Shown here: one piece after another, positions 1 through 64,000 of the stretch
Layout of the letters: each line of letters opens with the position of its first letter
Numbering within the stretch: position 1 is the stretch's first letter
Origin: Eubacteriales bacterium
Lineage (GTDB): Bacteria; Bacillota; Clostridia; Lachnospirales; Lachnospiraceae
Assembly (NCBI GenBank): GCA_030524545.1
Contig: JAUNGM010000005.1
Coordinates: 62,001-126,000, forward strand
Length of the DNA: 64,000 nt
Direction of reading: 5' to 3'
Translations under genes and position numbers: made by a program
The notes under the pieces: generated by a model
The model's input: only the letters and a program-made list of their open reading frames with translations
Database searches by the model: none
What the model was told of the DNA's origin: nothing

Positions 1-67
1 TTCTCTTAAGAAACTGCTTCAGGCTTTCCAGTTCTTTTCCTTTCAGCGGTTTTCCTTCTAACAGCAT
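1..67 (-). CDS. N-terminus of an unidentified protein, cut by the window edge
   Basis: Only the first 22 codons are visible (protein begins MLLEGKPLKGKELE). An ATG at 65-67 follows an AAGGAGAA ribosome site that overlaps the citG stop codon 10 nt upstream, so the gene is clearly the next cistron of the citrate lyase operon. The citrate lyase ligase citC is the expected partner still missing from the cluster, but the visible N-terminus does not look like CitC. No function can be assigned. Confidence 0.55.
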   Translation of the reverse strand, partial: MLLEGKPLKGKELESLKQFLKR

Positions 68-77
68 TTTTTCTCCT

Positions 78-980
78 TCACTTAAAAGCAGTTCCATTTA
101 ATAACATTTCAATAAAGACAGCGGCAGCAAGCAAGTCCGCACAGCCTCCGGCGCTGATATTCCGACGGATGTATTCCCCATCCATGCGGCACAGTTTTTC
201 AATCGCATTTTCCCCATATGCACCGCCTTTTTGCAGAAAGGATCCGGCCTCTCTCTGTACTTCTTCAAGCACAGCCGGGTTATTTCTCGCCAAAATATTA
301 GAGTCCTCAATTCCTTCCATCAGTACAAAAAATGTCTGAAGCTTGACCCGGTTCCAGTCTCTGCGCTCCCGGATACCTGCCTGCAGTACGGGAAGCGCCA
401 GATTCCAGATTCCAGGATAGCCTGCCAGGGCTTCGCCGCGGATACCTGCGGTTCCATATTTCTGAAGATTCCTCTCTCCATGGCTTCCGGCTTTTTTCCG
501 GCCTATCGCTTTTATCTCTTTTTGAAGAATCCGGCCGGTCATCTGTATCTGCATATCAGCCAGATCCCGGGCCGTGATCTTTCCGTTTTCCCTCATACAG
601 CGGCCTGCTGCCGCACTGAAAATCCCTATGGTAAAGATCAGGCCCTTATGCGTATTCACACCGTCTGTCGCACGGTACATCGCCTGCTCCGCCTCTATTC
701 CTGTCTTTCGGATTTCCGAAAACAGAGCTTCCGGAGTACATCTGAGAAGATATCCCTGTTCTGCCATACGCACAAAATACGGATATAATGCTTCCGCACT
801 TTTTTCAAATGTCCGGACATCCATATCGTCATGCGCCCCGCAGGAATACAGATCCACAAGCCCTGGTTTCGGTGTTGTATAAACCTCCTCCAAAAGTGCC
901 CTCCTGGCCTTTGCTCCAATGGCTTTTGCAATACCGCCTGCTGCATATGTGATCGAGTACGCTGCCGCATTTCCTGTCAT
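78..980 (-). CDS. citG: CitG, triphosphoribosyl-dephospho-CoA synthase
   Basis: CitG makes 2'-(5''-triphosphoribosyl)-3'-dephospho-CoA from ATP and dephospho-CoA, the precursor of the citrate lyase prosthetic group. The 300-residue protein shows the family motifs TPKPGLVD (residues 36-43) and GVNTHKG (107-113), and a GIRGEALAGYPG stretch near residue 190. The reading frame extends upstream to 1007, but the ATG at 978-980 is chosen because it has a GGGAGGA ribosome site and sits 1 nt after the citX stop; the longer start would lie inside citX. It is the fifth gene of citDEFXG, transcribed leftward. Family assignment is firm from motifs and context; activity is inferred. Confidence 0.93.
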   Translation of the reverse strand: MTGNAAAYSITYAAGGIAKAIGAKARRALLEEVYTTPKPGLVDLYSCGAHDDMDVRTFEKSAEALYPYFVRMAEQGYLLRCTPEALFSEIRKTGIEAEQAMYRATDGVNTHKGLIFTIGIFSAAAGRCMRENGKITARDLADMQIQMTGRILQKEIKAIGRKKAGSHGERNLQKYGTAGIRGEALAGYPGIWNLALPVLQAGIRERRDWNRVKLQTFFVLMEGIEDSNILARNNPAVLEEVQREAGSFLQKGGAYGENAIEKLCRMDGEYIRRNISAGGCADLLAAAVFIEMLLNGTAFK

Positions 981-981
981 C

Positions 982-1512
982 TCATTCCTCCCGCTTCCAT
1001 GCCCCAATGATTTCCAGTACCTTATCCTGAAGTTCCTTCACACTATGTGTCCGGTTCCTTCCGCAGGCTTTTGCTTCCTTCCCGCAGATCAGGCAGGTTC
1101 TTTTTCCGGTGCCTGCCTGCACTCTCGACATGAGTCTTCCATCCTGCCCCTCGACATCAATATCGAAAAGCCTCCCAAGGGCATGTGATTCTTCCAGAAA
1201 CACCGCTTCCTTTTTCAGCATTCCTCCATCCGCGCCGGACAGGAAATATATGGCTGCATACCCGGCGTTTTCTTCCAATACAGCCATTTGCATGACCTTC
1301 CCCTGCTGTGTTTTAAGCATTCCTTCCAAACTGCGTTTTCCTTCTAAAAACGCTTCATAAAACAATGGACCGCTTTTTACAGGCCCGGGGATGTTCATGC
1401 CAAGGCTGACCACGATTCCGCCCGGGCACTGCGCACGCATCTCTGCCTGAATCCCTGCTTTTTTCTCTCTGAAATCCAGAACTTCATAAAGAGTTACTTC
1501 TCTGTTTTCCAC
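982..1512 (-). CDS. citX: CitX, holo-citrate lyase synthase (phosphoribosyl-dephospho-CoA transferase)
   Basis: CitX transfers the prosthetic group made by CitG onto the serine of the acyl carrier subunit CitD. The 176-residue protein carries the family signature GRLFDIDV (113-120) and a C-terminal cysteine set (Cys140, Cys143, Cys150). The start codon is GTG at 1510-1512 behind AAGGAGGA, 31 nt after the citF stop. citX and citG are separate genes here; in some bacteria they are fused. Context within citDEFXG makes the assignment strong. Confidence 0.92.
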   Translation of the reverse strand: MENREVTLYEVLDFREKKAGIQAEMRAQCPGGIVVSLGMNIPGPVKSGPLFYEAFLEGKRSLEGMLKTQQGKVMQMAVLEENAGYAAIYFLSGADGGMLKKEAVFLEESHALGRLFDIDVEGQDGRLMSRVQAGTGKRTCLICGKEAKACGRNRTHSVKELQDKVLEIIGAWKREE

Positions 1513-1543
1513 GGCCCATCCTCCTTATCTTTGTTTTTAATTT

Positions 1544-3109
1544 CTACTCTTCTTCCGCAAATTCAAACGGTTTGATCTGGCGTACGACATCCATGATCGT
1601 TCCGTCACGGCTTTCAATAATCCCTACCACTCTGTCCGCAAACGCTACTCTCTGGGGTTCTCCTGCAATGGAATATGCAATATCGCGAAGCTCCTCGATC
1701 GTTTTAAAAGGAAGATCCACATCCTTCATGGCCTCGATCAGATCCTGTCTTCTCGGGTTGATGGCAATGCCGTAATCCGTGATCACTACGTCAATACTCT
1801 CTCCGGGGGTGGTGACCGTTGTAACCTCCGTACAGATTGCAGGGATTCTACCCTGAAGGAGAGGTGCAATAACAATGGAACATTTTGCCCCTGCCGCCGT
1901 ATCCGGATGACCGCCCTGTGCTCCTGTGATCATTCCATCGGAGCCTACCACAACATTACAGTTAAAGTTGACGTCTACTTCCAGTGCTGCAAGGATTACG
2001 AAATCCAGCTTATTGACAACAGCGCCTTTATTGAAGGGATCTGCATATTCTCCTGCGCTGATGCGGAAATGATTCAGATTTTTTACAGATTCCACTGCCG
2101 CAAGGTCAAAGTCCTGGGTATCCAGAAGACAGTCTACCTGGCCGTTGATCAGCAGGTCGCACATAGGTTTTGTCAGGCCGCCTACGCCGAATTTCATACG
2201 TACGTTTCTCTCTTTCATGATCTTTGCCAGAGAGATGGTTGAGGCAATAGACGCTCCGCCCACACCTGTCTGATAGGAAAAACCATCTTTAAAATACGGT
2301 GTATTTACTACAAACTGAGTGCAGTAATCTGCCATCATCAGCTTTCTCATATCTGTGGTAGGTTTTGCGGCTCCGGTTGCAATCTTCTTGGGATCACCAA
2401 TGGCATCTACCTCTACCACATAGTCCACCTTTGTCATGCTGATATGGGCAGGGAAGTTCGGAAACGGCACCAGGCAGTCTGTGATCGCAACTACTTTATC
2501 CGCATAATCTCCGTCTACCATGGCATAGGATAATACACCGCAGTTGCTTTTTCCGCCGATACCGCGGCAGTTTCCGTAATCGTCACAGGTAGGGGTTCCG
2601 ATAAAGGCAATATCGATTCTTGTTTCCCCCGATTCAATGGCTCTGACACGTCCGCCGTGAGATCTCATGATCGCCAGTCCCTTAAGCTTTCCGTTGGAGA
2701 TTGCTTCTCCGATCTTGCCGCGCACACCGGAGGACTGGATGTTGGTAATTGTCCCGTCTTCAATATAAGGAACGATAGGATCATGGGCTTTTCCAAGAGA
2801 GCTTGCGCAGATCGTAATGTCCTTGATTCCCATCTTATGTACTTCTTCCATGACCATATTTACAATGTAATCACCCTCGCGGAAATGATGATGGAAGCCA
2901 AGGGTCATGCCGTCTTTGATACCGCATTTTACAAGCGCATCATGAATACTGTCTACCAGCTTGCTGCCATTGGAGTTGATGACACATTTTGTCTTTGGGC
3001 CGTCTTTTTTGTACTCATATCCATCATAATAATGGTTTCCATGAAATACTTCTTTTCCTGTCATTTCCAGGATTTCTTCCGGTATCTCTCTGCCAACTGC
3101 ATTTATCAT
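1544..3109 (-). CDS. citF: CitF, citrate lyase alpha subunit (citrate:acetyl-ACP transferase)
   Basis: The alpha subunit exchanges acetyl for citryl on the acyl carrier protein in the citrate lyase complex (citrate to acetate plus oxaloacetate, cytoplasmic, anaerobic). The protein is 521 residues from the ATG at 3107-3109, the normal CitF length. Upstream in-frame codons to 3184 lie inside citE and lack a ribosome site, whereas AAGGGGGA precedes 3109. Typical segments are GLTLGFHHHFREGDYI-like sequence near residue 70 and the GAQGGHPDTAAGA segment near residue 420. It is separated from the citE stop by one base, so translation is probably coupled. Confidence 0.95.
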   Translation of the reverse strand: MINAVGREIPEEILEMTGKEVFHGNHYYDGYEYKKDGPKTKCVINSNGSKLVDSIHDALVKCGIKDGMTLGFHHHFREGDYIVNMVMEEVHKMGIKDITICASSLGKAHDPIVPYIEDGTITNIQSSGVRGKIGEAISNGKLKGLAIMRSHGGRVRAIESGETRIDIAFIGTPTCDDYGNCRGIGGKSNCGVLSYAMVDGDYADKVVAITDCLVPFPNFPAHISMTKVDYVVEVDAIGDPKKIATGAAKPTTDMRKLMMADYCTQFVVNTPYFKDGFSYQTGVGGASIASTISLAKIMKERNVRMKFGVGGLTKPMCDLLINGQVDCLLDTQDFDLAAVESVKNLNHFRISAGEYADPFNKGAVVNKLDFVILAALEVDVNFNCNVVVGSDGMITGAQGGHPDTAAGAKCSIVIAPLLQGRIPAICTEVTTVTTPGESIDVVITDYGIAINPRRQDLIEAMKDVDLPFKTIEELRDIAYSIAGEPQRVAFADRVVGIIESRDGTIMDVVRQIKPFEFAEEE

Positions 3110-3110
3110 T

Positions 3111-4013
3111 TTACAAATCCCCCTTATATACACCTGAAGCTTTAGCAAGCTCGATGGTTCTCTTTGCTCCATCGTAGAATGCAATGTCGATCATTTTGCC
3201 GTCTACTGTAAATACGCCGATCCCCTGTGCTTTCTTGGTATCAATTTCTTTCACTACCTTTTCCGCAAAGATAATATCCTTCTCTGACGGGGTGAAAATT
3301 TCATGTACAATGTTGATCTGCCGGGGATTGATGATGGATTTTCCGTCAAATCCCATTAAGTGGATGTTCTGTACATCCTGGCGAAAGCCGTCCATATTGT
3401 TCAGATCCGTATATACCGTATCAAAGCACTGAACCCCTGCCGCACGGGCTGCGATCACCAGGTTCTGTCTTGCTCCCATAAGCTCAATTCCGGTACCTGT
3501 GATGTGTGTCTGAAGGTCTTTTGTGTAATCTCCTCCGGACAATGCAATCCCAAAAAGCCGTTCGGATGCTTCGCAGATTTCCAGCGCTTTCATCACGCCT
3601 CTGGCTGATTCAATGGCTGCCATGATCAGGACGCTGCCCTTAGGACGTCCGAATTCCCTTTCCGCAAAATCAACGGCATCTTCCACCAGCCTGACGTCAT
3701 TGGCACATTCGGTTTTGGGAATGCGGATGGCATCGCAGCCTCCTGCTACAGCGCACCGGATGTCTTCTTTCCAGTAAGGAGTATCCAGGGCATTGATTCG
3801 TACCACACGCTCCACACCGCGGTAATCAATTTCCTGCAGTGCATGATAAAGGGAAAATCTCGCCGCATCTTTCTGGTTTTCCGCAACGGCATCCTCCAGG
3901 TCCAGCATAATGGAGTCCGGTTTGTAAATATAAGGATCTTTGATCAGCCCCGGTTTCTGGGCGTTCAAAAACATCATCGTTCTTCTCAATCGTTTCTTAT
4001 TCGGATTCATCAT
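3111..4013 (-). CDS. citE: CitE, citrate lyase beta subunit (citryl-ACP lyase)
   Basis: The beta subunit cleaves citryl-ACP into acetyl-ACP and oxaloacetate. The 300-residue protein belongs to the HpcH/HpaI aldolase fold, with the early DSIMLDLEDAVAENQKD segment (metal-binding region), a VLIMAAIESARG strand holding the catalytic glutamate, and ALSGGDYTKDL. The ATG at 4011-4013 overlaps the citD stop as ATGA and follows GGGGAGGTG; an in-frame start at 4031 would be inside citD without a ribosome site. Second gene of the operon. Confidence 0.95.
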   Translation of the reverse strand: MMNPNKKRLRRTMMFLNAQKPGLIKDPYIYKPDSIMLDLEDAVAENQKDAARFSLYHALQEIDYRGVERVVRINALDTPYWKEDIRCAVAGGCDAIRIPKTECANDVRLVEDAVDFAEREFGRPKGSVLIMAAIESARGVMKALEICEASERLFGIALSGGDYTKDLQTHITGTGIELMGARQNLVIAARAAGVQCFDTVYTDLNNMDGFRQDVQNIHLMGFDGKSIINPRQINIVHEIFTPSEKDIIFAEKVVKEIDTKKAQGIGVFTVDGKMIDIAFYDGAKRTIELAKASGVYKGDL

Positions 4014-4309
4014 CGGATGGCACCTCCCCACGGCAAATGTTCTGTCTGTTCCAGCGAACGGAAAACAGCTCCTTCTACACGCGCCTTGATGGTACAGTCC
4101 AGAGCACCTTTATCCACAACGGAAATCCTTACATTTTTAATTCCCAGGTTTTCCAGTGTTTCAAATACAACTTTGCGGATCTGGTTTCCGTACTGGTTGA
4201 TAACCGCACTGTCCAGTGTAAAATCAATGCTTCCTTCTCCTGCTTCCACCGTAACCTGGCAGTCGCTGGATTCCAGCGTTCCTGCCATTGCAGGTTTTTT
4301 TATCTCCAT
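4010..4309 (-). CDS. citD: CitD, citrate lyase acyl carrier protein (gamma subunit)
   Basis: This 99-residue protein carries the covalently bound dephospho-CoA-derived prosthetic group. The N-terminal PAMAGTLESSD motif places the modified serine at residue 14, as in characterised CitD proteins. The ribosome site AAGGAGG lies 8 nt before the ATG. It is the first gene of the operon, so the promoter and leader lie in 4310-4468. Length and motif leave little doubt. Confidence 0.95.
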   Translation of the reverse strand: MEIKKPAMAGTLESSDCQVTVEAGEGSIDFTLDSAVINQYGNQIRKVVFETLENLGIKNVRISVVDKGALDCTIKARVEGAVFRSLEQTEHLPWGGAIR

Positions 4310-4453
4310 CTCGTAGTCCTCCTTTGTTTTATATGCTTTCTTTGCTTTTTGGCTTTCTTTTTGGTTTTCTTTGCTTTGTTGAGACTATGATAAAATAGAA
4401 ACCTTACAGCAGTCAGTGCCTTTTCCTTAATATTTGTTAAGGTTAAAAACAAT
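4310..4453 (-). promoter_or_regulatory. Promoter and leader region of the citDEFXG operon
   Basis: A minus-strand promoter CTGACT-N18-TATCAT is visible (-35 at 4411-4416, -10 at 4387-4392). Just upstream is a perfect inverted repeat CCTTAA-N6-TTAAGG at 4425-4442, in a position suited to an activator; the nearby LysR protein is one candidate binder (inference). The leader from about 4320 to 4380 is strongly purine-rich on the RNA strand, with repeated AAAGAAA and CAAAGAAA words of unknown meaning. Confidence 0.5.
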
Positions 4454-4480
4454 AGAAAAACCGGTACGTCAAAGTACCGG
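4454..4480 (-). terminator. Intrinsic terminator after the CHR permease pair
   Basis: Perfect 7-bp stem CCGGTAC/GTACCGG (4461-4480) followed on the minus strand by TTTTT. The stem includes the stop codon of the downstream permease gene (4469-4471), so the terminator is built into the end of the coding sequence and separates the transporter genes from the citrate lyase operon. Confidence 0.75.
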
Positions 4481-5023
4481 CATCCGAAAAATCATTCCAT
4501 ATAATATGACTCCAAGCCCTGCCGAACATCCGATAACTTTCGGCACGGACCATTTTCGTTTTTGAATGAGATAGAGCATTCCCAGGCCGATCCCGATTCC
4601 GATCAGGTCCGGTTTTCCATCTGTTATATAGTTTTCCCTGCTTAATGTAAGAATCACGGCCAGGATCATGGCAATACAGATTGGCTTCACGTAACTCATG
4701 ATTTTTTCCATGAGCCTGCTTTTGCGGAACTTTGTAAAAAAGACGGCAACGAGCAGTGTCAGGGTAAAAGCCGGCATCAGTACGCCTGTCACTGCGATGA
4801 TCCCGCCCGGTACTCCTGCTGTCTGCATTCCTGCAAAGGTTGCGCAGTTGATTCCCAACGGCCCCGGAGTCATCTCCGCTATGGCTACCAGATTCGTCAG
4901 ATCTTCCGCACTCATCCAGCGATGTGTCTGCATTTCCTCAAGGATCAAAGGTATCATGGACATTCCTCCAAAGCTGGTAAATCCTATCTTCATAAAGGAC
5001 AGGAATAATTCAAGATACTCCAT
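4469..5023 (-). CDS. CHR-family (chromate transporter) permease, second half-size subunit
   Basis: The 184-residue membrane protein has the CHR domain hallmark FTSFGGMSMIPLI near the N-terminus and EMTPGPLGINCATFAGMQTAG around residue 55-75, with about five membrane segments. Half-size CHR proteins are normally encoded as adjacent pairs that assemble together, as seen here with the gene at 5010-5630. The ATG at 5021-5023 follows AAAGGAGGCGG and overlaps the upstream stop by 14 nt. The substrate in anaerobes is unknown; chromate is unlikely to be the natural cargo, and a sulfate-like or organic anion is a guess. Confidence 0.85.
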   Translation of the reverse strand: MEYLELFLSFMKIGFTSFGGMSMIPLILEEMQTHRWMSAEDLTNLVAIAEMTPGPLGINCATFAGMQTAGVPGGIIAVTGVLMPAFTLTLLVAVFFTKFRKSRLMEKIMSYVKPICIAMILAVILTLSRENYITDGKPDLIGIGIGLGMLYLIQKRKWSVPKVIGCSAGLGVILYGMIFRMPVL

Positions 5024-5630
5024 GTTTCGCCGCCTCCTTTGCATTTTTGATCTTCTCTTTCATTTTTTCTATTTGGCCGTCAGGTATGAGAAGCGCTGCC
5101 ACGATTCCTATAAGCACCATTACGACATTGCTGATATCCGTAAAGAGACAGAACAAAAATGCTGCGCCGCATACAACCCGTCCTTTTGTTGTACGGAAAA
5201 TTTCTTTCCCAAGGGAGAGTGCTGCACTGCCGATAATAGGAACCACAGCCGTCCGGATACCCTCCAGCGCACAATGGCACCAGTAATTGGATTTCAGAGA
5301 ATCATATCCATAAGCCACTGCGGATAAGATCAGCACTGCCGGGCAGGTAATCCCAAGCACCGCACAGACACCGCCGAACCATCCTCCGATCTGATATCCG
5401 AACAGCATACTGATGTTGGTGATCATAATCCCGGGAACGGATTTTCCCACGGCTGTCAAATCCAGCAGCTCTTCTTTTGTAATCCATTTCTTTTTATTAA
5501 CAAATTCCTGCTCCATCTGTGCAAGAATGCTCCATCCGCCTCCGAAGGTAAAGCAGCCGATTTTGAAAAAGAAGCCAAACAGCAGCAGGCCGTTCTTTAC
5601 ATTCTGGTTTTTCCGATTTATCGTCTCCAT
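5010..5630 (-). CDS. CHR-family (chromate transporter) permease, first half-size subunit
   Basis: The 206-residue membrane protein has the CHR motif FFKIGCFTFGGGWSIL (residues 20-36) and the paired GKSVPGIMITNISMLFGYQIGG segment. It precedes and overlaps its partner at 4469-5023, indicating translational coupling of a two-subunit transporter. AAAGGAGGA precedes the ATG. The divergent LysR gene at 5730 shares the upstream region and is the obvious candidate regulator. Substrate not predictable from sequence. Confidence 0.85.
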   Translation of the reverse strand: METINRKNQNVKNGLLLFGFFFKIGCFTFGGGWSILAQMEQEFVNKKKWITKEELLDLTAVGKSVPGIMITNISMLFGYQIGGWFGGVCAVLGITCPAVLILSAVAYGYDSLKSNYWCHCALEGIRTAVVPIIGSAALSLGKEIFRTTKGRVVCGAAFLFCLFTDISNVVMVLIGIVAALLIPDGQIEKMKEKIKNAKEAAKHGVS

Positions 5631-5667
5631 TCATCTATCCTCCTTTTCTTAAACTCTATCACCGCAG

Positions 5668-5697
5668 TTGACATTTGTAAAATATATGTACTATTAT
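5668..5697 (+). promoter_or_regulatory. Promoter of the LysR gene
   Basis: TTGACA at 5668-5673, 18-nt spacer, TATTAT at 5692-5697, about 30 nt before the LysR ribosome site. The same 87-nt intergenic stretch must contain the divergent permease promoter, a usual arrangement for LysR regulation. Confidence 0.7.
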
Positions 5698-5729
5698 AGA
5701 TTTAATAGGTTTTAACTATGGAGGTTGTT

Positions 5730-6650
5730 ATGAACTGGAATCAATTACAATATGTTATCACCATTGCCCAGGAAAAAAGCATTACGAAAGCTGCCAAAAA
5801 GCTTTTTATTTCCCAGCCGTCCCTGACACTCAGCATCCAGTCTCTGGAAAAGGAAACCGGAATCCTTCTTTTTGAACGAAAACGCGGAGAGATGATCCTG
5901 ACCTATGGAGGACAATTATTTTATGAATGGGCGGTTTCCACTCTCCGCTCCAATCAGCAGCTAAAGCTGAAGCTCAACGACATTTCCGAAAAAACGCGGC
6001 ATCTTATCCGTATTGGGATCAGTCCGCACCGAAGCTGCATCATGCTTCCGGACATTTTGCGGCGTTTTTATAACGACTATCCCAACTGTGAGATTCATAT
6101 TATGGAAAAGCCGACCTTTCTTCTGAAAAAACTTCTGGAGGAGCATGAAATCGATCTGCTCATTGATGTGGCTCACCCGGATACGATCAGCTACCAGAGC
6201 GATGTTTTGCTCAAGGAAGAGATTCTTCTTGCGGTTCCCGAAACTTTGGCACCGCCTCTGCAGGAAGCGGATGCCCTGTCTCCCACATCCTCCATTTTAT
6301 TGGAGGAATTCTCAACACTTCCGTTCCTGATGCTTTCCGAAGATCATGTGCTTGGAAGCATGAGCCGTAAAATGTGTGAGGCTGCCGCCTTTCATCCGGA
6401 TATCCGGCTTATCTGCAGCAATATCGAAACTGCCCTTGCCCTTGTCAATAAGCAGCTTGGTATCACCTTTGTGCCGGAAATCTTTGCAAAACAGAAACGT
6501 TTTCATCCCAATGTACGCTATTATTCTATCCGGCAGTTTCATGATGCGCGTCAGGTCTGCCTGATTTACCATAAAAATATGTACCGGCACACAGCATTGT
6601 CCGCACTTATCCGTATATTCCAGGAAACCACACCGGCATTATACAACTAA
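5730..6650 (+). CDS. LysR-family transcriptional regulator
   Basis: The 306-residue protein has a classic N-terminal winged helix (about residues 1-60: MNWNQLQYVITIAQEKSITKAA then KKLFISQPSLTLSIQSLE) and a LysR substrate-binding domain from about 90 to 290. The ATG at 5730 is preferred over 5718 because GGAGG lies directly before it. It is divergent from the CHR permease pair and followed 140 nt later by an amino-acid symporter. By family habit it probably controls the divergent genes and itself; the co-inducer is unknown. Control of the citrate lyase operon is possible but unproven. Confidence 0.9.
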   Translation: MNWNQLQYVITIAQEKSITKAAKKLFISQPSLTLSIQSLEKETGILLFERKRGEMILTYGGQLFYEWAVSTLRSNQQLKLKLNDISEKTRHLIRIGISPHRSCIMLPDILRRFYNDYPNCEIHIMEKPTFLLKKLLEEHEIDLLIDVAHPDTISYQSDVLLKEEILLAVPETLAPPLQEADALSPTSSILLEEFSTLPFLMLSEDHVLGSMSRKMCEAAAFHPDIRLICSNIETALALVNKQLGITFVPEIFAKQKRFHPNVRYYSIRQFHDARQVCLIYHKNMYRHTALSALIRIFQETTPALYN

Positions 6651-6789
6651 TGCTTTTTCCGTCATAGCTTCTCAAGAATCACCTGTACTTTCTTTCCGAT
6701 TTATGATAAAATTGATACACTTCGTCCCTCCCAAACAGCTCATCTGCACTGCGGAGGGATGCATCATACAACAGATAGGAAGGTTTTAT

Positions 6790-8181
6790 ATGTTACAGGC
6801 AATTGAACAAATCAACAGTGTTGTCAACAATTTCATCTGGGGCGTTCCTGCCATGATCTGTATTATTGGTGTCGGGCTTTATTTAAGCTTCCGGACCGGC
6901 TTTATACAGATCCGCAAGTTTTCTTATGCCATGAAGTGCACAATAGGCAGAATGTTCCGTAAAAAGGAAGCGGCGGACGGGGCGCTGACTCCTTTCCAGG
7001 CGGTCTGTACGGCCCTTGCCGCAACAGTCGGTACCGGAAATATTGCCGGAGTTGCGGGCGCTATTGCCATCGGCGGTCCGGGAGCGGTTTTCTGGATGTG
7101 GGTTTCCGCGCTTCTGGGCATGTGCACCAAGTTTACGGAAGTCACTCTCGCCGTTCATTTCCGCGAGAAAAATAAGCAGGGGGATCTGGTAGGCGGCCCT
7201 ATGTACTACATCAAAAACGGCCTCGGCCAAAAATGGATCTGGCTTGCCTATATGTTCTCTCTCTTCGGTGTACTTGCCGTATTCGGTACGGGCAATGCCA
7301 CACAGGTTAATACGATTACTGCAGCCATTAATTCTGCCCTCACCAATTACCGGGTAATTCCGGAATCCGCTGTCAATATCAGCAGCCTGATCATCGGTAT
7401 CATCATTACCATTCTTGTCGGGCTGATCCTGCTCGGAGGAATCAAGCGTATCGGAAAGGTAACGGAAAAGCTGGTTCCCATCATGGCGCTTTTATATATC
7501 ATACTTGCATTTGGTATTATCATTCTGAATATCAATCGTGTCCCCGGCGTACTTGGTTCCATCATACAGGGTGCATTCCGTCCATCCGCTGTTACAGGCG
7601 GTATTGTCGGAAGCTTCTTCCTCAGCATGAAAAAGGGGGTATCCCGCGGTATCTTCTCCAATGAAGCAGGCCTTGGTACAGGCTCCATTGCACACGCATG
7701 TGCAGATACCCAAAAACCGGTGAAGCAGGGACTTTTCGGTATCTTTGAAGTGTTTATGGATACCATTGTGATCTGTACCCTGACGGCACTTGTCATTCTT
7801 TTAAGCGGTGTCGAGGTTCCTTACGGCTCTGCTGCCGGCGCAGAACTGACGATCGCAGGCTTTACCAGCGTTTATGGAAACTGGGTTTCCATCTTTACTG
7901 CAGTTGCCATGTGCTGCTTTGCCTTTTCCACCATCATCGGCTGGGGACTTTACGGAGCACGCTGCATGGAATTTCTGCTGGGCACCAAGACCATCAAGCC
8001 GTTTATGGTGGTATATTCTCTGGTTGCCATTGTCGGCGCAACCGTGGATCTCGGATTAATCTGGAGTATTGCGGAAACCTTTAACGGACTGATGGCAATC
8101 CCGAACCTGATTGCACTGTTTTTGCTGGCACCGACTGCTGTACAGCTTACCAAAGAATATTTCCGGAACGAAGGAAAATAA
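6790..8181 (+). CDS. Alanine/glycine:cation symporter (AGCS family)
   Basis: Sodium- or proton-coupled uptake of alanine or glycine across the cytoplasmic membrane. The 463-residue protein has about 11 membrane segments and the AGCS signature around residues 78-100 (TVGTGNIAGVAGAIAIGGPG), plus the conserved GIFSNEAGLGTGSIAHA near residue 300. The ATG at 6790 follows AGGAAGG; the frame runs upstream to 6703 but that extension has no ribosome site and is not homologous in appearance. It ends in a bidirectional hairpin shared with the convergent synthase gene. Confidence 0.93.
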   Translation: MLQAIEQINSVVNNFIWGVPAMICIIGVGLYLSFRTGFIQIRKFSYAMKCTIGRMFRKKEAADGALTPFQAVCTALAATVGTGNIAGVAGAIAIGGPGAVFWMWVSALLGMCTKFTEVTLAVHFREKNKQGDLVGGPMYYIKNGLGQKWIWLAYMFSLFGVLAVFGTGNATQVNTITAAINSALTNYRVIPESAVNISSLIIGIIITILVGLILLGGIKRIGKVTEKLVPIMALLYIILAFGIIILNINRVPGVLGSIIQGAFRPSAVTGGIVGSFFLSMKKGVSRGIFSNEAGLGTGSIAHACADTQKPVKQGLFGIFEVFMDTIVICTLTALVILLSGVEVPYGSAAGAELTIAGFTSVYGNWVSIFTAVAMCCFAFSTIIGWGLYGARCMEFLLGTKTIKPFMVVYSLVAIVGATVDLGLIWSIAETFNGLMAIPNLIALFLLAPTAVQLTKEYFRNEGK

Positions 8182-8190
8182 AATTACTTA

Positions 8191-8243
8191 TACAAAATCC
8201 GGAAGAGTACGATTTTTCCTGCGTATCTCTTCCGGATTTTGTA
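8191..8243. terminator. Bidirectional terminator between convergent genes
   Basis: A perfect 17-bp inverted repeat (8191-8207 with 8227-8243) sits between the symporter stop and the PgsA-Cls stop. On the minus strand it is followed by a T-rich tract (TAAGTAATTTTATTTT); on the plus strand the tail is poor in T. It therefore best fits termination of the leftward gene and probably blocks read-through both ways. Confidence 0.65.
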
Positions 8244-8267
8244 TCATAAACCAGCAAACAATTACTT

Positions 8268-10232
8268 TTACATCAAAAAACGCACCAGAGGATCCAAAAG
8301 CCAGATCACGGTTCTCAGAGACTTTCCAAAAATCGATTTCTCACTGCCATAGATTTCTTTCCTCTTATCCTCTGACAATTCTGCCTCCTGCGCATCCTCC
8401 TGGTATGCGGCCAGATTCCGGGAAAGTGCTTCATTGACTTCCCTGCTGTGAATCACCAGCATCAGTTCCGTATCCTGATAGACACTCTTCATGTCCATAT
8501 TAAAGGAACCTACAATGGAAATGTCATCATCCATCACCAGACTCTTGCCGTGATAGGAGATGCCTCCGTTATATTCCAGGATCTGAAGCCCTGTATCCAG
8601 TATTTTTTCTTTGTTGAGGACAAAATCTACGGCCCCAAAGGCGTTTCCGTTATTCTCTGCAGAATTGGTCATCAAAGTGACAGGGATGTCTCCGGCACAT
8701 ATTTGTGCAAACGTGCGGTACATCATCTCATTGCACATAATATACGGAGTATGGATCACCACCCGTTCCTTTGCCTGGCTCATAAGCTCTCCAAGGGCGT
8801 AGAATACCTGCGGTTCTTTGGAATAAAGATGCGTTGGATTGGAAAGGAGGGTAATCCGATTGACAGGCAGGGTATCTTTTTCATAATCCCGCTCACCAAA
8901 CCAGCCGCTGTGTTCCGCCTTCATGTTTCCGTATATTTCATGAAGTTCCCCGGATGCATTTTTTACACTGGCTGTTCCTGCGATCCATCCTGCCGGATTC
9001 CATGGACTGCAAAGATCCTGCTCCCATAGATTTTCAAAATAATCCATCACCTGATATAGGGAACTCTCCGCTCCTCCCGTGTTGTATACCAGTACATCTC
9101 TGTCATAATTCTTATGGCTTTTCTGGCTGCCCAGAAAATAATTAAAGGTATTGCGGCCTCCGAGGATATATGCCGTTTCGTCTGCAATGATGTACTTGTC
9201 ATGCATTCTGCTCATGGCCTTCCAGGGGGTCAGAAGATTCACGGGATTGTATACCCTGATCTCCACATTCTCTGTCTCTGCCAGTGCATAAAAATAAGGA
9301 TTCCCGTCCATCTGTAATAAGAAATTGAATCCATCCATCAGAATCTGCACCCGAACGCCACGTTCTGCGGCTGACATCAGGGCAGCGATCATCTGCTTCC
9401 CCGCTGTATCCGAGCGGAAATCAAAGGTTGACAGGATCACGCTTTCCTCTGCCTGCCCGATCAGGCGAATCCGCTCCGCCAGCGCATCCCCGTTCTTTTC
9501 AATCACTGCTGCCCTGTCGCAGGAAGCCTCATCGGAGTAAAACCTGCTGGCATCAAACTCCTGCCGGTACGTTTCACTGACTTCCGGCTGCTTCAGATAA
9601 GGAAGGGCGCCGCCCAAAATCAGATATAAGGCAGCAGCCAGTACCAAAAGTCCCCATCGAATCTTTCTGCCCGGCTGCTTCCCCTTCTCTCCCCTGACTG
9701 CGGTAATATGAAATCTCACATAATTCATCAGCGAAAAGAACATAAATGCCATCATTACCAGAATGACGATATTGGCTTTCTTATAGGGCAGCTCAGGAAA
9801 CAGCAGAAGTGCTGCGATCCCCACATCAATCACCGCCGTACAGATTTTCCCGTACCATTGTGCCCCATTCCTGATATTTTTCTTTTTGATCAGGTAAAGC
9901 CCCATAGCGGACATATAAATCTCTTTCAGAAGAAACAATATCAGGAAGCTTCCCATGAACGGATACTGGAGTGCAACCGCGATTGCAAGAACACCCTGCG
10001 TAAGTTTATCCGCCACCGGATCCAGAATCTTGCCGAAATCCGTTACCATATCAAATTTTCTGGCGATTTTTCCATCAAAAAAATCAGTAAGCAGGGATAC
10101 GGCCAGTATCAGAAATGCAATCCCGTATTCTTCTCCGGTTTCTGCCCTGTAGTAACTAAAAAGAAACACCGGCAGCATCAATATCCGGAAATATCCCATC
10201 AGATTGGGAATGCTAAAGTATTCTTTCTTCAT
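8268..10232 (-). CDS. Fused CDP-alcohol phosphatidyltransferase (PgsA-like) and PLD-type cardiolipin synthase
   Basis: A 654-residue membrane enzyme joining two steps of anionic phospholipid synthesis. Residues 1-175 are a CDP-alcohol phosphatidyltransferase with the full DGx2ARx8Gx3Dx3D motif (Asp53 to Asp75). A further membrane helix lies near 195-215. The rest is a phospholipase-D-type cardiolipin synthase with two HKD motifs: HDKYIIAD followed by GGRN (His about 342) and HGKSLVMD followed by GSFNMD (His about 558). Both active sites look intact. The first domain should make phosphatidylglycerol-phosphate from CDP-diacylglycerol; the second joins phosphatidyl groups into cardiolipin. These are usually separate proteins. 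The gene is monocistronic with a consensus promoter; the ribosome site is weak. Domain calls are firm, exact lipid products are inferred. Confidence 0.88.
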   Translation of the reverse strand: MKKEYFSIPNLMGYFRILMLPVFLFSYYRAETGEEYGIAFLILAVSLLTDFFDGKIARKFDMVTDFGKILDPVADKLTQGVLAIAVALQYPFMGSFLILFLLKEIYMSAMGLYLIKKKNIRNGAQWYGKICTAVIDVGIAALLLFPELPYKKANIVILVMMAFMFFSLMNYVRFHITAVRGEKGKQPGRKIRWGLLVLAAALYLILGGALPYLKQPEVSETYRQEFDASRFYSDEASCDRAAVIEKNGDALAERIRLIGQAEESVILSTFDFRSDTAGKQMIAALMSAAERGVRVQILMDGFNFLLQMDGNPYFYALAETENVEIRVYNPVNLLTPWKAMSRMHDKYIIADETAYILGGRNTFNYFLGSQKSHKNYDRDVLVYNTGGAESSLYQVMDYFENLWEQDLCSPWNPAGWIAGTASVKNASGELHEIYGNMKAEHSGWFGERDYEKDTLPVNRITLLSNPTHLYSKEPQVFYALGELMSQAKERVVIHTPYIMCNEMMYRTFAQICAGDIPVTLMTNSAENNGNAFGAVDFVLNKEKILDTGLQILEYNGGISYHGKSLVMDDDISIVGSFNMDMKSVYQDTELMLVIHSREVNEALSRNLAAYQEDAQEAELSEDKRKEIYGSEKSIFGKSLRTVIWLLDPLVRFLM

Positions 10233-10302
10233 TTTTTCACCATTTGTTCCAAATCATTTCCGTCCTCATAATCGGGACTTTTATTGGTTATCTTTACGTT
10301 TC

Positions 10303-10331
10303 ATTATATTGATTTGATATAAAAATGTCAA
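10303..10331 (-). promoter_or_regulatory. Consensus promoter of the PgsA-Cls fusion gene
   Basis: Minus strand TTGACA (10326-10331), 17-nt spacer, TATAAT (10303-10308): a perfect sigma-A-type promoter about 70 nt before the start codon, implying strong constitutive expression. Confidence 0.85.
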
Positions 10332-10355
10332 TTGGCGTACGGGAAGAACATCATG

Positions 10356-10386
10356 TTACTGTTTATGCCGAAGGCGTAAACAGTAA
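10356..10386. repeat. 14-bp inverted repeat between divergent promoters
   Basis: TTACTGTTTATGCC (10356-10369) and GGCGTAAACAGTAA (10373-10386) form a hairpin with a 3-nt loop and one wobble pair. It lies between the outward-facing consensus promoters of PgsA-Cls and the sirohaem reductase. It may be a shared operator, an insulator, or a member of a small dispersed repeat (related words occur at 12594 and 24788). Confidence 0.55.
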
Positions 10387-10413
10387 GAACGTAATTCCAT
10401 TTTCCTTAGTGGC

Positions 10414-10442
10414 TTGACATCTATTTTGGACAATTTTATAAT
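10414..10442 (+). promoter_or_regulatory. Consensus promoter of the sirohaem reductase gene
   Basis: TTGACA at 10414-10419, 17-nt spacer, TATAAT at 10437-10442, with an AACACCTGGAGGT ribosome site before the ATG at 10473. The promoter core is perfect, so any control must come from a repressor; the IscR-like Rrf2 protein encoded convergently is a candidate. Confidence 0.85.
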
Positions 10443-10472
10443 AAACCCATAAAAAACACCTGGAGGTACATT

Positions 10473-12020
10473 ATGAATACGATCGATCCGCAGTTCTGGA
10501 AACAGGAGCTGGAAGCTTTTAAAGAAAAGACAGCCGCCTTTTACAAAGGTGAAATAAAGAAAAACGAATATAAGGGATTCTCCGGCCTGTACGGAAGCTA
10601 TGCCCAGAAGGGCGGACAGGCCAGTATGCTGCGTTTGAGAATGACTGCCGGACGGGTAACAAAAGAAAAGCTTGCTTTTACGGCAGATGCTATCCGGCGT
10701 TTTGACATCAAACGTGTCCATTTTACCACCTGTCAGACCATTCAGCTCCACGACCTTCAGCCGGATACGATATACGCTGTCATGGAAGGCGCTCTGTCCT
10801 GCGGAATCGTCACCATGGGCGGCGGCGGTGATTATCCGCGTAATGTCATGTGTTCTCCGCTTTCCGGTGTGGAAAAAGATGAGTATTTCGATGTCCTTCC
10901 CTATGCGGAAGCCGCCGGAGAATATTTGATGAACTTTATCAAAGCAGAAAAGATGCCCAGAAAGCTCAAGGTCTGCTTCTCCAACTCTCCGAAAAATATT
11001 CCTCATGCCACATACCGCGATCTTGGTTTCACAGCAAGGGAAGACGGCAGATTTGACGTCTACAGCGCCGGCGGCCTGGGAAACAATCCGCGCTTCGGAG
11101 TAAAGGTTGCAGAAGGCATCGAAGGAGAAAAAATCCTTTATTATATCAAAGCCATGTGGCTTACTTTCCGCGCATACGGCAATTATGACAACCGTGCCAA
11201 AGCCAGAACCCGTTATATGCAGGATACCCTGGACGGTGCGGAAAATTATGTAAAAGCCTATAATGAAAAACTGGCCGAGGTTTTTGCCTCCGGAGAAGAT
11301 CTGGACATTTCCGTGTCCGCCCCGGTCTGCACCAAGACCGGAGACTGTACCGCCGTAACGAATTCCCGTGCAATTCCCCAGAAGCAGGACGGTCTTTACA
11401 CAGTTGCATGGCATCCGATCGGCGGTCAGCCTTCCGCGGAAACCTTATGCAAACTCAGTGACCTGCTTGCAGAAATTCCGGGAACAGAAATGCGTCTTAC
11501 CCCGGACGAAGGTGCATATATCCTCAATCTTACCGGAGCGGAAGCAGAAAAAGTCCTTACACTTACCAGTGACGGCGCACAGACTCTGTTCGAAACCTCC
11601 GTAAGCTGTATCGGTGCAAGCATCTGCCAGGTAGGCCTTCGTGATTCCCAGGCACTTTTGCAGGAATGTGTCAAGGCAGTGAGAGAGGCCGGCATTCCCG
11701 ACGGTGCGCTCCCCCAGATCCATATCTCCGGATGCCCGTCTTCCTGCGGGACACATCAGACCGGAGCTCTTGGATTCCGCGGTGCTGCCAAATCCGTCAA
11801 CGGCAAATCCCAGCCTGCTTTCGTTCTCTTTATCAACGGAAGGGAAGAACAGGGCAAGGAAGCTTTCGGCCATGAAGCCGGAACTATCCTTCAGGCTGAC
11901 ATCCCTGCCTTCCTTACAGAACTCGGACAGACAGTCGCTGCATCAGGCAGGGACTTTGCTTCCTGGATCGCTGATGATGAGCAGGCAGTAGACCGGGTTG
12001 CAGCCAAATACCTGGTATAA
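10473..12020 (+). CDS. Sirohaem/4Fe-4S nitrite or sulfite reductase
   Basis: The 515-residue cytoplasmic enzyme belongs to the ferredoxin-type nitrite/sulfite reductase family and would reduce nitrite to ammonia or sulfite to sulfide with six electrons. Two ferredoxin-like half-domains (starting near residue 50 and 310) alternate with the catalytic halves. The cluster ligands are CIGASIC (C-x5-C, near 379-385) and SGCPSSCG (C-x3-C, near 420-424), the pattern that binds the cubane coupled to sirohaem. No flavin or electron-donor gene is adjacent, so reduced ferredoxin is the likely donor. Nitrite versus sulfite cannot be separated by eye. Confidence 0.9.
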   Translation: MNTIDPQFWKQELEAFKEKTAAFYKGEIKKNEYKGFSGLYGSYAQKGGQASMLRLRMTAGRVTKEKLAFTADAIRRFDIKRVHFTTCQTIQLHDLQPDTIYAVMEGALSCGIVTMGGGGDYPRNVMCSPLSGVEKDEYFDVLPYAEAAGEYLMNFIKAEKMPRKLKVCFSNSPKNIPHATYRDLGFTAREDGRFDVYSAGGLGNNPRFGVKVAEGIEGEKILYYIKAMWLTFRAYGNYDNRAKARTRYMQDTLDGAENYVKAYNEKLAEVFASGEDLDISVSAPVCTKTGDCTAVTNSRAIPQKQDGLYTVAWHPIGGQPSAETLCKLSDLLAEIPGTEMRLTPDEGAYILNLTGAEAEKVLTLTSDGAQTLFETSVSCIGASICQVGLRDSQALLQECVKAVREAGIPDGALPQIHISGCPSSCGTHQTGALGFRGAAKSVNGKSQPAFVLFINGREEQGKEAFGHEAGTILQADIPAFLTELGQTVAASGRDFASWIADDEQAVDRVAAKYLV

Positions 12021-12074
12021 TCCCTCACCCCAAAAAGTCCGCCGGACATTCTTTATCGTATCCTTTTCAATACA

Positions 12075-12127
12075 AAAGCGGTTCCTCTGAGCCATATATA
12101 TGGCACCAGGAACCGCTTTCTTTTTTA
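12075..12127 (+). terminator. Intrinsic terminator after the sirohaem reductase
   Basis: Stem AAAGCGGTTCCT (12075-12086) with AGGAACCGCTTT (12108-12119) and a plus-strand T-rich tail (CTTTTTTATT). The loop holds its own small palindrome GCCATATATATGGC. It also separates the convergent Rrf2 gene. Confidence 0.85.
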
Positions 12128-12130
12128 TTC

Positions 12131-12562
12131 TTATATTACATAGTCTCCGCCGTCTTCTGTTTCTGCCAGAAGATCCCTGAGGGTGATTCCGTCAAAATAA
12201 TCCTCAATCAGCTTATACAGCCCTTCCCACATTTTCAGAGTCCTGCATATGCCGACCCTCGGACATTGGTTCGGCTCGTCCTCCAGACAGGCGATCGGTG
12301 CCAGAGAACCTTCCGCCAGCTTCAGGATACTGCCGATCGTATATTCCTCGGGCAGCCTGGCAAGCTTATAACCGCCGCCTTTGCCACGCAGGGAAATGAC
12401 ATATCCCTGTTTACTGAAAACTGCTATGATCGCTTCCAGATACTTCTCGGAAATCTCCTGCCTTCTGGCAATATCCATCAGTGGAATATATTCTCCCTGA
12501 TTATGCTCCGCAAGATCCAGCATCACCCGGATCGCATAACGTCCTCTCGTTGATATCTTCAT
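12131..12562 (-). CDS. Rrf2-family regulator with IscR-type cysteines
   Basis: A 143-residue winged-helix regulator (MKISTRGRYAIRVMLDLAEH at the N-terminus). Three cysteines, Cys92, Cys100 and Cys106, are spaced like the iron-sulfur ligands of IscR (92, 98, 104 in E. coli). This distinguishes it from CymR-type Rrf2 proteins that lack them. It probably senses iron-sulfur cluster, redox or NO status (inference from family). It lies convergent to an iron-sulfur/sirohaem reductase. The ribosome site GGAGGG precedes the ATG. No iscS/iscU genes follow it, so it is not in an isc operon here. Confidence 0.88.
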   Translation of the reverse strand: MKISTRGRYAIRVMLDLAEHNQGEYIPLMDIARRQEISEKYLEAIIAVFSKQGYVISLRGKGGGYKLARLPEEYTIGSILKLAEGSLAPIACLEDEPNQCPRVGICRTLKMWEGLYKLIEDYFDGITLRDLLAETEDGGDYVI

Positions 12563-12629
12563 GGTAACCCTCCATCATTTATAACCCCGTCTGTTACTGT
12601 TCACTCCGTGACCGCTGACACGCTCCGCA

Positions 12630-13517
12630 TCAGAAACAGAATTCCCGGAAGAAATCGCATTCCGTATCATTACACTGGGCTGCATCTACTGTTTTGATAT
12701 CGCAGTGGAATACATGGCCCAATTGGTTGATTTTATCTCCAAATACACGGTACACAAACGGAACCTGATTCTCTGTAAGCTTCCCGATCAAAGCAGGGGC
12801 CTGCATCTTCTGGAAATCATTCACTGCAGTCATGCAGAACACAGGCGGATAAACATCTGTGATCCGATTCAAAACATTAATCTTTTCCAGTTCTTCATCC
12901 GTTCCGCCCTCCGGCAGAAAATCCTTCATCAGTCCCATGGTAAGCTCGTCCGCAGTTTCTCTCGAAATAGCATATACACCGCAGTTCAGTGCGATCGCGG
13001 TCAGCGCAAAATTCTCCGGCACCTCGAATTCGTACCCCGCGGCATAATCCGGATTGGTGCAGATGCCTGCATAAAGGCCGAGAAGATGTGCCCCTGCGGA
13101 ATCTCCTACTGCAAAAATACGCTCCGTATCAAAATGATACCTGCGTGCACGTTTCATGATCCATTTACATACCAGATTCAGGTCTTCCAGAGGTGCCGGG
13201 AATTTATGCTCCGGTGCAAGGCGATAGGTAAAGTTTACAACAGCAAAGCCTCTCTGTGCAAGGCTCATGCAATAATACTGGTAACGTTCCTTATCTCCGT
13301 ATACCCAGCCGCCTCCATGGACACTGATGATCACCGGCAGATCCTCATCTTCTGCCTGCTTCGGGCGGTAGACATCCAGCACCTGGACCTTCCGGTCAAT
13401 ATGCCCATATACTATATTATCAAACCGCTCCACGTCCTCGGGAGTTGACATCAGTGCATCCCTCACATCATCTCCCTCTTTAAATTCTCTTCTGATTTTG
13501 TCACTGATCTCAGACAT
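12630..13517 (-). CDS. Alpha/beta-hydrolase esterase of the HSL family
   Basis: A 295-residue cytoplasmic carboxylesterase/lipase-like enzyme. The oxyanion-hole motif HGGGW lies at residues 67-71, the nucleophile in GDSAG (Ser140), an acid in MTAVNDF near 235, and the catalytic histidine in LGHVFH near 268. The order and HGGG motif are typical of the hormone-sensitive-lipase (type IV esterase) family. The substrate, probably a short acyl ester, is unknown. It has its own promoter and is divergent from the GntR-ABC operon. GGAGGA precedes the start. Confidence 0.9.
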   Translation of the reverse strand: MSEISDKIRREFKEGDDVRDALMSTPEDVERFDNIVYGHIDRKVQVLDVYRPKQAEDEDLPVIISVHGGGWVYGDKERYQYYCMSLAQRGFAVVNFTYRLAPEHKFPAPLEDLNLVCKWIMKRARRYHFDTERIFAVGDSAGAHLLGLYAGICTNPDYAAGYEFEVPENFALTAIALNCGVYAISRETADELTMGLMKDFLPEGGTDEELEKINVLNRITDVYPPVFCMTAVNDFQKMQAPALIGKLTENQVPFVYRVFGDKINQLGHVFHCDIKTVDAAQCNDTECDFFREFCF

Positions 13518-13634
13518 GTTATTCCTCCGTATCTTCCTGATTTCGTTTTTTCAGGGTGGAAGCACCGGGCAGCCTCCGCATCTCTTTCCTGATCAGAAGC
13601 GATCGTCACTTCTCTTCCCTGATCTTCTCCCCTT

Positions 13635-13663
13635 AGTATAACGGATTCGCCATAAGATTACAA
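13635..13663 (-). promoter_or_regulatory. Promoter of the esterase gene
   Basis: Minus strand TTGTAA (13658-13663), 17-nt spacer, TATACT (13635-13640). The transcript would have a leader of about 110 nt before the ATG at 13517, containing two CTGATC-type direct repeats of unknown role. Confidence 0.6.
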
Positions 13664-13681
13664 ATTAATTTATTGATTCTC

Positions 13682-13724
13682 TTGACAACACTAACGTTCT
13701 AGTGTACTATTTACATAGTACACT
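13682..13724 (+). promoter_or_regulatory. Promoter with overlapping YtrA-type operator
   Basis: TTGACA (13682-13687), 17-nt spacer, TACTAT (13705-13710). A perfect inverted repeat AGTGTACTA (13701-13709), N6, TAGTACACT (13716-13724) overlaps the -10 box and the transcription start. Short GntR regulators of the YtrA group bind such GTGTACTA/TAGTACAC sites, so this is very probably the autorepression operator for the following regulator and ABC genes. Confidence 0.85.
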
Positions 13725-13742
13725 AATACAAGGAGGTAAGAC

Positions 13743-14105
13743 ATGGATTTCAAAACAGAACTTCCGATTTATCTTCAGGTAATGACATCCATTAAGCGTG
13801 ACATCGTTACAGGTACGCTTTCCCCCGGGCAGAAGCTTCCCTCTGTAAGAGAACTGGCTGTCCGCTATACCATCAATCCCAATACAGCAGGCCGCGTATA
13901 CCGGGAGCTGGAAGGAGAGTCTGTTTGCTTTACCCGCAGGGGAATGGGAACTTTCGTCACAGACAATGCGGAAAGGATCAGAGAAATGAAAGAAGAAATG
14001 GCACAGGAATTGATTCACCAGTTTCTGGAAGGAATGTCCCGGCTCGGATATACTCTCGAAGAAACCATAGACCTTATCGAAACCACAAGGAAAGGAGAAG
14101 CATAA
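13743..14105 (+). CDS. YtrA-type GntR-family repressor
   Basis: A 120-residue protein: a GntR winged helix at about residues 8-75 (IYLQVMTSIKRDIVTGTL, then KLPSVRELA) and a short helical tail of about 40 residues instead of a full ligand-binding domain, the YtrA subfamily layout. It heads an operon with an ABC ATPase (1 nt downstream) and permease, as YtrA-type regulators usually do. In the best-known cases, cell-envelope-active antibiotics induce such operons. The AAGGAGG ribosome site and the operator lie just upstream. Confidence 0.92.
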   Translation: MDFKTELPIYLQVMTSIKRDIVTGTLSPGQKLPSVRELAVRYTINPNTAGRVYRELEGESVCFTRRGMGTFVTDNAERIREMKEEMAQELIHQFLEGMSRLGYTLEETIDLIETTRKGEA

Positions 14106-14106
14106 A

Positions 14107-14820
14107 ATGCTGGAATGTAAAAATATCACCAAAAAATACGGCTCAAAGACCGCTGTAGACTCCATCTCCCTGAAGATCGAACCAGGAAGGATCTACGCTC
14201 TTTTAGGGCCTAACGGAAGCGGCAAGACCACACTGATGAAAATGGCCATCGGACTTGTGAAGCCGACAGCCGGAGATTTTTATTACAAGGAACAGAAGAT
14301 CGGCCCGGACAGCCGAAGAGAAATCGCCTACATGTCTACGGAACCCTATTTTTATCCCTGGATGACCGCAGGGGACGTGGGAGCCTATTATCAGGATTTT
14401 TTTGAGGATTTCTCCATGGAACAGTATGAACATCTCCTTGAACGGATGCAGCTGGATAAGAGCATGAAGGTAAAATCCCTCTCCTCCGGTATGATGGCCA
14501 AACTGAAGATCGCTGTCACAATGGCACGCAGGGCGAAAGTTTATCTCCTGGATGAGCCGCTGAACGGCATCGACCTTCTGGCAAGAGATGAGATCATGAC
14601 CAGTATTATCGAAGCAGCCGAAGAAGATGTCGCCATTGTTCTCTCCAGCCATCTGGTAGATGAACTGGAAAAAGTGATCGATACCGCATACTTCATCAAG
14701 GACGGCCATCTGGTCAAGACCAGCCTTGTAGAGGAGCTTCGCTTCACAGAGGGTAAATCCATTGTAGATGAATATCGTGAGATTTATGGACAGGGAGGTA
14801 CCGTATCATGGGAAAACTGA
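14107..14820 (+). CDS. ABC transporter ATP-binding protein (YtrB-like)
   Basis: A 237-residue ATPase with Walker A GPNGSGKT (34-41), a Q-loop region around MSTEPYFYPW, ABC signature LSSGM (about 124), Walker B VYLLDEPLNGID (about 143-154) and an H-loop in LSSHLVDE. It lies 1 nt after the GntR gene and overlaps the permease gene by 13 nt, so the three are translationally coupled. It is an exporter-type subunit in the antibiotic-response or multidrug group; the cargo is unknown. Confidence 0.92.
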   Translation: MLECKNITKKYGSKTAVDSISLKIEPGRIYALLGPNGSGKTTLMKMAIGLVKPTAGDFYYKEQKIGPDSRREIAYMSTEPYFYPWMTAGDVGAYYQDFFEDFSMEQYEHLLERMQLDKSMKVKSLSSGMMAKLKIAVTMARRAKVYLLDEPLNGIDLLARDEIMTSIIEAAEEDVAIVLSSHLVDELEKVIDTAYFIKDGHLVKTSLVEELRFTEGKSIVDEYREIYGQGGTVSWEN

Positions 14821-15548
14821 TGAAATATGAATTCCGTAAGACAAGAATGTCCCGGCTGATTTTGCTGCTCGTAACCCTATTGTCGGAGATCCTGTTTCTG
14901 GCAGGGCTCTTTATCGAATGGGAAGACGGTATTTTCTGGGGTATCCTGTTATTGACACTGTGTGCCTCATTCGGCATCTTTTATCTCGGAATCGAGAGTA
15001 TCCTGGTCTTTTCCAAAGACATGAATTCCAAACAGAGTTATATGCTGTTTATGACACCCCAGAACAGCTACCGGATTCTCGGCGCCAAAGTCCTGGAAAA
15101 TCTGATCAGCATCATAGCCGCAGGGTTCCTCTTTGGACTGATTGCCTTTGCAGATGCTTCCCTTGCGATCATCCGTCTGGACGGTTTGAATCAGCTTGTG
15201 GAACGCCTGCACTATATCCTGAAGTCCATGTTTCAGGATCTGCCTTCCTGGCCGGAGGTTGCCGCAGCCGTCGCACTGGTCCTGCTCGGCTGGTTCATGA
15301 CGATTACGATCGGATATCTCGCTGTCACACTTTCTGCCACCGTCCTGGCCGGCAAACGTTTCAGCGGGTTGATCAGCTTCGTGCTGTTTCTCGTTATTTC
15401 CTGGCTGGTAGAAGTAATCATGAGATACCTCCCCAACTTCCAGACCCTGACCATGGACTATATCCTGGAATACACTGTAACTCTCCTGTTCTCCGCCGCC
15501 TTTTATCTGATATCCGGCTGGATCCTGGAACGCAAGCTCAGCCTGTAA
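14808..15548 (+). CDS. ABC-2-type permease partner of the GntR-regulated ATPase
   Basis: A 246-residue integral membrane protein with about six hydrophobic segments (for example residues 15-35, 42-65, 95-115, 155-175, 190-205, 220-240). Its start overlaps the ATPase gene, and it ends at a terminator. No signature beyond the fold is visible; pairing with a YtrA-type regulator suggests an efflux or envelope-stress role. Function is inferred only from the operon. Confidence 0.85.
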   Translation: MGKLMKYEFRKTRMSRLILLLVTLLSEILFLAGLFIEWEDGIFWGILLLTLCASFGIFYLGIESILVFSKDMNSKQSYMLFMTPQNSYRILGAKVLENLISIIAAGFLFGLIAFADASLAIIRLDGLNQLVERLHYILKSMFQDLPSWPEVAAAVALVLLGWFMTITIGYLAVTLSATVLAGKRFSGLISFVLFLVISWLVEVIMRYLPNFQTLTMDYILEYTVTLLFSAAFYLISGWILERKLSL

Positions 15549-15579
15549 GGACCGCTTTTGTAATAGTCCGGCAAACAAA

Positions 15580-15636
15580 ACATCCCGGTTAAAAAGCCCT
15601 CAAATATGCTTCTTAATCGGGATGTATCATTTTTAT
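15580..15636 (+). terminator. Terminator of the GntR-ABC operon
   Basis: Stem ACATCCCGGTTAA (15580-15592) with TTAATCGGGATGT (15613-15625), one wobble pair, then ATCATTTTTATTATT. It overlaps the end of the convergent acetyltransferase gene and may work in both directions. Confidence 0.8.
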
Positions 15637-16247
15637 TATTTATAGTCCTCCACATCAAATTCCCGGTCTTTGTAATAATATTTCCGGTCATCCTCTGTGA
15701 TCTCCCGAATCACTCTGCAGGGACTTCCCACTGCGATCACATTATCCGGAAGATCCCTGGAAACCACGCTTCCTGCACCGATCACTACATTATTCCCAAT
15801 GGTAACCCCGGGAAGGATCACCGTATTTCCGCCGATCCATACATTGTCTCCGATCGTGATCGGAATTCCGTATTCATAACCGGAATTCCGGCTGTCCGGG
15901 TGAAGGGGATGACCTGCCGTATAAATCGAAACATTTGGTGCGATCTGGACGTTTTTGCCGATGGTCACTTTGCCCACATCCAGAATCGTAAGGTTGTAGT
16001 TGGCAAAAAAATTCTCACCCACTTCAATATTCCATCCGTAATCACAGTGAAACGGTGCTTCGATCCAGATATTCTCTCCTGTTTTTCCAATGAGGGCTTT
16101 CAGGAGCTTCGGTATCTCCGCACGCCTGTCAGGGGACAGCATATTAAACTCATAAATCTTCCTTTTACATTCCTCTCTCTCTTCTTCCAGGCCGTCCAGC
16201 CAGGCTTTGTACGGCAGTCCTGCCAGCATTCTCTCTTTTTGATTCAT
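15636..16247 (-). CDS. Sugar O-acetyltransferase (maltose/galactoside acetyltransferase family)
   Basis: A 203-residue LacA/Maa-type acetyltransferase that would move acetyl from acetyl-CoA to a sugar hydroxyl. It has the N-terminal Mac domain (MNQKERMLAGLPYKAWL...) and a left-handed beta-helix of hexapeptide repeats from about residue 60 (IGKNVQIAPNVSI, IGDNVWIGGNTVI, IGNNVVIGAGSVV). The catalytic histidine sits in TAGHPLHP near residue 113. AAGGAG precedes the ATG. It stands alone, with an AraC-type remnant upstream. The acceptor sugar is unknown. Confidence 0.92.
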   Translation of the reverse strand: MNQKERMLAGLPYKAWLDGLEEEREECKRKIYEFNMLSPDRRAEIPKLLKALIGKTGENIWIEAPFHCDYGWNIEVGENFFANYNLTILDVGKVTIGKNVQIAPNVSIYTAGHPLHPDSRNSGYEYGIPITIGDNVWIGGNTVILPGVTIGNNVVIGAGSVVSRDLPDNVIAVGSPCRVIREITEDDRKYYYKDREFDVEDYK

Positions 16248-16275
16248 AATCTTATACTCCTTTTTTTTTCGTTAA

Positions 16276-16512
16276 GTCCCTTTTTCCCAGTATTGGGCAG
16301 CAAACATGCTGGTTCCTATCCAGACATCTGTTGCCTATCTGATCGACTACCGCCTGAAAACAGGCATGGAACTGCTCAGCTCCACGGAACTTCCCATCAC
16401 GGAAATCTGTCTGGAAATCGGATTTGCCAGTCCCAGTTATTTTACAGAAACATTCCGCAGCCATTTTGGCTGCAGTCCTAAGGAATACCGCCAAAAACGC
16501 AGGAATCTCTGA
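16276..16512 (+). pseudogene. Remnant of an AraC-family regulator (C-terminal DNA-binding half)
   Basis: An open frame of about 78 codons, preceded by a stop at 16273-16275, encodes most of an AraC double helix-turn-helix (YLIDYRLKTGMELL, then TEICLEIGFASPSYF and FRSHFGCSPKEYRQ). The sensor domain and the first helices are missing, and no ribosome site precedes the internal ATG at 16306. The natural C-terminus and stop are intact. This looks like a decayed gene left between the acetyltransferase and the MATE exporter; expression as a mini-regulator is possible but unlikely. Confidence 0.75.
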
Positions 16513-16528
16513 TTCCGGAAAATATTTT

Positions 16529-17887
16529 TTATGCCGCAGGCAGTTCCCCCTTTTTTATTTTTCGGGCAGATTCTTTTACACAGGCAAAACACATGGGTGT
16601 GATGTAGCAGCATGCCGTGATCCATGCTGTCTGATCTGCAAAACAAATGGCCGTATAGCCGAAGGCTTTCACAAAGACAAGACTGACCAGAATCCTGGCA
16701 AACATTTCTGTAACGCCTGAGAAAACAGCCCGTCCGGAATATCCCAGCCCCTGGGTACTCATACGGCAGATATTGAGGATACCAAGCGCCCAGTAGAAAA
16801 ATCCCATACAGCGCAGGTATTTGGCAGAGGCATCCAGCACGTCCGCAGCCGAACTGCTGACAAAGATCATGGACAATGCCCTTCCTCCAAGAATCAGCAC
16901 AAGTCCTGCCGCAAGCCCATATCCAACAGCAATGGCCAGCCCTTCAAAGATACCTTTACGAATCCGGTCCGCTCTGCCTGCGCCAAGATTCTGTCCGCAG
17001 AAGACAGACACTGCTGTTCCAACCGCATCAAACGGGCACATGGTAAACTGCTTGATTCTCATACCTGCCGTGAACCCGGACACATAAACACTTCCCAGCC
17101 CATTATTTGCAGCCTGCATCACCATACTTCCGATCGCCGTGATCGAAAACTGAAGTCCCATCGGAACACCCATTACCAGCAGTTCTTTTGATACGGTGCC
17201 CTGCAGCCGGCAATTTTCCCCGGACGGACGCAGAATTTCCACATGTCCGGCAATAAAGGCCAGGCATAAGATCCCGCTCACTGCCTGAGACGCGATCGTT
17301 GCGATCGCAGCACCTGCACAGCCCCATTTCAGTACAATAATACAAAACAAATCCAGAAAAATATTCAAAACCGTAGAAATAACCAGAAAGAAAAATGGTG
17401 TCCTGCTGTCCCCGATGGACCGCAGAATGCCGGACAGAAAATTATACAGCAGCGTAAACGGAAGCCCCAGGAAGATCACGAACAGATACCGGTAAGCATT
17501 CTCATAAATATCTTCCGGTACCGACAGCATATGTAAGATCCACGGACAAAGCACCGTACACAGGACAGTCATCACCGCGGCCAGCACGGCTGTCAGAACT
17601 GCTCCGTTAAAGATATAATCCTTCATCCGCCCAAGCCTCCCTGCGCCGAAATACTTCGCCACAGGTACCCCAAATCCTGCGCAGGAACCAATACAAAAGC
17701 CCAATACCAGAAACTGCACGCTGCTGGATGCCCCCACGCTTGCCAGCGCCTCTGTTCCCAGAACTCTTCCCACGATCGCTGCATCAATGATGTTGTAGGT
17801 CTGCTGCAGTAAATTTCCAATTAACAGAGGCAGCGCAAACTGCAGCATCAATTTCAGCGGCCTGCCCTCCGTCATACTTGTTGTCAC
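16529..17887 (-). CDS. MATE-family efflux transporter
   Basis: A 452-residue membrane protein with 12 predicted segments in two homologous halves; MTEGRPLKLMLQFALPLLIG and NIIDAAIVGRVLGTEALASVG are typical MATE N-terminal features. It would export cationic drugs or metabolites using a Na+ or H+ gradient. The start is uncertain: GTG at 17885-17887 has an AAAGGGTGAG site at suitable distance, while GTG 17896 is too close to it and ATG 17875 is also possible. Substrate unknown. Confidence 0.9.
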   Translation of the reverse strand: MTTSMTEGRPLKLMLQFALPLLIGNLLQQTYNIIDAAIVGRVLGTEALASVGASSSVQFLVLGFCIGSCAGFGVPVAKYFGAGRLGRMKDYIFNGAVLTAVLAAVMTVLCTVLCPWILHMLSVPEDIYENAYRYLFVIFLGLPFTLLYNFLSGILRSIGDSRTPFFFLVISTVLNIFLDLFCIIVLKWGCAGAAIATIASQAVSGILCLAFIAGHVEILRPSGENCRLQGTVSKELLVMGVPMGLQFSITAIGSMVMQAANNGLGSVYVSGFTAGMRIKQFTMCPFDAVGTAVSVFCGQNLGAGRADRIRKGIFEGLAIAVGYGLAAGLVLILGGRALSMIFVSSSAADVLDASAKYLRCMGFFYWALGILNICRMSTQGLGYSGRAVFSGVTEMFARILVSLVFVKAFGYTAICFADQTAWITACCYITPMCFACVKESARKIKKGELPAA

Positions 17888-18124
17888 AAAACTCACCCTT
17901 TGCTGTTTTTTCCTTACATTCTATCACATGATTCTAAAATGTTCCATTGCCGTCCATGCAAAAATCTGCTTTCTTTTCTTTCAGAGTTCATCATAATGCA
18001 CAGATGCGGCATCTGCCCAAAAATAAAAGCCGTATACTGAATCCAATCAGCACACAGCCCTTACAAGCACTCTTCATATAAAACTATGTTATTTTACACT
18101 GTCCGGTAATACATCAAACGGGTT

Positions 18125-18355
18125 TTATACAGCAGCAAGAAACGGGGTAATTTTTTCCAGAATACATTTGTCGTCGGAATCATAGGTTAACATCTGTGGT
18201 TTGGTCAGATCAAGCCCGAACACGCCAATTACTGACTTGGCATCTACCGTACGGGATCCTGAGCCCAGGTCAAAATCACCATCCATCTTCTCAATGATGC
18301 TGATAAATTTCCTCACCTGCTCGACGTCTTCAAATTGTACATATACCTGCTGCAT
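18125..18355 (-). CDS. HPr-like protein lacking the catalytic histidine
   Basis: A 76-residue protein with the HPr fold pattern; the segment around residues 36-56 (VDAKSVIGVFGLDL) matches the HPr Ser46 region, with Ser41 equivalent to the regulatory serine. The GLHARPA active-site motif is replaced (VQFEDVEQVRKF), so it cannot take part in normal PTS phosphotransfer. The ATG at 18353-18355 is chosen because of its AAAGGGTGA site; the longer frame begins at the predicted transcription start. A regulatory role like that of Crh is possible but inferred. It stands alone, downstream of thiM. Confidence 0.75.
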   Translation of the reverse strand: MQQVYVQFEDVEQVRKFISIIEKMDGDFDLGSGSRTVDAKSVIGVFGLDLTKPQMLTYDSDDKCILEKITPFLAAV

Positions 18356-18444
18356 AATAATCACCCTTTCCCGTATTTCTGCATCCCGGAATCCTTTCAT
18401 ACCTCTGATAAAATCTTGTGATATCGTTTTCATTTTTCATGCAC

Positions 18445-18473
18445 ATTATATACCCTGCATTCCTCAATGTAAA
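18445..18473 (-). promoter_or_regulatory. Promoter of the HPr-like gene
   Basis: Minus strand TTTACA (18468-18473), 17-nt spacer, TATAAT (18445-18450). Transcription would begin near 18437, at the edge of the longer reading frame, which supports the shorter start at 18355. Confidence 0.75.
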
Positions 18474-18577
18474 TTGTCATTTTGGCGAATGTTTGATTCT
18501 TTCTTTGTGCGGGATGACAATACCGTTTACCGTAAGTATTCCCCTGTTTTCGTAAATTATGCAGACTATTCCATAAA

Positions 18578-19414
18578 TCAGAAAATTTTTTCGACACGCT
18601 GCAGCTCTTTCACCTGTGCTTTCCGCAGCAGAGACACGGCATCGATCAGCTGAATACGGTAAGTCCCGGTTCCGCCGCGGACTTCTCTTGTGCGGTGACG
18701 AGCAAGCTCTCCGCAGATTCCCATAACCCCGCAGGATGCTGCTGCAGATTCCAGCGTATTCTCCACACTCAAAAATGCACCTAAAAGAACGGACTCCATG
18801 CACCCGGATCCGGTAATCTTTGCCATCATACTGCTTCCGTTATGAACGGCATATACATTCTTCCCGTCAGAAACCAAATCTGTTTCTCCTGATGCAGCAA
18901 TAATCGTCCGTCGTTCTTCGGCAAATCTGCGTACCAATTCTGCCGTTTCCTCCAAAGCTCCTCCGCAAAGCATATCCTCTTTTGCTGCATCTACTCCCGA
19001 AGCTGTGCTGCTGTCTGTAGCCAGAGCTTTGATCTCGGACAGGTTCCCTCTGATGCAGGAAGGCGTTATCTGATGCAGCAGTTCAAAACAGAGCTTTCTT
19101 CGGAAAGAGGAGCCTGCTGCACCCACAGGATCCACCACCACCGCATGATTCAGCTCAAAAGCCCTTTTTCCTGCTGCCACCATTGCTTCAAAGGATTCGG
19201 TTGCACCCAGGTTGCAGACAAGGCTGCTGCAGCCCTCCGTCACTTCTGCTGCTTCCAGCGGATGATGGGCCATCGTGGGCGAAGCCCCTGCTGCAAGAAG
19301 AATGTTGGCACAGTCATTCACTGTAACGATATTCGTAATGCAGTGAACCAGAGGTCTTTTCTCCTGTATTGCTGTCCATAGATCCCATATTTTTTCTGCG
19401 GTGATTTCTGCCAT
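18578..19414 (-). CDS. thiM: ThiM, hydroxyethylthiazole kinase
   Basis: ThiM phosphorylates 4-methyl-5-(2-hydroxyethyl)thiazole for thiamine salvage. The 278-residue protein has the family segments PLVHCITNIVTVNDCAN, GASPTMAHHPLEA, VVDPVGAAGSS, RGNLSEI and the catalytic GSGCMESVLLGAF near the C-terminus. The start is placed at the ATG of residue 4 of the longest frame because GGAAGG is too close to the first ATG (19421-19423) and well spaced for 19414. It follows thiW in the riboswitch-controlled operon; between them lies a GC-rich hairpin (about 19459-19504). Confidence 0.94.
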   Translation of the reverse strand: MAEITAEKIWDLWTAIQEKRPLVHCITNIVTVNDCANILLAAGASPTMAHHPLEAAEVTEGCSSLVCNLGATESFEAMVAAGKRAFELNHAVVVDPVGAAGSSFRRKLCFELLHQITPSCIRGNLSEIKALATDSSTASGVDAAKEDMLCGGALEETAELVRRFAEERRTIIAASGETDLVSDGKNVYAVHNGSSMMAKITGSGCMESVLLGAFLSVENTLESAAASCGVMGICGELARHRTREVRGGTGTYRIQLIDAVSLLRKAQVKELQRVEKIF

Positions 19415-19524
19415 ATCCGACATTCCTTCCCAAATAAAAATGATTCTCTATCTGCTCTGCGGCCTCCCGGAAATACTGACTCCCGAACAGCCGCGGAGCA
19501 TTCTGCGTTTCGTTGTGCGTTTAG

Positions 19525-20037
19525 TTATGCGTTCAACTGTGCTTTCATGTTTTCAAGGACACCAACATTCTTCAGCGCCACAGTAATCACAATGGCAATG
19601 AGAGTTCCGCCCGCCGTACTGATCAGGAACGGAACTACAAATGTAAAGAGAGCTGCATTTTCGTTCCCAAGGATCAATGCGGAAATGGGGTAGGAAAGCA
19701 TTCCGCCGATCACGGCTGTTCCGAATACTTCACCCACATACGCCGCCGGAAGCATTTTCATATGCTTATACAAAAATCCGGCAAGAAATGCACCGCACAT
19801 GCTTCCCGGAAATGCCAGAAGCGTGCCAAGGCCAAGAAGATTGCGGATGAGGCTCGCAATAAATGCTGCCGCCAGTGCCCACCACGGTCCCAGCAAAATA
19901 CCGCAGAGAACATTCACCAAATGCTGTACAGGCGCACATTTGGAACCGAATACAGGAATGGAGAAGGTTGAGCCGACTACTGCGATTGCGGCAAAGATTG
20001 CGGTTAATGCGATTTTTTTGGTGTTTGAATTGTTCAT
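19525..20037 (-). CDS. thiW: ThiW, thiazole-precursor uptake component of an ECF transporter
   Basis: A 170-residue membrane protein with five or six helices, characteristic FGSKCAPVQHLVNVLCGILLGP and FPGSMCGAFLAGFLYK segments of ThiW, the predicted substrate-binding (S) component for hydroxyethylthiazole. It would work with a shared ECF ATPase module encoded elsewhere, supplying thiazole to ThiM downstream. The ATG at 20035-20037 follows AGAGGAC. Expression is controlled by the TPP riboswitch about 450 nt upstream. Confidence 0.9.
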   Translation of the reverse strand: MNNSNTKKIALTAIFAAIAVVGSTFSIPVFGSKCAPVQHLVNVLCGILLGPWWALAAAFIASLIRNLLGLGTLLAFPGSMCGAFLAGFLYKHMKMLPAAYVGEVFGTAVIGGMLSYPISALILGNENAALFTFVVPFLISTAGGTLIAIVITVALKNVGVLENMKAQLNA

Positions 20038-20169
20038 ACTGTCCTCTTTTCTGCTCCCTTCCACACGGGAGCTGATATTTTATCTGACTTCCCCAAAGGT
20101 CTTCCGGTTTCGCAGAGCAGGACAATATGCCGGGGCCGCATGCAGGAGACAGACATTTATAGTGAAACA

Positions 20170-20360
20170 AGGTACTAAAGAACCTCCGGCTGCTCTGCAG
20201 AGAAGGATTTCTCCATTTCCTGTCACGCCGGCTGAGCCGGACAGACTTTCCTCCCGTTCGGTTCTCCCCGCAGGATACCATCTGCCTGTTCTGCTCATCT
20301 TCCGGCGCCTTCACCGGGAAACTCCCGGTGATCACTAATGCAGCGGTGTTTTCAGTACCT
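20170..20360 (-). ncRNA. Unidentified structured leader RNA between the TPP riboswitch and thiW
   Basis: On the minus strand a 10-bp closing helix (20351-20360 with 20170-20179, AGGTACTGAA with TTTAGTACCT) encloses about 170 nt. Inside are a clean hairpin CACCGGGA/TCCCGGTG near 20314-20332, a helix CTGTC/GACAG near 20220-20245 and purine-rich loops (GGGAGGAAAGTC). It does not match TPP, cobalamin, glycine, lysine, THF or GEMM consensus elements as I know them, nor RNase P beyond one short word. It could be a further regulatory RNA or a remnant. No coding potential is convincing. Confidence 0.4.
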
Positions 20361-20432
20361 CTAAATGTTCCTCTTGCATTATTTTTTTATAGCGGCCCAA
20401 GGTGGTGCCCCCAATTTGCCGCTCGTCAGCAC

Positions 20433-20470
20433 AAAAAAATACGCAAAACACCAAAACAGGTATTTTACGC
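20433..20470 (-). terminator. Attenuator terminator of the TPP riboswitch
   Basis: On the minus strand, GCGTAAAATACC pairs with GGTGTTTTGCGT (two wobble pairs) across a 6-nt loop, followed by ATTTTTTT. It starts about 20 nt after the riboswitch aptamer, the usual place for a transcription-stopping expression platform. Confidence 0.8.
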
Positions 20471-20489
20471 AAAAACGAATTGCTGTCTA

Positions 20490-20573
20490 TTTCCCTACGT
20501 TGGCATTATCCAAATCAGGTTATGGGTTAAAAGCTTCCGCTTTCTCTCAGCCCATTGCTATGAGCACCCCGTT
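20490..20573 (-). ncRNA. TPP riboswitch aptamer controlling thiW-thiM
   Basis: Read on the minus strand, the element has the THI-box landmarks in order: ACGGGGTGC, GGGCTGAGAG, an insertion helix AGCGGAAGCTTT, AACCCATAACCTGATTTGG and GGATAATGCCAACGTAGG. These form the two ligand-binding arms for the pyrimidine and pyrophosphate of thiamine pyrophosphate. It sits directly downstream of a strong promoter and upstream of an intrinsic terminator, so high TPP should stop transcription of the thiazole uptake and kinase genes. Confidence 0.96.
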
Positions 20574-20588
20574 CATTTTTATTTTTTT

Positions 20589-20616
20589 ATTATACCAGAT
20601 ATGAGAAGTTTTGCAA
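20589..20616 (-). promoter_or_regulatory. Promoter of the TPP-riboswitch transcript
   Basis: Minus strand TTGCAA (20611-20616), 16-nt spacer and extended -10 TGGTATAAT (TATAAT at 20589-20594), about 10-15 nt before the riboswitch. Confidence 0.8.
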
Positions 20617-20642
20617 CCCCTAAATCATCCCTCTTTTTTTCT

Positions 20643-20693
20643 GAAAAAAGCGTATAGCCGACATTGAGCCATGCTCCGCAGCTACACGCTTTC
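20643..20693 (-). terminator. Terminator downstream of the cytidylate-kinase-like gene
   Basis: Stem AAAGCGTGTAGC pairs with GCTATACGCTTT (one wobble), then TTTT on the minus strand. A second small hairpin, ATCCCTTTAGGGAT, lies right after the gene stop (20742-20756). Confidence 0.75.
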
Positions 20694-20760
20694 TATCAGC
20701 CAGACAAACCCTTACTATATACATGGCGGATGCCATTCCGGTATCCCTTTAGGGATTTTC

Positions 20761-21348
20761 TTAATACAGCTCCCTGATTACCTCTACGCATTTTTCGATT
20801 CCCAGGGCACCGCTGTCCAGGGCTATATGGTAATTCTGTGCTTTTCCCCACTCCATATTCGTGTAGAACTGGTAATAGGATTTACGTCTTTTGTCCTTAT
20901 CCTGTACACGCTTTTTCGGGCTCTCCCCGGTTTCACCGTATACTTTCACAATACGTTCTGCTCGTTTCTCCATATCTGCATGAATGAAAACCTTCAGGCA
21001 GTCCGCATTGTCGCTCAGGATATAATCTGCACAGCGTCCCACAATAACACAGGATTCTTTTTCAGCCAGTTCCTCAATGACCTGTCTCTGAACAGACCAC
21101 AGATAATCCTGAGTAGAGTTTCCGTAAAAGGATCTTTCAGAGGAAAACGCATTTGCCAGCCAGCTTCCGTGAACTGCATGTTCCCCTCTCTCTTCAATAT
21201 ATTCTTTTGTCAGGCCGCTCTCTTCTGCAATTTTTTCAATCAACTCGGAATCATAGCAGGGGATTCCAAGCTTCTCTGCTGTCATCCTGCCAATTGTTCT
21301 GCCCCCGCTGCCAAATTCACGGCTGATCGTAATAATTCTGTTGCTCAT
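20761..21348 (-). CDS. Cytidylate kinase-like nucleotide kinase
   Basis: A 195-residue P-loop protein of the cytidylate-kinase-like family (not the classic Cmk). The N-terminal IITISREFGSGGRTIG (residues 5-20) is the phosphate-binding loop; CVIVGRCADYIL near 100 and RIVKVYGE followed by DKDKRRKSYYQFY near 150-165 form the core and lid. Members are common in Clostridia and their substrate is not established; nucleotide monophosphate phosphorylation is the family expectation. The ribosome site AGAGAGGTAATT is the end of the first copy of a tandem repeat. It follows a MATE gene on the same strand. Confidence 0.85.
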   Translation of the reverse strand: MSNRIITISREFGSGGRTIGRMTAEKLGIPCYDSELIEKIAEESGLTKEYIEERGEHAVHGSWLANAFSSERSFYGNSTQDYLWSVQRQVIEELAEKESCVIVGRCADYILSDNADCLKVFIHADMEKRAERIVKVYGETGESPKKRVQDKDKRRKSYYQFYTNMEWGKAQNYHIALDSGALGIEKCVEVIRELY

Positions 21349-21349
21349 A

Positions 21350-21455
21350 ATTACCTCTCTTTCTGCCGCACTTGCTGCGGCAATATTGGGATACCCTTGG
21401 GTATTACCTCACTTTCTGCCGCACTTGCTGCGGCAATATTGGGATGCCCTTGGGC
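21350..21455. repeat. Two tandem 53-nt repeats with paired compensatory changes
   Basis: Units at 21350-21402 and 21403-21455 differ at only three positions. Each unit holds a hairpin GCCGCA-CTTGC-TGCGGC (21365-21381, 21418-21434), the palindrome CAATATTG, and a second hairpin. The second hairpin is ATACCCTTGGGTAT (21391-21404) in one unit and ATGCCCTTGGGCAT (21444-21457) in the other: an A-T pair replaced by G-C, so base pairing is preserved. On the minus strand each unit ends in a GAGGTAAT-type ribosome-site word. The repeats fill the whole gap between the MATE gene and the kinase-like gene. Confidence 0.9.
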
Positions 21456-21464
21456 ATTACCTCT

Positions 21465-22856
21465 CTAGTTTTTCAAAGTTTTATATGTGTATGCAATCAC
21501 GATTGCCGAAATCACAAATGTAAGGATATCTGATACAGGCATGGAGTACAGCACGCCGTTCAATCCGAAGAAAACCGGCAGGATCAAAGCAAATCCCACG
21601 CCGAACACTACTTCACGCACCAGAGAAAGCATAGTGGAGAGGAATGCCTTTCCCAGAGACTGCAGGTAAATAAAAGTTGCTTTGTTCACGGTTGCCAGAG
21701 GCATCAGGCAAAGGTAAATACGGAAGCATTTGATTGCAAAATCTGTGTAATAAGTACTTTCATTGGATGCACCGAAAATACCGATAAGCTGACGCGGGAA
21801 CAGTTCTACAATAAACAACGCAGCAAGCCCTACCAGAAATTCCGCGATCAGCAGCCTGGTAAAGAGCTGGCTTGCCCTGTCTTTGCGTCCTGCACCAACG
21901 TTATACCCTACAATCGGGATACAGCCGGCAGACATACCTACTGCGATGGAGATGACGATCTGGAAGAATTTCATAACGATGCCAAGTACAGCCATAGGAA
22001 TCTGTGCATACTCAGTCTGTCCGAAGATCGGATCCAGCGCGCCGTATTTCAGTGTCATGTTCTGGATGGCCGCCATCGCAGCTACCAGGGAAATCTGTGA
22101 CAGGAAGCTGCAGATACCGAGCGGAAGATATTTCTTCGCCAGTTTTCCGTGGATACCAAAGCTGCTCTTTTCCAGTTTCACAGCTTTCATATGGAGCAGA
22201 TACCAGATGGATAAAATTGCTGTCAGGATCTGGCCAAGGATCGTTGCTACTGCTGCACCCATCATGCCCCATTTGAAAATGAAAATAAAAATCGGATCCA
22301 GGATAATGTTTGTCAACGCGCCTCCAAGTGTGGCAAACATGGCAAACTTCGGGCTTCCGTCTGAACGGATGATCGGATTCATGGCCTGGCCGAACATATA
22401 AAACGGTACACCTATCGTAATCCAGAAAAAGTATTCCTTTGCATGATAGAAGGTATCTTCATTGACACGGCCTCCGAACATGGTCAGGATCTGTTCCTGA
22501 AAGATCAGATAAACAGCCGTCAGAATCACACTGATGATCACGCAGAGTACAACTGCACTTCCGATACTCTTATGTGCATCCTGCTTTTTGTTGGCACCAA
22601 GGCTGATACTGACAAATGCACAGCAGCCGTCACCAATCATAACAGCCAGCGAAAGTGCTACGACTGTCAGCGGAAACACAACCGTATTGGCTGCATTTCC
22701 ATAAGACCCCAGATAATCCGCATTTGCAATAAAAATCTGGTCAACTATATTGTACAGCGCTGCTACCAGCAGCGAAATAATACACGGCACTGCATATTTT
22801 CTCATCAATGTGCCAAGCGGTTCTGTTTCCAGAAAGGTATTTGACTTTTTTTCCAT
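21465..22856 (-). CDS. MATE-family efflux transporter (second copy)
   Basis: A 463-residue membrane protein with 12 helices; PLGTLMRKYAVPCIISLLVAALYNIVDQIFI is typical of the DinF/MepA-like MATE branch (the motif spans residues 13 onward). It would export drugs or metabolites driven by a cation gradient. The ATG at 22854-22856 has GGAGGAGTT before it; an in-frame TTG at 22871 is too early. It is distinct in sequence from the MATE protein at 16529-17887. A strong hairpin with a T-tract lies in its leader. Confidence 0.9.
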   Translation of the reverse strand: MEKKSNTFLETEPLGTLMRKYAVPCIISLLVAALYNIVDQIFIANADYLGSYGNAANTVVFPLTVVALSLAVMIGDGCCAFVSISLGANKKQDAHKSIGSAVVLCVIISVILTAVYLIFQEQILTMFGGRVNEDTFYHAKEYFFWITIGVPFYMFGQAMNPIIRSDGSPKFAMFATLGGALTNIILDPIFIFIFKWGMMGAAVATILGQILTAILSIWYLLHMKAVKLEKSSFGIHGKLAKKYLPLGICSFLSQISLVAAMAAIQNMTLKYGALDPIFGQTEYAQIPMAVLGIVMKFFQIVISIAVGMSAGCIPIVGYNVGAGRKDRASQLFTRLLIAEFLVGLAALFIVELFPRQLIGIFGASNESTYYTDFAIKCFRIYLCLMPLATVNKATFIYLQSLGKAFLSTMLSLVREVVFGVGFALILPVFFGLNGVLYSMPVSDILTFVISAIVIAYTYKTLKN

Positions 22857-22900
22857 TTTGAACTCCTCCAAAACTTTTTTATTACTTATTTTATAACAAC

Positions 22901-22950
22901 AAAAAAAGCGGGTAACGACAACTGGATTTACGCAGTTACGCTACTCGCTT
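22901..22950 (-). terminator. Terminator hairpin in the leader of the second MATE gene
   Basis: A long imperfect stem (22906-22950; AAGCG-GTA-CG-AACTG strands with small bulges) is followed on the minus strand by TTTTTTT (22901-22907). It ends the small gene at 23000-23239 but also lies immediately after a promoter-like TTGACT-N18-TATTAT (22982-22987 and 22958-22963), so it could be an attenuator of the MATE gene. Confidence 0.7.
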
Positions 22951-22957
22951 CTTTATT

Positions 22958-22987
22958 ATAATACTATTTTTTTTATTAAAAAGTCAA
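22958..22987 (-). promoter_or_regulatory. Candidate promoter upstream of the MATE leader hairpin
   Basis: Minus strand TTGACT (22982-22987), 18-nt A/T-rich spacer and TATTAT (22958-22963), with an overlapping TATAAT at 22955-22960. Transcription would start near 22951, exactly at the foot of the terminator-like hairpin. Confidence 0.5.
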
Positions 22988-22999
22988 TATTTTTTTTCA

Positions 23000-23239
23000 T
23001 CAATCCAGGTAATTTCCAACCGGCGATGTATTATATTGTTTTTTAATCTCGATCATCACAGAGCCATCCTCCAGCTCTTTTTCAGAAAGGATTTTATATT
23101 TTGTTCCGTTCTTATCAAGACCGGTTTTGTATTTTTTGACTTCCTCCTGCACAACTTTTACCGCATAGTCGTGCCCCAGATCCTCTTTCAGAAGAAAATG
23201 TAGTGTCTGTGTGATGCATGCTGCTTTTACACGTTTCAT
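23000..23239 (-). CDS. Small protein of unknown function (79 residues)
   Basis: Not recognised. The sequence is charged and soluble, begins MKRVKAACITQTLHFLLKED and contains a lysine/glutamate-rich middle (VVQEEVKKYKTGLDKNGTKY) and a beta-rich end (GSVMIEIKKQYNTSP). There is no signal peptide, membrane segment or cysteine pair. AGAGGTTG precedes the ATG at 23237-23239. Good ribosome site, its own terminator and codon use like its neighbours suggest a real gene. It lies alone between a MATE gene and a divergent aminotransferase. Confidence 0.65.
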   Translation of the reverse strand: MKRVKAACITQTLHFLLKEDLGHDYAVKVVQEEVKKYKTGLDKNGTKYKILSEKELEDGSVMIEIKKQYNTSPVGNYLD

Positions 23240-23529
23240 ATGATATCAACCTCTTTCCGGCGCATGATAAATGCCAGTTGTGTCTACCGGCCTTTATATT
23301 GCTCCTATTTACTATTATTTTAACAATTTGGCCAAAATTTTGTAAGTATTTTTTTGATTATTAAAAAATTTCAGAAAAATGAACAAAATCTGCCGCCGCT
23401 CCTTCTGTGCAAAATGTCCAGAGTAAAAATCCCTTGTTTTCCATCACTTAAAATGCTAGAATGAATAATGATTTTACGCTGATTATTGTAAATACAGTGA
23501 CATTTTTTAAAGAAAGAGGGATACATACG

Positions 23530-24687
23530 ATGCAGTTTTCCAAAAGATTGGATTTGTTTGGAGATGAAATTTTTGCTGCTCTGAATGACCGGCGTCTGGA
23601 ACTGGAAGAGCAGGGAATGAAGATTTATAATATGAGCGTGGGAACTCCTGATTTTCACACGCCTGATCATATCAAGAAAGCATTGATGGATGCGGCTGCA
23701 GACGATGCCAACTGGAGGTACAGCCTGCGTGATCTGCCGGAACTTCTCGAGGCTGTCTGCTCCTATTATCAGCGCCGTTTTCAGGTGGAGATCACCCCTG
23801 ATATGGTCATGTCCGTATACGGCAGCCAGGAAGGAATGGGCCATCTGGGAATGACACTCTGCGACGAGGGAGATCTTGTGCTGCTCCCCGACCCCTGCTA
23901 TCCCGTTTTTGCGGCAGGAAGCAAACTTGGCGGAGCAATTCCTTACTATTATCCTCTGACAGCAGAGCATGATTTTCTTCCCTACGTTGCCGAAATCCCG
24001 GAAGAGATCGCACGCAAAGCAAAATATATGGTAGTCTCCCTTCCGTCGAATCCTGTGGGCAGCATCGCCACCCCCGGATTGTATGAGGAAATCATTGCTT
24101 TTGCAAAGAAATATGACATTCTTATCATTCATGATAATGCATACAGTGACATTATTTTTGACGGAGCATACGGCGGAAGCTTCCTTTCCACTCCCGGTGC
24201 AAGAGAAGTAGGCGTAGAATTTTTCAGCCTTTCCAAGTCCTTCAATGTAACCGGTGCCAGAATCAGTTTTCTTGTGGGACGCCCGGATGTGATCGCGGCC
24301 CTGCGCAAGCTCCGAAGCCAGATTGACTTCGGAATGTTCCTTCCCATACAGAAGGCAGCCATTGCGGCCCTGAACGGCCCCCTGGAAAGTGTGAAGGAAC
24401 AGTGCCGGGACTATGAGGAACGGCGAAATGCTCTCTGTGACGGACTGCGCAGCATCGGCTGGGATCTGCCCAATGGCAAGGGAACCATGTTTGTATGGGC
24501 AAGGCTTCCCGGCGGACGTACAGACAGCATGAACTTCTGTATGGAATTAATGGAAAAAGCCGGTGTCATTGTCACTCCGGGAGCCAGCTTCGGGCCTCAT
24601 GGAGAAGGTTACGTCCGGTTCGCTCTGGTGCTTCCTCCTGACAAGATCCGGGAAGTAATTGAAGCAATCCGTAGAAGCGGATTATAA
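23530..24687 (+). CDS. Class I/II PLP-dependent aminotransferase
   Basis: A 385-residue fold-type I aminotransferase. The PLP lysine is in FFSLSKSFNVTGARISF (Lys about 236), with upstream YGSQEGMGHL, LPDPCYPVF, SLPSNPVG and IIHDNAYSDI, the family's cofactor-binding segments. It resembles the LL-diaminopimelate/alanine aminotransferase branch; the exact substrate cannot be told. The ATG at 23530 with AAAGAGGG is preferred to the upstream frame start at 23461. Monocistronic with a strong terminator. Confidence 0.9.
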   Translation: MQFSKRLDLFGDEIFAALNDRRLELEEQGMKIYNMSVGTPDFHTPDHIKKALMDAAADDANWRYSLRDLPELLEAVCSYYQRRFQVEITPDMVMSVYGSQEGMGHLGMTLCDEGDLVLLPDPCYPVFAAGSKLGGAIPYYYPLTAEHDFLPYVAEIPEEIARKAKYMVVSLPSNPVGSIATPGLYEEIIAFAKKYDILIIHDNAYSDIIFDGAYGGSFLSTPGAREVGVEFFSLSKSFNVTGARISFLVGRPDVIAALRKLRSQIDFGMFLPIQKAAIAALNGPLESVKEQCRDYEERRNALCDGLRSIGWDLPNGKGTMFVWARLPGGRTDSMNFCMELMEKAGVIVTPGASFGPHGEGYVRFALVLPPDKIREVIEAIRRSGL

Positions 24688-24695
24688 AAATGACT

Positions 24696-24765
24696 AAAAG
24701 CCCCTGCCGGACAGCTTTTGGGATAAATAATTTTATCCTGTCAGACCATCCGCAGGGGCTTTTTT
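24696..24765 (+). terminator. Terminator of the aminotransferase gene
   Basis: AAAAGCCCCTGC (about 24696-24707) pairs with GCAGGGGCTTTT (24752-24763), then TTTTT. The long loop holds inner pairs GACAG/CTGTC and GGATAAA/TTTATCC, making one extended, nearly continuous stem. Confidence 0.9.
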
Positions 24766-24787
24766 CATTTGTAATTTGTAACTGTTC

Positions 24788-24832
24788 AGGCTCGTCACAG
24801 TTACTGCTTAATGAACAGTTACGATAATTTTA
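24788..24832. repeat. Inverted repeat with GTAACTGTTCA arms
   Basis: GTAACTGTTCA and TGAACAGTTAC (11-bp arms) flank a 24-nt centre that itself contains CACAGTTACTG. It lies just past the citrate synthase stop. Words of the same family (GTTACTGTT) occur at 10355 and 12595, so it may belong to a dispersed intergenic repeat, or act as the citrate synthase terminator (the minus-strand tail is not T-rich). Confidence 0.5.
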
Positions 24833-24833
24833 C

Positions 24834-26216
24834 TTATTTTCTCTCCCCGATCGGTACGAAATCCGTATGATGTCCCACATATTTATAAGCAGGACGGATG
24901 ATCTTGCTGGCATTGAGCAGTTCTTCCAGACGATGGGCACTCCATCCGGGAATACGCGCAATAGCAAAGATCGGGGTGAACAGTTCCTTGGGAATGCCAA
25001 GCATGGTATATACAAATCCGCTGTAGAAATCCACATTTGCGCAGACATTCTTAAACAGCTTACGCTGTTCCATGATCAGTCTGCCCGCCAGCCGCTCAAC
25101 CAGTTCATAAAGGGCAAATTCATCATTCAGGCCCTTTTCCTCTGCAAGCTGTCCCGCAAATTTCTTCAGGATCACTTCACGAGGGTCAGACAGGGTATAA
25201 ACTGCATGTCCCATACCGTAGATCAGGCCGGAACGGTCAAACGCCTGTTTATCCAGAATCTTATGAAGATATGCCTCCACTTCTTCCTCATTGGTCCAGT
25301 CTTCAATATGAGCTTTGATATCTTCGAACATATCCTGTACCTTCAGATTTGCACCGCCATGCCGCGGTCCCTTCAGGGAACCGATGGAGGCTGCCACTGA
25401 AGAATAAGTATCTGTTCCGGAGGAGGTGACAACATGGGTGGTAAAGGTAGAGTTATTACCGCCGCCGTGCTCTGCATGAAGGATCAGTGCAATATCCAGG
25501 ACTTTTGCTTCCAGTTCCGTATATTTCCCATCCGGGCGGAGCATCAGCAGAATATTCTCAGCAAGAGAAAGCCCTTTCTCCGGATTACGGATGAACAGTG
25601 TTTCGTCCTTACGGAAATGGCGGTAGGAATGGTAGGAATACACTGCGATCAAAGGAAGCTTGGCAATCAATTCCAGACACTGACGCAGCACATTGCATGC
25701 GGAAATATCCTCCGGATTGGAATCATATGTATAAAGAGTCAGGATACAGCGCTGCATGGAGTTCATGATATTGGCGTTGGAAGCCTTCATGACAACGTCA
25801 CGGACAAAACGTCCGCTTAAGGTTTCCAGTTCAAACATCACATCCACAAACTTCCTCAGTTCTTCCTCACTTGGCAATCTGCCGAACAAAAGCAGATAAA
25901 CAGTCTCTTCAAAACCAAATTTGCGGCCGTTCAGTCCTTTTACCAGATCATAAATATTATATCCCTGATAATACAGGCTTCCTTCTGCAGGAATCTTACG
26001 GCCATTGATCAGGTCATAGGCATTTACATCGGAAACCTCTGTCAGTCCGGTAAGAACACCCTTACCTGCAGAATCACGAAGACCTCTTTTTACATCATAT
26101 TCCACATACAGATTCGGATCAATGCGGTGATTCTTCAACAATTCATCCTGCAGCTGCAGAATGGAATGCTTCAGCTCGCCCATCTCATCCAGGTTCATCA
26201 TTTCATTTTCAGTCAT
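24834..26216 (-). CDS. Citrate synthase family protein
   Basis: Condenses acetyl-CoA (or propionyl-CoA) with oxaloacetate to citrate (or methylcitrate). The 460-residue protein shows the catalytic residues in HAEHGGGNNS (His about 246), GPRHGG, GMGHAVYTLSDPR (His about 336) and VDFYSGF (Asp about 395). It has an N-terminal extension of about 60 residues typical of the clostridial type. Start ATG with AAGGAGGAATT. It is far from, and opposite in function to, the citrate lyase operon; simultaneous activity would be futile, so separate regulation is expected. Citrate is the likelier product, as no methylcitrate genes are nearby. Confidence 0.92.
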   Translation of the reverse strand: MTENEMMNLDEMGELKHSILQLQDELLKNHRIDPNLYVEYDVKRGLRDSAGKGVLTGLTEVSDVNAYDLINGRKIPAEGSLYYQGYNIYDLVKGLNGRKFGFEETVYLLLFGRLPSEEELRKFVDVMFELETLSGRFVRDVVMKASNANIMNSMQRCILTLYTYDSNPEDISACNVLRQCLELIAKLPLIAVYSYHSYRHFRKDETLFIRNPEKGLSLAENILLMLRPDGKYTELEAKVLDIALILHAEHGGGNNSTFTTHVVTSSGTDTYSSVAASIGSLKGPRHGGANLKVQDMFEDIKAHIEDWTNEEEVEAYLHKILDKQAFDRSGLIYGMGHAVYTLSDPREVILKKFAGQLAEEKGLNDEFALYELVERLAGRLIMEQRKLFKNVCANVDFYSGFVYTMLGIPKELFTPIFAIARIPGWSAHRLEELLNASKIIRPAYKYVGHHTDFVPIGERK

Positions 26217-26502
26217 AATAATTCCTCCTTCTGTTTGGTTCGGCTATTTTTCCAAATACCCTTTCCAAATGTTCTTTCCCAAAATAATTCCTTTTGTTTG
26301 TAAAACAGAAATATATACAAAAAAACACCTCTTGCGATACATCTTCGTAATCGGTGCTAAAAATGACTATTGAATTGTTCCTGTAATATTTTACTATATT
26401 ACACGACTAAAGGAAAAATTGCAATCCTTTTTTTATCTTTTCTTTTTTATATTTTGTTTCTGTTCGTTTTCTTTTTGTCATTTTCACTTCAGCCAATAGC
26501 CA
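26217..26502 (-). promoter_or_regulatory. Promoter and long leader of citrate synthase
   Basis: Minus strand TTGCAA (26419-26424), 17-nt spacer and TAATAT (26396-26401) predict a leader of about 175 nt. Within it, CACC...GGTG with an inner GAT/ATC pair (26326-26356) is followed by seven T (26319-26325), a weak terminator-like element. The rest (26430-26502) is T-rich and without a convincing gene. Confidence 0.45.
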
Positions 26503-26542
26503 ACCGAAAGAAAGAACAACCCGGGCTGTTCTTTTCTTCGGT
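26503..26542 (-). terminator. Hairpin at the end of the DegV gene
   Basis: ACCGAA..AAGAACA pairs with TGTTCTT..TTCGGT around a CCCGGG loop on the minus strand, 20 nt after the DegV stop. The tail (TGGCTATTGGC) is not T-rich, so termination may be partial. Confidence 0.5.
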
Positions 26543-26559
26543 GTCTCTCTCACTTCACG

Positions 26560-27447
26560 CTACTTCTTGTCCGGCCGCCCTGGTCTGCAGGAGCATCCGA
26601 TTCCCAGTGCCCCGGCTCCTGTATGGCAGCAAACTCCAAGGGACAGATAATCACACATCACCTTATGGCCTGGAAATGCCTCTTCAATCTCATGTACCCA
26701 TTGTTCTGTTTCTTCCGCTGAAGCCGCAGATGCAGCCATAAGACAGATTTCTCCTCTGTCATACCATTCCTTAAAACGGGTATCCAGATCCTCCCTCAGA
26801 GCCTCGATCATAATCTTTCTTGCTTTTGCAAATCCTCTGCATTTCTTATAGCTATCCAGTTTCCCCACATCCAGCTGAAGAACCGGCTTAATGTGCAGCA
26901 CACTTCCGATGGCGGCTGCCGCAGGAGTAACTCTCCCGCCTTTTTTCAGATATTCCAGCGTATCTACGCCAATATAAATCGACATTTTGTCTCTGGCATC
27001 CTCGATGATTTCCTTAATCTGTGCAGCACCGTAGCCTTCTTCAATCAATTCAAGAGAATCCAGGATAGAACGGTGCAGCGGCGTAGCCGTTCTTCCATGA
27101 TCGACCACAAATACCTTATCTCTGTATTTCTCTTCCTCGGCTATCGCTGCCGCCGTCATATAGGAACCACTCAGCCCGCTGCTCAGAGGCATGTACAGAA
27201 TCTGCTTATATTCTGCAAGTGCCTCATCCCATATATTCATTACGTCAGCCGGGGAGGGTTGGGAAGTGGAAACATCCGCACCTCCTTCAAGCTTCTCAAA
27301 AAACGCTTCTCTTGACAGCGTAACACCCTCGTAAAAACATTCCCCATCAATATAAAACGGCATAGGAAGCACCCGAATCCCTATTTTCTTCGCCTCTTCC
27401 TGAGAAATGCTGCTGTGGCTGTCTGTTACAATTCCAATCTCTTTCAT
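26560..27447 (-). CDS. DegV-family fatty-acid-binding protein
   Basis: A 295-residue DegV protein; family members bind a fatty acid and in Firmicutes some (FakB) present it to the kinase FakA for phosphorylation and entry into phospholipid synthesis. Visible motifs are IVTDSHSSIS at the start, VSTSQPSP, PLSSGLSGSY and KPVLQLDVGKL. The ATG at 27445-27447 (AAAGGCGATT site) replaces the slightly longer frame start. It follows the MBL hydrolase gene by 17 nt, so the two are co-transcribed. The C-terminus is cysteine-rich (CCHTGAGALGIGCSC), as in several DegV proteins. Confidence 0.9.
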   Translation of the reverse strand: MKEIGIVTDSHSSISQEEAKKIGIRVLPMPFYIDGECFYEGVTLSREAFFEKLEGGADVSTSQPSPADVMNIWDEALAEYKQILYMPLSSGLSGSYMTAAAIAEEEKYRDKVFVVDHGRTATPLHRSILDSLELIEEGYGAAQIKEIIEDARDKMSIYIGVDTLEYLKKGGRVTPAAAAIGSVLHIKPVLQLDVGKLDSYKKCRGFAKARKIMIEALREDLDTRFKEWYDRGEICLMAASAASAEETEQWVHEIEEAFPGHKVMCDYLSLGVCCHTGAGALGIGCSCRPGRPDKK

Positions 27448-27464
27448 ATAATCGCCTTTCAAAG

Positions 27465-28289
27465 TTATATCTCCAAAATACTTCCTGCTGACAGATAGTG
27501 AATCTGGCTGCCCATTTCTTCGCGGAGCATTTCGTATGCTTCCACGCTCGTACAGTGGCAGGTATAATATTTGCAGGGATGATTTTTCAGTTTCTCTGCC
27601 ATACCGGTACAGAACATTTTCTGCTCCTCCTGCCGGGGATAGGCTTTCATCAGGTGCATTCCTCCTATGACATACTGAATACCTGACGGTGCAAATGTCT
27701 CAGCTTTTTTCAGGATATTAACGATGCCATTGTGGGCACAGCCGGCAAACAGTACCATCTTGTCCCCTTCCTTCAATAGCAGGTTCTGTTCATGCATAAA
27801 CAGATCAGGAATATGATGCCCGTTCATAGAAGCAAACAGGCTGTCATTCGCAGGGGAATAGCATTCTCTTCCCGTAACTCCTGCAAAAATCCGGATTCCC
27901 GCATCCAATTGATAATCTCCCGTATGCGTCACCACTCTGGGATTCTCCCTCCACTGCGGCGGCAGACCGATATAGCGGTTGACTCCGTCCGGGTCATGGG
28001 CATAAAACTCTCCCAACGCCTTTTTCTGGATATGTATCTCTGCCTGGGAATTAGCCTTCAGGAAGGCTGCAATCCCGCCTCCATGGTCATAATGTCCATG
28101 GGAAAGAATCGCCAGGTCAACGCTTCCAATATCCACACCGAGTTTCTTCGCATTCTCCAGAAACCCTCCGTCCTGGCCCATATCAAACAGTATCTTATGA
28201 CCTCTTGTCTCAATGTAAAAGCTCAGTCCATGGCTGCATACAAACTCCTGTGAAACAGCCGTGTTTTCCATTAACGTAACAATACGCAT
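27465..28289 (-). CDS. MBL-fold metallo-hydrolase (COG1237-like)
   Basis: A 274-residue metallo-beta-lactamase-fold protein with the metal-binding SHGHYDHGGG, a further ligand in FAGCAHNGIVN and a late GGMHL. The family includes proteins annotated as dihydropterin ribofuranosylaminobenzene phosphate synthases in archaea; in Firmicutes the role is unknown. The start at 28289 has AAAGGGGAG, unlike the longer frame. The operon continues into DegV. It is divergent from the small alarmone synthetase with back-to-back promoters. Confidence 0.85.
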   Translation of the reverse strand: MRIVTLMENTAVSQEFVCSHGLSFYIETRGHKILFDMGQDGGFLENAKKLGVDIGSVDLAILSHGHYDHGGGIAAFLKANSQAEIHIQKKALGEFYAHDPDGVNRYIGLPPQWRENPRVVTHTGDYQLDAGIRIFAGVTGRECYSPANDSLFASMNGHHIPDLFMHEQNLLLKEGDKMVLFAGCAHNGIVNILKKAETFAPSGIQYVIGGMHLMKAYPRQEEQKMFCTGMAEKLKNHPCKYYTCHCTSVEAYEMLREEMGSQIHYLSAGSILEI

Positions 28290-28314
28290 TCGGCTTACTC
28301 CCCTTTCCCCTACT

Positions 28315-28343
28315 ATCATACCCTCCAAAAATAGGATTTACAA
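28315..28343 (-). promoter_or_regulatory. Promoter of the MBL hydrolase-DegV operon
   Basis: Minus strand TTGTAA (28338-28343), 17-nt spacer, TATGAT (28315-28320); the -35 boxes of this and the divergent alarmone synthetase promoter are only 7 nt apart. Confidence 0.65.
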
Positions 28344-28350
28344 TAGAAAT

Positions 28351-28379
28351 TTGATAAATTTTCCCTTTTGCATTATAAT
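28351..28379 (+). promoter_or_regulatory. Promoter of the small alarmone synthetase
   Basis: TTGATA (28351-28356), 17-nt spacer, TATAAT (28374-28379). The leader is about 125 nt and contains a short upstream frame. Confidence 0.75.
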
Positions 28380-28467
28380 AAAAAATAGTGAAGCTATTCG
28401 CTGCGGTGCGATTTGTAAAGCAAATTACAGAGGTTCCCGCAGTTTTATGAAGTGCGAAATGAACTGA

Positions 28468-28500
28468 ATGAATATCATAGACCATATGCAGGAGGATTGA
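28468..28500 (+). other. Ten-codon upstream open frame overlapping the alarmone synthetase ribosome site
   Basis: ATG at 28468 opens the frame MNIIDHMQED and the stop TGA is at 28498-28500. The GGAGG ribosome site of the synthetase (28491-28495) lies inside the last codons. A still shorter frame, MKCEMN, ends just before it. There is no clear ribosome site for the upstream frame, so translation is uncertain. Confidence 0.35.
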
Positions 28501-28510
28501 ACGAACATTT

Positions 28511-29188
28511 ATGGAAACTAAAGATACAACACAGTGGCTGGACACCTCTGACCCTCAGAAATTTATAGAAAATACTGCAAAGTTTAATAATCTGATGATG
28601 ATGTACCGGTGTGCCATCCGTGAGGTCCGCACCAAGCTGGAGGTCCTGAATGATGAGTTTTCCGTAGAAAACAAGCGTAACCCTATTTCCTTCATCAAAA
28701 CCAGAATTAAAAAGCCGGAGAGCATTTACCGGAAGCTCCAGAAAACCGGCCATGCATTTACTCCCGAAAACATCAGCACACAGCTCAACGACGTAGCCGG
28801 CATACGTGTGGTGTGTGCGTTTGTAGATGATATCTATACGATCGCAGATCTGTTGTCAGGCCAGGATGATATCACAGTCCTGAAGATCAAAGACTATATT
28901 AAAAACCCCAAGCCTAACGGCTACCGCAGTTATCACATGATCGTAGAAATCCCCGTGTTTTTCTCCAAAGGCAAAACACCTATGAAGGTGGAGATCCAGA
29001 TCCGCACCAATGGGATGGACTTCTGGGCAACTCTGGAACACCAGCTCCGGTACAAAAAAGGAATTGAGGAGATGGACGGATATGAGGAGGTGAGCAAGGA
29101 GCTTCTGGAATGTGCTGCTGCCGTTATCAGTATGGACAATGAACTGCAGATAATCAAAGATAAGATCGGTGAATTTCACGATATTTGA
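28511..29188 (+). CDS. Small (p)ppGpp synthetase (RelP/YjbM-like)
   Basis: A 225-residue alarmone synthetase that moves pyrophosphate from ATP to GDP or GTP. It has only the synthetase domain (about residues 60-190), with GIRVVCAFVDDIYTIA, KPNGYRSYHMIVE and VEIQIRTNGMDFWATLEH, the substrate-binding segments. There is no hydrolase, TGS or ACT domain, so it is a stand-alone SAS rather than a Rel enzyme. Glu and Tyr residues of the active site are present. The GGAGG site is unusually far from the ATG (about 15 nt). It has its own promoter, divergent from the MBL-DegV operon. Confidence 0.92.
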   Translation: METKDTTQWLDTSDPQKFIENTAKFNNLMMMYRCAIREVRTKLEVLNDEFSVENKRNPISFIKTRIKKPESIYRKLQKTGHAFTPENISTQLNDVAGIRVVCAFVDDIYTIADLLSGQDDITVLKIKDYIKNPKPNGYRSYHMIVEIPVFFSKGKTPMKVEIQIRTNGMDFWATLEHQLRYKKGIEEMDGYEEVSKELLECAAAVISMDNELQIIKDKIGEFHDI

Positions 29189-29518
29189 AGACGTTGTTTC
29201 CCGAGAAATACGGCATTTTCCGGCACTGATTTTTTTTCGGATTTTCAGTGTTTTTGTCATATTTTCAGATAAGTTCGATTATATTACTCTATTTTTTATT
29301 AAAATATACAAAATATTCTGTTGAAACTTTGTGCAATATAGAATATATTATATTTTTAGGTAATATGATACAATAATTTCAGATGATATTATAAATACTA
29401 GAGAATTTCTACAAAAGATACGAATATAGACTTCTCGCCTGCATAATTCTATGATTTCTGGCGTATTTCTTTCTGGAGTTCCCGTACTCTGACTTCTAAA
29501 GAAAAAAATAAAGTCTGC
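29189..29518 (+). other. Gene-free A/T-rich region with an orphan promoter
   Basis: No convincing gene. TTGAAA (29321-29326), 17-nt spacer and TATATT (29344-29349) form a plus-strand promoter that would read about 210 nt into the bidirectional hairpin at 29525-29559 without meeting an open frame. A possible small RNA, or simply A/T-rich noise. Confidence 0.3.
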
Positions 29519-29564
29519 AAAAACGCCCTTTCCAATGCCTGGCTGCATTGAGAAAGGGCATTTT
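29519..29564 (-). terminator. Terminator of the tri-domain methyltransferase gene
   Basis: GCCCTTTCTCAATGC pairs with GCATTGGAAAGGGC around CAGCCAG, followed on the minus strand by GTTTTTGC. On the plus strand the tail is ATTTTGTT, so it may stop transcription both ways. Confidence 0.8.
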
Positions 29565-29576
29565 GTTGCACCTGTT

Positions 29577-32399
29577 CTATCTTCCTAATTTTTCACAGAA
29601 AGATCCCTTGACATCGCTCCAGTTCTTATCCGCATAATCCAGCAGATATTCCGCCTGCTCCATGGACATTTCCGGGAACAGAAGGAATAAGCTGTGGGAA
29701 CCGTATTTCTGAACAATACGATCTACATTCTTAATCCAGTCCTCGAATTCTCCTGAGTAAACTTTTACCCAGATGGACTTGCCTGCGGCGATAGCCTTGT
29801 CATAGATCACATCCCAGTCCGGGAGGGTTCCGTCCGGGCCTGCGTCACCGCTGGTCCACTGCAGCGCATCAATTCCGTCAATTTCCATTAACGCGTCCAT
29901 ATGCTTGATGGCAGCCGGTCCGTCCAGATGATACAGCACATGGTCTGCTTTTTCCGCCTGAGTCCGCAGTGACGGCTGGATGTACGCACGGAAATCCTCC
30001 GGTGACATCATGGCTGAGAAATCGCACTGCAGCTTCACGGTCTTGCCCGGTCCCCAGATCTGGAATACGGTATAAGCATTGCCACCTTCCTCATCCTTGA
30101 TGATATCGTAGAAACGGTCATAGTATTCATAGTAAATGTCAGTAACTTCCCGGATACGTTCCCCGATCATTTCGCCCTCGTCCAGAAGATCAAACAGGAT
30201 ATCCTGTGCCCCTCTTAAAGAAGCAAGTACATCGATGTTTTCCATCAGGTCAGGCATATCTACATAGAAATCATTTCCGGCCAGTTCACGGCAGTCTTTG
30301 GCAAGCCGGATATGCTTTTTAAACCATTTATTTTCCGGGTCAAAAGTCAGCTTCGGAACACCGTCCCAGCTATCCAGGCATTTATTAAACCATACGGTAT
30401 CTTCCTTAAAGCCGATTTCCGATCCAAGATAGGAAGCCAGGGAACCGGGACCAAAATCAATGTTCAGGTTCGGGAAGCTCTCTCCCAGGAAGTAATGCGT
30501 ATCGCAGAAATAACGGTAGCGATCCACGATTCTCTGGGCATTCTGGTATTTGTCTTCCATATCCTTCCATTTCAGTTCTTCCGGCATATTGTAATATTTG
30601 CCCTGGCAGATCTGATCCAGATAGCCGCCTTCCACCGGAGTTCCATCGGAATACTGCTCTACCTCCGGTTTTCTCGCAATGACGCACATCAGCGGACGTC
30701 CTGTATTTTTATGCTTCCAGTAGTTTGTAAATTTCTCCTTGGTACCTTCCCAGTCAGCCTTATATCCTTCTCCGGGTCCCGGCAGACGGACGGATTTTAC
30801 AGGGCCGTCAACCTTGAAGGATTTCTTTTCCTCCGCAGCTTCTGCCTTTGTTTGTTCTACAGCTTTTTCCTCTGCTTTTGCTTCTTCCTGTACAGGTGCG
30901 TCAAATTCTCCTGCTGCAGCTCTTGCACAGAAGCCGGATTCCGCATATTTTCTTGCCTGCTCTGCCGCGGAAGCCGCATCCTCCGTATAGGAATCCGCAC
31001 CAATTTCATCCGCAAATTCCTGAGAGATCGGAGCGCCGCCTACCATGATCTTGATTCTGTTTCGGAACGGCTGTTTCAAGAGTGCGGCAACCGTATCGCG
31101 AAGAGACGGCATAGTAGTGGTTAAAAGAGCGGAAAGTCCGACAATGGTTGCCTCTTTATGCTCTTCAATGGTTTTTACAAAGGTTTCGATCGGTACATCG
31201 ACACCAAGGTCGATCACCTCAAAGCCGGCGCTTTCAAACATCATGCCCACCAGGTTTTTGCCGATATCATGAAGGTCGCCTGCAACGGTACCGAGAATGA
31301 TGGTTCCCGCACTTCCTGCTTCACCAGTTGCAAGATACGGCTTCAGCACTTCCACTCCGGCTTTCATGGCACGGGCTGCTGCCAGCATCTGCGGCACGAA
31401 GATAATCTCTTTTTTGAAATTCTCGCCTACCACAGCCATAGCTCCGATCATGCCGTCATTGAGAATCGCTGTGGGATCACAGCCTGCATCAATGGCTTCC
31501 TGCACATATTTGCCGATCTCTTTGTTTTTGCCGTCCTGGGTAGCCTTGAAAACGGCCTGCATCTTTTCATCCATCGGAGTAGCCGGAGCTGCTTCGGCGG
31601 GAGCTTCTTCAGCCGGTTTCTCCTGAAATGCATTGATGTAGTTCAGACAGAACTCATCTCTTTCCAGAAGAGCATTGGTCGCATGAATCATACCGATCAT
31701 GTTTTTATTGGTAGGGTCTACAATGGCACTGTCCATACCTGCATTCATGGCAAGTACCATGAAGGCCTGATTGATGTTCTTTCTGGCAGGAAGGCCAAAG
31801 GAAATATTGGAAAGACCGCTGGTAATATGGATGTCCGGATACTCGGCCTTGATCCTGCGGCAGCACTCAGCAAATACGGTCAGTGCTGTCTGGTCTGTGG
31901 ACAGGGTAACTACCAGCGGATCGATATGTAATCTGCCTGGTGCAATCTTGTATTCTTTTGCTTTTTCCATGATTCCATGGAATACTTTCATACGGCGCTC
32001 TACGGAATCCGGGATTCCGTCGTTATCACACAAAAGTGCCACGCATTCCCAGTCCGTATCTGCAATAACAGGGAAAATCGTATCAATCTTGTCCCCTTCC
32101 AGGGAAACAGAGTTTACAAGACCCGGCCGTTTACAGAACGGAATGGCTGCAACGCAGGAACGGGCACTTGGACTGTCCACACAGATGGGGGTATCGGTCA
32201 CTTCCTGTACCAGACCGATCATCCATTTCAGAGTTTCTACCTCCACTTCCTCTTCTACAGAGGCACATACGTCCAGAAATGTGGCTCCCGCTTCCGCCTG
32301 TTTTCTGGCTCTTTCTTTGATAAGTTCCGCATCCTTATCAGCAATTGCTCTTGCAACTGAAGGGATAGACCCGTTCAGTTTTTCCCCAATGATTATCAT
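29577..32399 (-). CDS. Tri-domain corrinoid methyltransferase: pterin methyltransferase, B12-binding module and UroD-like methyltransferase
   Basis: A 940-residue fusion. Residues 1-255 are a pterin-binding methyltransferase (MIIIGEKLNGSIPSV; GATFLDVCAS; VDSPS; NISFGLP) of the MeTr/MetH type that exchanges methyl with tetrahydrofolate. An Ala/Glu/Pro linker (258-275) leads to a corrinoid module with helical cap (276-350) and B12 Rossmann domain carrying DLHDIG (Asp375, His377, Gly380). A second charged linker (498-530) leads to a uroporphyrinogen-decarboxylase-like domain (about 550-940) as found in MtaA/MtbA-type methyltransferases. The HxC zinc signature of those enzymes is absent (HLDG instead). 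Together the three parts would form a complete methyl relay from a methyl donor to folate, or the reverse, in one chain. Monocistronic, own terminator, AAGGAGGAA site. Substrate unknown. Confidence 0.88.
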   Translation of the reverse strand: MIIIGEKLNGSIPSVARAIADKDAELIKERARKQAEAGATFLDVCASVEEEVEVETLKWMIGLVQEVTDTPICVDSPSARSCVAAIPFCKRPGLVNSVSLEGDKIDTIFPVIADTDWECVALLCDNDGIPDSVERRMKVFHGIMEKAKEYKIAPGRLHIDPLVVTLSTDQTALTVFAECCRRIKAEYPDIHITSGLSNISFGLPARKNINQAFMVLAMNAGMDSAIVDPTNKNMIGMIHATNALLERDEFCLNYINAFQEKPAEEAPAEAAPATPMDEKMQAVFKATQDGKNKEIGKYVQEAIDAGCDPTAILNDGMIGAMAVVGENFKKEIIFVPQMLAAARAMKAGVEVLKPYLATGEAGSAGTIILGTVAGDLHDIGKNLVGMMFESAGFEVIDLGVDVPIETFVKTIEEHKEATIVGLSALLTTTMPSLRDTVAALLKQPFRNRIKIMVGGAPISQEFADEIGADSYTEDAASAAEQARKYAESGFCARAAAGEFDAPVQEEAKAEEKAVEQTKAEAAEEKKSFKVDGPVKSVRLPGPGEGYKADWEGTKEKFTNYWKHKNTGRPLMCVIARKPEVEQYSDGTPVEGGYLDQICQGKYYNMPEELKWKDMEDKYQNAQRIVDRYRYFCDTHYFLGESFPNLNIDFGPGSLASYLGSEIGFKEDTVWFNKCLDSWDGVPKLTFDPENKWFKKHIRLAKDCRELAGNDFYVDMPDLMENIDVLASLRGAQDILFDLLDEGEMIGERIREVTDIYYEYYDRFYDIIKDEEGGNAYTVFQIWGPGKTVKLQCDFSAMMSPEDFRAYIQPSLRTQAEKADHVLYHLDGPAAIKHMDALMEIDGIDALQWTSGDAGPDGTLPDWDVIYDKAIAAGKSIWVKVYSGEFEDWIKNVDRIVQKYGSHSLFLLFPEMSMEQAEYLLDYADKNWSDVKGSFCEKLGR

Positions 32400-32595
32400 G
32401 GCATTTTCCTCCTTGGCTAAACCAATATTCCATTTTTTCCGGTCAGGTGATTCTCCGCAATCCCTGATCAGAATCCGCTGTTTTCATACAATCGGAAATC
32501 CCGCCGAATTTCCTGCTGTATTGATATTCCTATTTTATCTCAGCAGCCTGTGTACATGCATCTGTTATTTTGGGATGTTTCTATCTTATTTTACG

Positions 32596-32630
32596 AAAAA
32601 AAACGGCTTCTTTAGAGAAACCGTTTTTTA
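32596..32630 (-). terminator. Terminator overlapping the LytTR regulator stop codon
   Basis: AAAACGGTTTC pairs with GAAGCCGTTTT (one wobble), followed by a run of T on the minus strand. The stop codon at 32612-32614 lies in the loop. It closes the FloA/LytTR gene run. Confidence 0.8.
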
Positions 32631-33352
32631 ATCTCTTCATATTTTTCTGCGGTGAGAAGGGCATCTTCTTTGCGGCCCGTAAAGCGGACAACATAGGTCC
32701 ATCGGCCGTAAGGTTCGATTTTACGGATTCTGGACAGGTTAATGATATAAGACTTATGGCTGCGCAGAAACTGCTCAGGATCCAGCTTTTTTTCCAGGTC
32801 TGCCAGGCTGGCAGAGGTTGCATAGCTGTCCTTCTCCGTATAAATGACCGTTGCATTATGTTCTCTCTGGATGAGCACGATTTCCGGTATGTCCACAAAG
32901 CTCATGCTCTCCTTTCCTTTAACAAGAAGCTTATCGCGCCGGTATCCGGATTTTACCACCTTTTCCTCAGCTTCATACCCGGAAGCAGATTCCAGGGCTG
33001 CGATCCTGTCCAGCGTCTTATTGACACGTTCTATGGAAAATGGCTTTACCAGATAGTCAAATGCATACAGTTCAAAAGCTTCCGGCATATATTCCGCATG
33101 GGCAGTGGCAAAAATAATCTTGACCTTCGGATTCAGGTCTGTCAGGATTCTGGCACAGTCCACTCCGTTCTGTCCCTTGATCCCGATATCCAGAAAAACC
33201 ACCTCCGGGTCCTCTCTCCGGAACTGGATCACTGCATCCGCAAGTTCCTCACACTCCGCTGCCACCTGGAATTCTTCATGTTTTTCGATAATCTTCCGGA
33301 GAAGAAGGCGGACACCCGCCTCATCTTCTACCAGCATAACCTTGATTGCCAT
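32612..33352 (-). CDS. LytTR-type response regulator
   Basis: A 246-residue regulator: receiver domain 1-118 with phospho-acceptor Asp55 (VVFLDIGIKG), Glu9/Asp10 and Lys near 104 (YLVKPF), then a LytTR DNA-binding domain (about 140-244; FLRSHKSYIINLSRIRKIEPY). LytTR regulators of this form usually pair with a Spo0B-fold histidine kinase; the only nearby candidate is the kinase at 35333-36196, separated from it by nfeD, floA and an acidic protein. Its start overlaps the preceding gene by 32 nt. Target genes unknown. Confidence 0.92.
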   Translation of the reverse strand: MAIKVMLVEDEAGVRLLLRKIIEKHEEFQVAAECEELADAVIQFRREDPEVVFLDIGIKGQNGVDCARILTDLNPKVKIIFATAHAEYMPEAFELYAFDYLVKPFSIERVNKTLDRIAALESASGYEAEEKVVKSGYRRDKLLVKGKESMSFVDIPEIVLIQREHNATVIYTEKDSYATSASLADLEKKLDPEQFLRSHKSYIINLSRIRKIEPYGRWTYVVRFTGRKEDALLTAEKYEEIKKRFL

Positions 33353-33776
33353 ATCCTTGCCTCATTCTTGTTTTTCTGCGTTTCCGTGAGACCGGATCTC
33401 CCAGAATCTCCGCCCAGACGACTGCTTCCTGAAGATTGATAGAAGAAGCCGCCGGCTTCCCGTCAGGCATCCGCCTTTCTCTGCATCTTCCGGTCTCTTC
33501 CGAAGACTTTCCGATTTCTTCAGCCGTCTGATCTTCAGGCATTATGCCGTCTTCTTCGTATTGCTCCGTAATCTCTTCCGTCTGTTCCTTCTCTGTTTCT
33601 TCCTCTTCCGGATGCATGTGCTGCCTTCTATCCGGCTTCATCCCCGGTGATTTCCGCGGAAAAGAAAGCACAGGTTTTTTTGAAAATGGATACAGGGCCG
33701 GATTCCCGAACGGATTGGAATGAAGCCTGCTCAGATTCCCCATGCTCATTCCAAGATTTAACAGATTTCTGCCCAT
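33321..33776 (-). CDS. Acidic hypothetical protein with a hydrophobic/basic C-terminal motif
   Basis: A 151-residue protein not recognised. It starts MGRNLLNLGMSMGNLSR, has a low-complexity acidic middle (EEEETEKEQTEEITEQYEED, about residues 57-76) and ends with LQEAVVWAEILGDPVSRKRR, a short tryptophan-containing amphipathic motif followed by basic residues. Similar C-terminal tails occur on unrelated small Firmicute proteins and may be a membrane or partner docking site (recollection, not tested). The ribosome site GGGAGGG lies 18 nt after the floA stop, and its 3' end overlaps the LytTR gene. A structural or adaptor role near flotillin is a guess. Confidence 0.6.
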   Translation of the reverse strand: MGRNLLNLGMSMGNLSRLHSNPFGNPALYPFSKKPVLSFPRKSPGMKPDRRQHMHPEEEETEKEQTEEITEQYEEDGIMPEDQTAEEIGKSSEETGRCRERRMPDGKPAASSINLQEAVVWAEILGDPVSRKRRKTRMRQGYGNQGYAGRR

Positions 33777-33794
33777 CAGGCTCCCTCCCTTCCG

Positions 33795-34757
33795 TTAATC
33801 CATGATCTTCTTTTCCGGGTTTCCGTTTCCGATCGTTTCCCGCATTTCCGTGTCAGCTTTCAGATTCTGTAATTCATAATAATCCATCACACCAATCTTT
33901 CCTTCACGCAGTGCATAGGCCATCGCCTTTGGAACCTCTGCTTCTGCCTCCACTACATAGGCACGCATTTCCTGTTCCTTTGCCACCGCCATAGCACGGC
34001 GTTCCTCTGCCTTGGCCTGGGCAATATTCTTATCCGCTTCTGCCTGAAGACTCTGAAGCTGGGCCCCGATGTTCCTGCCTACGTCAATATCTGCAATATC
34101 GATGGAAAGGATCTCAAACGCCGTACCGGAATCCAGTCCCTTGGTCAGCACGCGCTTGGAAATATCATCCGGGTTTTCCAGAACTTCTTTATGGGACAGT
34201 GCAGAACCTACGGTGGTAACGATTCCTTCACCGATTCTTGCAAGGATCGTCGCTTCTCCTGCGCCGCCTACCAGACGTTCCAGATCTGCCCTGACGGTTA
34301 CTCTTGCTTTTACCAGAAGTTCAATGCCGTCTTTCGCTACTGCAGAAACATTGCTTGTTTCAATCACCTTGGGATTTACGCTCATCTTTACTGCCTCCAG
34401 GACATTTCGTCCTGCCAGGTCAATGGCTGCTGCCTTTTCAAATTTCAGTTCAATTCCGGCCCGTTCAGATGCGATCAATGCATTCACCACATTATCCACA
34501 TTTCCGCCTGCCAGAAAGTGTGCCTCCAATTGGTTTACGCCTAAATCCAGCCCGGCCTTTCTGGCCTTGATCAGCGGCATAACGATCTTGGCCGGCTTTA
34601 CTCTTCGAAGCCTCATACCGACCATATTAAAAATACTGATCTTTACATTTGCCGCCAGAGAGGAAACCCAAAGCCCTACAGGCACAAATACAAAGAATAA
34701 CACCACCAGTAATCCGATAATTCCTAAAAGAACGATCCATAAAATATTCTGATTCAT
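33795..34757 (-). CDS. floA: FloA, flotillin-like membrane scaffold protein
   Basis: A 320-residue YqfA/FloA protein that organises functional membrane microdomains. One N-terminal hydrophobic hairpin (about 5-28), an SPFH/Band-7-like core (30-230: [46 protein letters not shown]-like), and a C-terminal coiled region rich in Ala/Glu ([24 protein letters not shown]). The ATG overlaps the nfeD stop by one base (TGATG), with AGGAGG upstream; pairing of NfeD with a flotillin is conserved across bacteria. Unusually it lies between a histidine kinase and a LytTR regulator. Confidence 0.95.
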
Positions 34758-35239
34758 CACGCTTCCTCCTTTACAATCAATTTTGAGCCTTCCACTTTGA
34801 TAATGGTGATCCCGGTATCTTTGGATATGTAGTTTCCTTCTGAGATCACATCAAAGTTGATTCCGTCAATCTCGCCTACTCCTGTGGGCCTTAAATCTGT
34901 TTTGGCGACTCCTTTTTTTCCCAGGAGATACTTAAGGTCACTGGAGCTTAAATAACCCTCTGACTTTTTTTGTTCTTCTTCCAGAATGATCGGCGAACGG
35001 AACCTTCCTTTTGATAAGAGCCATAACACCAATGCCATCAGAATTCCCATAAGAGCCAGAATCACAACTGTGATAAATACGCCTTCCATAATGGAGTCTG
35101 CCAGAAGAAATACGCCTGCTACCAAACAGATGATTGCACTGATCCCGGGAATGGAAAATCCCGGCAGCACCATTTCAATTCCTGCCAAAATGAATCCGGC
35201 GATCAGAAGCAAAATCCCCAGGATTGTCAAAGTATCCAT
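34757..35239 (-). CDS. NfeD-like membrane protein
   Basis: A 160-residue short-form NfeD: membrane segments at about 4-22, 28-48 and 52-75 and a C-terminal OB-fold domain (about 100-158; [30 protein letters not shown]). Short NfeD proteins are partners of flotillins in membrane microdomain function. AAAGGAGGG precedes the ATG. It overlaps floA and lies 93 nt after the histidine kinase gene. Confidence 0.92.
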
Positions 35240-35332
35240 CGCCGTCCCTCCTTTCTATTTCCTTTTTTTCTTCATTTTAGTCGGTTTTGTAAAAAAGAAA
35301 AGGTGAAATCCGCCATTTATACATTTTGGGGG

Positions 35333-36196
35333 TTATCTTGTCATTTTTGCCCGCGGAAATGACAGGGGCTTTCGGACAGCTTTCGGTACTGTTACGATAA
35401 AGACCGTTTCATTGTGATCGCTCTCAAATCGAATCCCGCCTTTGGCTTCCTTCAGTACAGAAGCGACAATGGCAAGCCCCATTCCATGCCCCTCTTCCTT
35501 CTTTGTGGTAAAGCCCTGATTAAAGATCTGTTTCCTGTGCTGTTCCGGAATCTCCGGGCCGTTGTTTCGCACGGCTATCTGGTAAAATTCCTTTGCTTCC
35601 CGCATATCCAGAGAAATCCTCCGCTCTCCCGGAAGACCGGAGACTGCAGTAACCGCATTATCGATCAGATTCCCCAGAACCTTGCAGAGTTCCCATGGTT
35701 CCATTGCCAGATCAGACAATTGGGTACCCACTTCCAGATAAAAGTCAATGCCCTGCTTTTCTGCCGTTTCCATCTTTGCCTGCAGAAGGGCGTTGACTGC
35801 CGGCTGCGCAGTTTTTAAAGCCCGGTTTACTTTCATGATATCCTTAAACACCGGACGCATATAATCCCTGGCATCCTCATATTCCCCCAGCTCCAGAAGC
35901 CCGTATACGATCTGAATCTGGTTCAGATAATCATGGCGCTGTTCCCGAAGCCTGCTGTTCAGATTTTCGAGATTCTGCATGCTCTCTCTGTAGCTCTGAT
36001 TCTGATATCTGGTAACGGAAAACAGGCCTCCGATCGACAGAAGGCTGCTGAGCAGCATCAGCCCCATTGCCAGGTCAAGCACAAAATCCGCCTGCTGAAA
36101 TACATCCTTCCAAAGTCCCGCTAAAATTCCTATACACAGCAAAAACTGCATACCATTAATGGCAAACAGCATTTTTGCCAGTTTTCGTATTGTCAC
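35333..36196 (-). CDS. Sensor histidine kinase with Spo0B-like (CitA/DpiB-type) core
   Basis: A 287-residue membrane kinase: two N-terminal helices (about 10-28 and 40-62) with almost no extracellular loop, then the alpha-helical phosphotransfer region LREQRHDYLNQIQIVYGLLE (His88) and a C-terminal ATPase domain with the N-box GNLIDNAVTAV and G-box GHGMGLAIV. With hardly any sensor domain it may detect membrane state or need a partner protein. It begins with GTG (site AAGGAGAAG), 21 nt after the AraC gene, and is followed by nfeD-floA and, further on, its likely partner LytTR regulator. Confidence 0.88.
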   Translation of the reverse strand: MTIRKLAKMLFAINGMQFLLCIGILAGLWKDVFQQADFVLDLAMGLMLLSSLLSIGGLFSVTRYQNQSYRESMQNLENLNSRLREQRHDYLNQIQIVYGLLELGEYEDARDYMRPVFKDIMKVNRALKTAQPAVNALLQAKMETAEKQGIDFYLEVGTQLSDLAMEPWELCKVLGNLIDNAVTAVSGLPGERRISLDMREAKEFYQIAVRNNGPEIPEQHRKQIFNQGFTTKKEEGHGMGLAIVASVLKEAKGGIRFESDHNETVFIVTVPKAVRKPLSFPRAKMTR

Positions 36197-36217
36197 AACT
36201 TCTCCTTCTTTCTTCTG

Positions 36218-37201
36218 TCACAATCTTACCCGAGATTCTCCATGATGTTTGATCCGAAAAGCCCGCGGTGTCATATTATAACGTTCTTTGAACACACGGT
36301 GAAAATAACTGTTGTTTTCGTATCCAACTGCTGCAATAATATCGCTGATGGGCAGATCCGTGTCACACATCAGCTCAACGGCCTTATTCAGGCGTTTTCG
36401 CTGAAGAAGCTCTTTAAAATTAAACCCCGTGGACTTTTTGATCATCCGGCTCAGCATGTGCATAGGCAGATGCAGCTTATCACAAAGCTCCGTAAGCGTG
36501 GCGGTTCTGTACTGCTGTTCAATATAATCCAGAGTCGTCATGGTTATCATGTTTTCATACTGATCCGGAACGCGCATTTCCACATACTGTACGGAATCCA
36601 GCAGATACAGGAAGATCAGGCCCATTGTGGTCTGATTAATACGGCTTTGGTCACCCTTGCCTGTTACAAGGGAATAGATGATATTCTCCAGAAGATTCTG
36701 GATCTGAAGAACCTCTGCCACTTTAAAATGGAGATATTCTCCCCGTTCCTCATCCTGACGGAGGACATTTACCAGAAAATCCGCAAGTACATTATTACTT
36801 CCCGCCATGGAATATGCCACATCAAAAAATTCCGGAAGCACCATAAAATTAATCGCAATATCACTTTCCCCTGCCGGAAGAATCTCATGGGTGGTAAACT
36901 GATTTAAAAACAGAAGCTCTCCCTTGCGCACAACCACCTGCCTGCCGTCAATGATATTCGTCAAATGCCCCTCGCAAACATAAAGCACCTCGATAAAATT
37001 ATGCCTGTGTGCCGGAAAATGCACAAACCGGGTATGGGTCCGCACTGCGATCAGCTTCCCCTCCTCCAGCATCTTCCTGCTGTCCACAGTAAAGTCCTTC
37101 CCCGATGTGTAAAGATCTTTATCAACCTCCGCCACCCCGTCCAGAATTCTCTGCTCCTCTTTTGAAATTTTCCTTAAATGCTTCAATAGTGTCTGCTGCA
37201 T
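36218..37201 (-). CDS. AraC-family regulator with cupin sensor domain
   Basis: A 327-residue regulator: N-terminal cupin (about 55-130; THTRFVHFPAHRHNFIEVLYVCEG) and C-terminal AraC double helix-turn-helix (about 225-320; LTELCDKLHLPMHMLSRM, ISDIIAAVGYENNSYFHRVF). Cupin-AraC proteins sense sugars or metabolites. The ATG at 37199-37201 has a weak AGGGTG site. An extended -10 TGTTATAAT (37243-37250) supplies its promoter. It lies between the RhaS-like binding protein terminator and the kinase-flotillin genes; it could regulate the sugar importer or the genes downstream. Confidence 0.9.
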   Translation of the reverse strand: MQQTLLKHLRKISKEEQRILDGVAEVDKDLYTSGKDFTVDSRKMLEEGKLIAVRTHTRFVHFPAHRHNFIEVLYVCEGHLTNIIDGRQVVVRKGELLFLNQFTTHEILPAGESDIAINFMVLPEFFDVAYSMAGSNNVLADFLVNVLRQDEERGEYLHFKVAEVLQIQNLLENIIYSLVTGKGDQSRINQTTMGLIFLYLLDSVQYVEMRVPDQYENMITMTTLDYIEQQYRTATLTELCDKLHLPMHMLSRMIKKSTGFNFKELLQRKRLNKAVELMCDTDLPISDIIAAVGYENNSYFHRVFKERYNMTPRAFRIKHHGESRVRL

Positions 37202-37274
37202 AAGCACCCTGCCTTATTTTCTTTGTACTGGTTTCTCTTCAAATTATAACATCTGAATCCGATTTACGCCACCG

Positions 37275-37305
37275 ACAAAATAAGGACGGGGCATACGCCC
37301 CGTCC
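37275..37305 (-). terminator. Terminator of the RhaSTPQ-like operon
   Basis: Stem GGACGGGGC (37297-37305 strand) with GCCCCGTCC around ATAC/GTAT, 9 GC-rich pairs, then TTATTTTGT on the minus strand. Confidence 0.9.
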
Positions 37306-37352
37306 CTGTTATAAAAGGATTATCATTTAAAGTACAATTGCATCAGCAAATC

Positions 37353-38375
37353 TTAGTACAGTTTAGCCATTTCCTCGATATTTTCGGAGTTGAATTCCAG
37401 AGGCAGGCCAAGAACGATTTCTGTACCGCCGTCATCAGCTTCTGTGATGGTGTAATCGCCAAGATCTCCGGCTGTGAAGGTCTCATCCAGAGCACCTGTG
37501 ATTTCATCGTTAGCAAGTGCGATTGTTGCATAAGCGCTGAGTTTTCCAAGGCCCTGCATATCCCACAGATAGAAGTACGGGCAGGAATGTGCATCATCAG
37601 CACCTGTGTACTCGATCATTTCGGACGGAAGTCCAAGACCTGTCAGCTTGCAAGCGGATTCGTTATCCTGAAGGTATTTAGCAGCTGCAGCGATACCAAC
37701 AGTTGTCGGTGCGCAGATTACTTTCAGATCCGGATAGTTCTGAAGAAGAGCTGCTGTCTGGTCTGTGGATTTCTGCGGCTCGTCATCACCATAAGCAACT
37801 TCTACCAGTTCCAGTTTGCTGTATTTCTCATCGCTTTCCATGATGGATTTCATAGCGTCGATCCAAGCGTTCTGGTTAGCAGCCTGAGAGGTTGCGGAAA
37901 GGATTGCCCACTGGCCTTCTCCGCCGGAGATATCCAGAACTGCATCCATCAGAGCCTGTCCAACAGCCTGTGTACCAGCCTGGTTTACGAATACCTGACG
38001 GCTGTCAGCGTTCGGAGCAGAGTCAAAGGAAGATACTTTAATTCCGGCGTCCATAGCTTCTTCCAGTTTTGCCTGAAGAGCGTTTACGTCATTTGCAGAA
38101 ATACAGATTGCATCATAGTCCTGAGAAATCAGGTTGTCAAGAACCTTGATCTGAGCATCTGCTGTAGCTGCTTCCGGATAAACAACGTCTACTGTGCCGC
38201 CTTCAGCTTCAACTGTTTCTTTGTAGGAAGCTGCTGCGATTTCGAAGAATGCGTTACCTGCAGATTTTCCAACCAGTGCGATTTTCTTTCCGTCTGCCAC
38301 ACCAGCAAATACCGGGCAAGCTGCTCCAACGATCATTGTTCCGCAAAGAACTGCGCTTACTAATTTTTTGTTCAT
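37353..38375 (-). CDS. RhaS-like sugar-binding protein of a CUT2 ABC importer
   Basis: A 340-residue exported binding protein (Peripla_BP_4 fold). An N-terminal signal peptide ends about residue 24 (GAACPVFA); the GAAC could be a weak lipobox, so lipidation is uncertain. Segments GKSAGNAFFE, ILSATSQAANQNAWIDAMK, APTTVGIAAAAK and TGLGLPSEM strongly resemble the rhamnose-binding protein RhaS of the rhizobial RhaSTPQ system rather than LsrB. It delivers the sugar to the two permeases encoded upstream. An intercistronic hairpin (38414-38437) precedes it. Confidence 0.85.
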   Translation of the reverse strand: MNKKLVSAVLCGTMIVGAACPVFAGVADGKKIALVGKSAGNAFFEIAAASYKETVEAEGGTVDVVYPEAATADAQIKVLDNLISQDYDAICISANDVNALQAKLEEAMDAGIKVSSFDSAPNADSRQVFVNQAGTQAVGQALMDAVLDISGGEGQWAILSATSQAANQNAWIDAMKSIMESDEKYSKLELVEVAYGDDEPQKSTDQTAALLQNYPDLKVICAPTTVGIAAAAKYLQDNESACKLTGLGLPSEMIEYTGADDAHSCPYFYLWDMQGLGKLSAYATIALANDEITGALDETFTAGDLGDYTITEADDGGTEIVLGLPLEFNSENIEEMAKLY

Positions 38376-38413
38376 GTTTTTTCCTCCCTTAGGATATAGT
38401 TTTTATTTTGCAA

Positions 38414-38437
38414 CTGCCTTCCCTTCAAAGAAGGCAG
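38414..38437 (-). promoter_or_regulatory. Intercistronic hairpin upstream of the binding protein gene
   Basis: CTGCCTTC pairs with GAAGGCAG (8 bp, 8-nt loop) in the gap between the permease and binding protein genes. Such hairpins often stabilise the abundant binding-protein mRNA by protecting it from decay; no T-tract follows, so it is not a terminator. Confidence 0.5.
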
Positions 38438-38477
38438 CTAACAACATAGTTTACAATATTCCGTTATGAATAAAATA

Positions 38478-39476
38478 TTATTTTTTTATCGCTCTCTTCA
38501 CCTGTCCGATGATATTCGGAAGGGCAACTGCACCGATCAGCAGCAAACCTACGATCAAAAGGATCACCTGTGCATGTACGTTTCTCTGGCCAAGGCCTAC
38601 ACGCAGACACACAATGATAAATGCGGAAATTACACCGCCTGCCAGGTTACCTTTACCGCCTGTAGAGGAAATACCTCCGAATACTGCCATCGCGATAGCG
38701 TCCATCTCAAAACCGTTACCTGTTGTAGTATTTGCTCCATAAGAAGATGATACCAGAAACAGTGCACAAAGTCCAGAAACAGTTCCCATAACTGTGTAAA
38801 TAATAAAGCGAATCTTCTGAACATGGATACCGGAATAATATGCTGTCAGACGGTTTGTTCCGATTGCATACACTCTGCGGCCAAATGTGCTCTTTCCTAA
38901 GATCACTGCAAAGATAACTGCCAGGATCAATACAAGGAACAGAATATATGGTACGCTTCCCACTTTGCCGCCGATCATACGGAATCCATCTGTGTTGGTA
39001 GCAGAAATACTTCCGCCGCTTCCAAGTACGATTTCAGCAATACCGCGGAAAATGATCTGTGTAGCCAGTGTAACGATCATTGGCGGCAGCTCTTCAAATC
39101 TTGTCAGGATAAATGCATTTACCGCACCGCAGAGAGTTCCGACAACCAGTGCAGTAAGCACTACTACGATAAAAGGAGCTCCTGTATTGCAGACAATACA
39201 GCTCATTGTCGCAGAAAGGCAGACAATGGAACCTACGGAAATATCAATCTCTCCCAATACCAGAATATACGCCATTGGAAGCATCAGGAATACTTCTGCC
39301 AGATAAACCGGCATCTGACGGAGCAGATTCTTTAAATTATAAAATTCTGAAAACCATGCACAAAAAAGATTGACTAAAATGAATACGATAACCAAAATGC
39401 CTTCCCAACTGAAAATCGTCCGTTTGATCGGACTTTCCGGCACATTGTTGATACTTCTTCCAGATTTTCCGGCCAT
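38478..39476 (-). CDS. CUT2 sugar ABC transporter permease (RhaQ-like)
   Basis: A 332-residue permease with about ten membrane helices of the RbsC/BPD_transp_2 family; the LGEIDISVGSIVCLSATM segment (about residues 75-92) and the late NGFEMDAIAMAVFGGISSTGGKGN coupling/EAA-like loop are typical. It forms the channel with the permease encoded 2 nt upstream (39479-40471). The order ATPase-permease-permease-binding protein fits RhaT-P-Q-S. Transported sugar inferred as L-rhamnose or a related deoxysugar. Confidence 0.9.
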   Translation of the reverse strand: MAGKSGRSINNVPESPIKRTIFSWEGILVIVFILVNLFCAWFSEFYNLKNLLRQMPVYLAEVFLMLPMAYILVLGEIDISVGSIVCLSATMSCIVCNTGAPFIVVVLTALVVGTLCGAVNAFILTRFEELPPMIVTLATQIIFRGIAEIVLGSGGSISATNTDGFRMIGGKVGSVPYILFLVLILAVIFAVILGKSTFGRRVYAIGTNRLTAYYSGIHVQKIRFIIYTVMGTVSGLCALFLVSSSYGANTTTGNGFEMDAIAMAVFGGISSTGGKGNLAGGVISAFIIVCLRVGLGQRNVHAQVILLIVGLLLIGAVALPNIIGQVKRAIKK

Positions 39477-39478
39477 GA

Positions 39479-40471
39479 TTACATCTCCCTTCCTTTTAAT
39501 GCACTTCTGTCAGCAACACGCTGTAAAACAACGTTTGCAACAACAACAACAAGAATCAAGACACCTTTGATGGTGTTCTGCCATAATGCGTCAAAACCTA
39601 CCAGAGGAAGGGCTTTCGCGATCGTAGCCAGGATCAGGGAACCAAGCAGTGCTCCAAGAACGGTACCGCGGCCGCCGCTCATGCTTACACCGCCGATAAC
39701 GCAGGCTGCAATAACGTCCATCTCTCCGCCCTGCTGCATATCCGGCATGGCAGAAGCATAAACAGACACCTGAAGGGCGCCGCCCAAACCGGAAAGGATA
39801 CCCATGATCACATAAACCATAAGTTTAATATTCTTTACATTGATACCGGAAACTTCTGCTGCGTTTGCATTACTTCCTACTGCATAAATCTTACGTCCTG
39901 TTCTGGTCCACTTCATAAAGAAGAAGAAAAGGACATAGCAGATGATGATCACCCAGATCACACAGCTCATTCCCAGTATTTTGGTGGTCGCAAAGTCTTT
40001 AAAGCTTCCCAGTGCTGCTGCACTTGCCCACTCACCGCCGTTGGAAATCAGATAACCCATTGCACGGTATACATACATAAAGCCCATAGTTGCGATGATC
40101 GGCGGAACATCTGCCCTTGAAATAACAAGACCTACTACTAATCCGCATGCAGCACCAATCGCAAGCGCGATCACGAATGCTACAAATGTGTTGGAAATAT
40201 GGTTGTATTTCAGCAGCATACCGATTGCCATACCGGACAATGCCAGTGTGGACATAATGGAAATATCAATACCGCCTACCAGCATGACACAAAGCATACC
40301 AAGTGACATTACCATAGTAACCGCATTGTTTTTCAGCATATCCATGATGGACTTCGGAGTCAGGAAAGACGGGCTGATCACGGTAACGATTGCAAAAAGC
40401 AGGATCAAAATGACTGCAAGCAGGGCCTCACGGGAGCCTGTGATTTTTTTCAATACAGATTTCTCTTTCAT
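39479..40471 (-). CDS. CUT2 sugar ABC transporter permease (RhaP-like)
   Basis: A 330-residue permease of the RbsC family, with the hallmark LVGGIDISIMSTLALSG (about residues 65-80) and GGEMDVIAACVIGGVSMSGGRG near 255. Its ATG overlaps the ATPase stop by one base (TAATG), so the two are coupled. It is the partner of the following permease. A non-identical pair of permeases is normal for rhamnose and AI-2 importers, in contrast to the single RbsC of the ribose system. Confidence 0.9.
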   Translation of the reverse strand: MKEKSVLKKITGSREALLAVILILLFAIVTVISPSFLTPKSIMDMLKNNAVTMVMSLGMLCVMLVGGIDISIMSTLALSGMAIGMLLKYNHISNTFVAFVIALAIGAACGLVVGLVISRADVPPIIATMGFMYVYRAMGYLISNGGEWASAAALGSFKDFATTKILGMSCVIWVIIICYVLFFFFMKWTRTGRKIYAVGSNANAAEVSGINVKNIKLMVYVIMGILSGLGGALQVSVYASAMPDMQQGGEMDVIAACVIGGVSMSGGRGTVLGALLGSLILATIAKALPLVGFDALWQNTIKGVLILVVVVANVVLQRVADRSALKGREM

Positions 40472-41985
40472 TATTTAGCGGCCTCCTTTCCTGTTGTCTG
40501 TCCCTTTTCCATAGCAAGCTCAAGGATACGCTCCTGAGTTGCTTCTTCCCTGGACAGTTCTCCGGTCTTGCGGCCGTTGCACATAACAATGATTCTGTCA
40601 CTCATACCAAGGATCTCCGGCATTTCGGAAGAGATCAGGATGATGGCATATCCTTTCAGTGCAAGATCACCCATGATGGCATAAATTTCTGCCTTGGCAC
40701 CTACGTCAACGCCCTTGGTAGGCTCATCCATGATAACAACTTTCATTTCCTGGCTCAAAGCCTTGGCAACAACCACCTTCTGCTGGTTACCGCCGGACAG
40801 AGAGCTTGCCGGCTGGAAAATATCCACAGCCTTGGTATCGACTTCTTCCAAAAGCTTCTTGGAAAGATCACGCTCTTCTTTTTCTCCGCAGATACCGTTC
40901 TTTGCATATTTGCTGATAGTAGGAAGGGTTACGTTTCTTCCCAGTCCCCAGCTCATGATCAGGCCTTCCTTCTGACGGTCTTCAGGAAGAAGGATGATAC
41001 CTTTTTCCATTGCCTCTGAAGGCTGTTTGATGTATACTTCCTTACCCTCCAGATAGACTTTGCCTTCGTCCGGTCTGGTGATTCCGCAGACACTTTCCAC
41101 GACTTCTGTACGTCCTGCACCTACCAGGCCGGTAAGTCCGACGATTTCGCCTGCATGTACATTAAAGGAAACATTTTTATAATAGCCAACACGGGAAAGT
41201 CCCTCGATTCTCAGCATTTCCTTGCCGATCTTTACTTCCGGTTTCGGGAACAGATCCTTGATCTCACGGCCAACCATCGCCTTGATCAGGTCGGCATTCG
41301 TAATCCCGTCAACATCATAAGTTCCGATGTACTGGGAATCACGGAATACGGTAACACGGCTTGCCAGACGGTACATATCCTCAAAGCGGTGGGAAATGAA
41401 GATGATAGATACACCCTCGGCTTTCAGCTTATCTACGATACGGTACAGTTCCTCGGACTCGCTCCTTGTAAGACATGCGGTCGGCTCATCCAGGATGATA
41501 ATCTTTGCATTGGTGGAAAGTGCTTTTGCAATTTCTACCATCTGCTGCTGTGCAACACTTAAGGTACCCATCTCAGCAGTCGCATCAAAGTCCGCATTTA
41601 ATTCTTTCAGAAGCTTGTTTGCCTCACTGTTCATGGCTTTCCACTGGATCATGTGGTTCTTGATGATCTCATGTCCCATGAAAATATTTTCTGCAACTGT
41701 CAGATGCGGATAGGATGTGGGATGCTGGTAAACGGCTGCAATACCTGCTGCCTGTGCATCCTTCGGCCCCTTAAAATCAACCTTCTGTCCGTCCAGGAAC
41801 ATCTCGCCTTCTTCTGCCTTATGTACACCGGTGATTACCTTAATAAAGGTAGATTTACCGGCACCGTTTTCACCCATAAGTGCATGAACTTCACCGGGTT
41901 TTAACTGGAACTGTACATTATTCAGCGCCTTTACGCCCGGGAAAATCTTGGTAATGCCTTTTAACTCAAGAACATATTCAGACAC
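40471..41985 (-). CDS. CUT2 sugar ABC transporter ATPase with two nucleotide-binding domains (RhaT-like)
   Basis: A 504-residue tandem ATPase. The first domain has Walker A GENGAGKST (residues 38-46), signature LSVAQQQMVEIAKAL and Walker B IIILDEPT; the second has a degenerate Walker A (GLVGAGRTEVVE), LSGGNQQKVVVAKAL and VVIMDEPTKGVD. This asymmetric layout is standard for CUT2 importers. It is the first gene of the operon, preceded by AAGGGAGGAG, and is divergent from the response regulator-kinase operon that probably controls it. Confidence 0.93.
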   Translation of the reverse strand: MSEYVLELKGITKIFPGVKALNNVQFQLKPGEVHALMGENGAGKSTFIKVITGVHKAEEGEMFLDGQKVDFKGPKDAQAAGIAAVYQHPTSYPHLTVAENIFMGHEIIKNHMIQWKAMNSEANKLLKELNADFDATAEMGTLSVAQQQMVEIAKALSTNAKIIILDEPTACLTRSESEELYRIVDKLKAEGVSIIFISHRFEDMYRLASRVTVFRDSQYIGTYDVDGITNADLIKAMVGREIKDLFPKPEVKIGKEMLRIEGLSRVGYYKNVSFNVHAGEIVGLTGLVGAGRTEVVESVCGITRPDEGKVYLEGKEVYIKQPSEAMEKGIILLPEDRQKEGLIMSWGLGRNVTLPTISKYAKNGICGEKEERDLSKKLLEEVDTKAVDIFQPASSLSGGNQQKVVVAKALSQEMKVVIMDEPTKGVDVGAKAEIYAIMGDLALKGYAIILISSEMPEILGMSDRIIVMCNGRKTGELSREEATQERILELAMEKGQTTGKEAAK

Positions 41986-42201
41986 GGCTCTTTCTCCTCC
42001 CTTGATTTCTTTCTCGTTTAAGTCAAGTATATTTTATCATTTATAATTTTTTTAGGAAATGGGAATATTTTTTGAATCTGGGTAAAATCTTTTCCAGTTA
42101 TCTGCATAAAACAACCGATGATTTTCCTCGTATTTATGTTATATTTGTGGTATAATGTGAACACTTAATAAAAATTTCTTATTTTTATATTGGAGAAAAC
42201 A
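41986..42201. promoter_or_regulatory. Divergent control region of the importer and two-component operons
   Basis: On the plus strand an extended -10 TGGTATAAT (TATAAT at 42151-42156) with a poor -35 box precedes the response regulator gene, whose TTGGAG site lies at 42191. On the minus strand TATAAA/TAAAAT words near 42030-42050 have no matching -35, as expected for an activator-dependent promoter. The A/T-rich middle contains repeated AAATCTTTTCC-like and AATATTTTTTG-like words that could bind the AraC-type regulator. Confidence 0.5.
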
Positions 42202-43764
42202 ATGAAATTACTGATTGTAGATGACGAAGAGCTGACCCGCACCGGTGTCATATCTTCTATAGACTGGAAGGCCCTTGGAATTGAAGAGGTACTTCAGGCG
42301 GACGACGGAATTCACGGTCTGGAAGCTGCCCGGATGTACAAGCCGGAGATCATTCTCTGTGATGTGCGGATGCCGCGCATGGACGGTATTTCTATGCTGG
42401 AACGTCTGGAGAGTATCCTTCCGGATACGGTCGCCATTTTTATGAGCGGTTATTCGGATAAAGAATATCTGAAGGCAGCAATTAAGCTGAAAGCAGTCAA
42501 TTATATCGAAAAACCTCTTGACCCCGGGGAAATCCGGGATGCTGTTCTGGAAGCCAAACAATTATACATCCAAAAGCTGCATTCCCACCGGGGAGAAACC
42601 CTGCACTCCATGGAAACAGCTTCCCGCCTTGCCCTGCAGCTTACGGTTCCCTACGGTACCAACAGCGAAATTATCGGGCAGCTTGCAGGAGAGCTCTCAC
42701 TCCGATCAATGCCGGGTACTTATTTTACTGCATTTATCGTGAAGCTGGATGCCGCTTTCGAGATGGCAGAGCCGTCCATTGGGGATATTTATCAGGACAT
42801 GGAAGAATTTTTGAAGTTCTATCACCTGAGCTGTATCCATGTGGAAAAAAGGATTCAGTATCTGGTCTATTTTGTATTCGGTACTTCCAGGCCCTCCCAG
42901 CCTGTGCTCCAGGCCATCGGCCAGTTTCTGGGCCGCCGCTACGGGGAATTCGGCAGATATTTTATTGCTGCAGGAGAAAGCTTTTCCGGAATATCCAGGG
43001 CGTATCAGTCTTATGCTTCGGCTGTAATCCTTCTGCAGAGCAGCTTCTTTTTTCCGGAAAACACATTTTTGACGGAGAGCATTCTGCAGGACTCTTCTTC
43101 CAATCATCAGTCCTCACTTCCTGCATCTGCGGTCAGCATTTTCAGTGAAGCGCTTTCTTCCAGAAATGAAAGCGCCTGCCTGGATCTTTTCCGGCTGCTT
43201 ACAGAATACTTTGACAAAAATACGGCACTTCTGCAGAACCAGGTGAAGGATTTTTACTATAAACTTCTCCTCATCCTGGATGATTCCCGCAGACAGCAAA
43301 AGGTCACCAGCTCTTCTTCTCCTGACGAAGCAAGTATCGCAGAAGAAATGGAGCACTGCTTTACTTTCCGGGATCTCCACCAGGTCCTGGAGTCCAAAAC
43401 TGCGCAGTTTTTCCGGGATGCTGCTGCTTCCACGGATGAAAACCCCACCATTTTTCTTATTAAAGATTATATCAGCAAGAATTATATGAAAGAGACGCTT
43501 TCCGTAAAGGATATCAGTGCCCATGTATTCTTATCCACATCCTATGTTTGTACCTTTTTTAAGAATGAAACCGGGCAGACGCTGAATCAATATATGACGG
43601 AATACAGGATGGAACGGGCCAAGCAGCTTCTGGGGGATTCCCGCTACAAAATTGCGGATATCTCCTCCAAAGTCGGCTACAGTGACGGTAATTATTTTGG
43701 CAAAAGCTTCAAAAAATACAGCGGGCTTTCCCCGTCCGAATACAGGGAGAGGATAACACAATGA
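42202..43764 (+). CDS. YesN-type response regulator with AraC DNA-binding domain
   Basis: A 520-residue regulator: receiver 1-120 with Asp54 (IILCDVRMPRMDG), a middle region of about 270 residues, and a C-terminal AraC helix-turn-helix pair (about 420-515; LSVKDISAHVFLSTSYVCTFF, IADISSKVGYSDGNYFGKSF). The ATG at 42202 follows TTGGAG; the frame's upstream TTG is not used. Its stop overlaps the kinase start (ATGA). YesMN-type systems usually activate an adjacent carbohydrate importer, here the divergent RhaSTPQ-like operon. Confidence 0.93.
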   Translation: MKLLIVDDEELTRTGVISSIDWKALGIEEVLQADDGIHGLEAARMYKPEIILCDVRMPRMDGISMLERLESILPDTVAIFMSGYSDKEYLKAAIKLKAVNYIEKPLDPGEIRDAVLEAKQLYIQKLHSHRGETLHSMETASRLALQLTVPYGTNSEIIGQLAGELSLRSMPGTYFTAFIVKLDAAFEMAEPSIGDIYQDMEEFLKFYHLSCIHVEKRIQYLVYFVFGTSRPSQPVLQAIGQFLGRRYGEFGRYFIAAGESFSGISRAYQSYASAVILLQSSFFFPENTFLTESILQDSSSNHQSSLPASAVSIFSEALSSRNESACLDLFRLLTEYFDKNTALLQNQVKDFYYKLLLILDDSRRQQKVTSSSSPDEASIAEEMEHCFTFRDLHQVLESKTAQFFRDAAASTDENPTIFLIKDYISKNYMKETLSVKDISAHVFLSTSYVCTFFKNETGQTLNQYMTEYRMERAKQLLGDSRYKIADISSKVGYSDGNYFGKSFKKYSGLSPSEYRERITQ

Positions 43765-45590
43765 AGCGGTTTTTTCGTAAATTCAGCCAAGCCTATGGGG
43801 ACATGAAACTGCAGTCCAAATTCACGCTGGCCCTGATGCTGGCTGTTACGCTCCCCATGCTGATGCTTGGACTGTTTTTTTACGGCAGACTCTATGATAT
43901 GACAGTTTCTTATACGATCAGGCGTGAACAGGATTTTTCCTCAAAAACCGCTCCTTTGATCGAGGATACGGTACAGAAGGTACTGGACACTTACACGGAA
44001 CTGTCAGAGTTTCCATTTTACCAGACGCTGTTTCATATGCCTGTAAACGATCCGTTTTCTTCATTGACCCAATCCGCACAGGCAGAGGAATTTAAGAAAC
44101 AGGTAGATGAGATCATAGACGGAGAGCTGATTACGGATATCCAGATTTATATAGATATTCCCCAGAATTCCTCCAGTCTCTTCTCAAGCTCCAGTACCGG
44201 CGAAATTTTTAAGCCTATGCTCAATGCCAAAGGAACATACTGGCACGGCATTTTCCAGAGCAGCTCCGTTCCTTCCGGCCTGTTCTGTCCATCCTTTTAT
44301 CTGGGCACCCAGGAACGGCAGGCTCACGGCGATCTTGCCTATATCAGGGCCGGCTCCATGTATTATCACGGCACCTCCTATCCCAGCTATACTGCCATTT
44401 ATTATTCCCCGGCACCGCTTAGGGATATCCTGTCGGATAATCTGGCGCTGGAAGGAAGCGTCTCCTACATTATGAACGAACGTAATGCACTGGTAGCTTC
44501 CTCCGATGAATCTCTTTCCGGAATTTACTGGCTGGACTATCAAACCATTCAGGACTCTTTTATGTCCTCCAACAACTTTATTGAGCGTACCATTCTGGAT
44601 GAAAAGATTTATGCCGGGTTTTATAATATTTCCCAGCCCGGCTGGTATATGGTGACGGTCCTTCCCTCGGCGCCCCTTCTGCAGCAGAGCCATAAGATCA
44701 TGATGCAGTACATTTTACTGTATATCGGTTTTCTCATTCTGGCACTTTGTCTGGCGTCCGTACTGGCACGTTCCATTACAAACCGGATTTCCTCTGTGAT
44801 CAGTCAGATGCAGCAGGTACGCAAGGGGCCTCCAGTCCCTATGGACAGCCCCAGATTTCATGATGAGGTAGGCAATCTTATTGATACCTATAATTATATG
44901 ACCAGAAAAATGGGCGACCTGATGGAAGAACAGCGTCAGGCTGCGGAGGATCTGCGTATTGCAGAATTTAATTCCCTGCAGGCGCAGATCAATCCCCATT
45001 TTCTCTACAATACCATGGATATGATCAACTGGCTGGCACAGCAGGGACGGACCTCCGAGGTCAGCAATGCCGTACAGAATCTCTCCAGATTTTACAAGCT
45101 GACCTTAAGCCGGAGGCAGAGCATCAGCACCATTGCCAAAGAGGAAGAACATGTTTCCATTTATATCCGCCTGCAGAATATGCGTTATCACGACAATATC
45201 GCCTTTGTTTCTGATATTCCCGATGAGCTGATGGAATACCAGATTCCCAAGCTGACTCTTCAGCCGGTCATTGAAAATGCCATTCTTCACGGGATTCTGG
45301 AAAAAGACAGCAAAACAGGAACCATTGTCCTCACAGGCTGGATGGAGGATGAGGATATCGTGCTTCTGATCTCGGATGACGGTGTAGGCATTTCTCCCGA
45401 GAAGCTGGCCACTATCCTGTCCGGTACCGGAAAAAGTTCTTCCGGCGGCACTAATATCGCCGTATACAATACACACCGAAGGCTTCAGATTCTCTACGGC
45501 AGCAAATACGGGCTTTCTTATTCCAGTAAACCTGGCTGCGGTACGGAAGTAACGATCCGCCTTCCTGCCCATAAAGAAAAAGAAACTTAG
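43761..45590 (+). CDS. YesM-type sensor histidine kinase
   Basis: A 609-residue membrane kinase: helix 1 at about 24-45, an extracellular sensor (about 46-312, Cache-like), helix 2 at about 315-337, HAMP, then the His_kinase motif LQAQINPHFLYNTMDMINW (His about 413) and an ATPase domain with LQPVIENAILHGI and DDGVGI. The extracellular domain should sense a carbohydrate or a binding-protein complex. Co-translated with the response regulator, followed 18 nt later by a DUF3783 gene. Confidence 0.93.
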   Translation: MKRFFRKFSQAYGDMKLQSKFTLALMLAVTLPMLMLGLFFYGRLYDMTVSYTIRREQDFSSKTAPLIEDTVQKVLDTYTELSEFPFYQTLFHMPVNDPFSSLTQSAQAEEFKKQVDEIIDGELITDIQIYIDIPQNSSSLFSSSSTGEIFKPMLNAKGTYWHGIFQSSSVPSGLFCPSFYLGTQERQAHGDLAYIRAGSMYYHGTSYPSYTAIYYSPAPLRDILSDNLALEGSVSYIMNERNALVASSDESLSGIYWLDYQTIQDSFMSSNNFIERTILDEKIYAGFYNISQPGWYMVTVLPSAPLLQQSHKIMMQYILLYIGFLILALCLASVLARSITNRISSVISQMQQVRKGPPVPMDSPRFHDEVGNLIDTYNYMTRKMGDLMEEQRQAAEDLRIAEFNSLQAQINPHFLYNTMDMINWLAQQGRTSEVSNAVQNLSRFYKLTLSRRQSISTIAKEEEHVSIYIRLQNMRYHDNIAFVSDIPDELMEYQIPKLTLQPVIENAILHGILEKDSKTGTIVLTGWMEDEDIVLLISDDGVGISPEKLATILSGTGKSSSGGTNIAVYNTHRRLQILYGSKYGLSYSSKPGCGTEVTIRLPAHKEKET

Positions 45591-45608
45591 TTTTTTAGGA
45601 GGAACCAT

Positions 45609-45992
45609 ATGTTTATACAACCTCAGGTGTTACTTTATAATTTTTCCCCGGATGACAGAACACGGGCAATCCGGCGTTATCTGAACCGGGATGGAATCCT
45701 CATACATGAGGTACAGGCTGCAGAGTTTCTGCATCCCCTTGGTTATTTATTCCGGCTTCCGGGATTTGAACCGGATCCCCGGTTTAACCTTGGCGGGAAT
45801 TTCCATGAAGAAATGCTGGTTTTGAAGGATTTTTCCAACACACAGTTAGATGCCTTTCTCCGGTTCTTCCGGGAAAACCAGCTTTCTCCGGTGGACTTGA
45901 AGGCAGTTCTCACTCCTGTAACACAGCACTGGAATTCTCTGGAGCTTTATACGGAACTGAAAAAGGAGCATGAAACAATGAAAAGGCCCTGA
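45609..45992 (+). CDS. DUF3783 protein
   Basis: A 127-residue protein of the DUF3783 family; the C-terminal half (about 62-115: EEMLVLKDFSNTQLDAFLRFF, LKAVLTPVTQHWNSLELYTEL) is the conserved part. Function unknown; the family is common in Clostridia and no catalytic motif is visible. It has an AGGAGG site 18 nt after the kinase gene and so is co-transcribed with the two-component system. Its stop lies only 2 nt from that of the convergent phosphoesterase gene. Confidence 0.8.
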   Translation: MFIQPQVLLYNFSPDDRTRAIRRYLNRDGILIHEVQAAEFLHPLGYLFRLPGFEPDPRFNLGGNFHEEMLVLKDFSNTQLDAFLRFFRENQLSPVDLKAVLTPVTQHWNSLELYTELKKEHETMKRP

Positions 45993-45994
45993 CC

Positions 45995-46834
45995 TCAGTA
46001 TTCATCAATGCAGACCGGTTCTCCGAGAACTTCCCTGGATACGCAGAGGGTCAGATCCTCTCTGGCTGACATGCTCCATTTTACCAGGGTCATGCATCTG
46101 TTTTGAATTTCTATCCCTGTGATTCCGGAGGGGTGAATACAGCTCCCTGTATTACAGTACGGGGAGTTTTTTGTTCCGATCATTGGGTGGTGGGTGTGGC
46201 CGCAAATCAGAATACGGCCGTTTTCCTGCGCCCACCGGGTCAGGATCTTTTCGGATTTCTTCTTTTTTGTATTGTTTTTGGCAGCACTTGTGGGATCCGG
46301 AACTCCAAGGTCTTCCAATATCCTCCAGATATAACGAACCAGAAAACGGGAAAGACGCCAGAGCGTACTGTTCAGGACATCTGCCTGATGTCCATGCGTC
46401 AGATATAAATCTTTTTTCTGTTTTTCATCTTCCAGAATGATCCCTGAACAGGAAACAGGCATTTCTGAAAGATTCTTTTTTTGAAATCCCCGGTATTTTT
46501 TTATCATGTCATGATTTCCGTACACTGCATACATCCGACCTTCATGGTGAAACTTTTCCAACATTTCAAAGCACTCCGGATGCATTTCCCGGATACATTT
46601 CATAGATCGGTTTTCCCACAGCTCATCCCCGTCTCCAAGCTCCAGATAAGTAAATCCATGGTCAAAATAATATCCCAGTGCTGCCAGATATAAGTATTCA
46701 TTTTTCAGGAAATTATCGTTTGCGGTTCCGCAGCCTCTGTGGCAGTCACTGAACAGGATATACCTGGATTCCTTTTTTAAAGGCAGGCGGAGCGCTTCCT
46801 CAAATGCGCCTGAAATTCTTGTGCTGCTGCTCAT
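45995..46834 (-). CDS. Calcineurin-like metallophosphoesterase
   Basis: A 279-residue phosphoesterase with the five metal motifs: SDCHRG (a variant of DxH, Asp/His), LELGDGDELWE, GNHD, THGHQAD and CGHTHHP. The order and GD-x2-D spacing match the family; substrates are commonly phosphodiesters or nucleotide derivatives such as UDP-diacylglucosamine, but none can be assigned. The ATG at 46832-46834 overlaps the preceding DUF4474 gene's stop (ATGA) and has GGAGGAGA upstream, so it replaces the longer frame. Translationally coupled with the DUF4474 protein. Confidence 0.88.
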   Translation of the reverse strand: MSSSTRISGAFEEALRLPLKKESRYILFSDCHRGCGTANDNFLKNEYLYLAALGYYFDHGFTYLELGDGDELWENRSMKCIREMHPECFEMLEKFHHEGRMYAVYGNHDMIKKYRGFQKKNLSEMPVSCSGIILEDEKQKKDLYLTHGHQADVLNSTLWRLSRFLVRYIWRILEDLGVPDPTSAAKNNTKKKKSEKILTRWAQENGRILICGHTHHPMIGTKNSPYCNTGSCIHPSGITGIEIQNRCMTLVKWSMSAREDLTLCVSREVLGEPVCIDEY

Positions 46835-47748
46835 ATCCGTCTCCTCCGTTTCTGCTTCGGCAGTTCCATTCTGCGGAAGCGCAGCATATGCCTGCATACA
46901 TCCGGCAGCAGGAAATAAAGAAACAGGAGCTTATCTAATGTACAGGAAAACGGGGATGTGACAAACTGATAAATCCGACAGAACATCAGATTCAGGCACT
47001 GCTGCCATCTTCCTTTGCCGGGTGCGAAGCGACGCGGCTGCCTGGAGTGCGGTGTCTTTACCTGAAAAAAGACAGTCCTGCAGCCTATACAAATATCACA
47101 ATCCCAATATCCCAGGTTCCGGAGGCTTTCCACAAAACACTGAAGCATTTCTTCCTTCGGGAAAGTAAGGGAAACCTGAAGGATCAATTCCTCCGGCTCA
47201 CTGTATTGTCCCACGCAGAATCCCGTCAGCCACCAGTGTTTGCGCATCAGGCCAAACTGCTTTTTCCCGTTTTTATACAGTTCTGCAGAGATGGGAAACA
47301 ATTCCGAATCCGGAACGCTCTGAAATATCGCCGTTCTTCTTTCTCCCGGATTCAGCAGGGTATCCGACCGGTAAATGCCCACTTCCCCTCCTGTATTAAG
47401 TCCGTACTGTCCCTTCCAGAATTCAATCAGCCAGGTTCTTCCGTCATAATCAAAATAGATCGGCTCACAGTCAAATACCATCTGAAAATGTACTGCTGTT
47501 TCATCAAAAAATGCACAGTACCCAAATTCTCTCTGCCAGGCATCCACTGTGGTGGTGATGATATCCTCTCCCTTCACATAACGGAATCCAAAAGGATTCA
47601 GAAGTTTATTCAGGCGGCAGATTTTTTCACATTGATCCATTCTGCATACTTTGGCGATCATCTTTTTTCGCCGGAAATAACAGAATATAGAAAAGAAAAC
47701 ACATAAAATCAGCAACAGACCTATCAAAAAATACATAAATTGCTCCAT
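46831..47748 (-). CDS. DUF4474 membrane-anchored protein
   Basis: A 305-residue protein with one N-terminal helix (about 5-25) followed by basic residues, then a DUF4474 domain (about 45-240) recognised by LNPFGFRYV, DAWQREFGYC, FDCEPIYFDYDGRTWLIEFWKGQYGL and GGEVGIY. The domain's function is unknown. The C-terminus is basic and cysteine-rich. It is in an overlapping pair with a metallophosphoesterase, which suggests joint action at the membrane (inference). The ribosome site AAGG is weak. Confidence 0.82.
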   Translation of the reverse strand: MEQFMYFLIGLLLILCVFFSIFCYFRRKKMIAKVCRMDQCEKICRLNKLLNPFGFRYVKGEDIITTTVDAWQREFGYCAFFDETAVHFQMVFDCEPIYFDYDGRTWLIEFWKGQYGLNTGGEVGIYRSDTLLNPGERRTAIFQSVPDSELFPISAELYKNGKKQFGLMRKHWWLTGFCVGQYSEPEELILQVSLTFPKEEMLQCFVESLRNLGYWDCDICIGCRTVFFQVKTPHSRQPRRFAPGKGRWQQCLNLMFCRIYQFVTSPFSCTLDKLLFLYFLLPDVCRHMLRFRRMELPKQKRRRRI

Positions 47749-47802
47749 TTTCTGTTTACCTTAGTATATGTTTTCTCTCCGGGCAGGAACACCTCCGGCT
47801 GT

Positions 47803-47836
47803 ACAAAACGGGAGCCTGCGGACAGGCTCCCGTTTC
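47803..47836 (-). terminator. Terminator after the isomerase gene
   Basis: AACGGGAGCCTG (47823-47834 strand) pairs with CAGGCTCCCGTT, 12 perfect pairs with a 4-nt loop, followed by TTTGT on the minus strand; it ends the rhamnulokinase-isomerase operon. Confidence 0.85.
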
Positions 47837-47887
47837 TGTGAATATGTGTATAAAAGATAGGTTAGAAGGCTAATAAAAATAATCTGT

Positions 47888-49306
47888 TTACCTGGTAATA
47901 ATATCAACCGGCACGTCAAAAATCTTTGCTACCTTCAGGATGGTATCAATATGTCTTCCGGATGCTGCAGCCATATGATGCGTCGGGCCTGCTTCACTCC
48001 ATCTGTTGACAAACTCTCTCGCACCGCAGGTGAATCTGGTTCTCATATTGGTATCTCCAAAGGAAAGAATCTTTCCTTCTTCATTGATTCCTTCTGCAAC
48101 GACAAACTTAAACCGTCCGTCTCCATCCTGGGTAATTCCCAGATAGGTAACAGGTCCAAGATGCGGATAGAACTGAGTCAGGTATCCGCCGCCGGTTTTG
48201 CCATGGAATACCTTTACGATCTTCATGGTAGGCTTTTTCGCGGAAATATCGGCGTCTCCGGAGCCGCTGTGTCCAATGATACAGATATCTTCATTAAAAT
48301 CAATGGAGTACATCTCGGAAAGCTGTCCTGTTCCGGAAATGGTCTTTAAGATACTCATGGCCATAGCAACCTTCATATCTCCTTCTACCGCACAGGCAGT
48401 TCCCTGCTTGATCAACATGGAGAATGCAGGAATCAGCATACTATCCAGCACGCCTGCCTTTCCCTGTGCAAATCCGTCATAGTGGGAAGCAACCAGGCCC
48501 AACTGTTCGTCTTTGACCCATTTCTCAAAGGCAACCACATAACGTGCCATTTCCCATACTTCTTCGATGCTTCCGCCGCCTTCAATGTCAAATGTATCGA
48601 GAATATCCTGTGCTTTCTCACGGATCGTCTCTTCATCTGTCACGTCATCTGCGATCGCCCACATCTTTTCCCAGTCAAACTGCTTTGTATACAGATTCAT
48701 CCGTCTGTACAGATTTGTCTCGTCAATATAAAGATCCATCATGCCCGGATATGGTCTTCCGATCTGCGCAATATTGGTGTCACGGAATCTTCTTCTGCAC
48801 TGAGCTGCACGGCACCACTCATCGATCTCATGCTGAACGCCCTCATCGCCGCCTTCCACAACGCCGGTGATGACTGCATGACGTTTGCCGAAACGTTCCA
48901 GATCGGCCACTGCCTCGCCCACTGCTCCGCAGGCGTAACCCTCGCCAAGCCAGGAAGCGATATCTGTATGGTCATAGTCAAGCGCTTTTAATTTCTGCAC
49001 ATTGACAAGTACCACAGGAACATCCAGATCCCGTACGGCCGGAAGCATATTATAAGATGTTGCGTAGGTCAGCATCTGTACAAATACCAGATCCACATCC
49101 GCAGCACGGAATAATTTTCCTGCCTCCATAGACTGTTCCTTGGTGGTAATGATGCCGCCGTCAATAATATTTACTGTATCCGGAAGGGTTTTCTTAAACG
49201 CATCATACTGGCTTTCAAATTCCGGAACCAGAGATGGGAACTGCGGCAGATATGCCCCCAGTGCAACAGCAAACAAACCGATATTGGCTTTTGTATTAAC
49301 TAACAT
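47888..49306 (-). CDS. L-fucose/L-arabinose isomerase family protein
   Basis: A 472-residue protein of the cd00578/COG2160-like sugar isomerase family, which interconverts aldoses and ketoses with a divalent metal. Typical elements are IGLFAVALGAYLPQFP at the start, GRPYPGMMDLYIDETNL, CAVEGDMKVAMAMS (probable metal-binding glutamate) and GPTHHMAAASGRHIDT near the end (probable histidine ligand). The ATG at 49304-49306 has a CAGGAGGT site. It follows the rhamnulokinase gene, so it probably feeds the kinase a ketose such as L-rhamnulose or L-fuculose. It is not a RhaA-type isomerase. Confidence 0.82.
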   Translation of the reverse strand: MLVNTKANIGLFAVALGAYLPQFPSLVPEFESQYDAFKKTLPDTVNIIDGGIITTKEQSMEAGKLFRAADVDLVFVQMLTYATSYNMLPAVRDLDVPVVLVNVQKLKALDYDHTDIASWLGEGYACGAVGEAVADLERFGKRHAVITGVVEGGDEGVQHEIDEWCRAAQCRRRFRDTNIAQIGRPYPGMMDLYIDETNLYRRMNLYTKQFDWEKMWAIADDVTDEETIREKAQDILDTFDIEGGGSIEEVWEMARYVVAFEKWVKDEQLGLVASHYDGFAQGKAGVLDSMLIPAFSMLIKQGTACAVEGDMKVAMAMSILKTISGTGQLSEMYSIDFNEDICIIGHSGSGDADISAKKPTMKIVKVFHGKTGGGYLTQFYPHLGPVTYLGITQDGDGRFKFVVAEGINEEGKILSFGDTNMRTRFTCGAREFVNRWSEAGPTHHMAAASGRHIDTILKVAKIFDVPVDIITR

Positions 49307-49382
49307 GTTGATACCTCCTGTTTTTTTTATAAGTAAACAGATCTTTTCATCTGTTTCACTGTTCATTCATTGAGACTGCGGC

Positions 49383-50789
49383 TTATTCAGCCTTATAAAT
49401 TTTGATACCAAAAGATTCATGGATTACCGTACGTGCCTCTTCTACTGTTGCAAACTCACCGGCTTTGATCATCTGAGCAGTAATGTTGCCGATCGCAGTT
49501 GCTTCGCCCGGGCCTGCATGAACTTCTTTGCCGGTTGCCCTGGCTGTCAGTTCATTCAGATATCCTGCATTGGAGCCGCCGCCTACTACGTGGATACGGC
49601 TGTAGGTTCTGCCTGTCATCTCTTCCAGCTCCTTAGCCGTTCTTGCATAGCATTCTGCAAGGCTGGTGTAGATCACGGTTGCGATCTCGCCCATGGTCTC
49701 AGGAACCTGCTGTCCTGTTCTGCGGCAGTAATCCTTCACTTCTTCCGTCATATTCTCCGGTGACAGGAAGCATTCGTCATTGGCATCTACCCTGGACGGG
49801 AAATTCTTGGCTTCCTCAGCCATGGAGCAGATTTCTGCAAAGCTGTATTTGTCATTTACTTCATGGCGGACGGACTGGATCATCCACAGGCCCATGATAT
49901 TCTTCAGATAACGGAAACGGCCTTCGTATCCGCCTTCATTTGTCAGGTTCATTTCGCAGCTCTTTTTGGAGCAGTCAGGCTCTTTTCTTTCCAGACCCAT
50001 TAAGGACCATGTTCCTGAGCTGATGTAGATAAAGTCATCATCATTGGCCGGTACGGCAAGTACTGCGGAGCCGGTATCATGTGTAGCAGGCGCTACCACT
50101 TCCAGGTCAAAGCCGACCTCTTCCTTAACTGCCTCACTGAAATGGCCGATGCTGGTTCCCGGCATGATCAGCTTCTGGAAGATTTTTCTCGGATAGCCCA
50201 GCATATCGATCAGTTCATAGTCCCAATCCTTGGTATATGGATTTACAAGCTGTCCTGTCGTTGCTTCCGTGTACTCGCAGGTCTTCTGTCCTGTCAGGAG
50301 ATAGTGGAAGTAATCCGGCACGTGCAGCAGAGTCTCTGCCTGCTCTAAATATTCCGGATGTTTTTTCTTAACTGCCATTAACTGATAGATCGTATTGAAG
50401 ATTGCTTTCTGGATACCGGTTCTTTCATAAAGGTCTTCCAGGGAAATGATCTTATAAACCTCTTCATCCATACCGTCCGTACGGTGATCGCGGTAGCCAA
50501 CGGTATTTCCAAGAACCTTCCCGTCCTTGTCCAGAAGTACGAAGTCCACGCCCCATGTATCTACGCCCATACTTACCGGAATCTTGCCCATTTCTTTACA
50601 TTTTTTGAGAGCTGTCTTAATTTCTTCAAAAATTCTGTCAAACTCCCAGCAGAGTTCTCCGTCCTTCTTTACCATACCGTTTTCAAAACGGTGAATCTCT
50701 TCCAGAACCATCTTTCCGTTTTCCAGATGTCCGAGGATCAGTCTTCCACTGGATGCCCCCATATCTACCGCTGCATAATACTTTGTCAT
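49383..50789 (-). CDS. rhaB: Rhamnulokinase-like FGGY carbohydrate kinase
   Basis: A 468-residue FGGY kinase with DMGASSGRL at the N-terminus, VDTWGVDFVLLD, THDTGSAVLAVPA, ISSGTWSLMGLE and VVGGGSNAGYLNEL, matching the RhaB group (L-rhamnulose to L-rhamnulose-1-phosphate). The ATG at 50787-50789 has TTAGGAGGG upstream; the longer frame to 50891 covers a leader hairpin and has no ribosome site. RhaB normally works with RhaA isomerase and RhaD aldolase; neither is in the window, and the partner here is a fucose/arabinose-isomerase-like protein 76 nt downstream. Confidence 0.85.
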   Translation of the reverse strand: MTKYYAAVDMGASSGRLILGHLENGKMVLEEIHRFENGMVKKDGELCWEFDRIFEEIKTALKKCKEMGKIPVSMGVDTWGVDFVLLDKDGKVLGNTVGYRDHRTDGMDEEVYKIISLEDLYERTGIQKAIFNTIYQLMAVKKKHPEYLEQAETLLHVPDYFHYLLTGQKTCEYTEATTGQLVNPYTKDWDYELIDMLGYPRKIFQKLIMPGTSIGHFSEAVKEEVGFDLEVVAPATHDTGSAVLAVPANDDDFIYISSGTWSLMGLERKEPDCSKKSCEMNLTNEGGYEGRFRYLKNIMGLWMIQSVRHEVNDKYSFAEICSMAEEAKNFPSRVDANDECFLSPENMTEEVKDYCRRTGQQVPETMGEIATVIYTSLAECYARTAKELEEMTGRTYSRIHVVGGGSNAGYLNELTARATGKEVHAGPGEATAIGNITAQMIKAGEFATVEEARTVIHESFGIKIYKAE

Positions 50790-50814
50790 TTTTAAAAACC
50801 CTCCTAAATATGTA

Positions 50815-50869
50815 AGATTACAAATACAGATGCTTATGTGCAGGCACAACACATCCGCCTTTGTAATCT
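50815..50869 (-). promoter_or_regulatory. Large hairpin in the rhaB leader
   Basis: AGATTACAAA and TTTGTAATCT (10-bp perfect arms), with further pairing of GGATG/CATCT and TGTG/CACA inside, form a 55-nt hairpin ending 8 nt upstream of the TTAGGAGGG site. No T-tract follows. It could control translation, stabilise the RNA, or act as a double-stranded operator. A weak promoter-like TTGCTG-N18-TATTAT lies upstream near 50925-50955. Confidence 0.5.
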
Positions 50870-51044
50870 GCCGCACGGCTGAATTGTGCATTTTGCTGTT
50901 TTCACGTGTCTTCTTTCATATTTGATAATAACATATTACTATATATTTCAGCAAGAGTGAAGAACCTTGTTTGTCAAAAAAAGTGTCCTTATTTGCAATT
51001 CATCTGGTTATTTATAGTTCACTCAAATCTTTCCGGCTTAGCTG

Positions 51045-51089
51045 CAAGAAGGGGCCTTGCACCGCTTCTAGGTGCAAGACCCCTTCTTG
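51045..51089 (-). terminator. Strong hairpin after the second importer operon
   Basis: A 19-bp stem (51045-51063 with 51071-51089) with a 7-nt loop. The single mismatch is a G-U wobble only in the minus-strand RNA, so the functional direction is leftward, after the binding protein gene. The tail lacks a T-run; it may rather be a 3' RNA-protecting hairpin or a partial terminator allowing read-through into rhaB. Confidence 0.7.
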
Positions 51090-51125
51090 ATTAGTTTATC
51101 CTATAATAGACTCACCTGTAATAGA

Positions 51126-52244
51126 TTAGTCATAAAGGTTCGGAGCGATTGTCTCGTCGTCGATATTGGTTGCATCATACCAGTAACCATCTGTAGGAAC
51201 GTCAGAAACTTCCTGTCCGTTAGCTGCTGCGGTAAGAGCGTAGATTGCGTAGTAGCCCATCATCAGAGGAGACTGTGTAACTGCACCAAGGAATGTGCCA
51301 TCCTGTACGGCTGCTTTAATGATAGAACCAGCGTCAAAACCAACACCGATTACATCGCCTGCTGCTGCATCGGAACCAAGAACGTTCAGGTTTGCATTAG
51401 CTGCAAGAACACCTTCTGCTGCTGTCTGGTTGGAACCGAAGATTGCGATACAGTTTTCTTTGGAAAGAATAGCCTGAGCTTCTGTGGAGCAAAGCTCTAC
51501 AGTTGTCTGTGCCGGAACTGCTACCTGGATAACAACGTCTGCATCAGCTTCTGTTGCATCAGCGGTTGTTGCTGCGTTTACATAGAATTCGTTGCCGGCT
51601 ACTGCAACTGTTTTTCCGTCTGCCTGAAGAAGCTCGATCATCTTGTCAATGAAACCGCCGCCACGCTGCTGAATATTCAGAGCTGTTGCATCCTGGTTAA
51701 CTTCACCGATGATAACCTGTCCTTCTGCGTTTGCTACAACATCTTTAATTGCTGCATACATGTTTTCAGCAGCTACAGAACCAGCCTGTGCATTGTCTGT
51801 ACAAACCTCTGCTACTACGGAGCCTTCCGGAGCATCAGCAACACCGGTATCAAAGGTAACTACCGGGATTCCCTTGTCTGCACATGTCTGAAGAGCTTCC
51901 AGTACGGAAGAAGTATCGCATGCTGCAAGACCAAGACCAGCCGGGCTTGTTCCGATTGCTGTGTTGATCATGTTTACCTGGTCAGCGATATCGGACTCGC
52001 TGTTCGGTCCCTGTGCTTTGTAGGTAACACCAAGTTCCTCTGCAGCCATATCCATACCTTTCATAGCTGCTTCCCAGTATGTAGACTGGAAGGATTTTAC
52101 CATCATTGGGAATTCATAAGCTTCGTTAGCTGTCAGTCCCTCGAACTGAGCTGTCGGATCCTCTGCTGCAAGTACCGGTGTAACGGCCATACCTGCTACC
52201 ATTGCTGTGCTGATTCCCAGTGCGATCACTTTTTTGATTGTCAT
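51126..52244 (-). CDS. Sugar-binding protein of the second CUT2 ABC importer
   Basis: A 372-residue exported binding protein. The signal peptide ends near residue 26 (VAGMAVTPVLA then AEDP) without a lipobox cysteine, so membrane attachment is not by lipidation as written; it may be retained in another way. The mature part is a Peripla_BP_4 fold with FQSTYWEAAMKGMDMAAEELG, VVTFDTGVADAPEGS and GVGFDAGSIIKAAVQDG. It ends the permease-ATPase-permease-binding protein operon. AAAGGAGGA precedes the ATG. The sugar is unknown but the downstream rhamnulokinase suggests a methyl pentose. Confidence 0.85.
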   Translation of the reverse strand: MTIKKVIALGISTAMVAGMAVTPVLAAEDPTAQFEGLTANEAYEFPMMVKSFQSTYWEAAMKGMDMAAEELGVTYKAQGPNSESDIADQVNMINTAIGTSPAGLGLAACDTSSVLEALQTCADKGIPVVTFDTGVADAPEGSVVAEVCTDNAQAGSVAAENMYAAIKDVVANAEGQVIIGEVNQDATALNIQQRGGGFIDKMIELLQADGKTVAVAGNEFYVNAATTADATEADADVVIQVAVPAQTTVELCSTEAQAILSKENCIAIFGSNQTAAEGVLAANANLNVLGSDAAAGDVIGVGFDAGSIIKAAVQDGTFLGAVTQSPLMMGYYAIYALTAAANGQEVSDVPTDGYWYDATNIDDETIAPNLYD

Positions 52245-52319
52245 TTCTTTGTCCTCCTTTTAATTGGTATACCTTGGTTTTATGCTAAAACGTTTACCGT
52301 TTCACATACCTGATAAGAT

Positions 52320-53297
52320 TTATTTTGCTCCTTTTTTCTCTTTCAGAATATCGATCAGTACCGCTACGATCAGTACGATACCTGTGATAATCTGCTGCCA
52401 GTTTGCCTGAAGCCCGATATAAGGAAGACCGGTCTTCAAAAGCATGATTACATAAATACCTACAAATGTTCCAAGTACGGATCCATATCCGCCTGATGCT
52501 GCAACACCGCCTACGAATACGCCGCCGATGGCATCCATCTCAAGTCCTGCACCGGTACCCGGCTGTACAGTAGGAGTAACTGCTGCATATGCTGTTGCTG
52601 CAAGACCTGTAAACAGACCGCAGACAACGTATACCATAACATGGTAAAACTTCACGTTGATTCCGGAAAGAGCTGCTGCTTCTTTGTTGGAACCAATGGC
52701 GATCGTGTAACGACCAAATTTTGTGTGGTTCAGAACGAACTCCATCAGAAGAACCAGAAGGATCATCCAAAGGAAACCGATCGGATAACGGTCAGCGCTT
52801 CTTCCTGTACCAATGGTGAGCTTATAGATGGAATGGAACCATCCGCCCTCCTGCGTAAGACCCGGCCATGGAGTCGCACTGTAAAGGGAGCCGATACCAC
52901 GGGTGATCATACAGGTACAAAGGGTAGCCAGGAATGGGGGAAGATTCATAACACCGATCAGAGTACCGTTCACTGCACCGATCACAACACCGAGCAGCAC
53001 GCATACCAGCATTGCAATGATAACAGGACACCCGTTGTTTCTGATCAGGGTTCCGCCGATCAGCGCGTAACAAACCATTCCGGTTCCGATTGACAGGTCT
53101 ACACCGCCTGTAATAAGCGGGAAAGTAACACCGATTGCCATCAGAAGGTCATAGTAGGAAAAATCCAGCAGGCTCAGCATGGTATTGTACTGCCTGAACT
53201 CCTTACTCATCATTGAGAATACTGCTGTCAATGCAATAACAACCAACAAAACAATAAATCTCTGATCACTTAAAATACTTTTATTTTTCTTAGTCAT
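52320..53297 (-). CDS. CUT2 sugar ABC transporter permease (second importer)
   Basis: A 325-residue RbsC-family permease with LITGGVDLSIGTGMVCYAL (about 60-78) and GLEMDAIGGVFVGGVAASGGYG near 245. It follows the ATPase gene by 11 nt, with a GGAGGACAG site. It is distinct from, and paired with, the permease at 54841-55818. Confidence 0.9.
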   Translation of the reverse strand: MTKKNKSILSDQRFIVLLVVIALTAVFSMMSKEFRQYNTMLSLLDFSYYDLLMAIGVTFPLITGGVDLSIGTGMVCYALIGGTLIRNNGCPVIIAMLVCVLLGVVIGAVNGTLIGVMNLPPFLATLCTCMITRGIGSLYSATPWPGLTQEGGWFHSIYKLTIGTGRSADRYPIGFLWMILLVLLMEFVLNHTKFGRYTIAIGSNKEAAALSGINVKFYHVMVYVVCGLFTGLAATAYAAVTPTVQPGTGAGLEMDAIGGVFVGGVAASGGYGSVLGTFVGIYVIMLLKTGLPYIGLQANWQQIITGIVLIVAVLIDILKEKKGAK

Positions 53298-53308
53298 GAC
53301 TGTCCTCC

Positions 53309-54820
53309 TTAATCGATATTCCGTGTAGCCTTATTCATAATGTTTTCCTGGGTTGCTTCAGAAATATCAATATTTCCTGTAACTTTCCCCTCGCACATAA
53401 TGATGATACGGTCACTCATACGGAGAACTTCTGTCATCTCAGAAGAAATCATGATGATTGATTTACCCTCAGATGCCAGTTTGTTCATTAATTTATAAAT
53501 TTCGTTCTTGGCGCCAACGTCGATACCTCTGGTAGGCTCATCAAAGATCAGGATGTCACTGTCTCTTGTAAGCCACTTGGCAATAACGACTTTCTGCTGG
53601 TTACCGCCGGAAAGATTTACAACAAGCTGATCTGCGGTAGGCGTCTTGGTTGCAAGTTCCTTGATATATCTCTCAGTTACCTCTTTTTCTTTGGCTGAGT
53701 TGATCAGCAGGCCGCTGGTATACTGTTCCATCGTTGCCAGAGTCGTGTTTTCAATACAGGACTTCTGTACAACACATCCGTATCTTCTTCTGTCCTCTGA
53801 CAGGTAACCGATGCCATATTTAACCGCATCCTGCGGGCTGTTGATGGTCACCTCGTGAAGCTGGCCGTCTTTTCCCATAACAGAAATCTTTCCGCTCTGC
53901 TTTGGATCCGCACCAAACAGCGCTCTGGCTGTCTCTGTACGTCCGGCACCCATCAGTCCGGAGAAGCCAAGAATCTCGCCCTTGCGAAGCTCAAAGCTGA
54001 CATTCTGAACCATCTTGCCTGCATTAAGATTCTCTACCTTAAGAACTACAGGGGCATCCGGTGCAACCATACTGTGCTGCTTCGGATCCTCGTAAATGAC
54101 ACGGCCAACCATCATGTTGATGATATCTTCCTTGGTACTCTCTGCTGTTACCAGAGTTCCTACATAACCGCCGTCTCGCATGACTGTTACACGGTCTGTG
54201 ATAACCTTGATCTCATCCATACGATGTGAAATATAAACGATTCCCAGACCCTTTTCACGAAGGTCACGGATGATCACAAATAAATCCGCGATCTCTTTCT
54301 CTGTCAGAGCTGCTGAAGGCTCATCGAAGATAATAACCTCCGCCTTATGGGAAATCGCTTTTGCAATCTCACACATCTGCTGTTTACCAACCGTAAGATT
54401 GTGCATCTTCTCTCTCGGATCGATTTCAATATTCAATTCCCGGAAAAGCTTCCTGGAATCTTCGATCATTTTTTTATCATCAATGCGGAAACCTTTCTTA
54501 GGCTCACGTCCGATGAAAATATTCTGAGCGACTGTAAGATCACCCACCATGTTTAATTCCTGATGTACGATTACAACACCTGCATCCTGTGCCTCTCTTG
54601 TGTTGTGGAATTCCACCTCTTTCCCTTTGTAGGTGATCGAACCGGAATCCTTCTGGTAAATACCGGTAAGAACCTTCATCAGTGTGGACTTTCCGGCACC
54701 GTTTTCTCCCATAAGAGCATGTACTTCACCGCGTTTCACCTCGAAATTAACGTGATCCAAAGCATGAACTCCAGGAAAGGACTTATCAATGCCTTCCATA
54801 GTCAGAATAACTTCACCCAT
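53309..54820 (-). CDS. CUT2 sugar ABC transporter ATPase with two nucleotide-binding domains (second importer)
   Basis: A 503-residue tandem ATPase. Domain 1: Walker A GENGAGKST (near 38-46), LTVGKQQMCEIAKAI, VIIFDEPSAAL. Domain 2: degenerate GLMGAGRTETAR, LSGGNQQKVVIAKWL, ILIFDEPTRGID. It is 20 nt after the first permease gene and powers the importer; sequence divergence from the RhaT-like ATPase shows it is a separate system, not a recent copy. Confidence 0.93.
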   Translation of the reverse strand: MGEVILTMEGIDKSFPGVHALDHVNFEVKRGEVHALMGENGAGKSTLMKVLTGIYQKDSGSITYKGKEVEFHNTREAQDAGVVIVHQELNMVGDLTVAQNIFIGREPKKGFRIDDKKMIEDSRKLFRELNIEIDPREKMHNLTVGKQQMCEIAKAISHKAEVIIFDEPSAALTEKEIADLFVIIRDLREKGLGIVYISHRMDEIKVITDRVTVMRDGGYVGTLVTAESTKEDIINMMVGRVIYEDPKQHSMVAPDAPVVLKVENLNAGKMVQNVSFELRKGEILGFSGLMGAGRTETARALFGADPKQSGKISVMGKDGQLHEVTINSPQDAVKYGIGYLSEDRRRYGCVVQKSCIENTTLATMEQYTSGLLINSAKEKEVTERYIKELATKTPTADQLVVNLSGGNQQKVVIAKWLTRDSDILIFDEPTRGIDVGAKNEIYKLMNKLASEGKSIIMISSEMTEVLRMSDRIIIMCEGKVTGNIDISEATQENIMNKATRNID

Positions 54821-54840
54821 TGCTGCATCCTCCCTTCACA

Positions 54841-55818
54841 TTAATTCTTTCTGCGTCTTGCAGAAACATCGGCATAAACTGCTACGATTACGATGATACC
54901 GGTAATGATCATCTGCTGTCCCTTACCAAGACCGAAGGCCATGATGCCCTGCTGTAAAAGAGAAATGATACATACGCCGATCACTGTACCGCCGATGGAT
55001 GCAAGTCCGCCGACCATGGAGGTACCGCCCATAACGCAGCCTGCAATAGCCTCGTTGTTGTACTGGTCACCATATCCCGGCTGAACTGTTGTATAAGTAG
55101 CTACGAAGAACAGAGCTGCAATTCCTGCCATCATTCCGCAGATGATGTATGCAAGCATACGCCATTTCTTTGTGTTGACGCCGGAAAGACGGACTGCCTC
55201 ACTGTTGGAACCAAGGCAAAGGATGTAACGTCCAGGTTTCGTACGGTAAAGAACAATACCGCAGATAACAGCAGCACCCAGGAAGATCACAAGACCTACC
55301 GGGAAGCCGTTATAGGAAACAATATTTCTGAACCAGCCATTCACAGGATCATTGCCTAACGGCCAGCTTACAGACTGTGTCTTGGTAAACACAGATGCAA
55401 TACCTTTTGCAATGTTCATAGATGCCATGGATACGATAAACGGCGGTACAGACATATAGGATACAAGCCATCCGTTGAAGACACCAAAGCAGATACCGAC
55501 CAGAACACAGATTACCATAGCCAATGCGCAGGAAACGCCGTAGCTGGTCATGCAGTAACCGGAAATCAGTGCACAGCAGAACATTACCGGTCCTATGGAG
55601 AAATCAATTCCTCCCGTAGCAATTACAAATGTAACGCCAAGTGACAAAAAGCCCAGGAAATATACATAGTTCAGAGTAGACCTGATACTGTCAACAGCCG
55701 GAAATTTACTTCCCAGTGCAACTCTGAAAACTACGAACATAATAATCAGAATCCCCACCAGCAGGATTCTGTTCAGTCCGAGCTTTTTTATGATTGGATT
55801 TTGTTTCAGCTTTTCCAA
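54841..55818 (-). CDS. CUT2 sugar ABC transporter permease, first gene of the second importer
   Basis: A 325-residue RbsC-family permease with VIATGGIDFSIGPVMFCCALI and NNEAIAGCVMGGTSMVGGLAS. A longer ATG frame begins at 55866, but a GGGAGGG ribosome site lies 7 nt before a TTG at 55816-55818. The -10-like TATTAT (55868-55873) predicts a transcript starting near 55860, after or at the longer start. I therefore place the start at TTG 55818; the extra 16 residues (RKHRNVKKYRE) are unusually basic. It begins a four-gene importer operon. Confidence 0.85.
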   Translation of the reverse strand: MEKLKQNPIIKKLGLNRILLVGILIIMFVVFRVALGSKFPAVDSIRSTLNYVYFLGFLSLGVTFVIATGGIDFSIGPVMFCCALISGYCMTSYGVSCALAMVICVLVGICFGVFNGWLVSYMSVPPFIVSMASMNIAKGIASVFTKTQSVSWPLGNDPVNGWFRNIVSYNGFPVGLVIFLGAAVICGIVLYRTKPGRYILCLGSNSEAVRLSGVNTKKWRMLAYIICGMMAGIAALFFVATYTTVQPGYGDQYNNEAIAGCVMGGTSMVGGLASIGGTVIGVCIISLLQQGIMAFGLGKGQQMIITGIIVIVAVYADVSARRRKN

Positions 55819-55867
55819 CTTTTTTCCCTCCCTATATTTTTTTACATTTCTGTGTTTTCTTTTCATA

Positions 55868-55896
55868 ATAATAACTTGAAATTCTTCTGATGAAAA
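55868..55896 (-). promoter_or_regulatory. Candidate promoter of the second importer operon
   Basis: Minus strand TTTTCA (55891-55896), 17-nt spacer, TATTAT (55868-55873). The -35 match is poor, consistent with activation by the upstream response regulator. Confidence 0.45.
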
Positions 55897-55911
55897 TGGA
55901 AAATCTTATAG

Positions 55912-55955
55912 AAAAAGGTTAAAAATTTACGATACCGTAATTTTTTAACCTTTTT
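55912..55955 (-). terminator. Terminator between the sensor operon and the importer operon
   Basis: AAAAAGGTTAAAAAATTACG and its near-perfect complement (20-bp stem with one mismatch) surround a 4-nt loop; the right arm ends in T5 on the minus strand. It ends the response regulator-kinase-binding protein operon 10 nt after its last stop codon and could terminate in both directions. Confidence 0.85.
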
Positions 55956-55965
55956 AGTGTAACTT

Positions 55966-56949
55966 CTATATACCGCCAAAAGGAAACAGAAGCTTTTCAA
56001 TTTCACTGGTGTACATGTTCTCCGGCGTTACCAGCTCAGAACCGGAGTCCGTATTCTTTTCTACTTCTTCTCCCTTAAGCATCCGTACCGTTTCCTTCAC
56101 TCCCAGATATCCCATCTTAAATGCCTTCTGCACCACAATTCCCTGAAATATCCCCTGTTCCATCAGTCCCACAGCTTCCTGCGAGCTATCAACGCCAACC
56201 ACCTTTACACGGTTCTCCGCACCGCAGTCCTTTACGGCTCTTGCTGCGCCTACAGAAGAATACTCGTTCAGCCCTGCGATCAGTTCCAGATCCGGATACT
56301 TTTCCAAAAGTTCTTTTGTCAGATTATATGATTTTTCATAAAGAGAATCACAGTAGACAACCTCCACTATATTCTCTGCAAGTTTACCAAGGCCTTCCCG
56401 AAAGCCCTTTTCCCGCTCAACAGCAGTAGAAACTCCTTTTACATGGCCCACAACTGCGAGCCTGCTGTTTTCATCCAGCAGTCCCGTCGTATATTCGCCC
56501 AGCTTCCGCCCTACCTCAAGATTATCCGTGGCCACTGTCAGATCCTGAATTTCGTTCTCCGTATAGGAATCCACATAGGTCACAAATATCCCCTGTGCCT
56601 TTGCCTCTTTTAAAAGCTCCTCAGATTCTGTAAAGCTGGAGGGCGAAATCAGGATTGCATCCGGCCTTTTCTCAACAGCCACTGCAAGGAGTTCATTCTG
56701 CTGCTTCACATCCTGCTCCCTGGCCGGCGCAAGAATTTCCAGGGAAACGCCGTATTCTTTTGCTGCTATCCGTGTACCTGCAATCAGGGAAGTCCAGAAG
56801 TCATTGGTTCCATCCTCCGTCTTGGGAATGTAGATCAGGGAGAATGTTTTATTTGCCTTACTCTCCTTCCAGCAGTGAAGACACAAAACCAGAGCAATGG
56901 CTGCAGCCACAGCGGTCATGAGTATCATCCATTTTTTATACTGTTTCAT
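55966..56949 (-). CDS. Membrane-tethered sugar-binding protein, likely co-sensor of the adjacent kinase
   Basis: A 327-residue protein: an uncleaved-looking N-terminal helix (about 6-30, WMILMTAVAAAIALVLCLHCW) followed by a Peripla_BP_4 sugar-binding domain (FSLIYIPKTEDGTNDFWTSL; VTYVDSYTENEI; LIAGLNEYSSVGAARAV; VVGVDSSQEAVGLMEQG). A Cys-x-x-x-x-Cys in the helix does not fit a lipobox well. The ATG at 56947-56949 overlaps the kinase stop and has a CAGGAGGT site; the 45 earlier in-frame residues lie inside the kinase gene. In related systems (for example XylFII with LytS) such a protein binds the sugar and signals to the kinase, rather than feeding the importer. Confidence 0.85.
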   Translation of the reverse strand: MKQYKKWMILMTAVAAAIALVLCLHCWKESKANKTFSLIYIPKTEDGTNDFWTSLIAGTRIAAKEYGVSLEILAPAREQDVKQQNELLAVAVEKRPDAILISPSSFTESEELLKEAKAQGIFVTYVDSYTENEIQDLTVATDNLEVGRKLGEYTTGLLDENSRLAVVGHVKGVSTAVEREKGFREGLGKLAENIVEVVYCDSLYEKSYNLTKELLEKYPDLELIAGLNEYSSVGAARAVKDCGAENRVKVVGVDSSQEAVGLMEQGIFQGIVVQKAFKMGYLGVKETVRMLKGEEVEKNTDSGSELVTPENMYTSEIEKLLFPFGGI

Positions 56950-58735
56950 GAGCAACCTCCTGATCCATCGGTATGGTAATCGTAGCCTTTGTCCCCTGGC
57001 CCGTCCGGCTTTCGTAAGCAATACCATACTCTTTTCCATAATAGAGCTGCAGACGCTTCTGTACGTTATAAACACCCACGCCATTGGAGTGATAGTTCAC
57101 CTTATGCTGCTCAAAAATATGCTCCAGTGTCTCCTGATCCATGCCCACGCCATTGTCAATGACCTCCAGCACGGCATTGTTTCCGTCCCTGTAGCCGTGT
57201 ACGACCAGAAGCCCCCTGCTTTCTTTATACTTCAGGCCATGGTATATGGCATTTTCGATGATTGGCTGCAGAACCAGCTTGATGATCTGCACTCCACAGA
57301 TTTCCGGAGCAACATCAATCTGGAATTCCAACTTGTCCTTATAGCGCATTTTCTGGATCGTAAGGTAACTCCTGGCATATTCCACTTCCTGCCCCACTGA
57401 CACCAGTTCATCCTCATTGCTGATACTCTGGCGCAGAAGGCGTGCCAGTGATGCGGTCATCAGAACCACTTCTTCATTCTTTTTGCCCTCTGCCATCCAG
57501 ATGATGGAATCCAGCGTATTATACAAAAAATGCGGATTGATCTGGGACTGAAGGGCCTTCAGCTCACTCTTTCGCTTTTCCTCCTGTTCATAGATGTTCT
57601 GCTCCATCAGTTCCTGTATACGGTGAGTCATCACATTAAAAGACGTAGTCAGGCTTCCGATCTCATTTTCGGAGACTACCTCCACATCCGCTGCTTCAAA
57701 ATCCCCCACCTGCACCCTGGCCATGGAATCCCGCAGCCGCTGGATAGGAAGCGTGATATTTCTTGCAATGGCGCTGGAAATCAGAAGGGAACCGATTACA
57801 AGAACGATCGCTGTGAGAAGATAGATGCTCTGTGCCTGCCTGCTGCGCTTCAGAAGTTCCCCCACATTCGTGCATCCTACAACTGTCCACCCGGTCTTTT
57901 CGGAGCGTGAAATCGTATACAGTTTTCCATTATCCCCGTCATCCGTAAGCACCGTATCGGAATCCGCATTCATAACAATCTCTATATTCTCTGTCTGAAG
58001 TTCGTTATAAAGCTGCTGCTGCTGAGGATGATAGACAATGTTCCCTTCTGCATCCAGAATAAATACATAGCCTTTTTCTCCGATACTGTTCTGGTCACAC
58101 AATTCGCTGATCGCACTGTAGTTCAGGTCAATAAAGAATACGCCGTCTTCGCCGCCTGAAGCTTCCATGGTATTGGGAATCCTGCGGCTCAGAGTGATCA
58201 CCCACGGACGTTCCCCCGCAATTGCATGCTGCACATGAGAGGAAGTAAGTCCTGATTCCCCATCAGATTTCATAGCTTCCTGATACCATTCCTGCGCTTC
58301 TATATCAAGATTCGCATTTAACTGCTGAGTCCCCTCGTTGATCAGATATTTTCCTCCAATCCTGAGGATTCCCAGATTCTTAATATCATCACGCCCCTTC
58401 AAGATCGCTGCATACTGGCTCAGAAGACGGCTCCTGTTCTCCCCGCTCTCCAGATCTGAGAACAGATAATACTGGGCATCCTCACTTTCTGCCAGCATAG
58501 AAGCAATATTATCCATATAATTAATATAGGAATCAATATTCTGGTTCATCTGATGGATGATCGTCCTCGTATACACAACGGAATTTTCAAAAATAGAGGA
58601 ACGGGTATATTTCATGGAAACTGCAGTTACGATCAGGACCGCACTCAATACCAGTATTGATACTGCCGCAAAAATAGCATTCTGGATACTTTTCATTTTT
58701 CCAAGAACACGCCCGTACTTATTGCTCTTTTTCAT
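56936..58735 (-). CDS. YesM-type sensor histidine kinase (second system)
   Basis: A 599-residue membrane kinase: helix 1 (about 15-37), extracellular Cache-like sensor (about 40-295), helix 2 (about 298-320), HAMP, then LQSQINPHFLYNTLDSIIW (His about 401) and an ATPase domain with LQPIIENAIYHGL and DNGVGM. Its ATG overlaps the response regulator stop (ATGA) and its own stop overlaps the binding protein start. Three genes are thus translationally coupled, forming a complete sensing unit for the importer downstream. Confidence 0.93.
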   Translation of the reverse strand: MKKSNKYGRVLGKMKSIQNAIFAAVSILVLSAVLIVTAVSMKYTRSSIFENSVVYTRTIIHQMNQNIDSYINYMDNIASMLAESEDAQYYLFSDLESGENRSRLLSQYAAILKGRDDIKNLGILRIGGKYLINEGTQQLNANLDIEAQEWYQEAMKSDGESGLTSSHVQHAIAGERPWVITLSRRIPNTMEASGGEDGVFFIDLNYSAISELCDQNSIGEKGYVFILDAEGNIVYHPQQQQLYNELQTENIEIVMNADSDTVLTDDGDNGKLYTISRSEKTGWTVVGCTNVGELLKRSRQAQSIYLLTAIVLVIGSLLISSAIARNITLPIQRLRDSMARVQVGDFEAADVEVVSENEIGSLTTSFNVMTHRIQELMEQNIYEQEEKRKSELKALQSQINPHFLYNTLDSIIWMAEGKKNEEVVLMTASLARLLRQSISNEDELVSVGQEVEYARSYLTIQKMRYKDKLEFQIDVAPEICGVQIIKLVLQPIIENAIYHGLKYKESRGLLVVHGYRDGNNAVLEVIDNGVGMDQETLEHIFEQHKVNYHSNGVGVYNVQKRLQLYYGKEYGIAYESRTGQGTKATITIPMDQEVAHETV

Positions 58736-60351
58736 TTACGATACTCCCTGGCATATTCCGTAGGGGTCTTTCCGGTCATCTTTTTGAATGAAATTCCAAA
58801 ATAGTGGGAATCGGAAAAGCCTACTTTTTCTGCAATCTCATAGTTTTTGAGGGTTGTGTTTTTAAGAAGTTCTTTTGCCTTATCCATCCGGGTCCGGATC
58901 AGCATTTCCATAAAGGTACCGCCTGTAACTTCTTTAAAAATGGTGCTGAAATAGCTGGTACTGATGCCGAGATAAGAGCAGATTTCATTCAGGCTCAGAT
59001 CCGGATCCATATAATTATTCTGTATATAATCCAGGGCCAGCAATGCCTGACGCTGCCCGCTGGAACTGTTCAGATTTGACAGCTCCTCAAATACTTTTTC
59101 CGCGTACTCCTTTACCAATCCGATGGCCTGCTGGAAGGTACTCTGCTCTGTTACCTTCCTAAGAAGTACCTCCATATCCTTTACAGTCTCGTCCCTGTCC
59201 GTCTGGATGGAATCGCAGGCACTTCCAATGGCACGGATGATCTGCTGAAGATACATACAGGCACGGCTTTTCCCCACAAAAGCTCCTTTTATCTCCTGTT
59301 CCATCCGTGCAAGGCACAGCTCCATCGTTTCTTTTTTTCCTGTTTTCAGACTGTCTGTGAGCTGGTCCAGTGTCTCGTACAGAGAAATTTCTCCGTTTTC
59401 CTGGTTTTCTTCCATATCCAGAAGAAGACAGCCGCCCAAGAGATACCGGTACTGAATGGCTTTGGCAGCCGTATCATGGGAGATCAGAAGTTCTTCAGGG
59501 CTTCTCACCCATCTTCCGATTCCCACGGAAAGATCGATTCCAATGACTTCCTTTACCTTCTGTTGTATTTCCCGGCAAATACTCCTGATCTTATTGGAAA
59601 ATTCCTTAGTCCGCGTTCCCTGAAAAAGAACGCATACACGATTGCTGCCCTCCTGGTAGGCAAGACCGGCGGATTCTCTCTCTACGATCTCATTGCTGAC
59701 ATTATATACCACAAATGCCATCAGGGCACTCTCCTGCCTCTTCTCCACATCAATCGGGTACATGCCGGAATACAGGTCAATATCAAAAACTGCTACACGG
59801 TAATTGGAGGCTTCCAATTCGATTCCCATAGTCCGAAGCTGCTCCAGGCTTTCCTTCACATCTCTGGAACATGTGACCAGTGCCTCTATCGCTTTAGAAC
59901 GGATGATCTGGGCGTTCCTGCGGTAGTTTTCGGACGCTCTGGTAAGATTCTCCAGTCTTCGTTTCTCTTTCTGGCGCTGATCAACCTTTTCTTTCATTTT
60001 ATTGATCACTGCGGTCAGTTCCATGGCTGTGATCGGTTTTAAAAGATATTCGCTTACATTATATTGAATGGCTTTTTTGGCGTACTCAAATTCTCCGAAG
60101 CCGCTGAAGATCACAATGACAATATCCGGATAATTGTCATGCAGAAAATGGCTCAGTTCCATTCCATCCATATACGGCATGCAGATATCTGTCAGCACAA
60201 TATCTACCGGATGTTTCTTCACAAATTCAGCAGCCTCCTGGCCATTCTGGCAGTCCCCCACCAGCTCACAGTCAATTCCTGCCCAGTCAATATTTTCCCT
60301 GATCGCATCCCGCACCAGGATTTCGTCATCTACAAGTAATATTCGGTACAT
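58732..60351 (-). CDS. YesN-type response regulator with AraC DNA-binding domain (second system)
   Basis: A 539-residue regulator: receiver 1-120 with Asp55 (IVLTDICMPYMDGMEL), a long linker with a degenerate cyclase-like fold (about 160-300), and a C-terminal AraC helix-turn-helix pair (about 440-535; LSLNEICSYLGISTSYFSTIF, NYEIAEKVGFSDSHYFGISF). First gene of the sensing operon, preceded by AGGGGGA about 14 nt from the ATG (long spacing). It should activate the importer operon starting at 55818. Confidence 0.92.
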   Translation of the reverse strand: MYRILLVDDEILVRDAIRENIDWAGIDCELVGDCQNGQEAAEFVKKHPVDIVLTDICMPYMDGMELSHFLHDNYPDIVIVIFSGFGEFEYAKKAIQYNVSEYLLKPITAMELTAVINKMKEKVDQRQKEKRRLENLTRASENYRRNAQIIRSKAIEALVTCSRDVKESLEQLRTMGIELEASNYRVAVFDIDLYSGMYPIDVEKRQESALMAFVVYNVSNEIVERESAGLAYQEGSNRVCVLFQGTRTKEFSNKIRSICREIQQKVKEVIGIDLSVGIGRWVRSPEELLISHDTAAKAIQYRYLLGGCLLLDMEENQENGEISLYETLDQLTDSLKTGKKETMELCLARMEQEIKGAFVGKSRACMYLQQIIRAIGSACDSIQTDRDETVKDMEVLLRKVTEQSTFQQAIGLVKEYAEKVFEELSNLNSSSGQRQALLALDYIQNNYMDPDLSLNEICSYLGISTSYFSTIFKEVTGGTFMEMLIRTRMDKAKELLKNTTLKNYEIAEKVGFSDSHYFGISFKKMTGKTPTEYAREYRK

Positions 60352-60390
60352 ATGATTTTGGATGTCCCCCTGATCTTAGATTCTTTTTTC

Positions 60391-60419
60391 ATGTTATCAT
60401 GTTTTTCGGGATTTTACAA
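60391..60419 (-). promoter_or_regulatory. Promoter of the second sensing operon
   Basis: Minus strand TTGTAA (60414-60419), 17-nt spacer, TAACAT (60391-60396). It lies just beyond the aldo/keto reductase terminator. Confidence 0.6.
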
Positions 60420-60454
60420 TATTGGCTGCATTCCAAAAAACGGGAGGACACACT

Positions 60455-60515
60455 CAAAAAAAACCGGAATACCAGTCTGCAGCGGTAATTGCTCTGCGAG
60501 AAAGTATTCCGGTTT
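60455..60515 (-). terminator. Terminator of the polyol operon
   Basis: AAACCGGAATAC pairs with GTATTCCGGTTT (60504-60515 with 60461-60472), 12 perfect pairs around a 31-nt loop, then eight T on the minus strand. Confidence 0.92.
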
Positions 60516-60529
60516 AATTTTACTTTATT

Positions 60530-61540
60530 TTATTTTACGATTACGCCGTCTTCATCCCAAAGGTCATGCCAGTCATTTGCACCTTCCCAAAGGAATACAT
60601 GACCCTTGATCAGACGGTTGTTTTTATCCAGAGACCGGATGATCTCCATTTCCTCATCTGTCAGCGGATCTTCTGTCACGCACTGAAGATTTTTGGTATA
60701 ATTTCTTTCTTTCAAAGAGAACGGAATCGGGGTCTGTCCTCTCTGAACAGCCCATTTGATACAGATCACTGCCGGATGTACGCCGTGTGCCTCTGCAATC
60801 TTCTTCAGTTCCGGAAGCTCGATATCGGCAATATCCTCCGGCATTTTGTCGCGCTCCGGACGTTCCGGGGAACCGATCGGGCAGAAGCCGACAACTTCGA
60901 TCTGATGTGCACGGCAATAGTCAAACAGCTCCGGCTGCTGGAAGCACGGATGAAGCTCCATCTCAATCGCTGCAGGCTGGATCCTGCAAAGGGGAAGAAC
61001 AGCTTCCAGCTTCGGAATGGTCATATTGGACATACCGATGTGTTTGGTCAGCCCCATATCTACCAGGCGTTCCATCTGTCTCCAGGTCTTCATGAAGCGT
61101 TCTACCGTAAACGGCTTGGAATCCGGGTTACGGGAATCCACGTCGCAATGAGGTGCATGGTAGTTCGGGAATGGCCAGTGTACATAGTACATATCCAGAT
61201 AGTCCAGCTTCAGATCCTTTAGTGTTTTTGCACATGCCAGGAGAACATCGCCGTCACCGTGCATATCATTCCAGACCTTGGATGCAATGAACAATTCTTC
61301 TCTTTTTACAACACCTTCTGCAAAAGCATCTGCAAATACCTGACCAATCTGGTCTTCATTTCCGTAGCAGGCCGCACAGTCAAAGGAACGGTATCCTACA
61401 CGGATAGCCCCTGCAACAGAAGCAGATACGGCATCCGGGTCTGCATGGTCACTGCCAAAGGTTCCCATACCTACGGCCGGCATTTTTGCTCCGGTATAAA
61501 GAGTTCTCTGTGGCACTGTAGATGGATCAATAAATGTCAT
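60530..61540 (-). CDS. Aldo/keto reductase
   Basis: A 336-residue NADPH-type reductase with the AKR tetrad: Asp54 and Tyr59 in SFDCAACYGNE, Lys88 in ASKVW and His121 in VHWPF. The late IPFSLKERNYTKNL loop contributes to the nucleotide site. The ATG at 61538-61540 has a GAAGGAGGAAATT site; the longer frame lacks one. It is the last gene of the GatD-like/PfkB operon, so it probably reduces or oxidises a sugar or polyol in the same pathway. Substrate unknown. Confidence 0.9.
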   Translation of the reverse strand: MTFIDPSTVPQRTLYTGAKMPAVGMGTFGSDHADPDAVSASVAGAIRVGYRSFDCAACYGNEDQIGQVFADAFAEGVVKREELFIASKVWNDMHGDGDVLLACAKTLKDLKLDYLDMYYVHWPFPNYHAPHCDVDSRNPDSKPFTVERFMKTWRQMERLVDMGLTKHIGMSNMTIPKLEAVLPLCRIQPAAIEMELHPCFQQPELFDYCRAHQIEVVGFCPIGSPERPERDKMPEDIADIELPELKKIAEAHGVHPAVICIKWAVQRGQTPIPFSLKERNYTKNLQCVTEDPLTDEEMEIIRSLDKNNRLIKGHVFLWEGANDWHDLWDEDGVIVK

Positions 61541-61635
61541 GATAATTTCCTCCTTCATAAATACATGTTCTATTTTTGCTATACTCAATAAACTGCTGTA
61601 TCCTCTTTTTACAGATACATCTGCCGGATGTCCAG

Positions 61636-62568
61636 TTACTCCATTTTCCGGATCTGCACCTTAGGCAGGATTGTTTCCATATCTTCTTTCACGAAAAAGC
61701 CCGTTTCTTCTCTCATGGCTGCTGCCGCTGAAATAGCACTTGCCTTGCGCAGGATTTCCTCCATGGGAAGCCCTTCACTGATTCCCAGCGCAAATCCGGC
61801 GATCATGGAATCTCCGCAGCCTACGGTATTTACCGCATCAATCTTCGGTACTTTTGCCTGGAAAACGCCCTCGCCGCACACCACAACAGCGCCGTCTCCG
61901 CCCAGGGAAACTGCCACGATCTCCACGCCTCTCTCATGAATCTCCTTTGCCGCACCAATGATATCCCCGATATCATCACAGCATTTTCCGGTAAGCATCC
62001 GAATCTCGTCAATATTGGGCTTGATCATGGTCGGCCCGGCTTCAATCCCCATCTCCAAAAGCCTGCCGCTCGTATCCAGAATTACCGGTTTCCCCGCATC
62101 CTTTACGATCTTTACAAGCCTCTGATAGGCGGTTCCGTCAAGGCCCTTGGGCACGCTGCCTGACATGGCCACCACATCTGCCTTTTTCGCCAGGCCCCGG
62201 AATTTTTCCATAAATCCCTGAAAATCCTCTTCTGTCAGCGTAAATCCCGGCTCCAGGAATTCTGTCTGCACATGGTTTACTTCATCCCAGATATTGATAC
62301 AGGAGCGGCTTTCCGCTTCCACATGATAAAAGTCACTTTTAATGCCAAACGGCTTCAGATTTTCTTCTATATAATTACCGGCATGACCGCCTACAAAACC
62401 GGTTGCAACCACCTCGGCTCCGTAAATCGCCGCAGGCTTGGACACGTTCAATCCCTTTCCTCCTGGCACATAGGCACATTCCTTCACCCGGTTGACTTCT
62501 CCGATCCGGTATCCTTCCACCACATACCGTTTATCAATAGCCGCATTTAATGTAACTGTCAGTATCAT
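61636..62568 (-). CDS. PfkB-family hexose phosphate kinase (1-phosphofructokinase/tagatose-6-phosphate kinase type)
   Basis: A 310-residue ribokinase-fold kinase of the LacC/FruK branch: MILTVTLNAAIDKRY at the start, VPGGKGLNVSKPAA (sugar-binding GG motif) and VNTVGCGDSMIAGFA (anion hole with catalytic Asp near 250). Residue 53 region KPAA is a small departure from the usual ARVL. The ATG at 62566-62568 has AAGGAGC and overlaps the 3' end region of the dehydrogenase gene. Following a galactitol-1-phosphate-dehydrogenase-like gene, tagatose-6-phosphate is the likelier substrate; fructose-1-phosphate remains possible. Confidence 0.85.
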   Translation of the reverse strand: MILTVTLNAAIDKRYVVEGYRIGEVNRVKECAYVPGGKGLNVSKPAAIYGAEVVATGFVGGHAGNYIEENLKPFGIKSDFYHVEAESRSCINIWDEVNHVQTEFLEPGFTLTEEDFQGFMEKFRGLAKKADVVAMSGSVPKGLDGTAYQRLVKIVKDAGKPVILDTSGRLLEMGIEAGPTMIKPNIDEIRMLTGKCCDDIGDIIGAAKEIHERGVEIVAVSLGGDGAVVVCGEGVFQAKVPKIDAVNTVGCGDSMIAGFALGISEGLPMEEILRKASAISAAAAMREETGFFVKEDMETILPKVQIRKME

Positions 62569-62581
62569 CCCGCATTGCTCC

Positions 62582-63631
62582 TTAATCTTCATTCACCAGC
62601 AGGATTTTGCCTTTCACAAGTCCCGGTGTCTTATACAACTGGAATGCTTCCTGTGCCTGGCTCATCGGCATTTTCTTATAGATCAGGCTTGGATCAAATT
62701 TCAGCTGCCCTGTTGCAAAGTAATGCGCTGTCAGCTCCCACTCTTTTCCCGGGAACGGAGAGCTGTAGGACATCCAGGAACCTGTCAGCTTAAATTCCTT
62801 TCTGTTCATGTTTTCCCACTGCTTCGGTGTAAAGCTCAGGTCTACATGAGGTGTTCCGATAAAGCAGACATGTGCCTTATTTGCAGCCAGTTCAAACGCC
62901 ATATGCATGGTAGGAACCTGTCCTGCTGTTTCATACACAAAGCCATAGCCTTTTCCCCGGGTAAGTGCCATCGCCTCATCCATATAGTTTTCTTTTGTTG
63001 TATTAATAACCTCATCTGCGCCAAGACGTTTCGCAAGATCCAGGCGCTCCTCACTGATGTCAAATACAACCACTTTCTTCGATCCGAAAATCTTTGCCCA
63101 CTGCATCGTAAACATTCCGATCGTACCGCCTCCAAGAATGGCTACGTACTGTCCACCCTGGTAATCGTTCTGAAGAAGGCCGTGGAGGGCTACTGTTGAC
63201 GGCTCAAACATAGCGCCCTGCTCATAGGAAACCGTTTCATCAAAAGGCACAACATTCTGCTCCGGAAGAACTACATAGTCCGCATTGCTCCCCTGCTCCC
63301 TGGAACCGATAAAACTATAGTGTTTGCACAATGAAAAATTACCGTTCTGGCAATCGTCACATTTCATGCACGGAAGAAGAGGTGCACCGGATACACGGTC
63401 TCCGACTTTTATCTTGGTAACGCCTTCTCCGACTTCTGCCACATCTCCTGAGAACTCATGTCCAAGAACGATCGGATAGAAATGTACTCCATGATGCAGT
63501 ACACGAGGGATATCGGAACCGCATATTCCGGATGCCTTGACTTTGACTTTGACATAGCCGGGCTGAACCTGAGGTTCCGGCACCTCCTGGTATTGAACAT
63601 CTTCATTTGCTACTACAACTGCTGCTTTCAT
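62582..63631 (-). CDS. Zinc-dependent polyol(-phosphate) dehydrogenase, GatD-like
   Basis: A 349-residue medium-chain dehydrogenase. Catalytic zinc ligands Cys37 (GICGSD) and His58/Glu59 (GHEF); structural zinc cysteines at 88, 91, 94 and 102; NAD(P)-binding ILGGGTIGM near 165-175. It most resembles galactitol-1-phosphate 5-dehydrogenase, which makes tagatose-6-phosphate; sorbitol or related dehydrogenases are alternatives. It starts the operon with the PfkB kinase and aldo/keto reductase. AAAAGGAGGA precedes the ATG. No PTS or aldolase gene is in the window. Confidence 0.85.
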   Translation of the reverse strand: MKAAVVVANEDVQYQEVPEPQVQPGYVKVKVKASGICGSDIPRVLHHGVHFYPIVLGHEFSGDVAEVGEGVTKIKVGDRVSGAPLLPCMKCDDCQNGNFSLCKHYSFIGSREQGSNADYVVLPEQNVVPFDETVSYEQGAMFEPSTVALHGLLQNDYQGGQYVAILGGGTIGMFTMQWAKIFGSKKVVVFDISEERLDLAKRLGADEVINTTKENYMDEAMALTRGKGYGFVYETAGQVPTMHMAFELAANKAHVCFIGTPHVDLSFTPKQWENMNRKEFKLTGSWMSYSSPFPGKEWELTAHYFATGQLKFDPSLIYKKMPMSQAQEAFQLYKTPGLVKGKILLVNED

Positions 63632-63762
63632 AGTGAATCCTCCTTTTTAGGAAAAAGTATGATATTTTAAAAAGATATTTTTTCCGGAACTGCGTTCCTG
63701 GCATTACTTTTGCAAAGGGTCCGTCTTGCCGGACCCTCTGCACACCCTTCACGCCTTCTTTT
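63632..63762. other. Upstream region of the polyol operon
   Basis: No gene. A palindrome CCGGAACTGCGTTCCTGG (63684-63701, GGAAC arms) may be an operator for the polyol operon, and a GC hairpin AGGGTCCG/CGGACCCT (63716-63737) looks like a terminator stem without a clear T-tract. No consensus promoter could be picked. Confidence 0.4.
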
Positions 63763-63868
63763 AAACCCCGCCGCCCTGTGTATCGGCAATCGGAAAGCGG
63801 TGAGGCGGATAATACAAACCCCGCCGCCCTAAGTATTGGTATCCGGCAGGCAGTGAGGCGGATTTACT
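63763..63868. repeat. Two tandem 53-nt repeats at the right edge
   Basis: Units 63763-63815 and 63816-63868 share AAACCCCGCCGCCCT at the start and GTGAGGCGGAT at the same offset, with a diverged middle. Each can fold through CCGCC/GGCGG pairing. The period equals that of the unrelated repeat at 21350. No gene lies from here to the window end (63869-64000), which holds only T-rich sequence. Confidence 0.8.
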
Positions 63869-64000
63869 TATATCCATTTTTTTTCAGTGATCCCTCTTAC
63901 AGGAATCGGAATGGAAACGAGGACTCCCTTATTTTTTCATTAAATTTTCCAGGGAATCGTATAATTTTAAGTATGTATGATAGGTTCTGTCATATATTTC

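Follow-up and report, generated by a model that had tools for sequence, protein, structure and literature searches.

The MtvBCA, Odm and CdmBCA systems of acetogens divide corrinoid-dependent methyl transfer among three roles, a UroD-fold substrate:corrinoid methyltransferase (MT1), a corrinoid protein and a MeTr-type methyltransferase (MT2), and are accompanied by an activating enzyme. The protein described here has the same three roles, but it is one chain where those systems consist of separate proteins, its third domain lies outside PF01208, it has an HLD motif and it occurs in a sugar-gene context. In methionine synthase MetH the folate domain likewise precedes the cobalamin domain, and the two are collinear with residues 1-524 of the fusion; in contrast to MetH, no homocysteine or activation domain was detected in the fusion, and its substrate domain is C-terminal and of a different fold. 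The methylcorrinoid:CoM methyltransferases MtaA and MtbA hold zinc with HxC and a further Cys, whereas the fusion has HLD for HxC and no conserved Cys at the place that we judged to be that of the third ligand. It differs from HemE by its lack of a PF01208 sequence match and by being joined to a methyl relay. CmuA and MtsD/F/H resemble the fusion in joining a corrinoid module to a UroD-fold methyltransferase, but they are not known to carry a MeTr domain; the fusion unites all three. To our knowledge, no one-chain MT1-corrinoid-MT2 machine has been described before.

The pieces were known already, with MetH, CmuA and the Mts proteins as fused sets or pairs. A search of the open-licence literature, at the level of listings and passages, yielded nothing on an MT2-corrinoid-UroD-fold MT1 chain or on corrinoid sugar demethylation, and it held no biochemically characterised case of the architecture, which would have spoken against the original prediction. 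PMC13222342 gives CmuA as MTI and CP in one chain, and a reference title in PMC10418091 names fused corrinoid/methyl transfer proteins of Methanosarcina acetivorans, the sole place where "fused" occurs in that paper. The words fused, fusion and UroD are absent from the main text of PMC12915777 and PMC13418474 (2026, gut O-demethylation).

Our locus lies in a Eubacteriales bacterium of the Lachnospiraceae, a gut bacterium of the Blautia group (GCA_030524545.1, contig JAUNGM010000005.1, positions 62,001-126,000 of the forward strand); this stretch of 64,000 nucleotides is called the window below. That three enzyme parts are joined in one protein of 940 residues is borne out by an unbroken frame and by Pfam and fold evidence (Table 1). 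No interruption was found in the 940 codons, and the order within the single ORF is MT2-corrinoid-MT1. The full-length AlphaFold2 model reached a pLDDT of 73.9 and a pTM of 0.52, which made its domain contacts unusable. An Rfam scan of positions 28000-38500 (E up to 0.1) gave no match and detected no cobalamin riboswitch.

Table 1. Coordinates of the fusion gene, its parts and two neighbouring features in the window.
Feature	Position	Strand	Remark
Three-domain methyl-relay protein (predicted), 940 aa	29577..32399	-	intact single ORF
Shine-Dalgarno AAGGAGG	32408..32414	-	8 bases upstream of ATG, from sequence
Domain 1, residues 1-262, methyl-H4folate:corrinoid methyltransferase (MeTr/MT2)	31614..32399	-	
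Linker 1, residues 263-275, Pro/Ala/Glu	31575..31613	-	sequence; low pLDDT at 254-272
Domain 2, residues 276-486, corrinoid protein (cap and B12-binding fold)	30942..31574	-	
DLHDIG, residues 375-380, with His377	31260..31277	-	sequence
Linker 2, residues 487-545, Ala/Glu/Lys-rich	30765..30941	-	differs between species
Domain 3, residues 546-940, UroD/MtaA fold, proposed substrate:corrinoid methyltransferase (MT1)	29580..30764	-	without Pfam family
YHLDG, residues 823-827, H-L-D where the H-x-C zinc motif sits	29919..29933	-	alignment
AraC-type regulator	36218..37207	-	relatives near fusion in L034-L038
Sugar ABC transporter: Peripla_BP_4 binding protein, two permeases, ATPase	37353..41985	-	

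Pfam places Pterin_bind at residues 21-227, B12-binding_2 at 282-352 and B12-binding at 365-477, with a weak MtrH match, above its cut-off, in domain 1; the homocysteine-binding domain PF02574 is not among the matches up to an E of 10. The NCBIfam model NF005719 (methyl-H4folate:corrinoid methyltransferase) covers residues 1-263 with 348 bits against a cut-off of 259. Residues 1-524 align collinearly with MetH 344-894, but the NCBIfam metH model gives only 241 bits, far below its cut-off of 1011. Domain 1 contains D75, N96, D160 and N198, whose roles we assume to be those in the Moorella MeTr. The nearest solved relative of domain 2 is 1y80 (E 2e-54), and the DLHDIG motif fits DxHxxG, with the histidine presumably serving as the cobalt ligand. 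Domain 1 matches 4o0q best (E 5e-97), and also 2e7f and 1f6y. The 4o0q sequence is identical to that of 4o1e/4o1f, from which ligands for the CdmA model of PMC13222342 were drawn.

For domain 3, no match to PF01208 (URO-D) was found up to an E of 10, and a profile search against the PDB returned four unrelated proteins (best E 0.025), which we took as chance matches. By fold the domain belongs to the UroD superfamily, but the matches to the 4ay7 methyltransferase and to UroD (HemE) were tied, so the fold is no proof of methyl transfer. The distinction from true HemE decarboxylases, on which the original prediction depended, was obtained at the level of the PF01208 match and not at the level of fold, which is equally near to both. 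The fold is also common to MetE and the 4ay7 methyltransferase, which are thiol methylators. The structures of MtoB and CdmB were not among the fold matches listed for domain 3, which says nothing on kinship. The replacement of the MtaA/MtbA zinc signature noticed originally was confirmed, as HLD is identical in all 61 aligned rows. No third-ligand Cys appears in columns 388-390, a site picked by eye, and zinc is presumably absent from the HLD site.

The spread of the architecture, which the original prediction had left to a domain search, was followed in two overlapping samples. Among 61 genomes (our own, 36 of the same genus and 24 from other families of the order) the fusion is found in 12, all of the same genus, with two cut by contig ends. 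A scan for the C-terminal domain with one genome per species gave 65 loci. A single ORF accounts for all three domains in 22 of these, mostly in Blautia, plus Robinsoniella peoriensis and some other Clostridia. These 22 include two loci cut by contig ends (L051, L094) and one with its first domain broken over two frames (L055). Of the other loci, L097 is a fragment at a contig end, the C-terminal domain of L096 and of L098 is split in two frames, and the rest contain the domain alone. Identity of the fused chain to 18 other fused rows is 72-92 %. A quick tree of 61 rows (LG+G4, SH-aLRT only) places all 15 fused rows together with a single standalone one, L047; the support of 93 is below the starred level of 95. 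The tree needs at least two changes between the fused and standalone states, and none of 500 shuffles was as low. L047 (L047:9857-11224) looks like a fused protein after loss of its first two domains, because the end of linker 2 (FDKEKTDLSGLRMPKPGEGYK) is still there. A single fusion event is the simplest reading of the tree and a likely one.

In five of the 43 loci without fusion (L054, L056, L059, L064, L070) the fetched stretch encodes MeTr or a corrinoid protein separately. L064 carries on one strand, in this order, genes for GH31, the C-terminal protein, a RACE activator, a URO-D protein with HSCG, MeTr and a corrinoid protein, and in Murimonas (L059) the MeTr gene ends 32 bases before the start of the C-terminal protein. 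No such gene was found in the fetched stretches of the other 38 loci, which counts against a methyl relay; MeTr/corrinoid genes lie elsewhere in the searched genomes of these loci. The HSCG-type methyltransferase of L064 matches PF01208, whereas the adjoining C-terminal domain protein does not. HSCG URO-D proteins, 83-90 % identical, occur in three genomes (L064:13813-14859, the same as L014:11103-12146; L068:1948-2991; L022:8741-9787) beside MeTr or domain 3 genes and are perhaps a second methyltransferase.

Contig C29 of our own genome encodes CODH, two AcsB-like proteins, the CFeSP subunits, AcsE, an activator, formyl-H4folate synthetase and FolD; all were named by eye, with searches in addition for the AcsE-like gene and the activator. 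Given this set, we count the organism as an acetogen by gene content. The AcsB-like genes (L102:3223-5358 and 5499-7721; 711 and 740 codons, by eye) stand in tandem in the acetyl-CoA synthase cluster. The cognate RACE-type activator that was expected elsewhere in the genome has a good candidate, as one of the two PF14574 (RACE) genes lies outside the acs cluster, at C7:6487-8361. This gene shares 42-51 % identity with the four RACE genes found close to the C-terminal domain in other loci and 32 % with the acs activator, and it most likely serves the fusion. Three loci, L039, L040 and L048, have RACE-cluster genes close to the fusion and in each case a DUF2284-cluster neighbour as well (named by clustering, with Pfam on representatives), and the C7 gene adjoins a gene 48-61 % identical to these DUF2284 genes. 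The DUF2284 predicted metal-binding proteins that pair with RACE (L101:5948-6508, L039:7472-8008, L040:6125-6655, L048:18087-18674) are possible electron donors or cobalt-handling partners of it. Of the genomes that encode the C-terminal family, 46 of 47 have a PF14574 gene, compared with 86 in a sample of 150 genomes from the bacterial family (Fisher p 1e-8, relatedness among genomes not removed); since PF14574 covers the acs activator and other RACE alike, the association partly reflects acetogenesis. Within the 150-genome sample alone the signal is weak, with RACE in 7/7 genomes with the domain and 79/143 without (p 0.02).

Because the three roles, the split operon of L064 and the activator come together, a one-chain relay is the best explanation, and we are fairly confident of a self-contained corrinoid methyl relay, organised like the central part of methionine synthase but with a different substrate domain. 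The original prediction of a self-contained demethylase or methyl-transfer system is thereby well supported, by three fitting domains, by the split operon with its RACE gene and by an acetogen genome with a RACE outside the acs cluster. Domain 3 would move the methyl group of the substrate onto Co(I) of the corrinoid in the middle domain, which would then swing to the N-terminal MT2 and hand the methyl to tetrahydrofolate, and methyl-H4folate would enter the Wood-Ljungdahl pathway. Oxidised cobalt would be rescued by a separate RACE-type activase, in our genome probably the C7 gene. The direction from substrate to H4folate is suggested by the acetogen background and by the known systems described in PMC13222342 and PMC8630106. 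A one-chain machine of this kind would be a simple object for structures of corrinoid domain movement between partners.

The surroundings of the C-terminal gene point to sugars. GH31-cluster genes are present in 24 of the 65 loci. The 37 background genomes, each of which encodes the C-terminal family, have 137 GH31 genes in 147 Mb, a density at which the 1.06 Mb of loci would contain about one. GH106 is found in eight loci and GH95 in five. Across the three families, 35 of the 65 loci contain one or more (families named by Pfam for representatives and by clustering for the rest). In 19 loci such a glycosidase gene is no more than 200 bases away from the C-terminal gene and has the same orientation. 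Genes for binding proteins, for two permeases and for a two-component system are each found in about 20 loci; many neighbours carry no identification, and the sugar picture is that of the identified ones. In L034-L038, the nearest relatives of the window, the near neighbours are an AraC regulator and parts of the sugar transporter instead of the glycosidase set. The transporter of the window, whose ATPase and second permease were named by eye and by cluster, is a possible uptake system for the relay. The same set, with GH95, two permeases, a binding protein, a two-component system, GH31 and AraC, occurs in our genome at C5:33-48 kb. Apart from GH95, its members share 70-87 % identity with their counterparts around the fusion in L040 or L042. 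The C5 GH95 is about 50 % identical to those of L096 and L072 and closest to BH0842 and alpha-fucosidase entries, and the best matches of the GH31 are alpha-xylosidases, BoGH31A among them. Window positions 47888-55866, some 16 kb away from the fusion, hold a gene with an arabinose-isomerase C-terminal match, an FGGY sugar kinase and a sugar ABC transporter, a possible deoxysugar pathway.

We put a probability of roughly 0.6 on the overall explanation, a relay with an O-methylated sugar or methyl glycoside as donor, whose methylated substrate would be released or taken up by the glycosidases and sugar transporters that accompany the family. The substrate itself, read from gene context, is a tentative assignment. 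The C5 cluster lies 44 kb from the fusion and not beside it, and none of the three glycosidase families occurs in 30 of the 65 loci, although 16 loci are shorter than 12 kb. A sugar methyl ether also offers no phenolate as leaving group, unlike the substrates of known O-demethylases, and an aliphatic ether should be more difficult to cleave than an aryl one. The distant relatives of domain 3 described below likewise speak against a sugar donor, as the sugar link may be an older, non-methyl function of the fold. Still more speculative is the wider proposal that gut acetogens of the Blautia group demethylate such compounds, with GH31/95/106 and the transporter delivering them, the HLD UroD-fold family cleaving the aliphatic ether and the relay fused in Blautia, Robinsoniella and relatives. 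If true, one compound would supply acetogens with both sugar and methyl group, and an anaerobic enzyme could be named for methylated-sugar demethylation. The only other route known to us is marine, P450-based and needs oxygen. PMC12168206 places 2-O-methyl-xylose and 2-O-methyl-fucose both in RG-II; no support for these sugars was found for GH31 or GH95 in the literature portions at hand, and RG-II remains a guess. O-methyl sugars are not discussed in PMC8857213.

The original prediction had offered methoxylated aromatics as donor, which would make the same relay a one-chain O-demethylase of phenyl methyl ethers. Blautia is reported to O-demethylate methoxyaromatics (PMC12915777), and UroD-superfamily MT1s (MtvB, OdmB, VdmB, MtoB) do so, not all of them needing zinc (PMC13222342). 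However, domain 3 falls outside PF01208, and the identified recurrent neighbours (many others carry no identification) are glycosidases and genes for sugar uptake and regulation. The fusion is moreover the sole B12-binding_2 protein in five of nine distinct fusion genomes, our own counted, whereas four of five same-genus genomes without fusion have one or two; the other four fusion genomes have two further ones each (one in G024 being a short piece). We consider this donor unlikely. Another donor for the same relay, such as methanol from pectin, an amine, a haloalkane or a methyl-sulfur or methyl-selenium compound, is about equally improbable. UroD-superfamily methyltransferases vary in substrate, with cdmB (chloromethane) reported in Blautia and Robinsoniella, but the cdm genes are separate (both from PMC13222342). 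In gut anaerobes, clusters of coenzyme M methyltransferase homologues have been proposed to use methyl-sulfur or methyl-selenide (PMC10418091), but the words Blautia, sugar and glycosid are absent from the main text of that paper, and the glycosidase link would be left unexplained.

In the reverse direction, methyl-H4folate would pass its methyl through the corrinoid to a thiol in domain 3, as in a methionine synthase. This agrees with the MetH collinearity of domains 1-2 and the fold shared with MetE and 4ay7. MetE (PF01717) was not found in 27 genome entries, and a MetH-like match occurs in none of 12 fusion genomes, which also speaks against the relay reading, against six of 25 other same-genus genomes (chance 0.08); no MetH-like protein is among the matches listed for 11 fusion genomes, and the fusion assembly G019 (identical to G067) lacks MetE and the homocysteine domain. 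However, whether or not the fusion is there, PF02574 occurs in 25 of the 27 entries (23 of 24 distinct genomes), among them G028, which has no B12-binding_2 protein, and MetH-like proteins occur also in ten genomes with separate domain 3. With the sugar-gene surroundings and HLD instead of an HxC zinc site, this direction is disfavoured. G028, of the same genus, combines a homocysteine methyltransferase domain with no match for MetE, MetH or B12-binding_2.

Least probable is that domain 3 is a UroD-fold sugar enzyme of non-methyl chemistry, joined to the methyl relay without using it, which would suit the fold tie and the distant relatives, mostly in sugar loci without adjoining corrinoid genes, but not the conservation of the fused chain over 18 rows nor the full operon and four further loci with MeTr/corrinoid genes near separate domain 3. 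Neither a MeTr nor a corrinoid match turned up in the stretches of the six distant relatives (L024-L029, 23-28 % identity to domain 3). Of five listed, four lie by eye among sugar-utilisation genes (L024:8288-9367, L025:8729-9826, L027:7982-9142, L029:6126-7280), whereas L026 does not. L024 and L027 contain another protein in the locus (441 or 409 codons), which may be a second UroD-like type.
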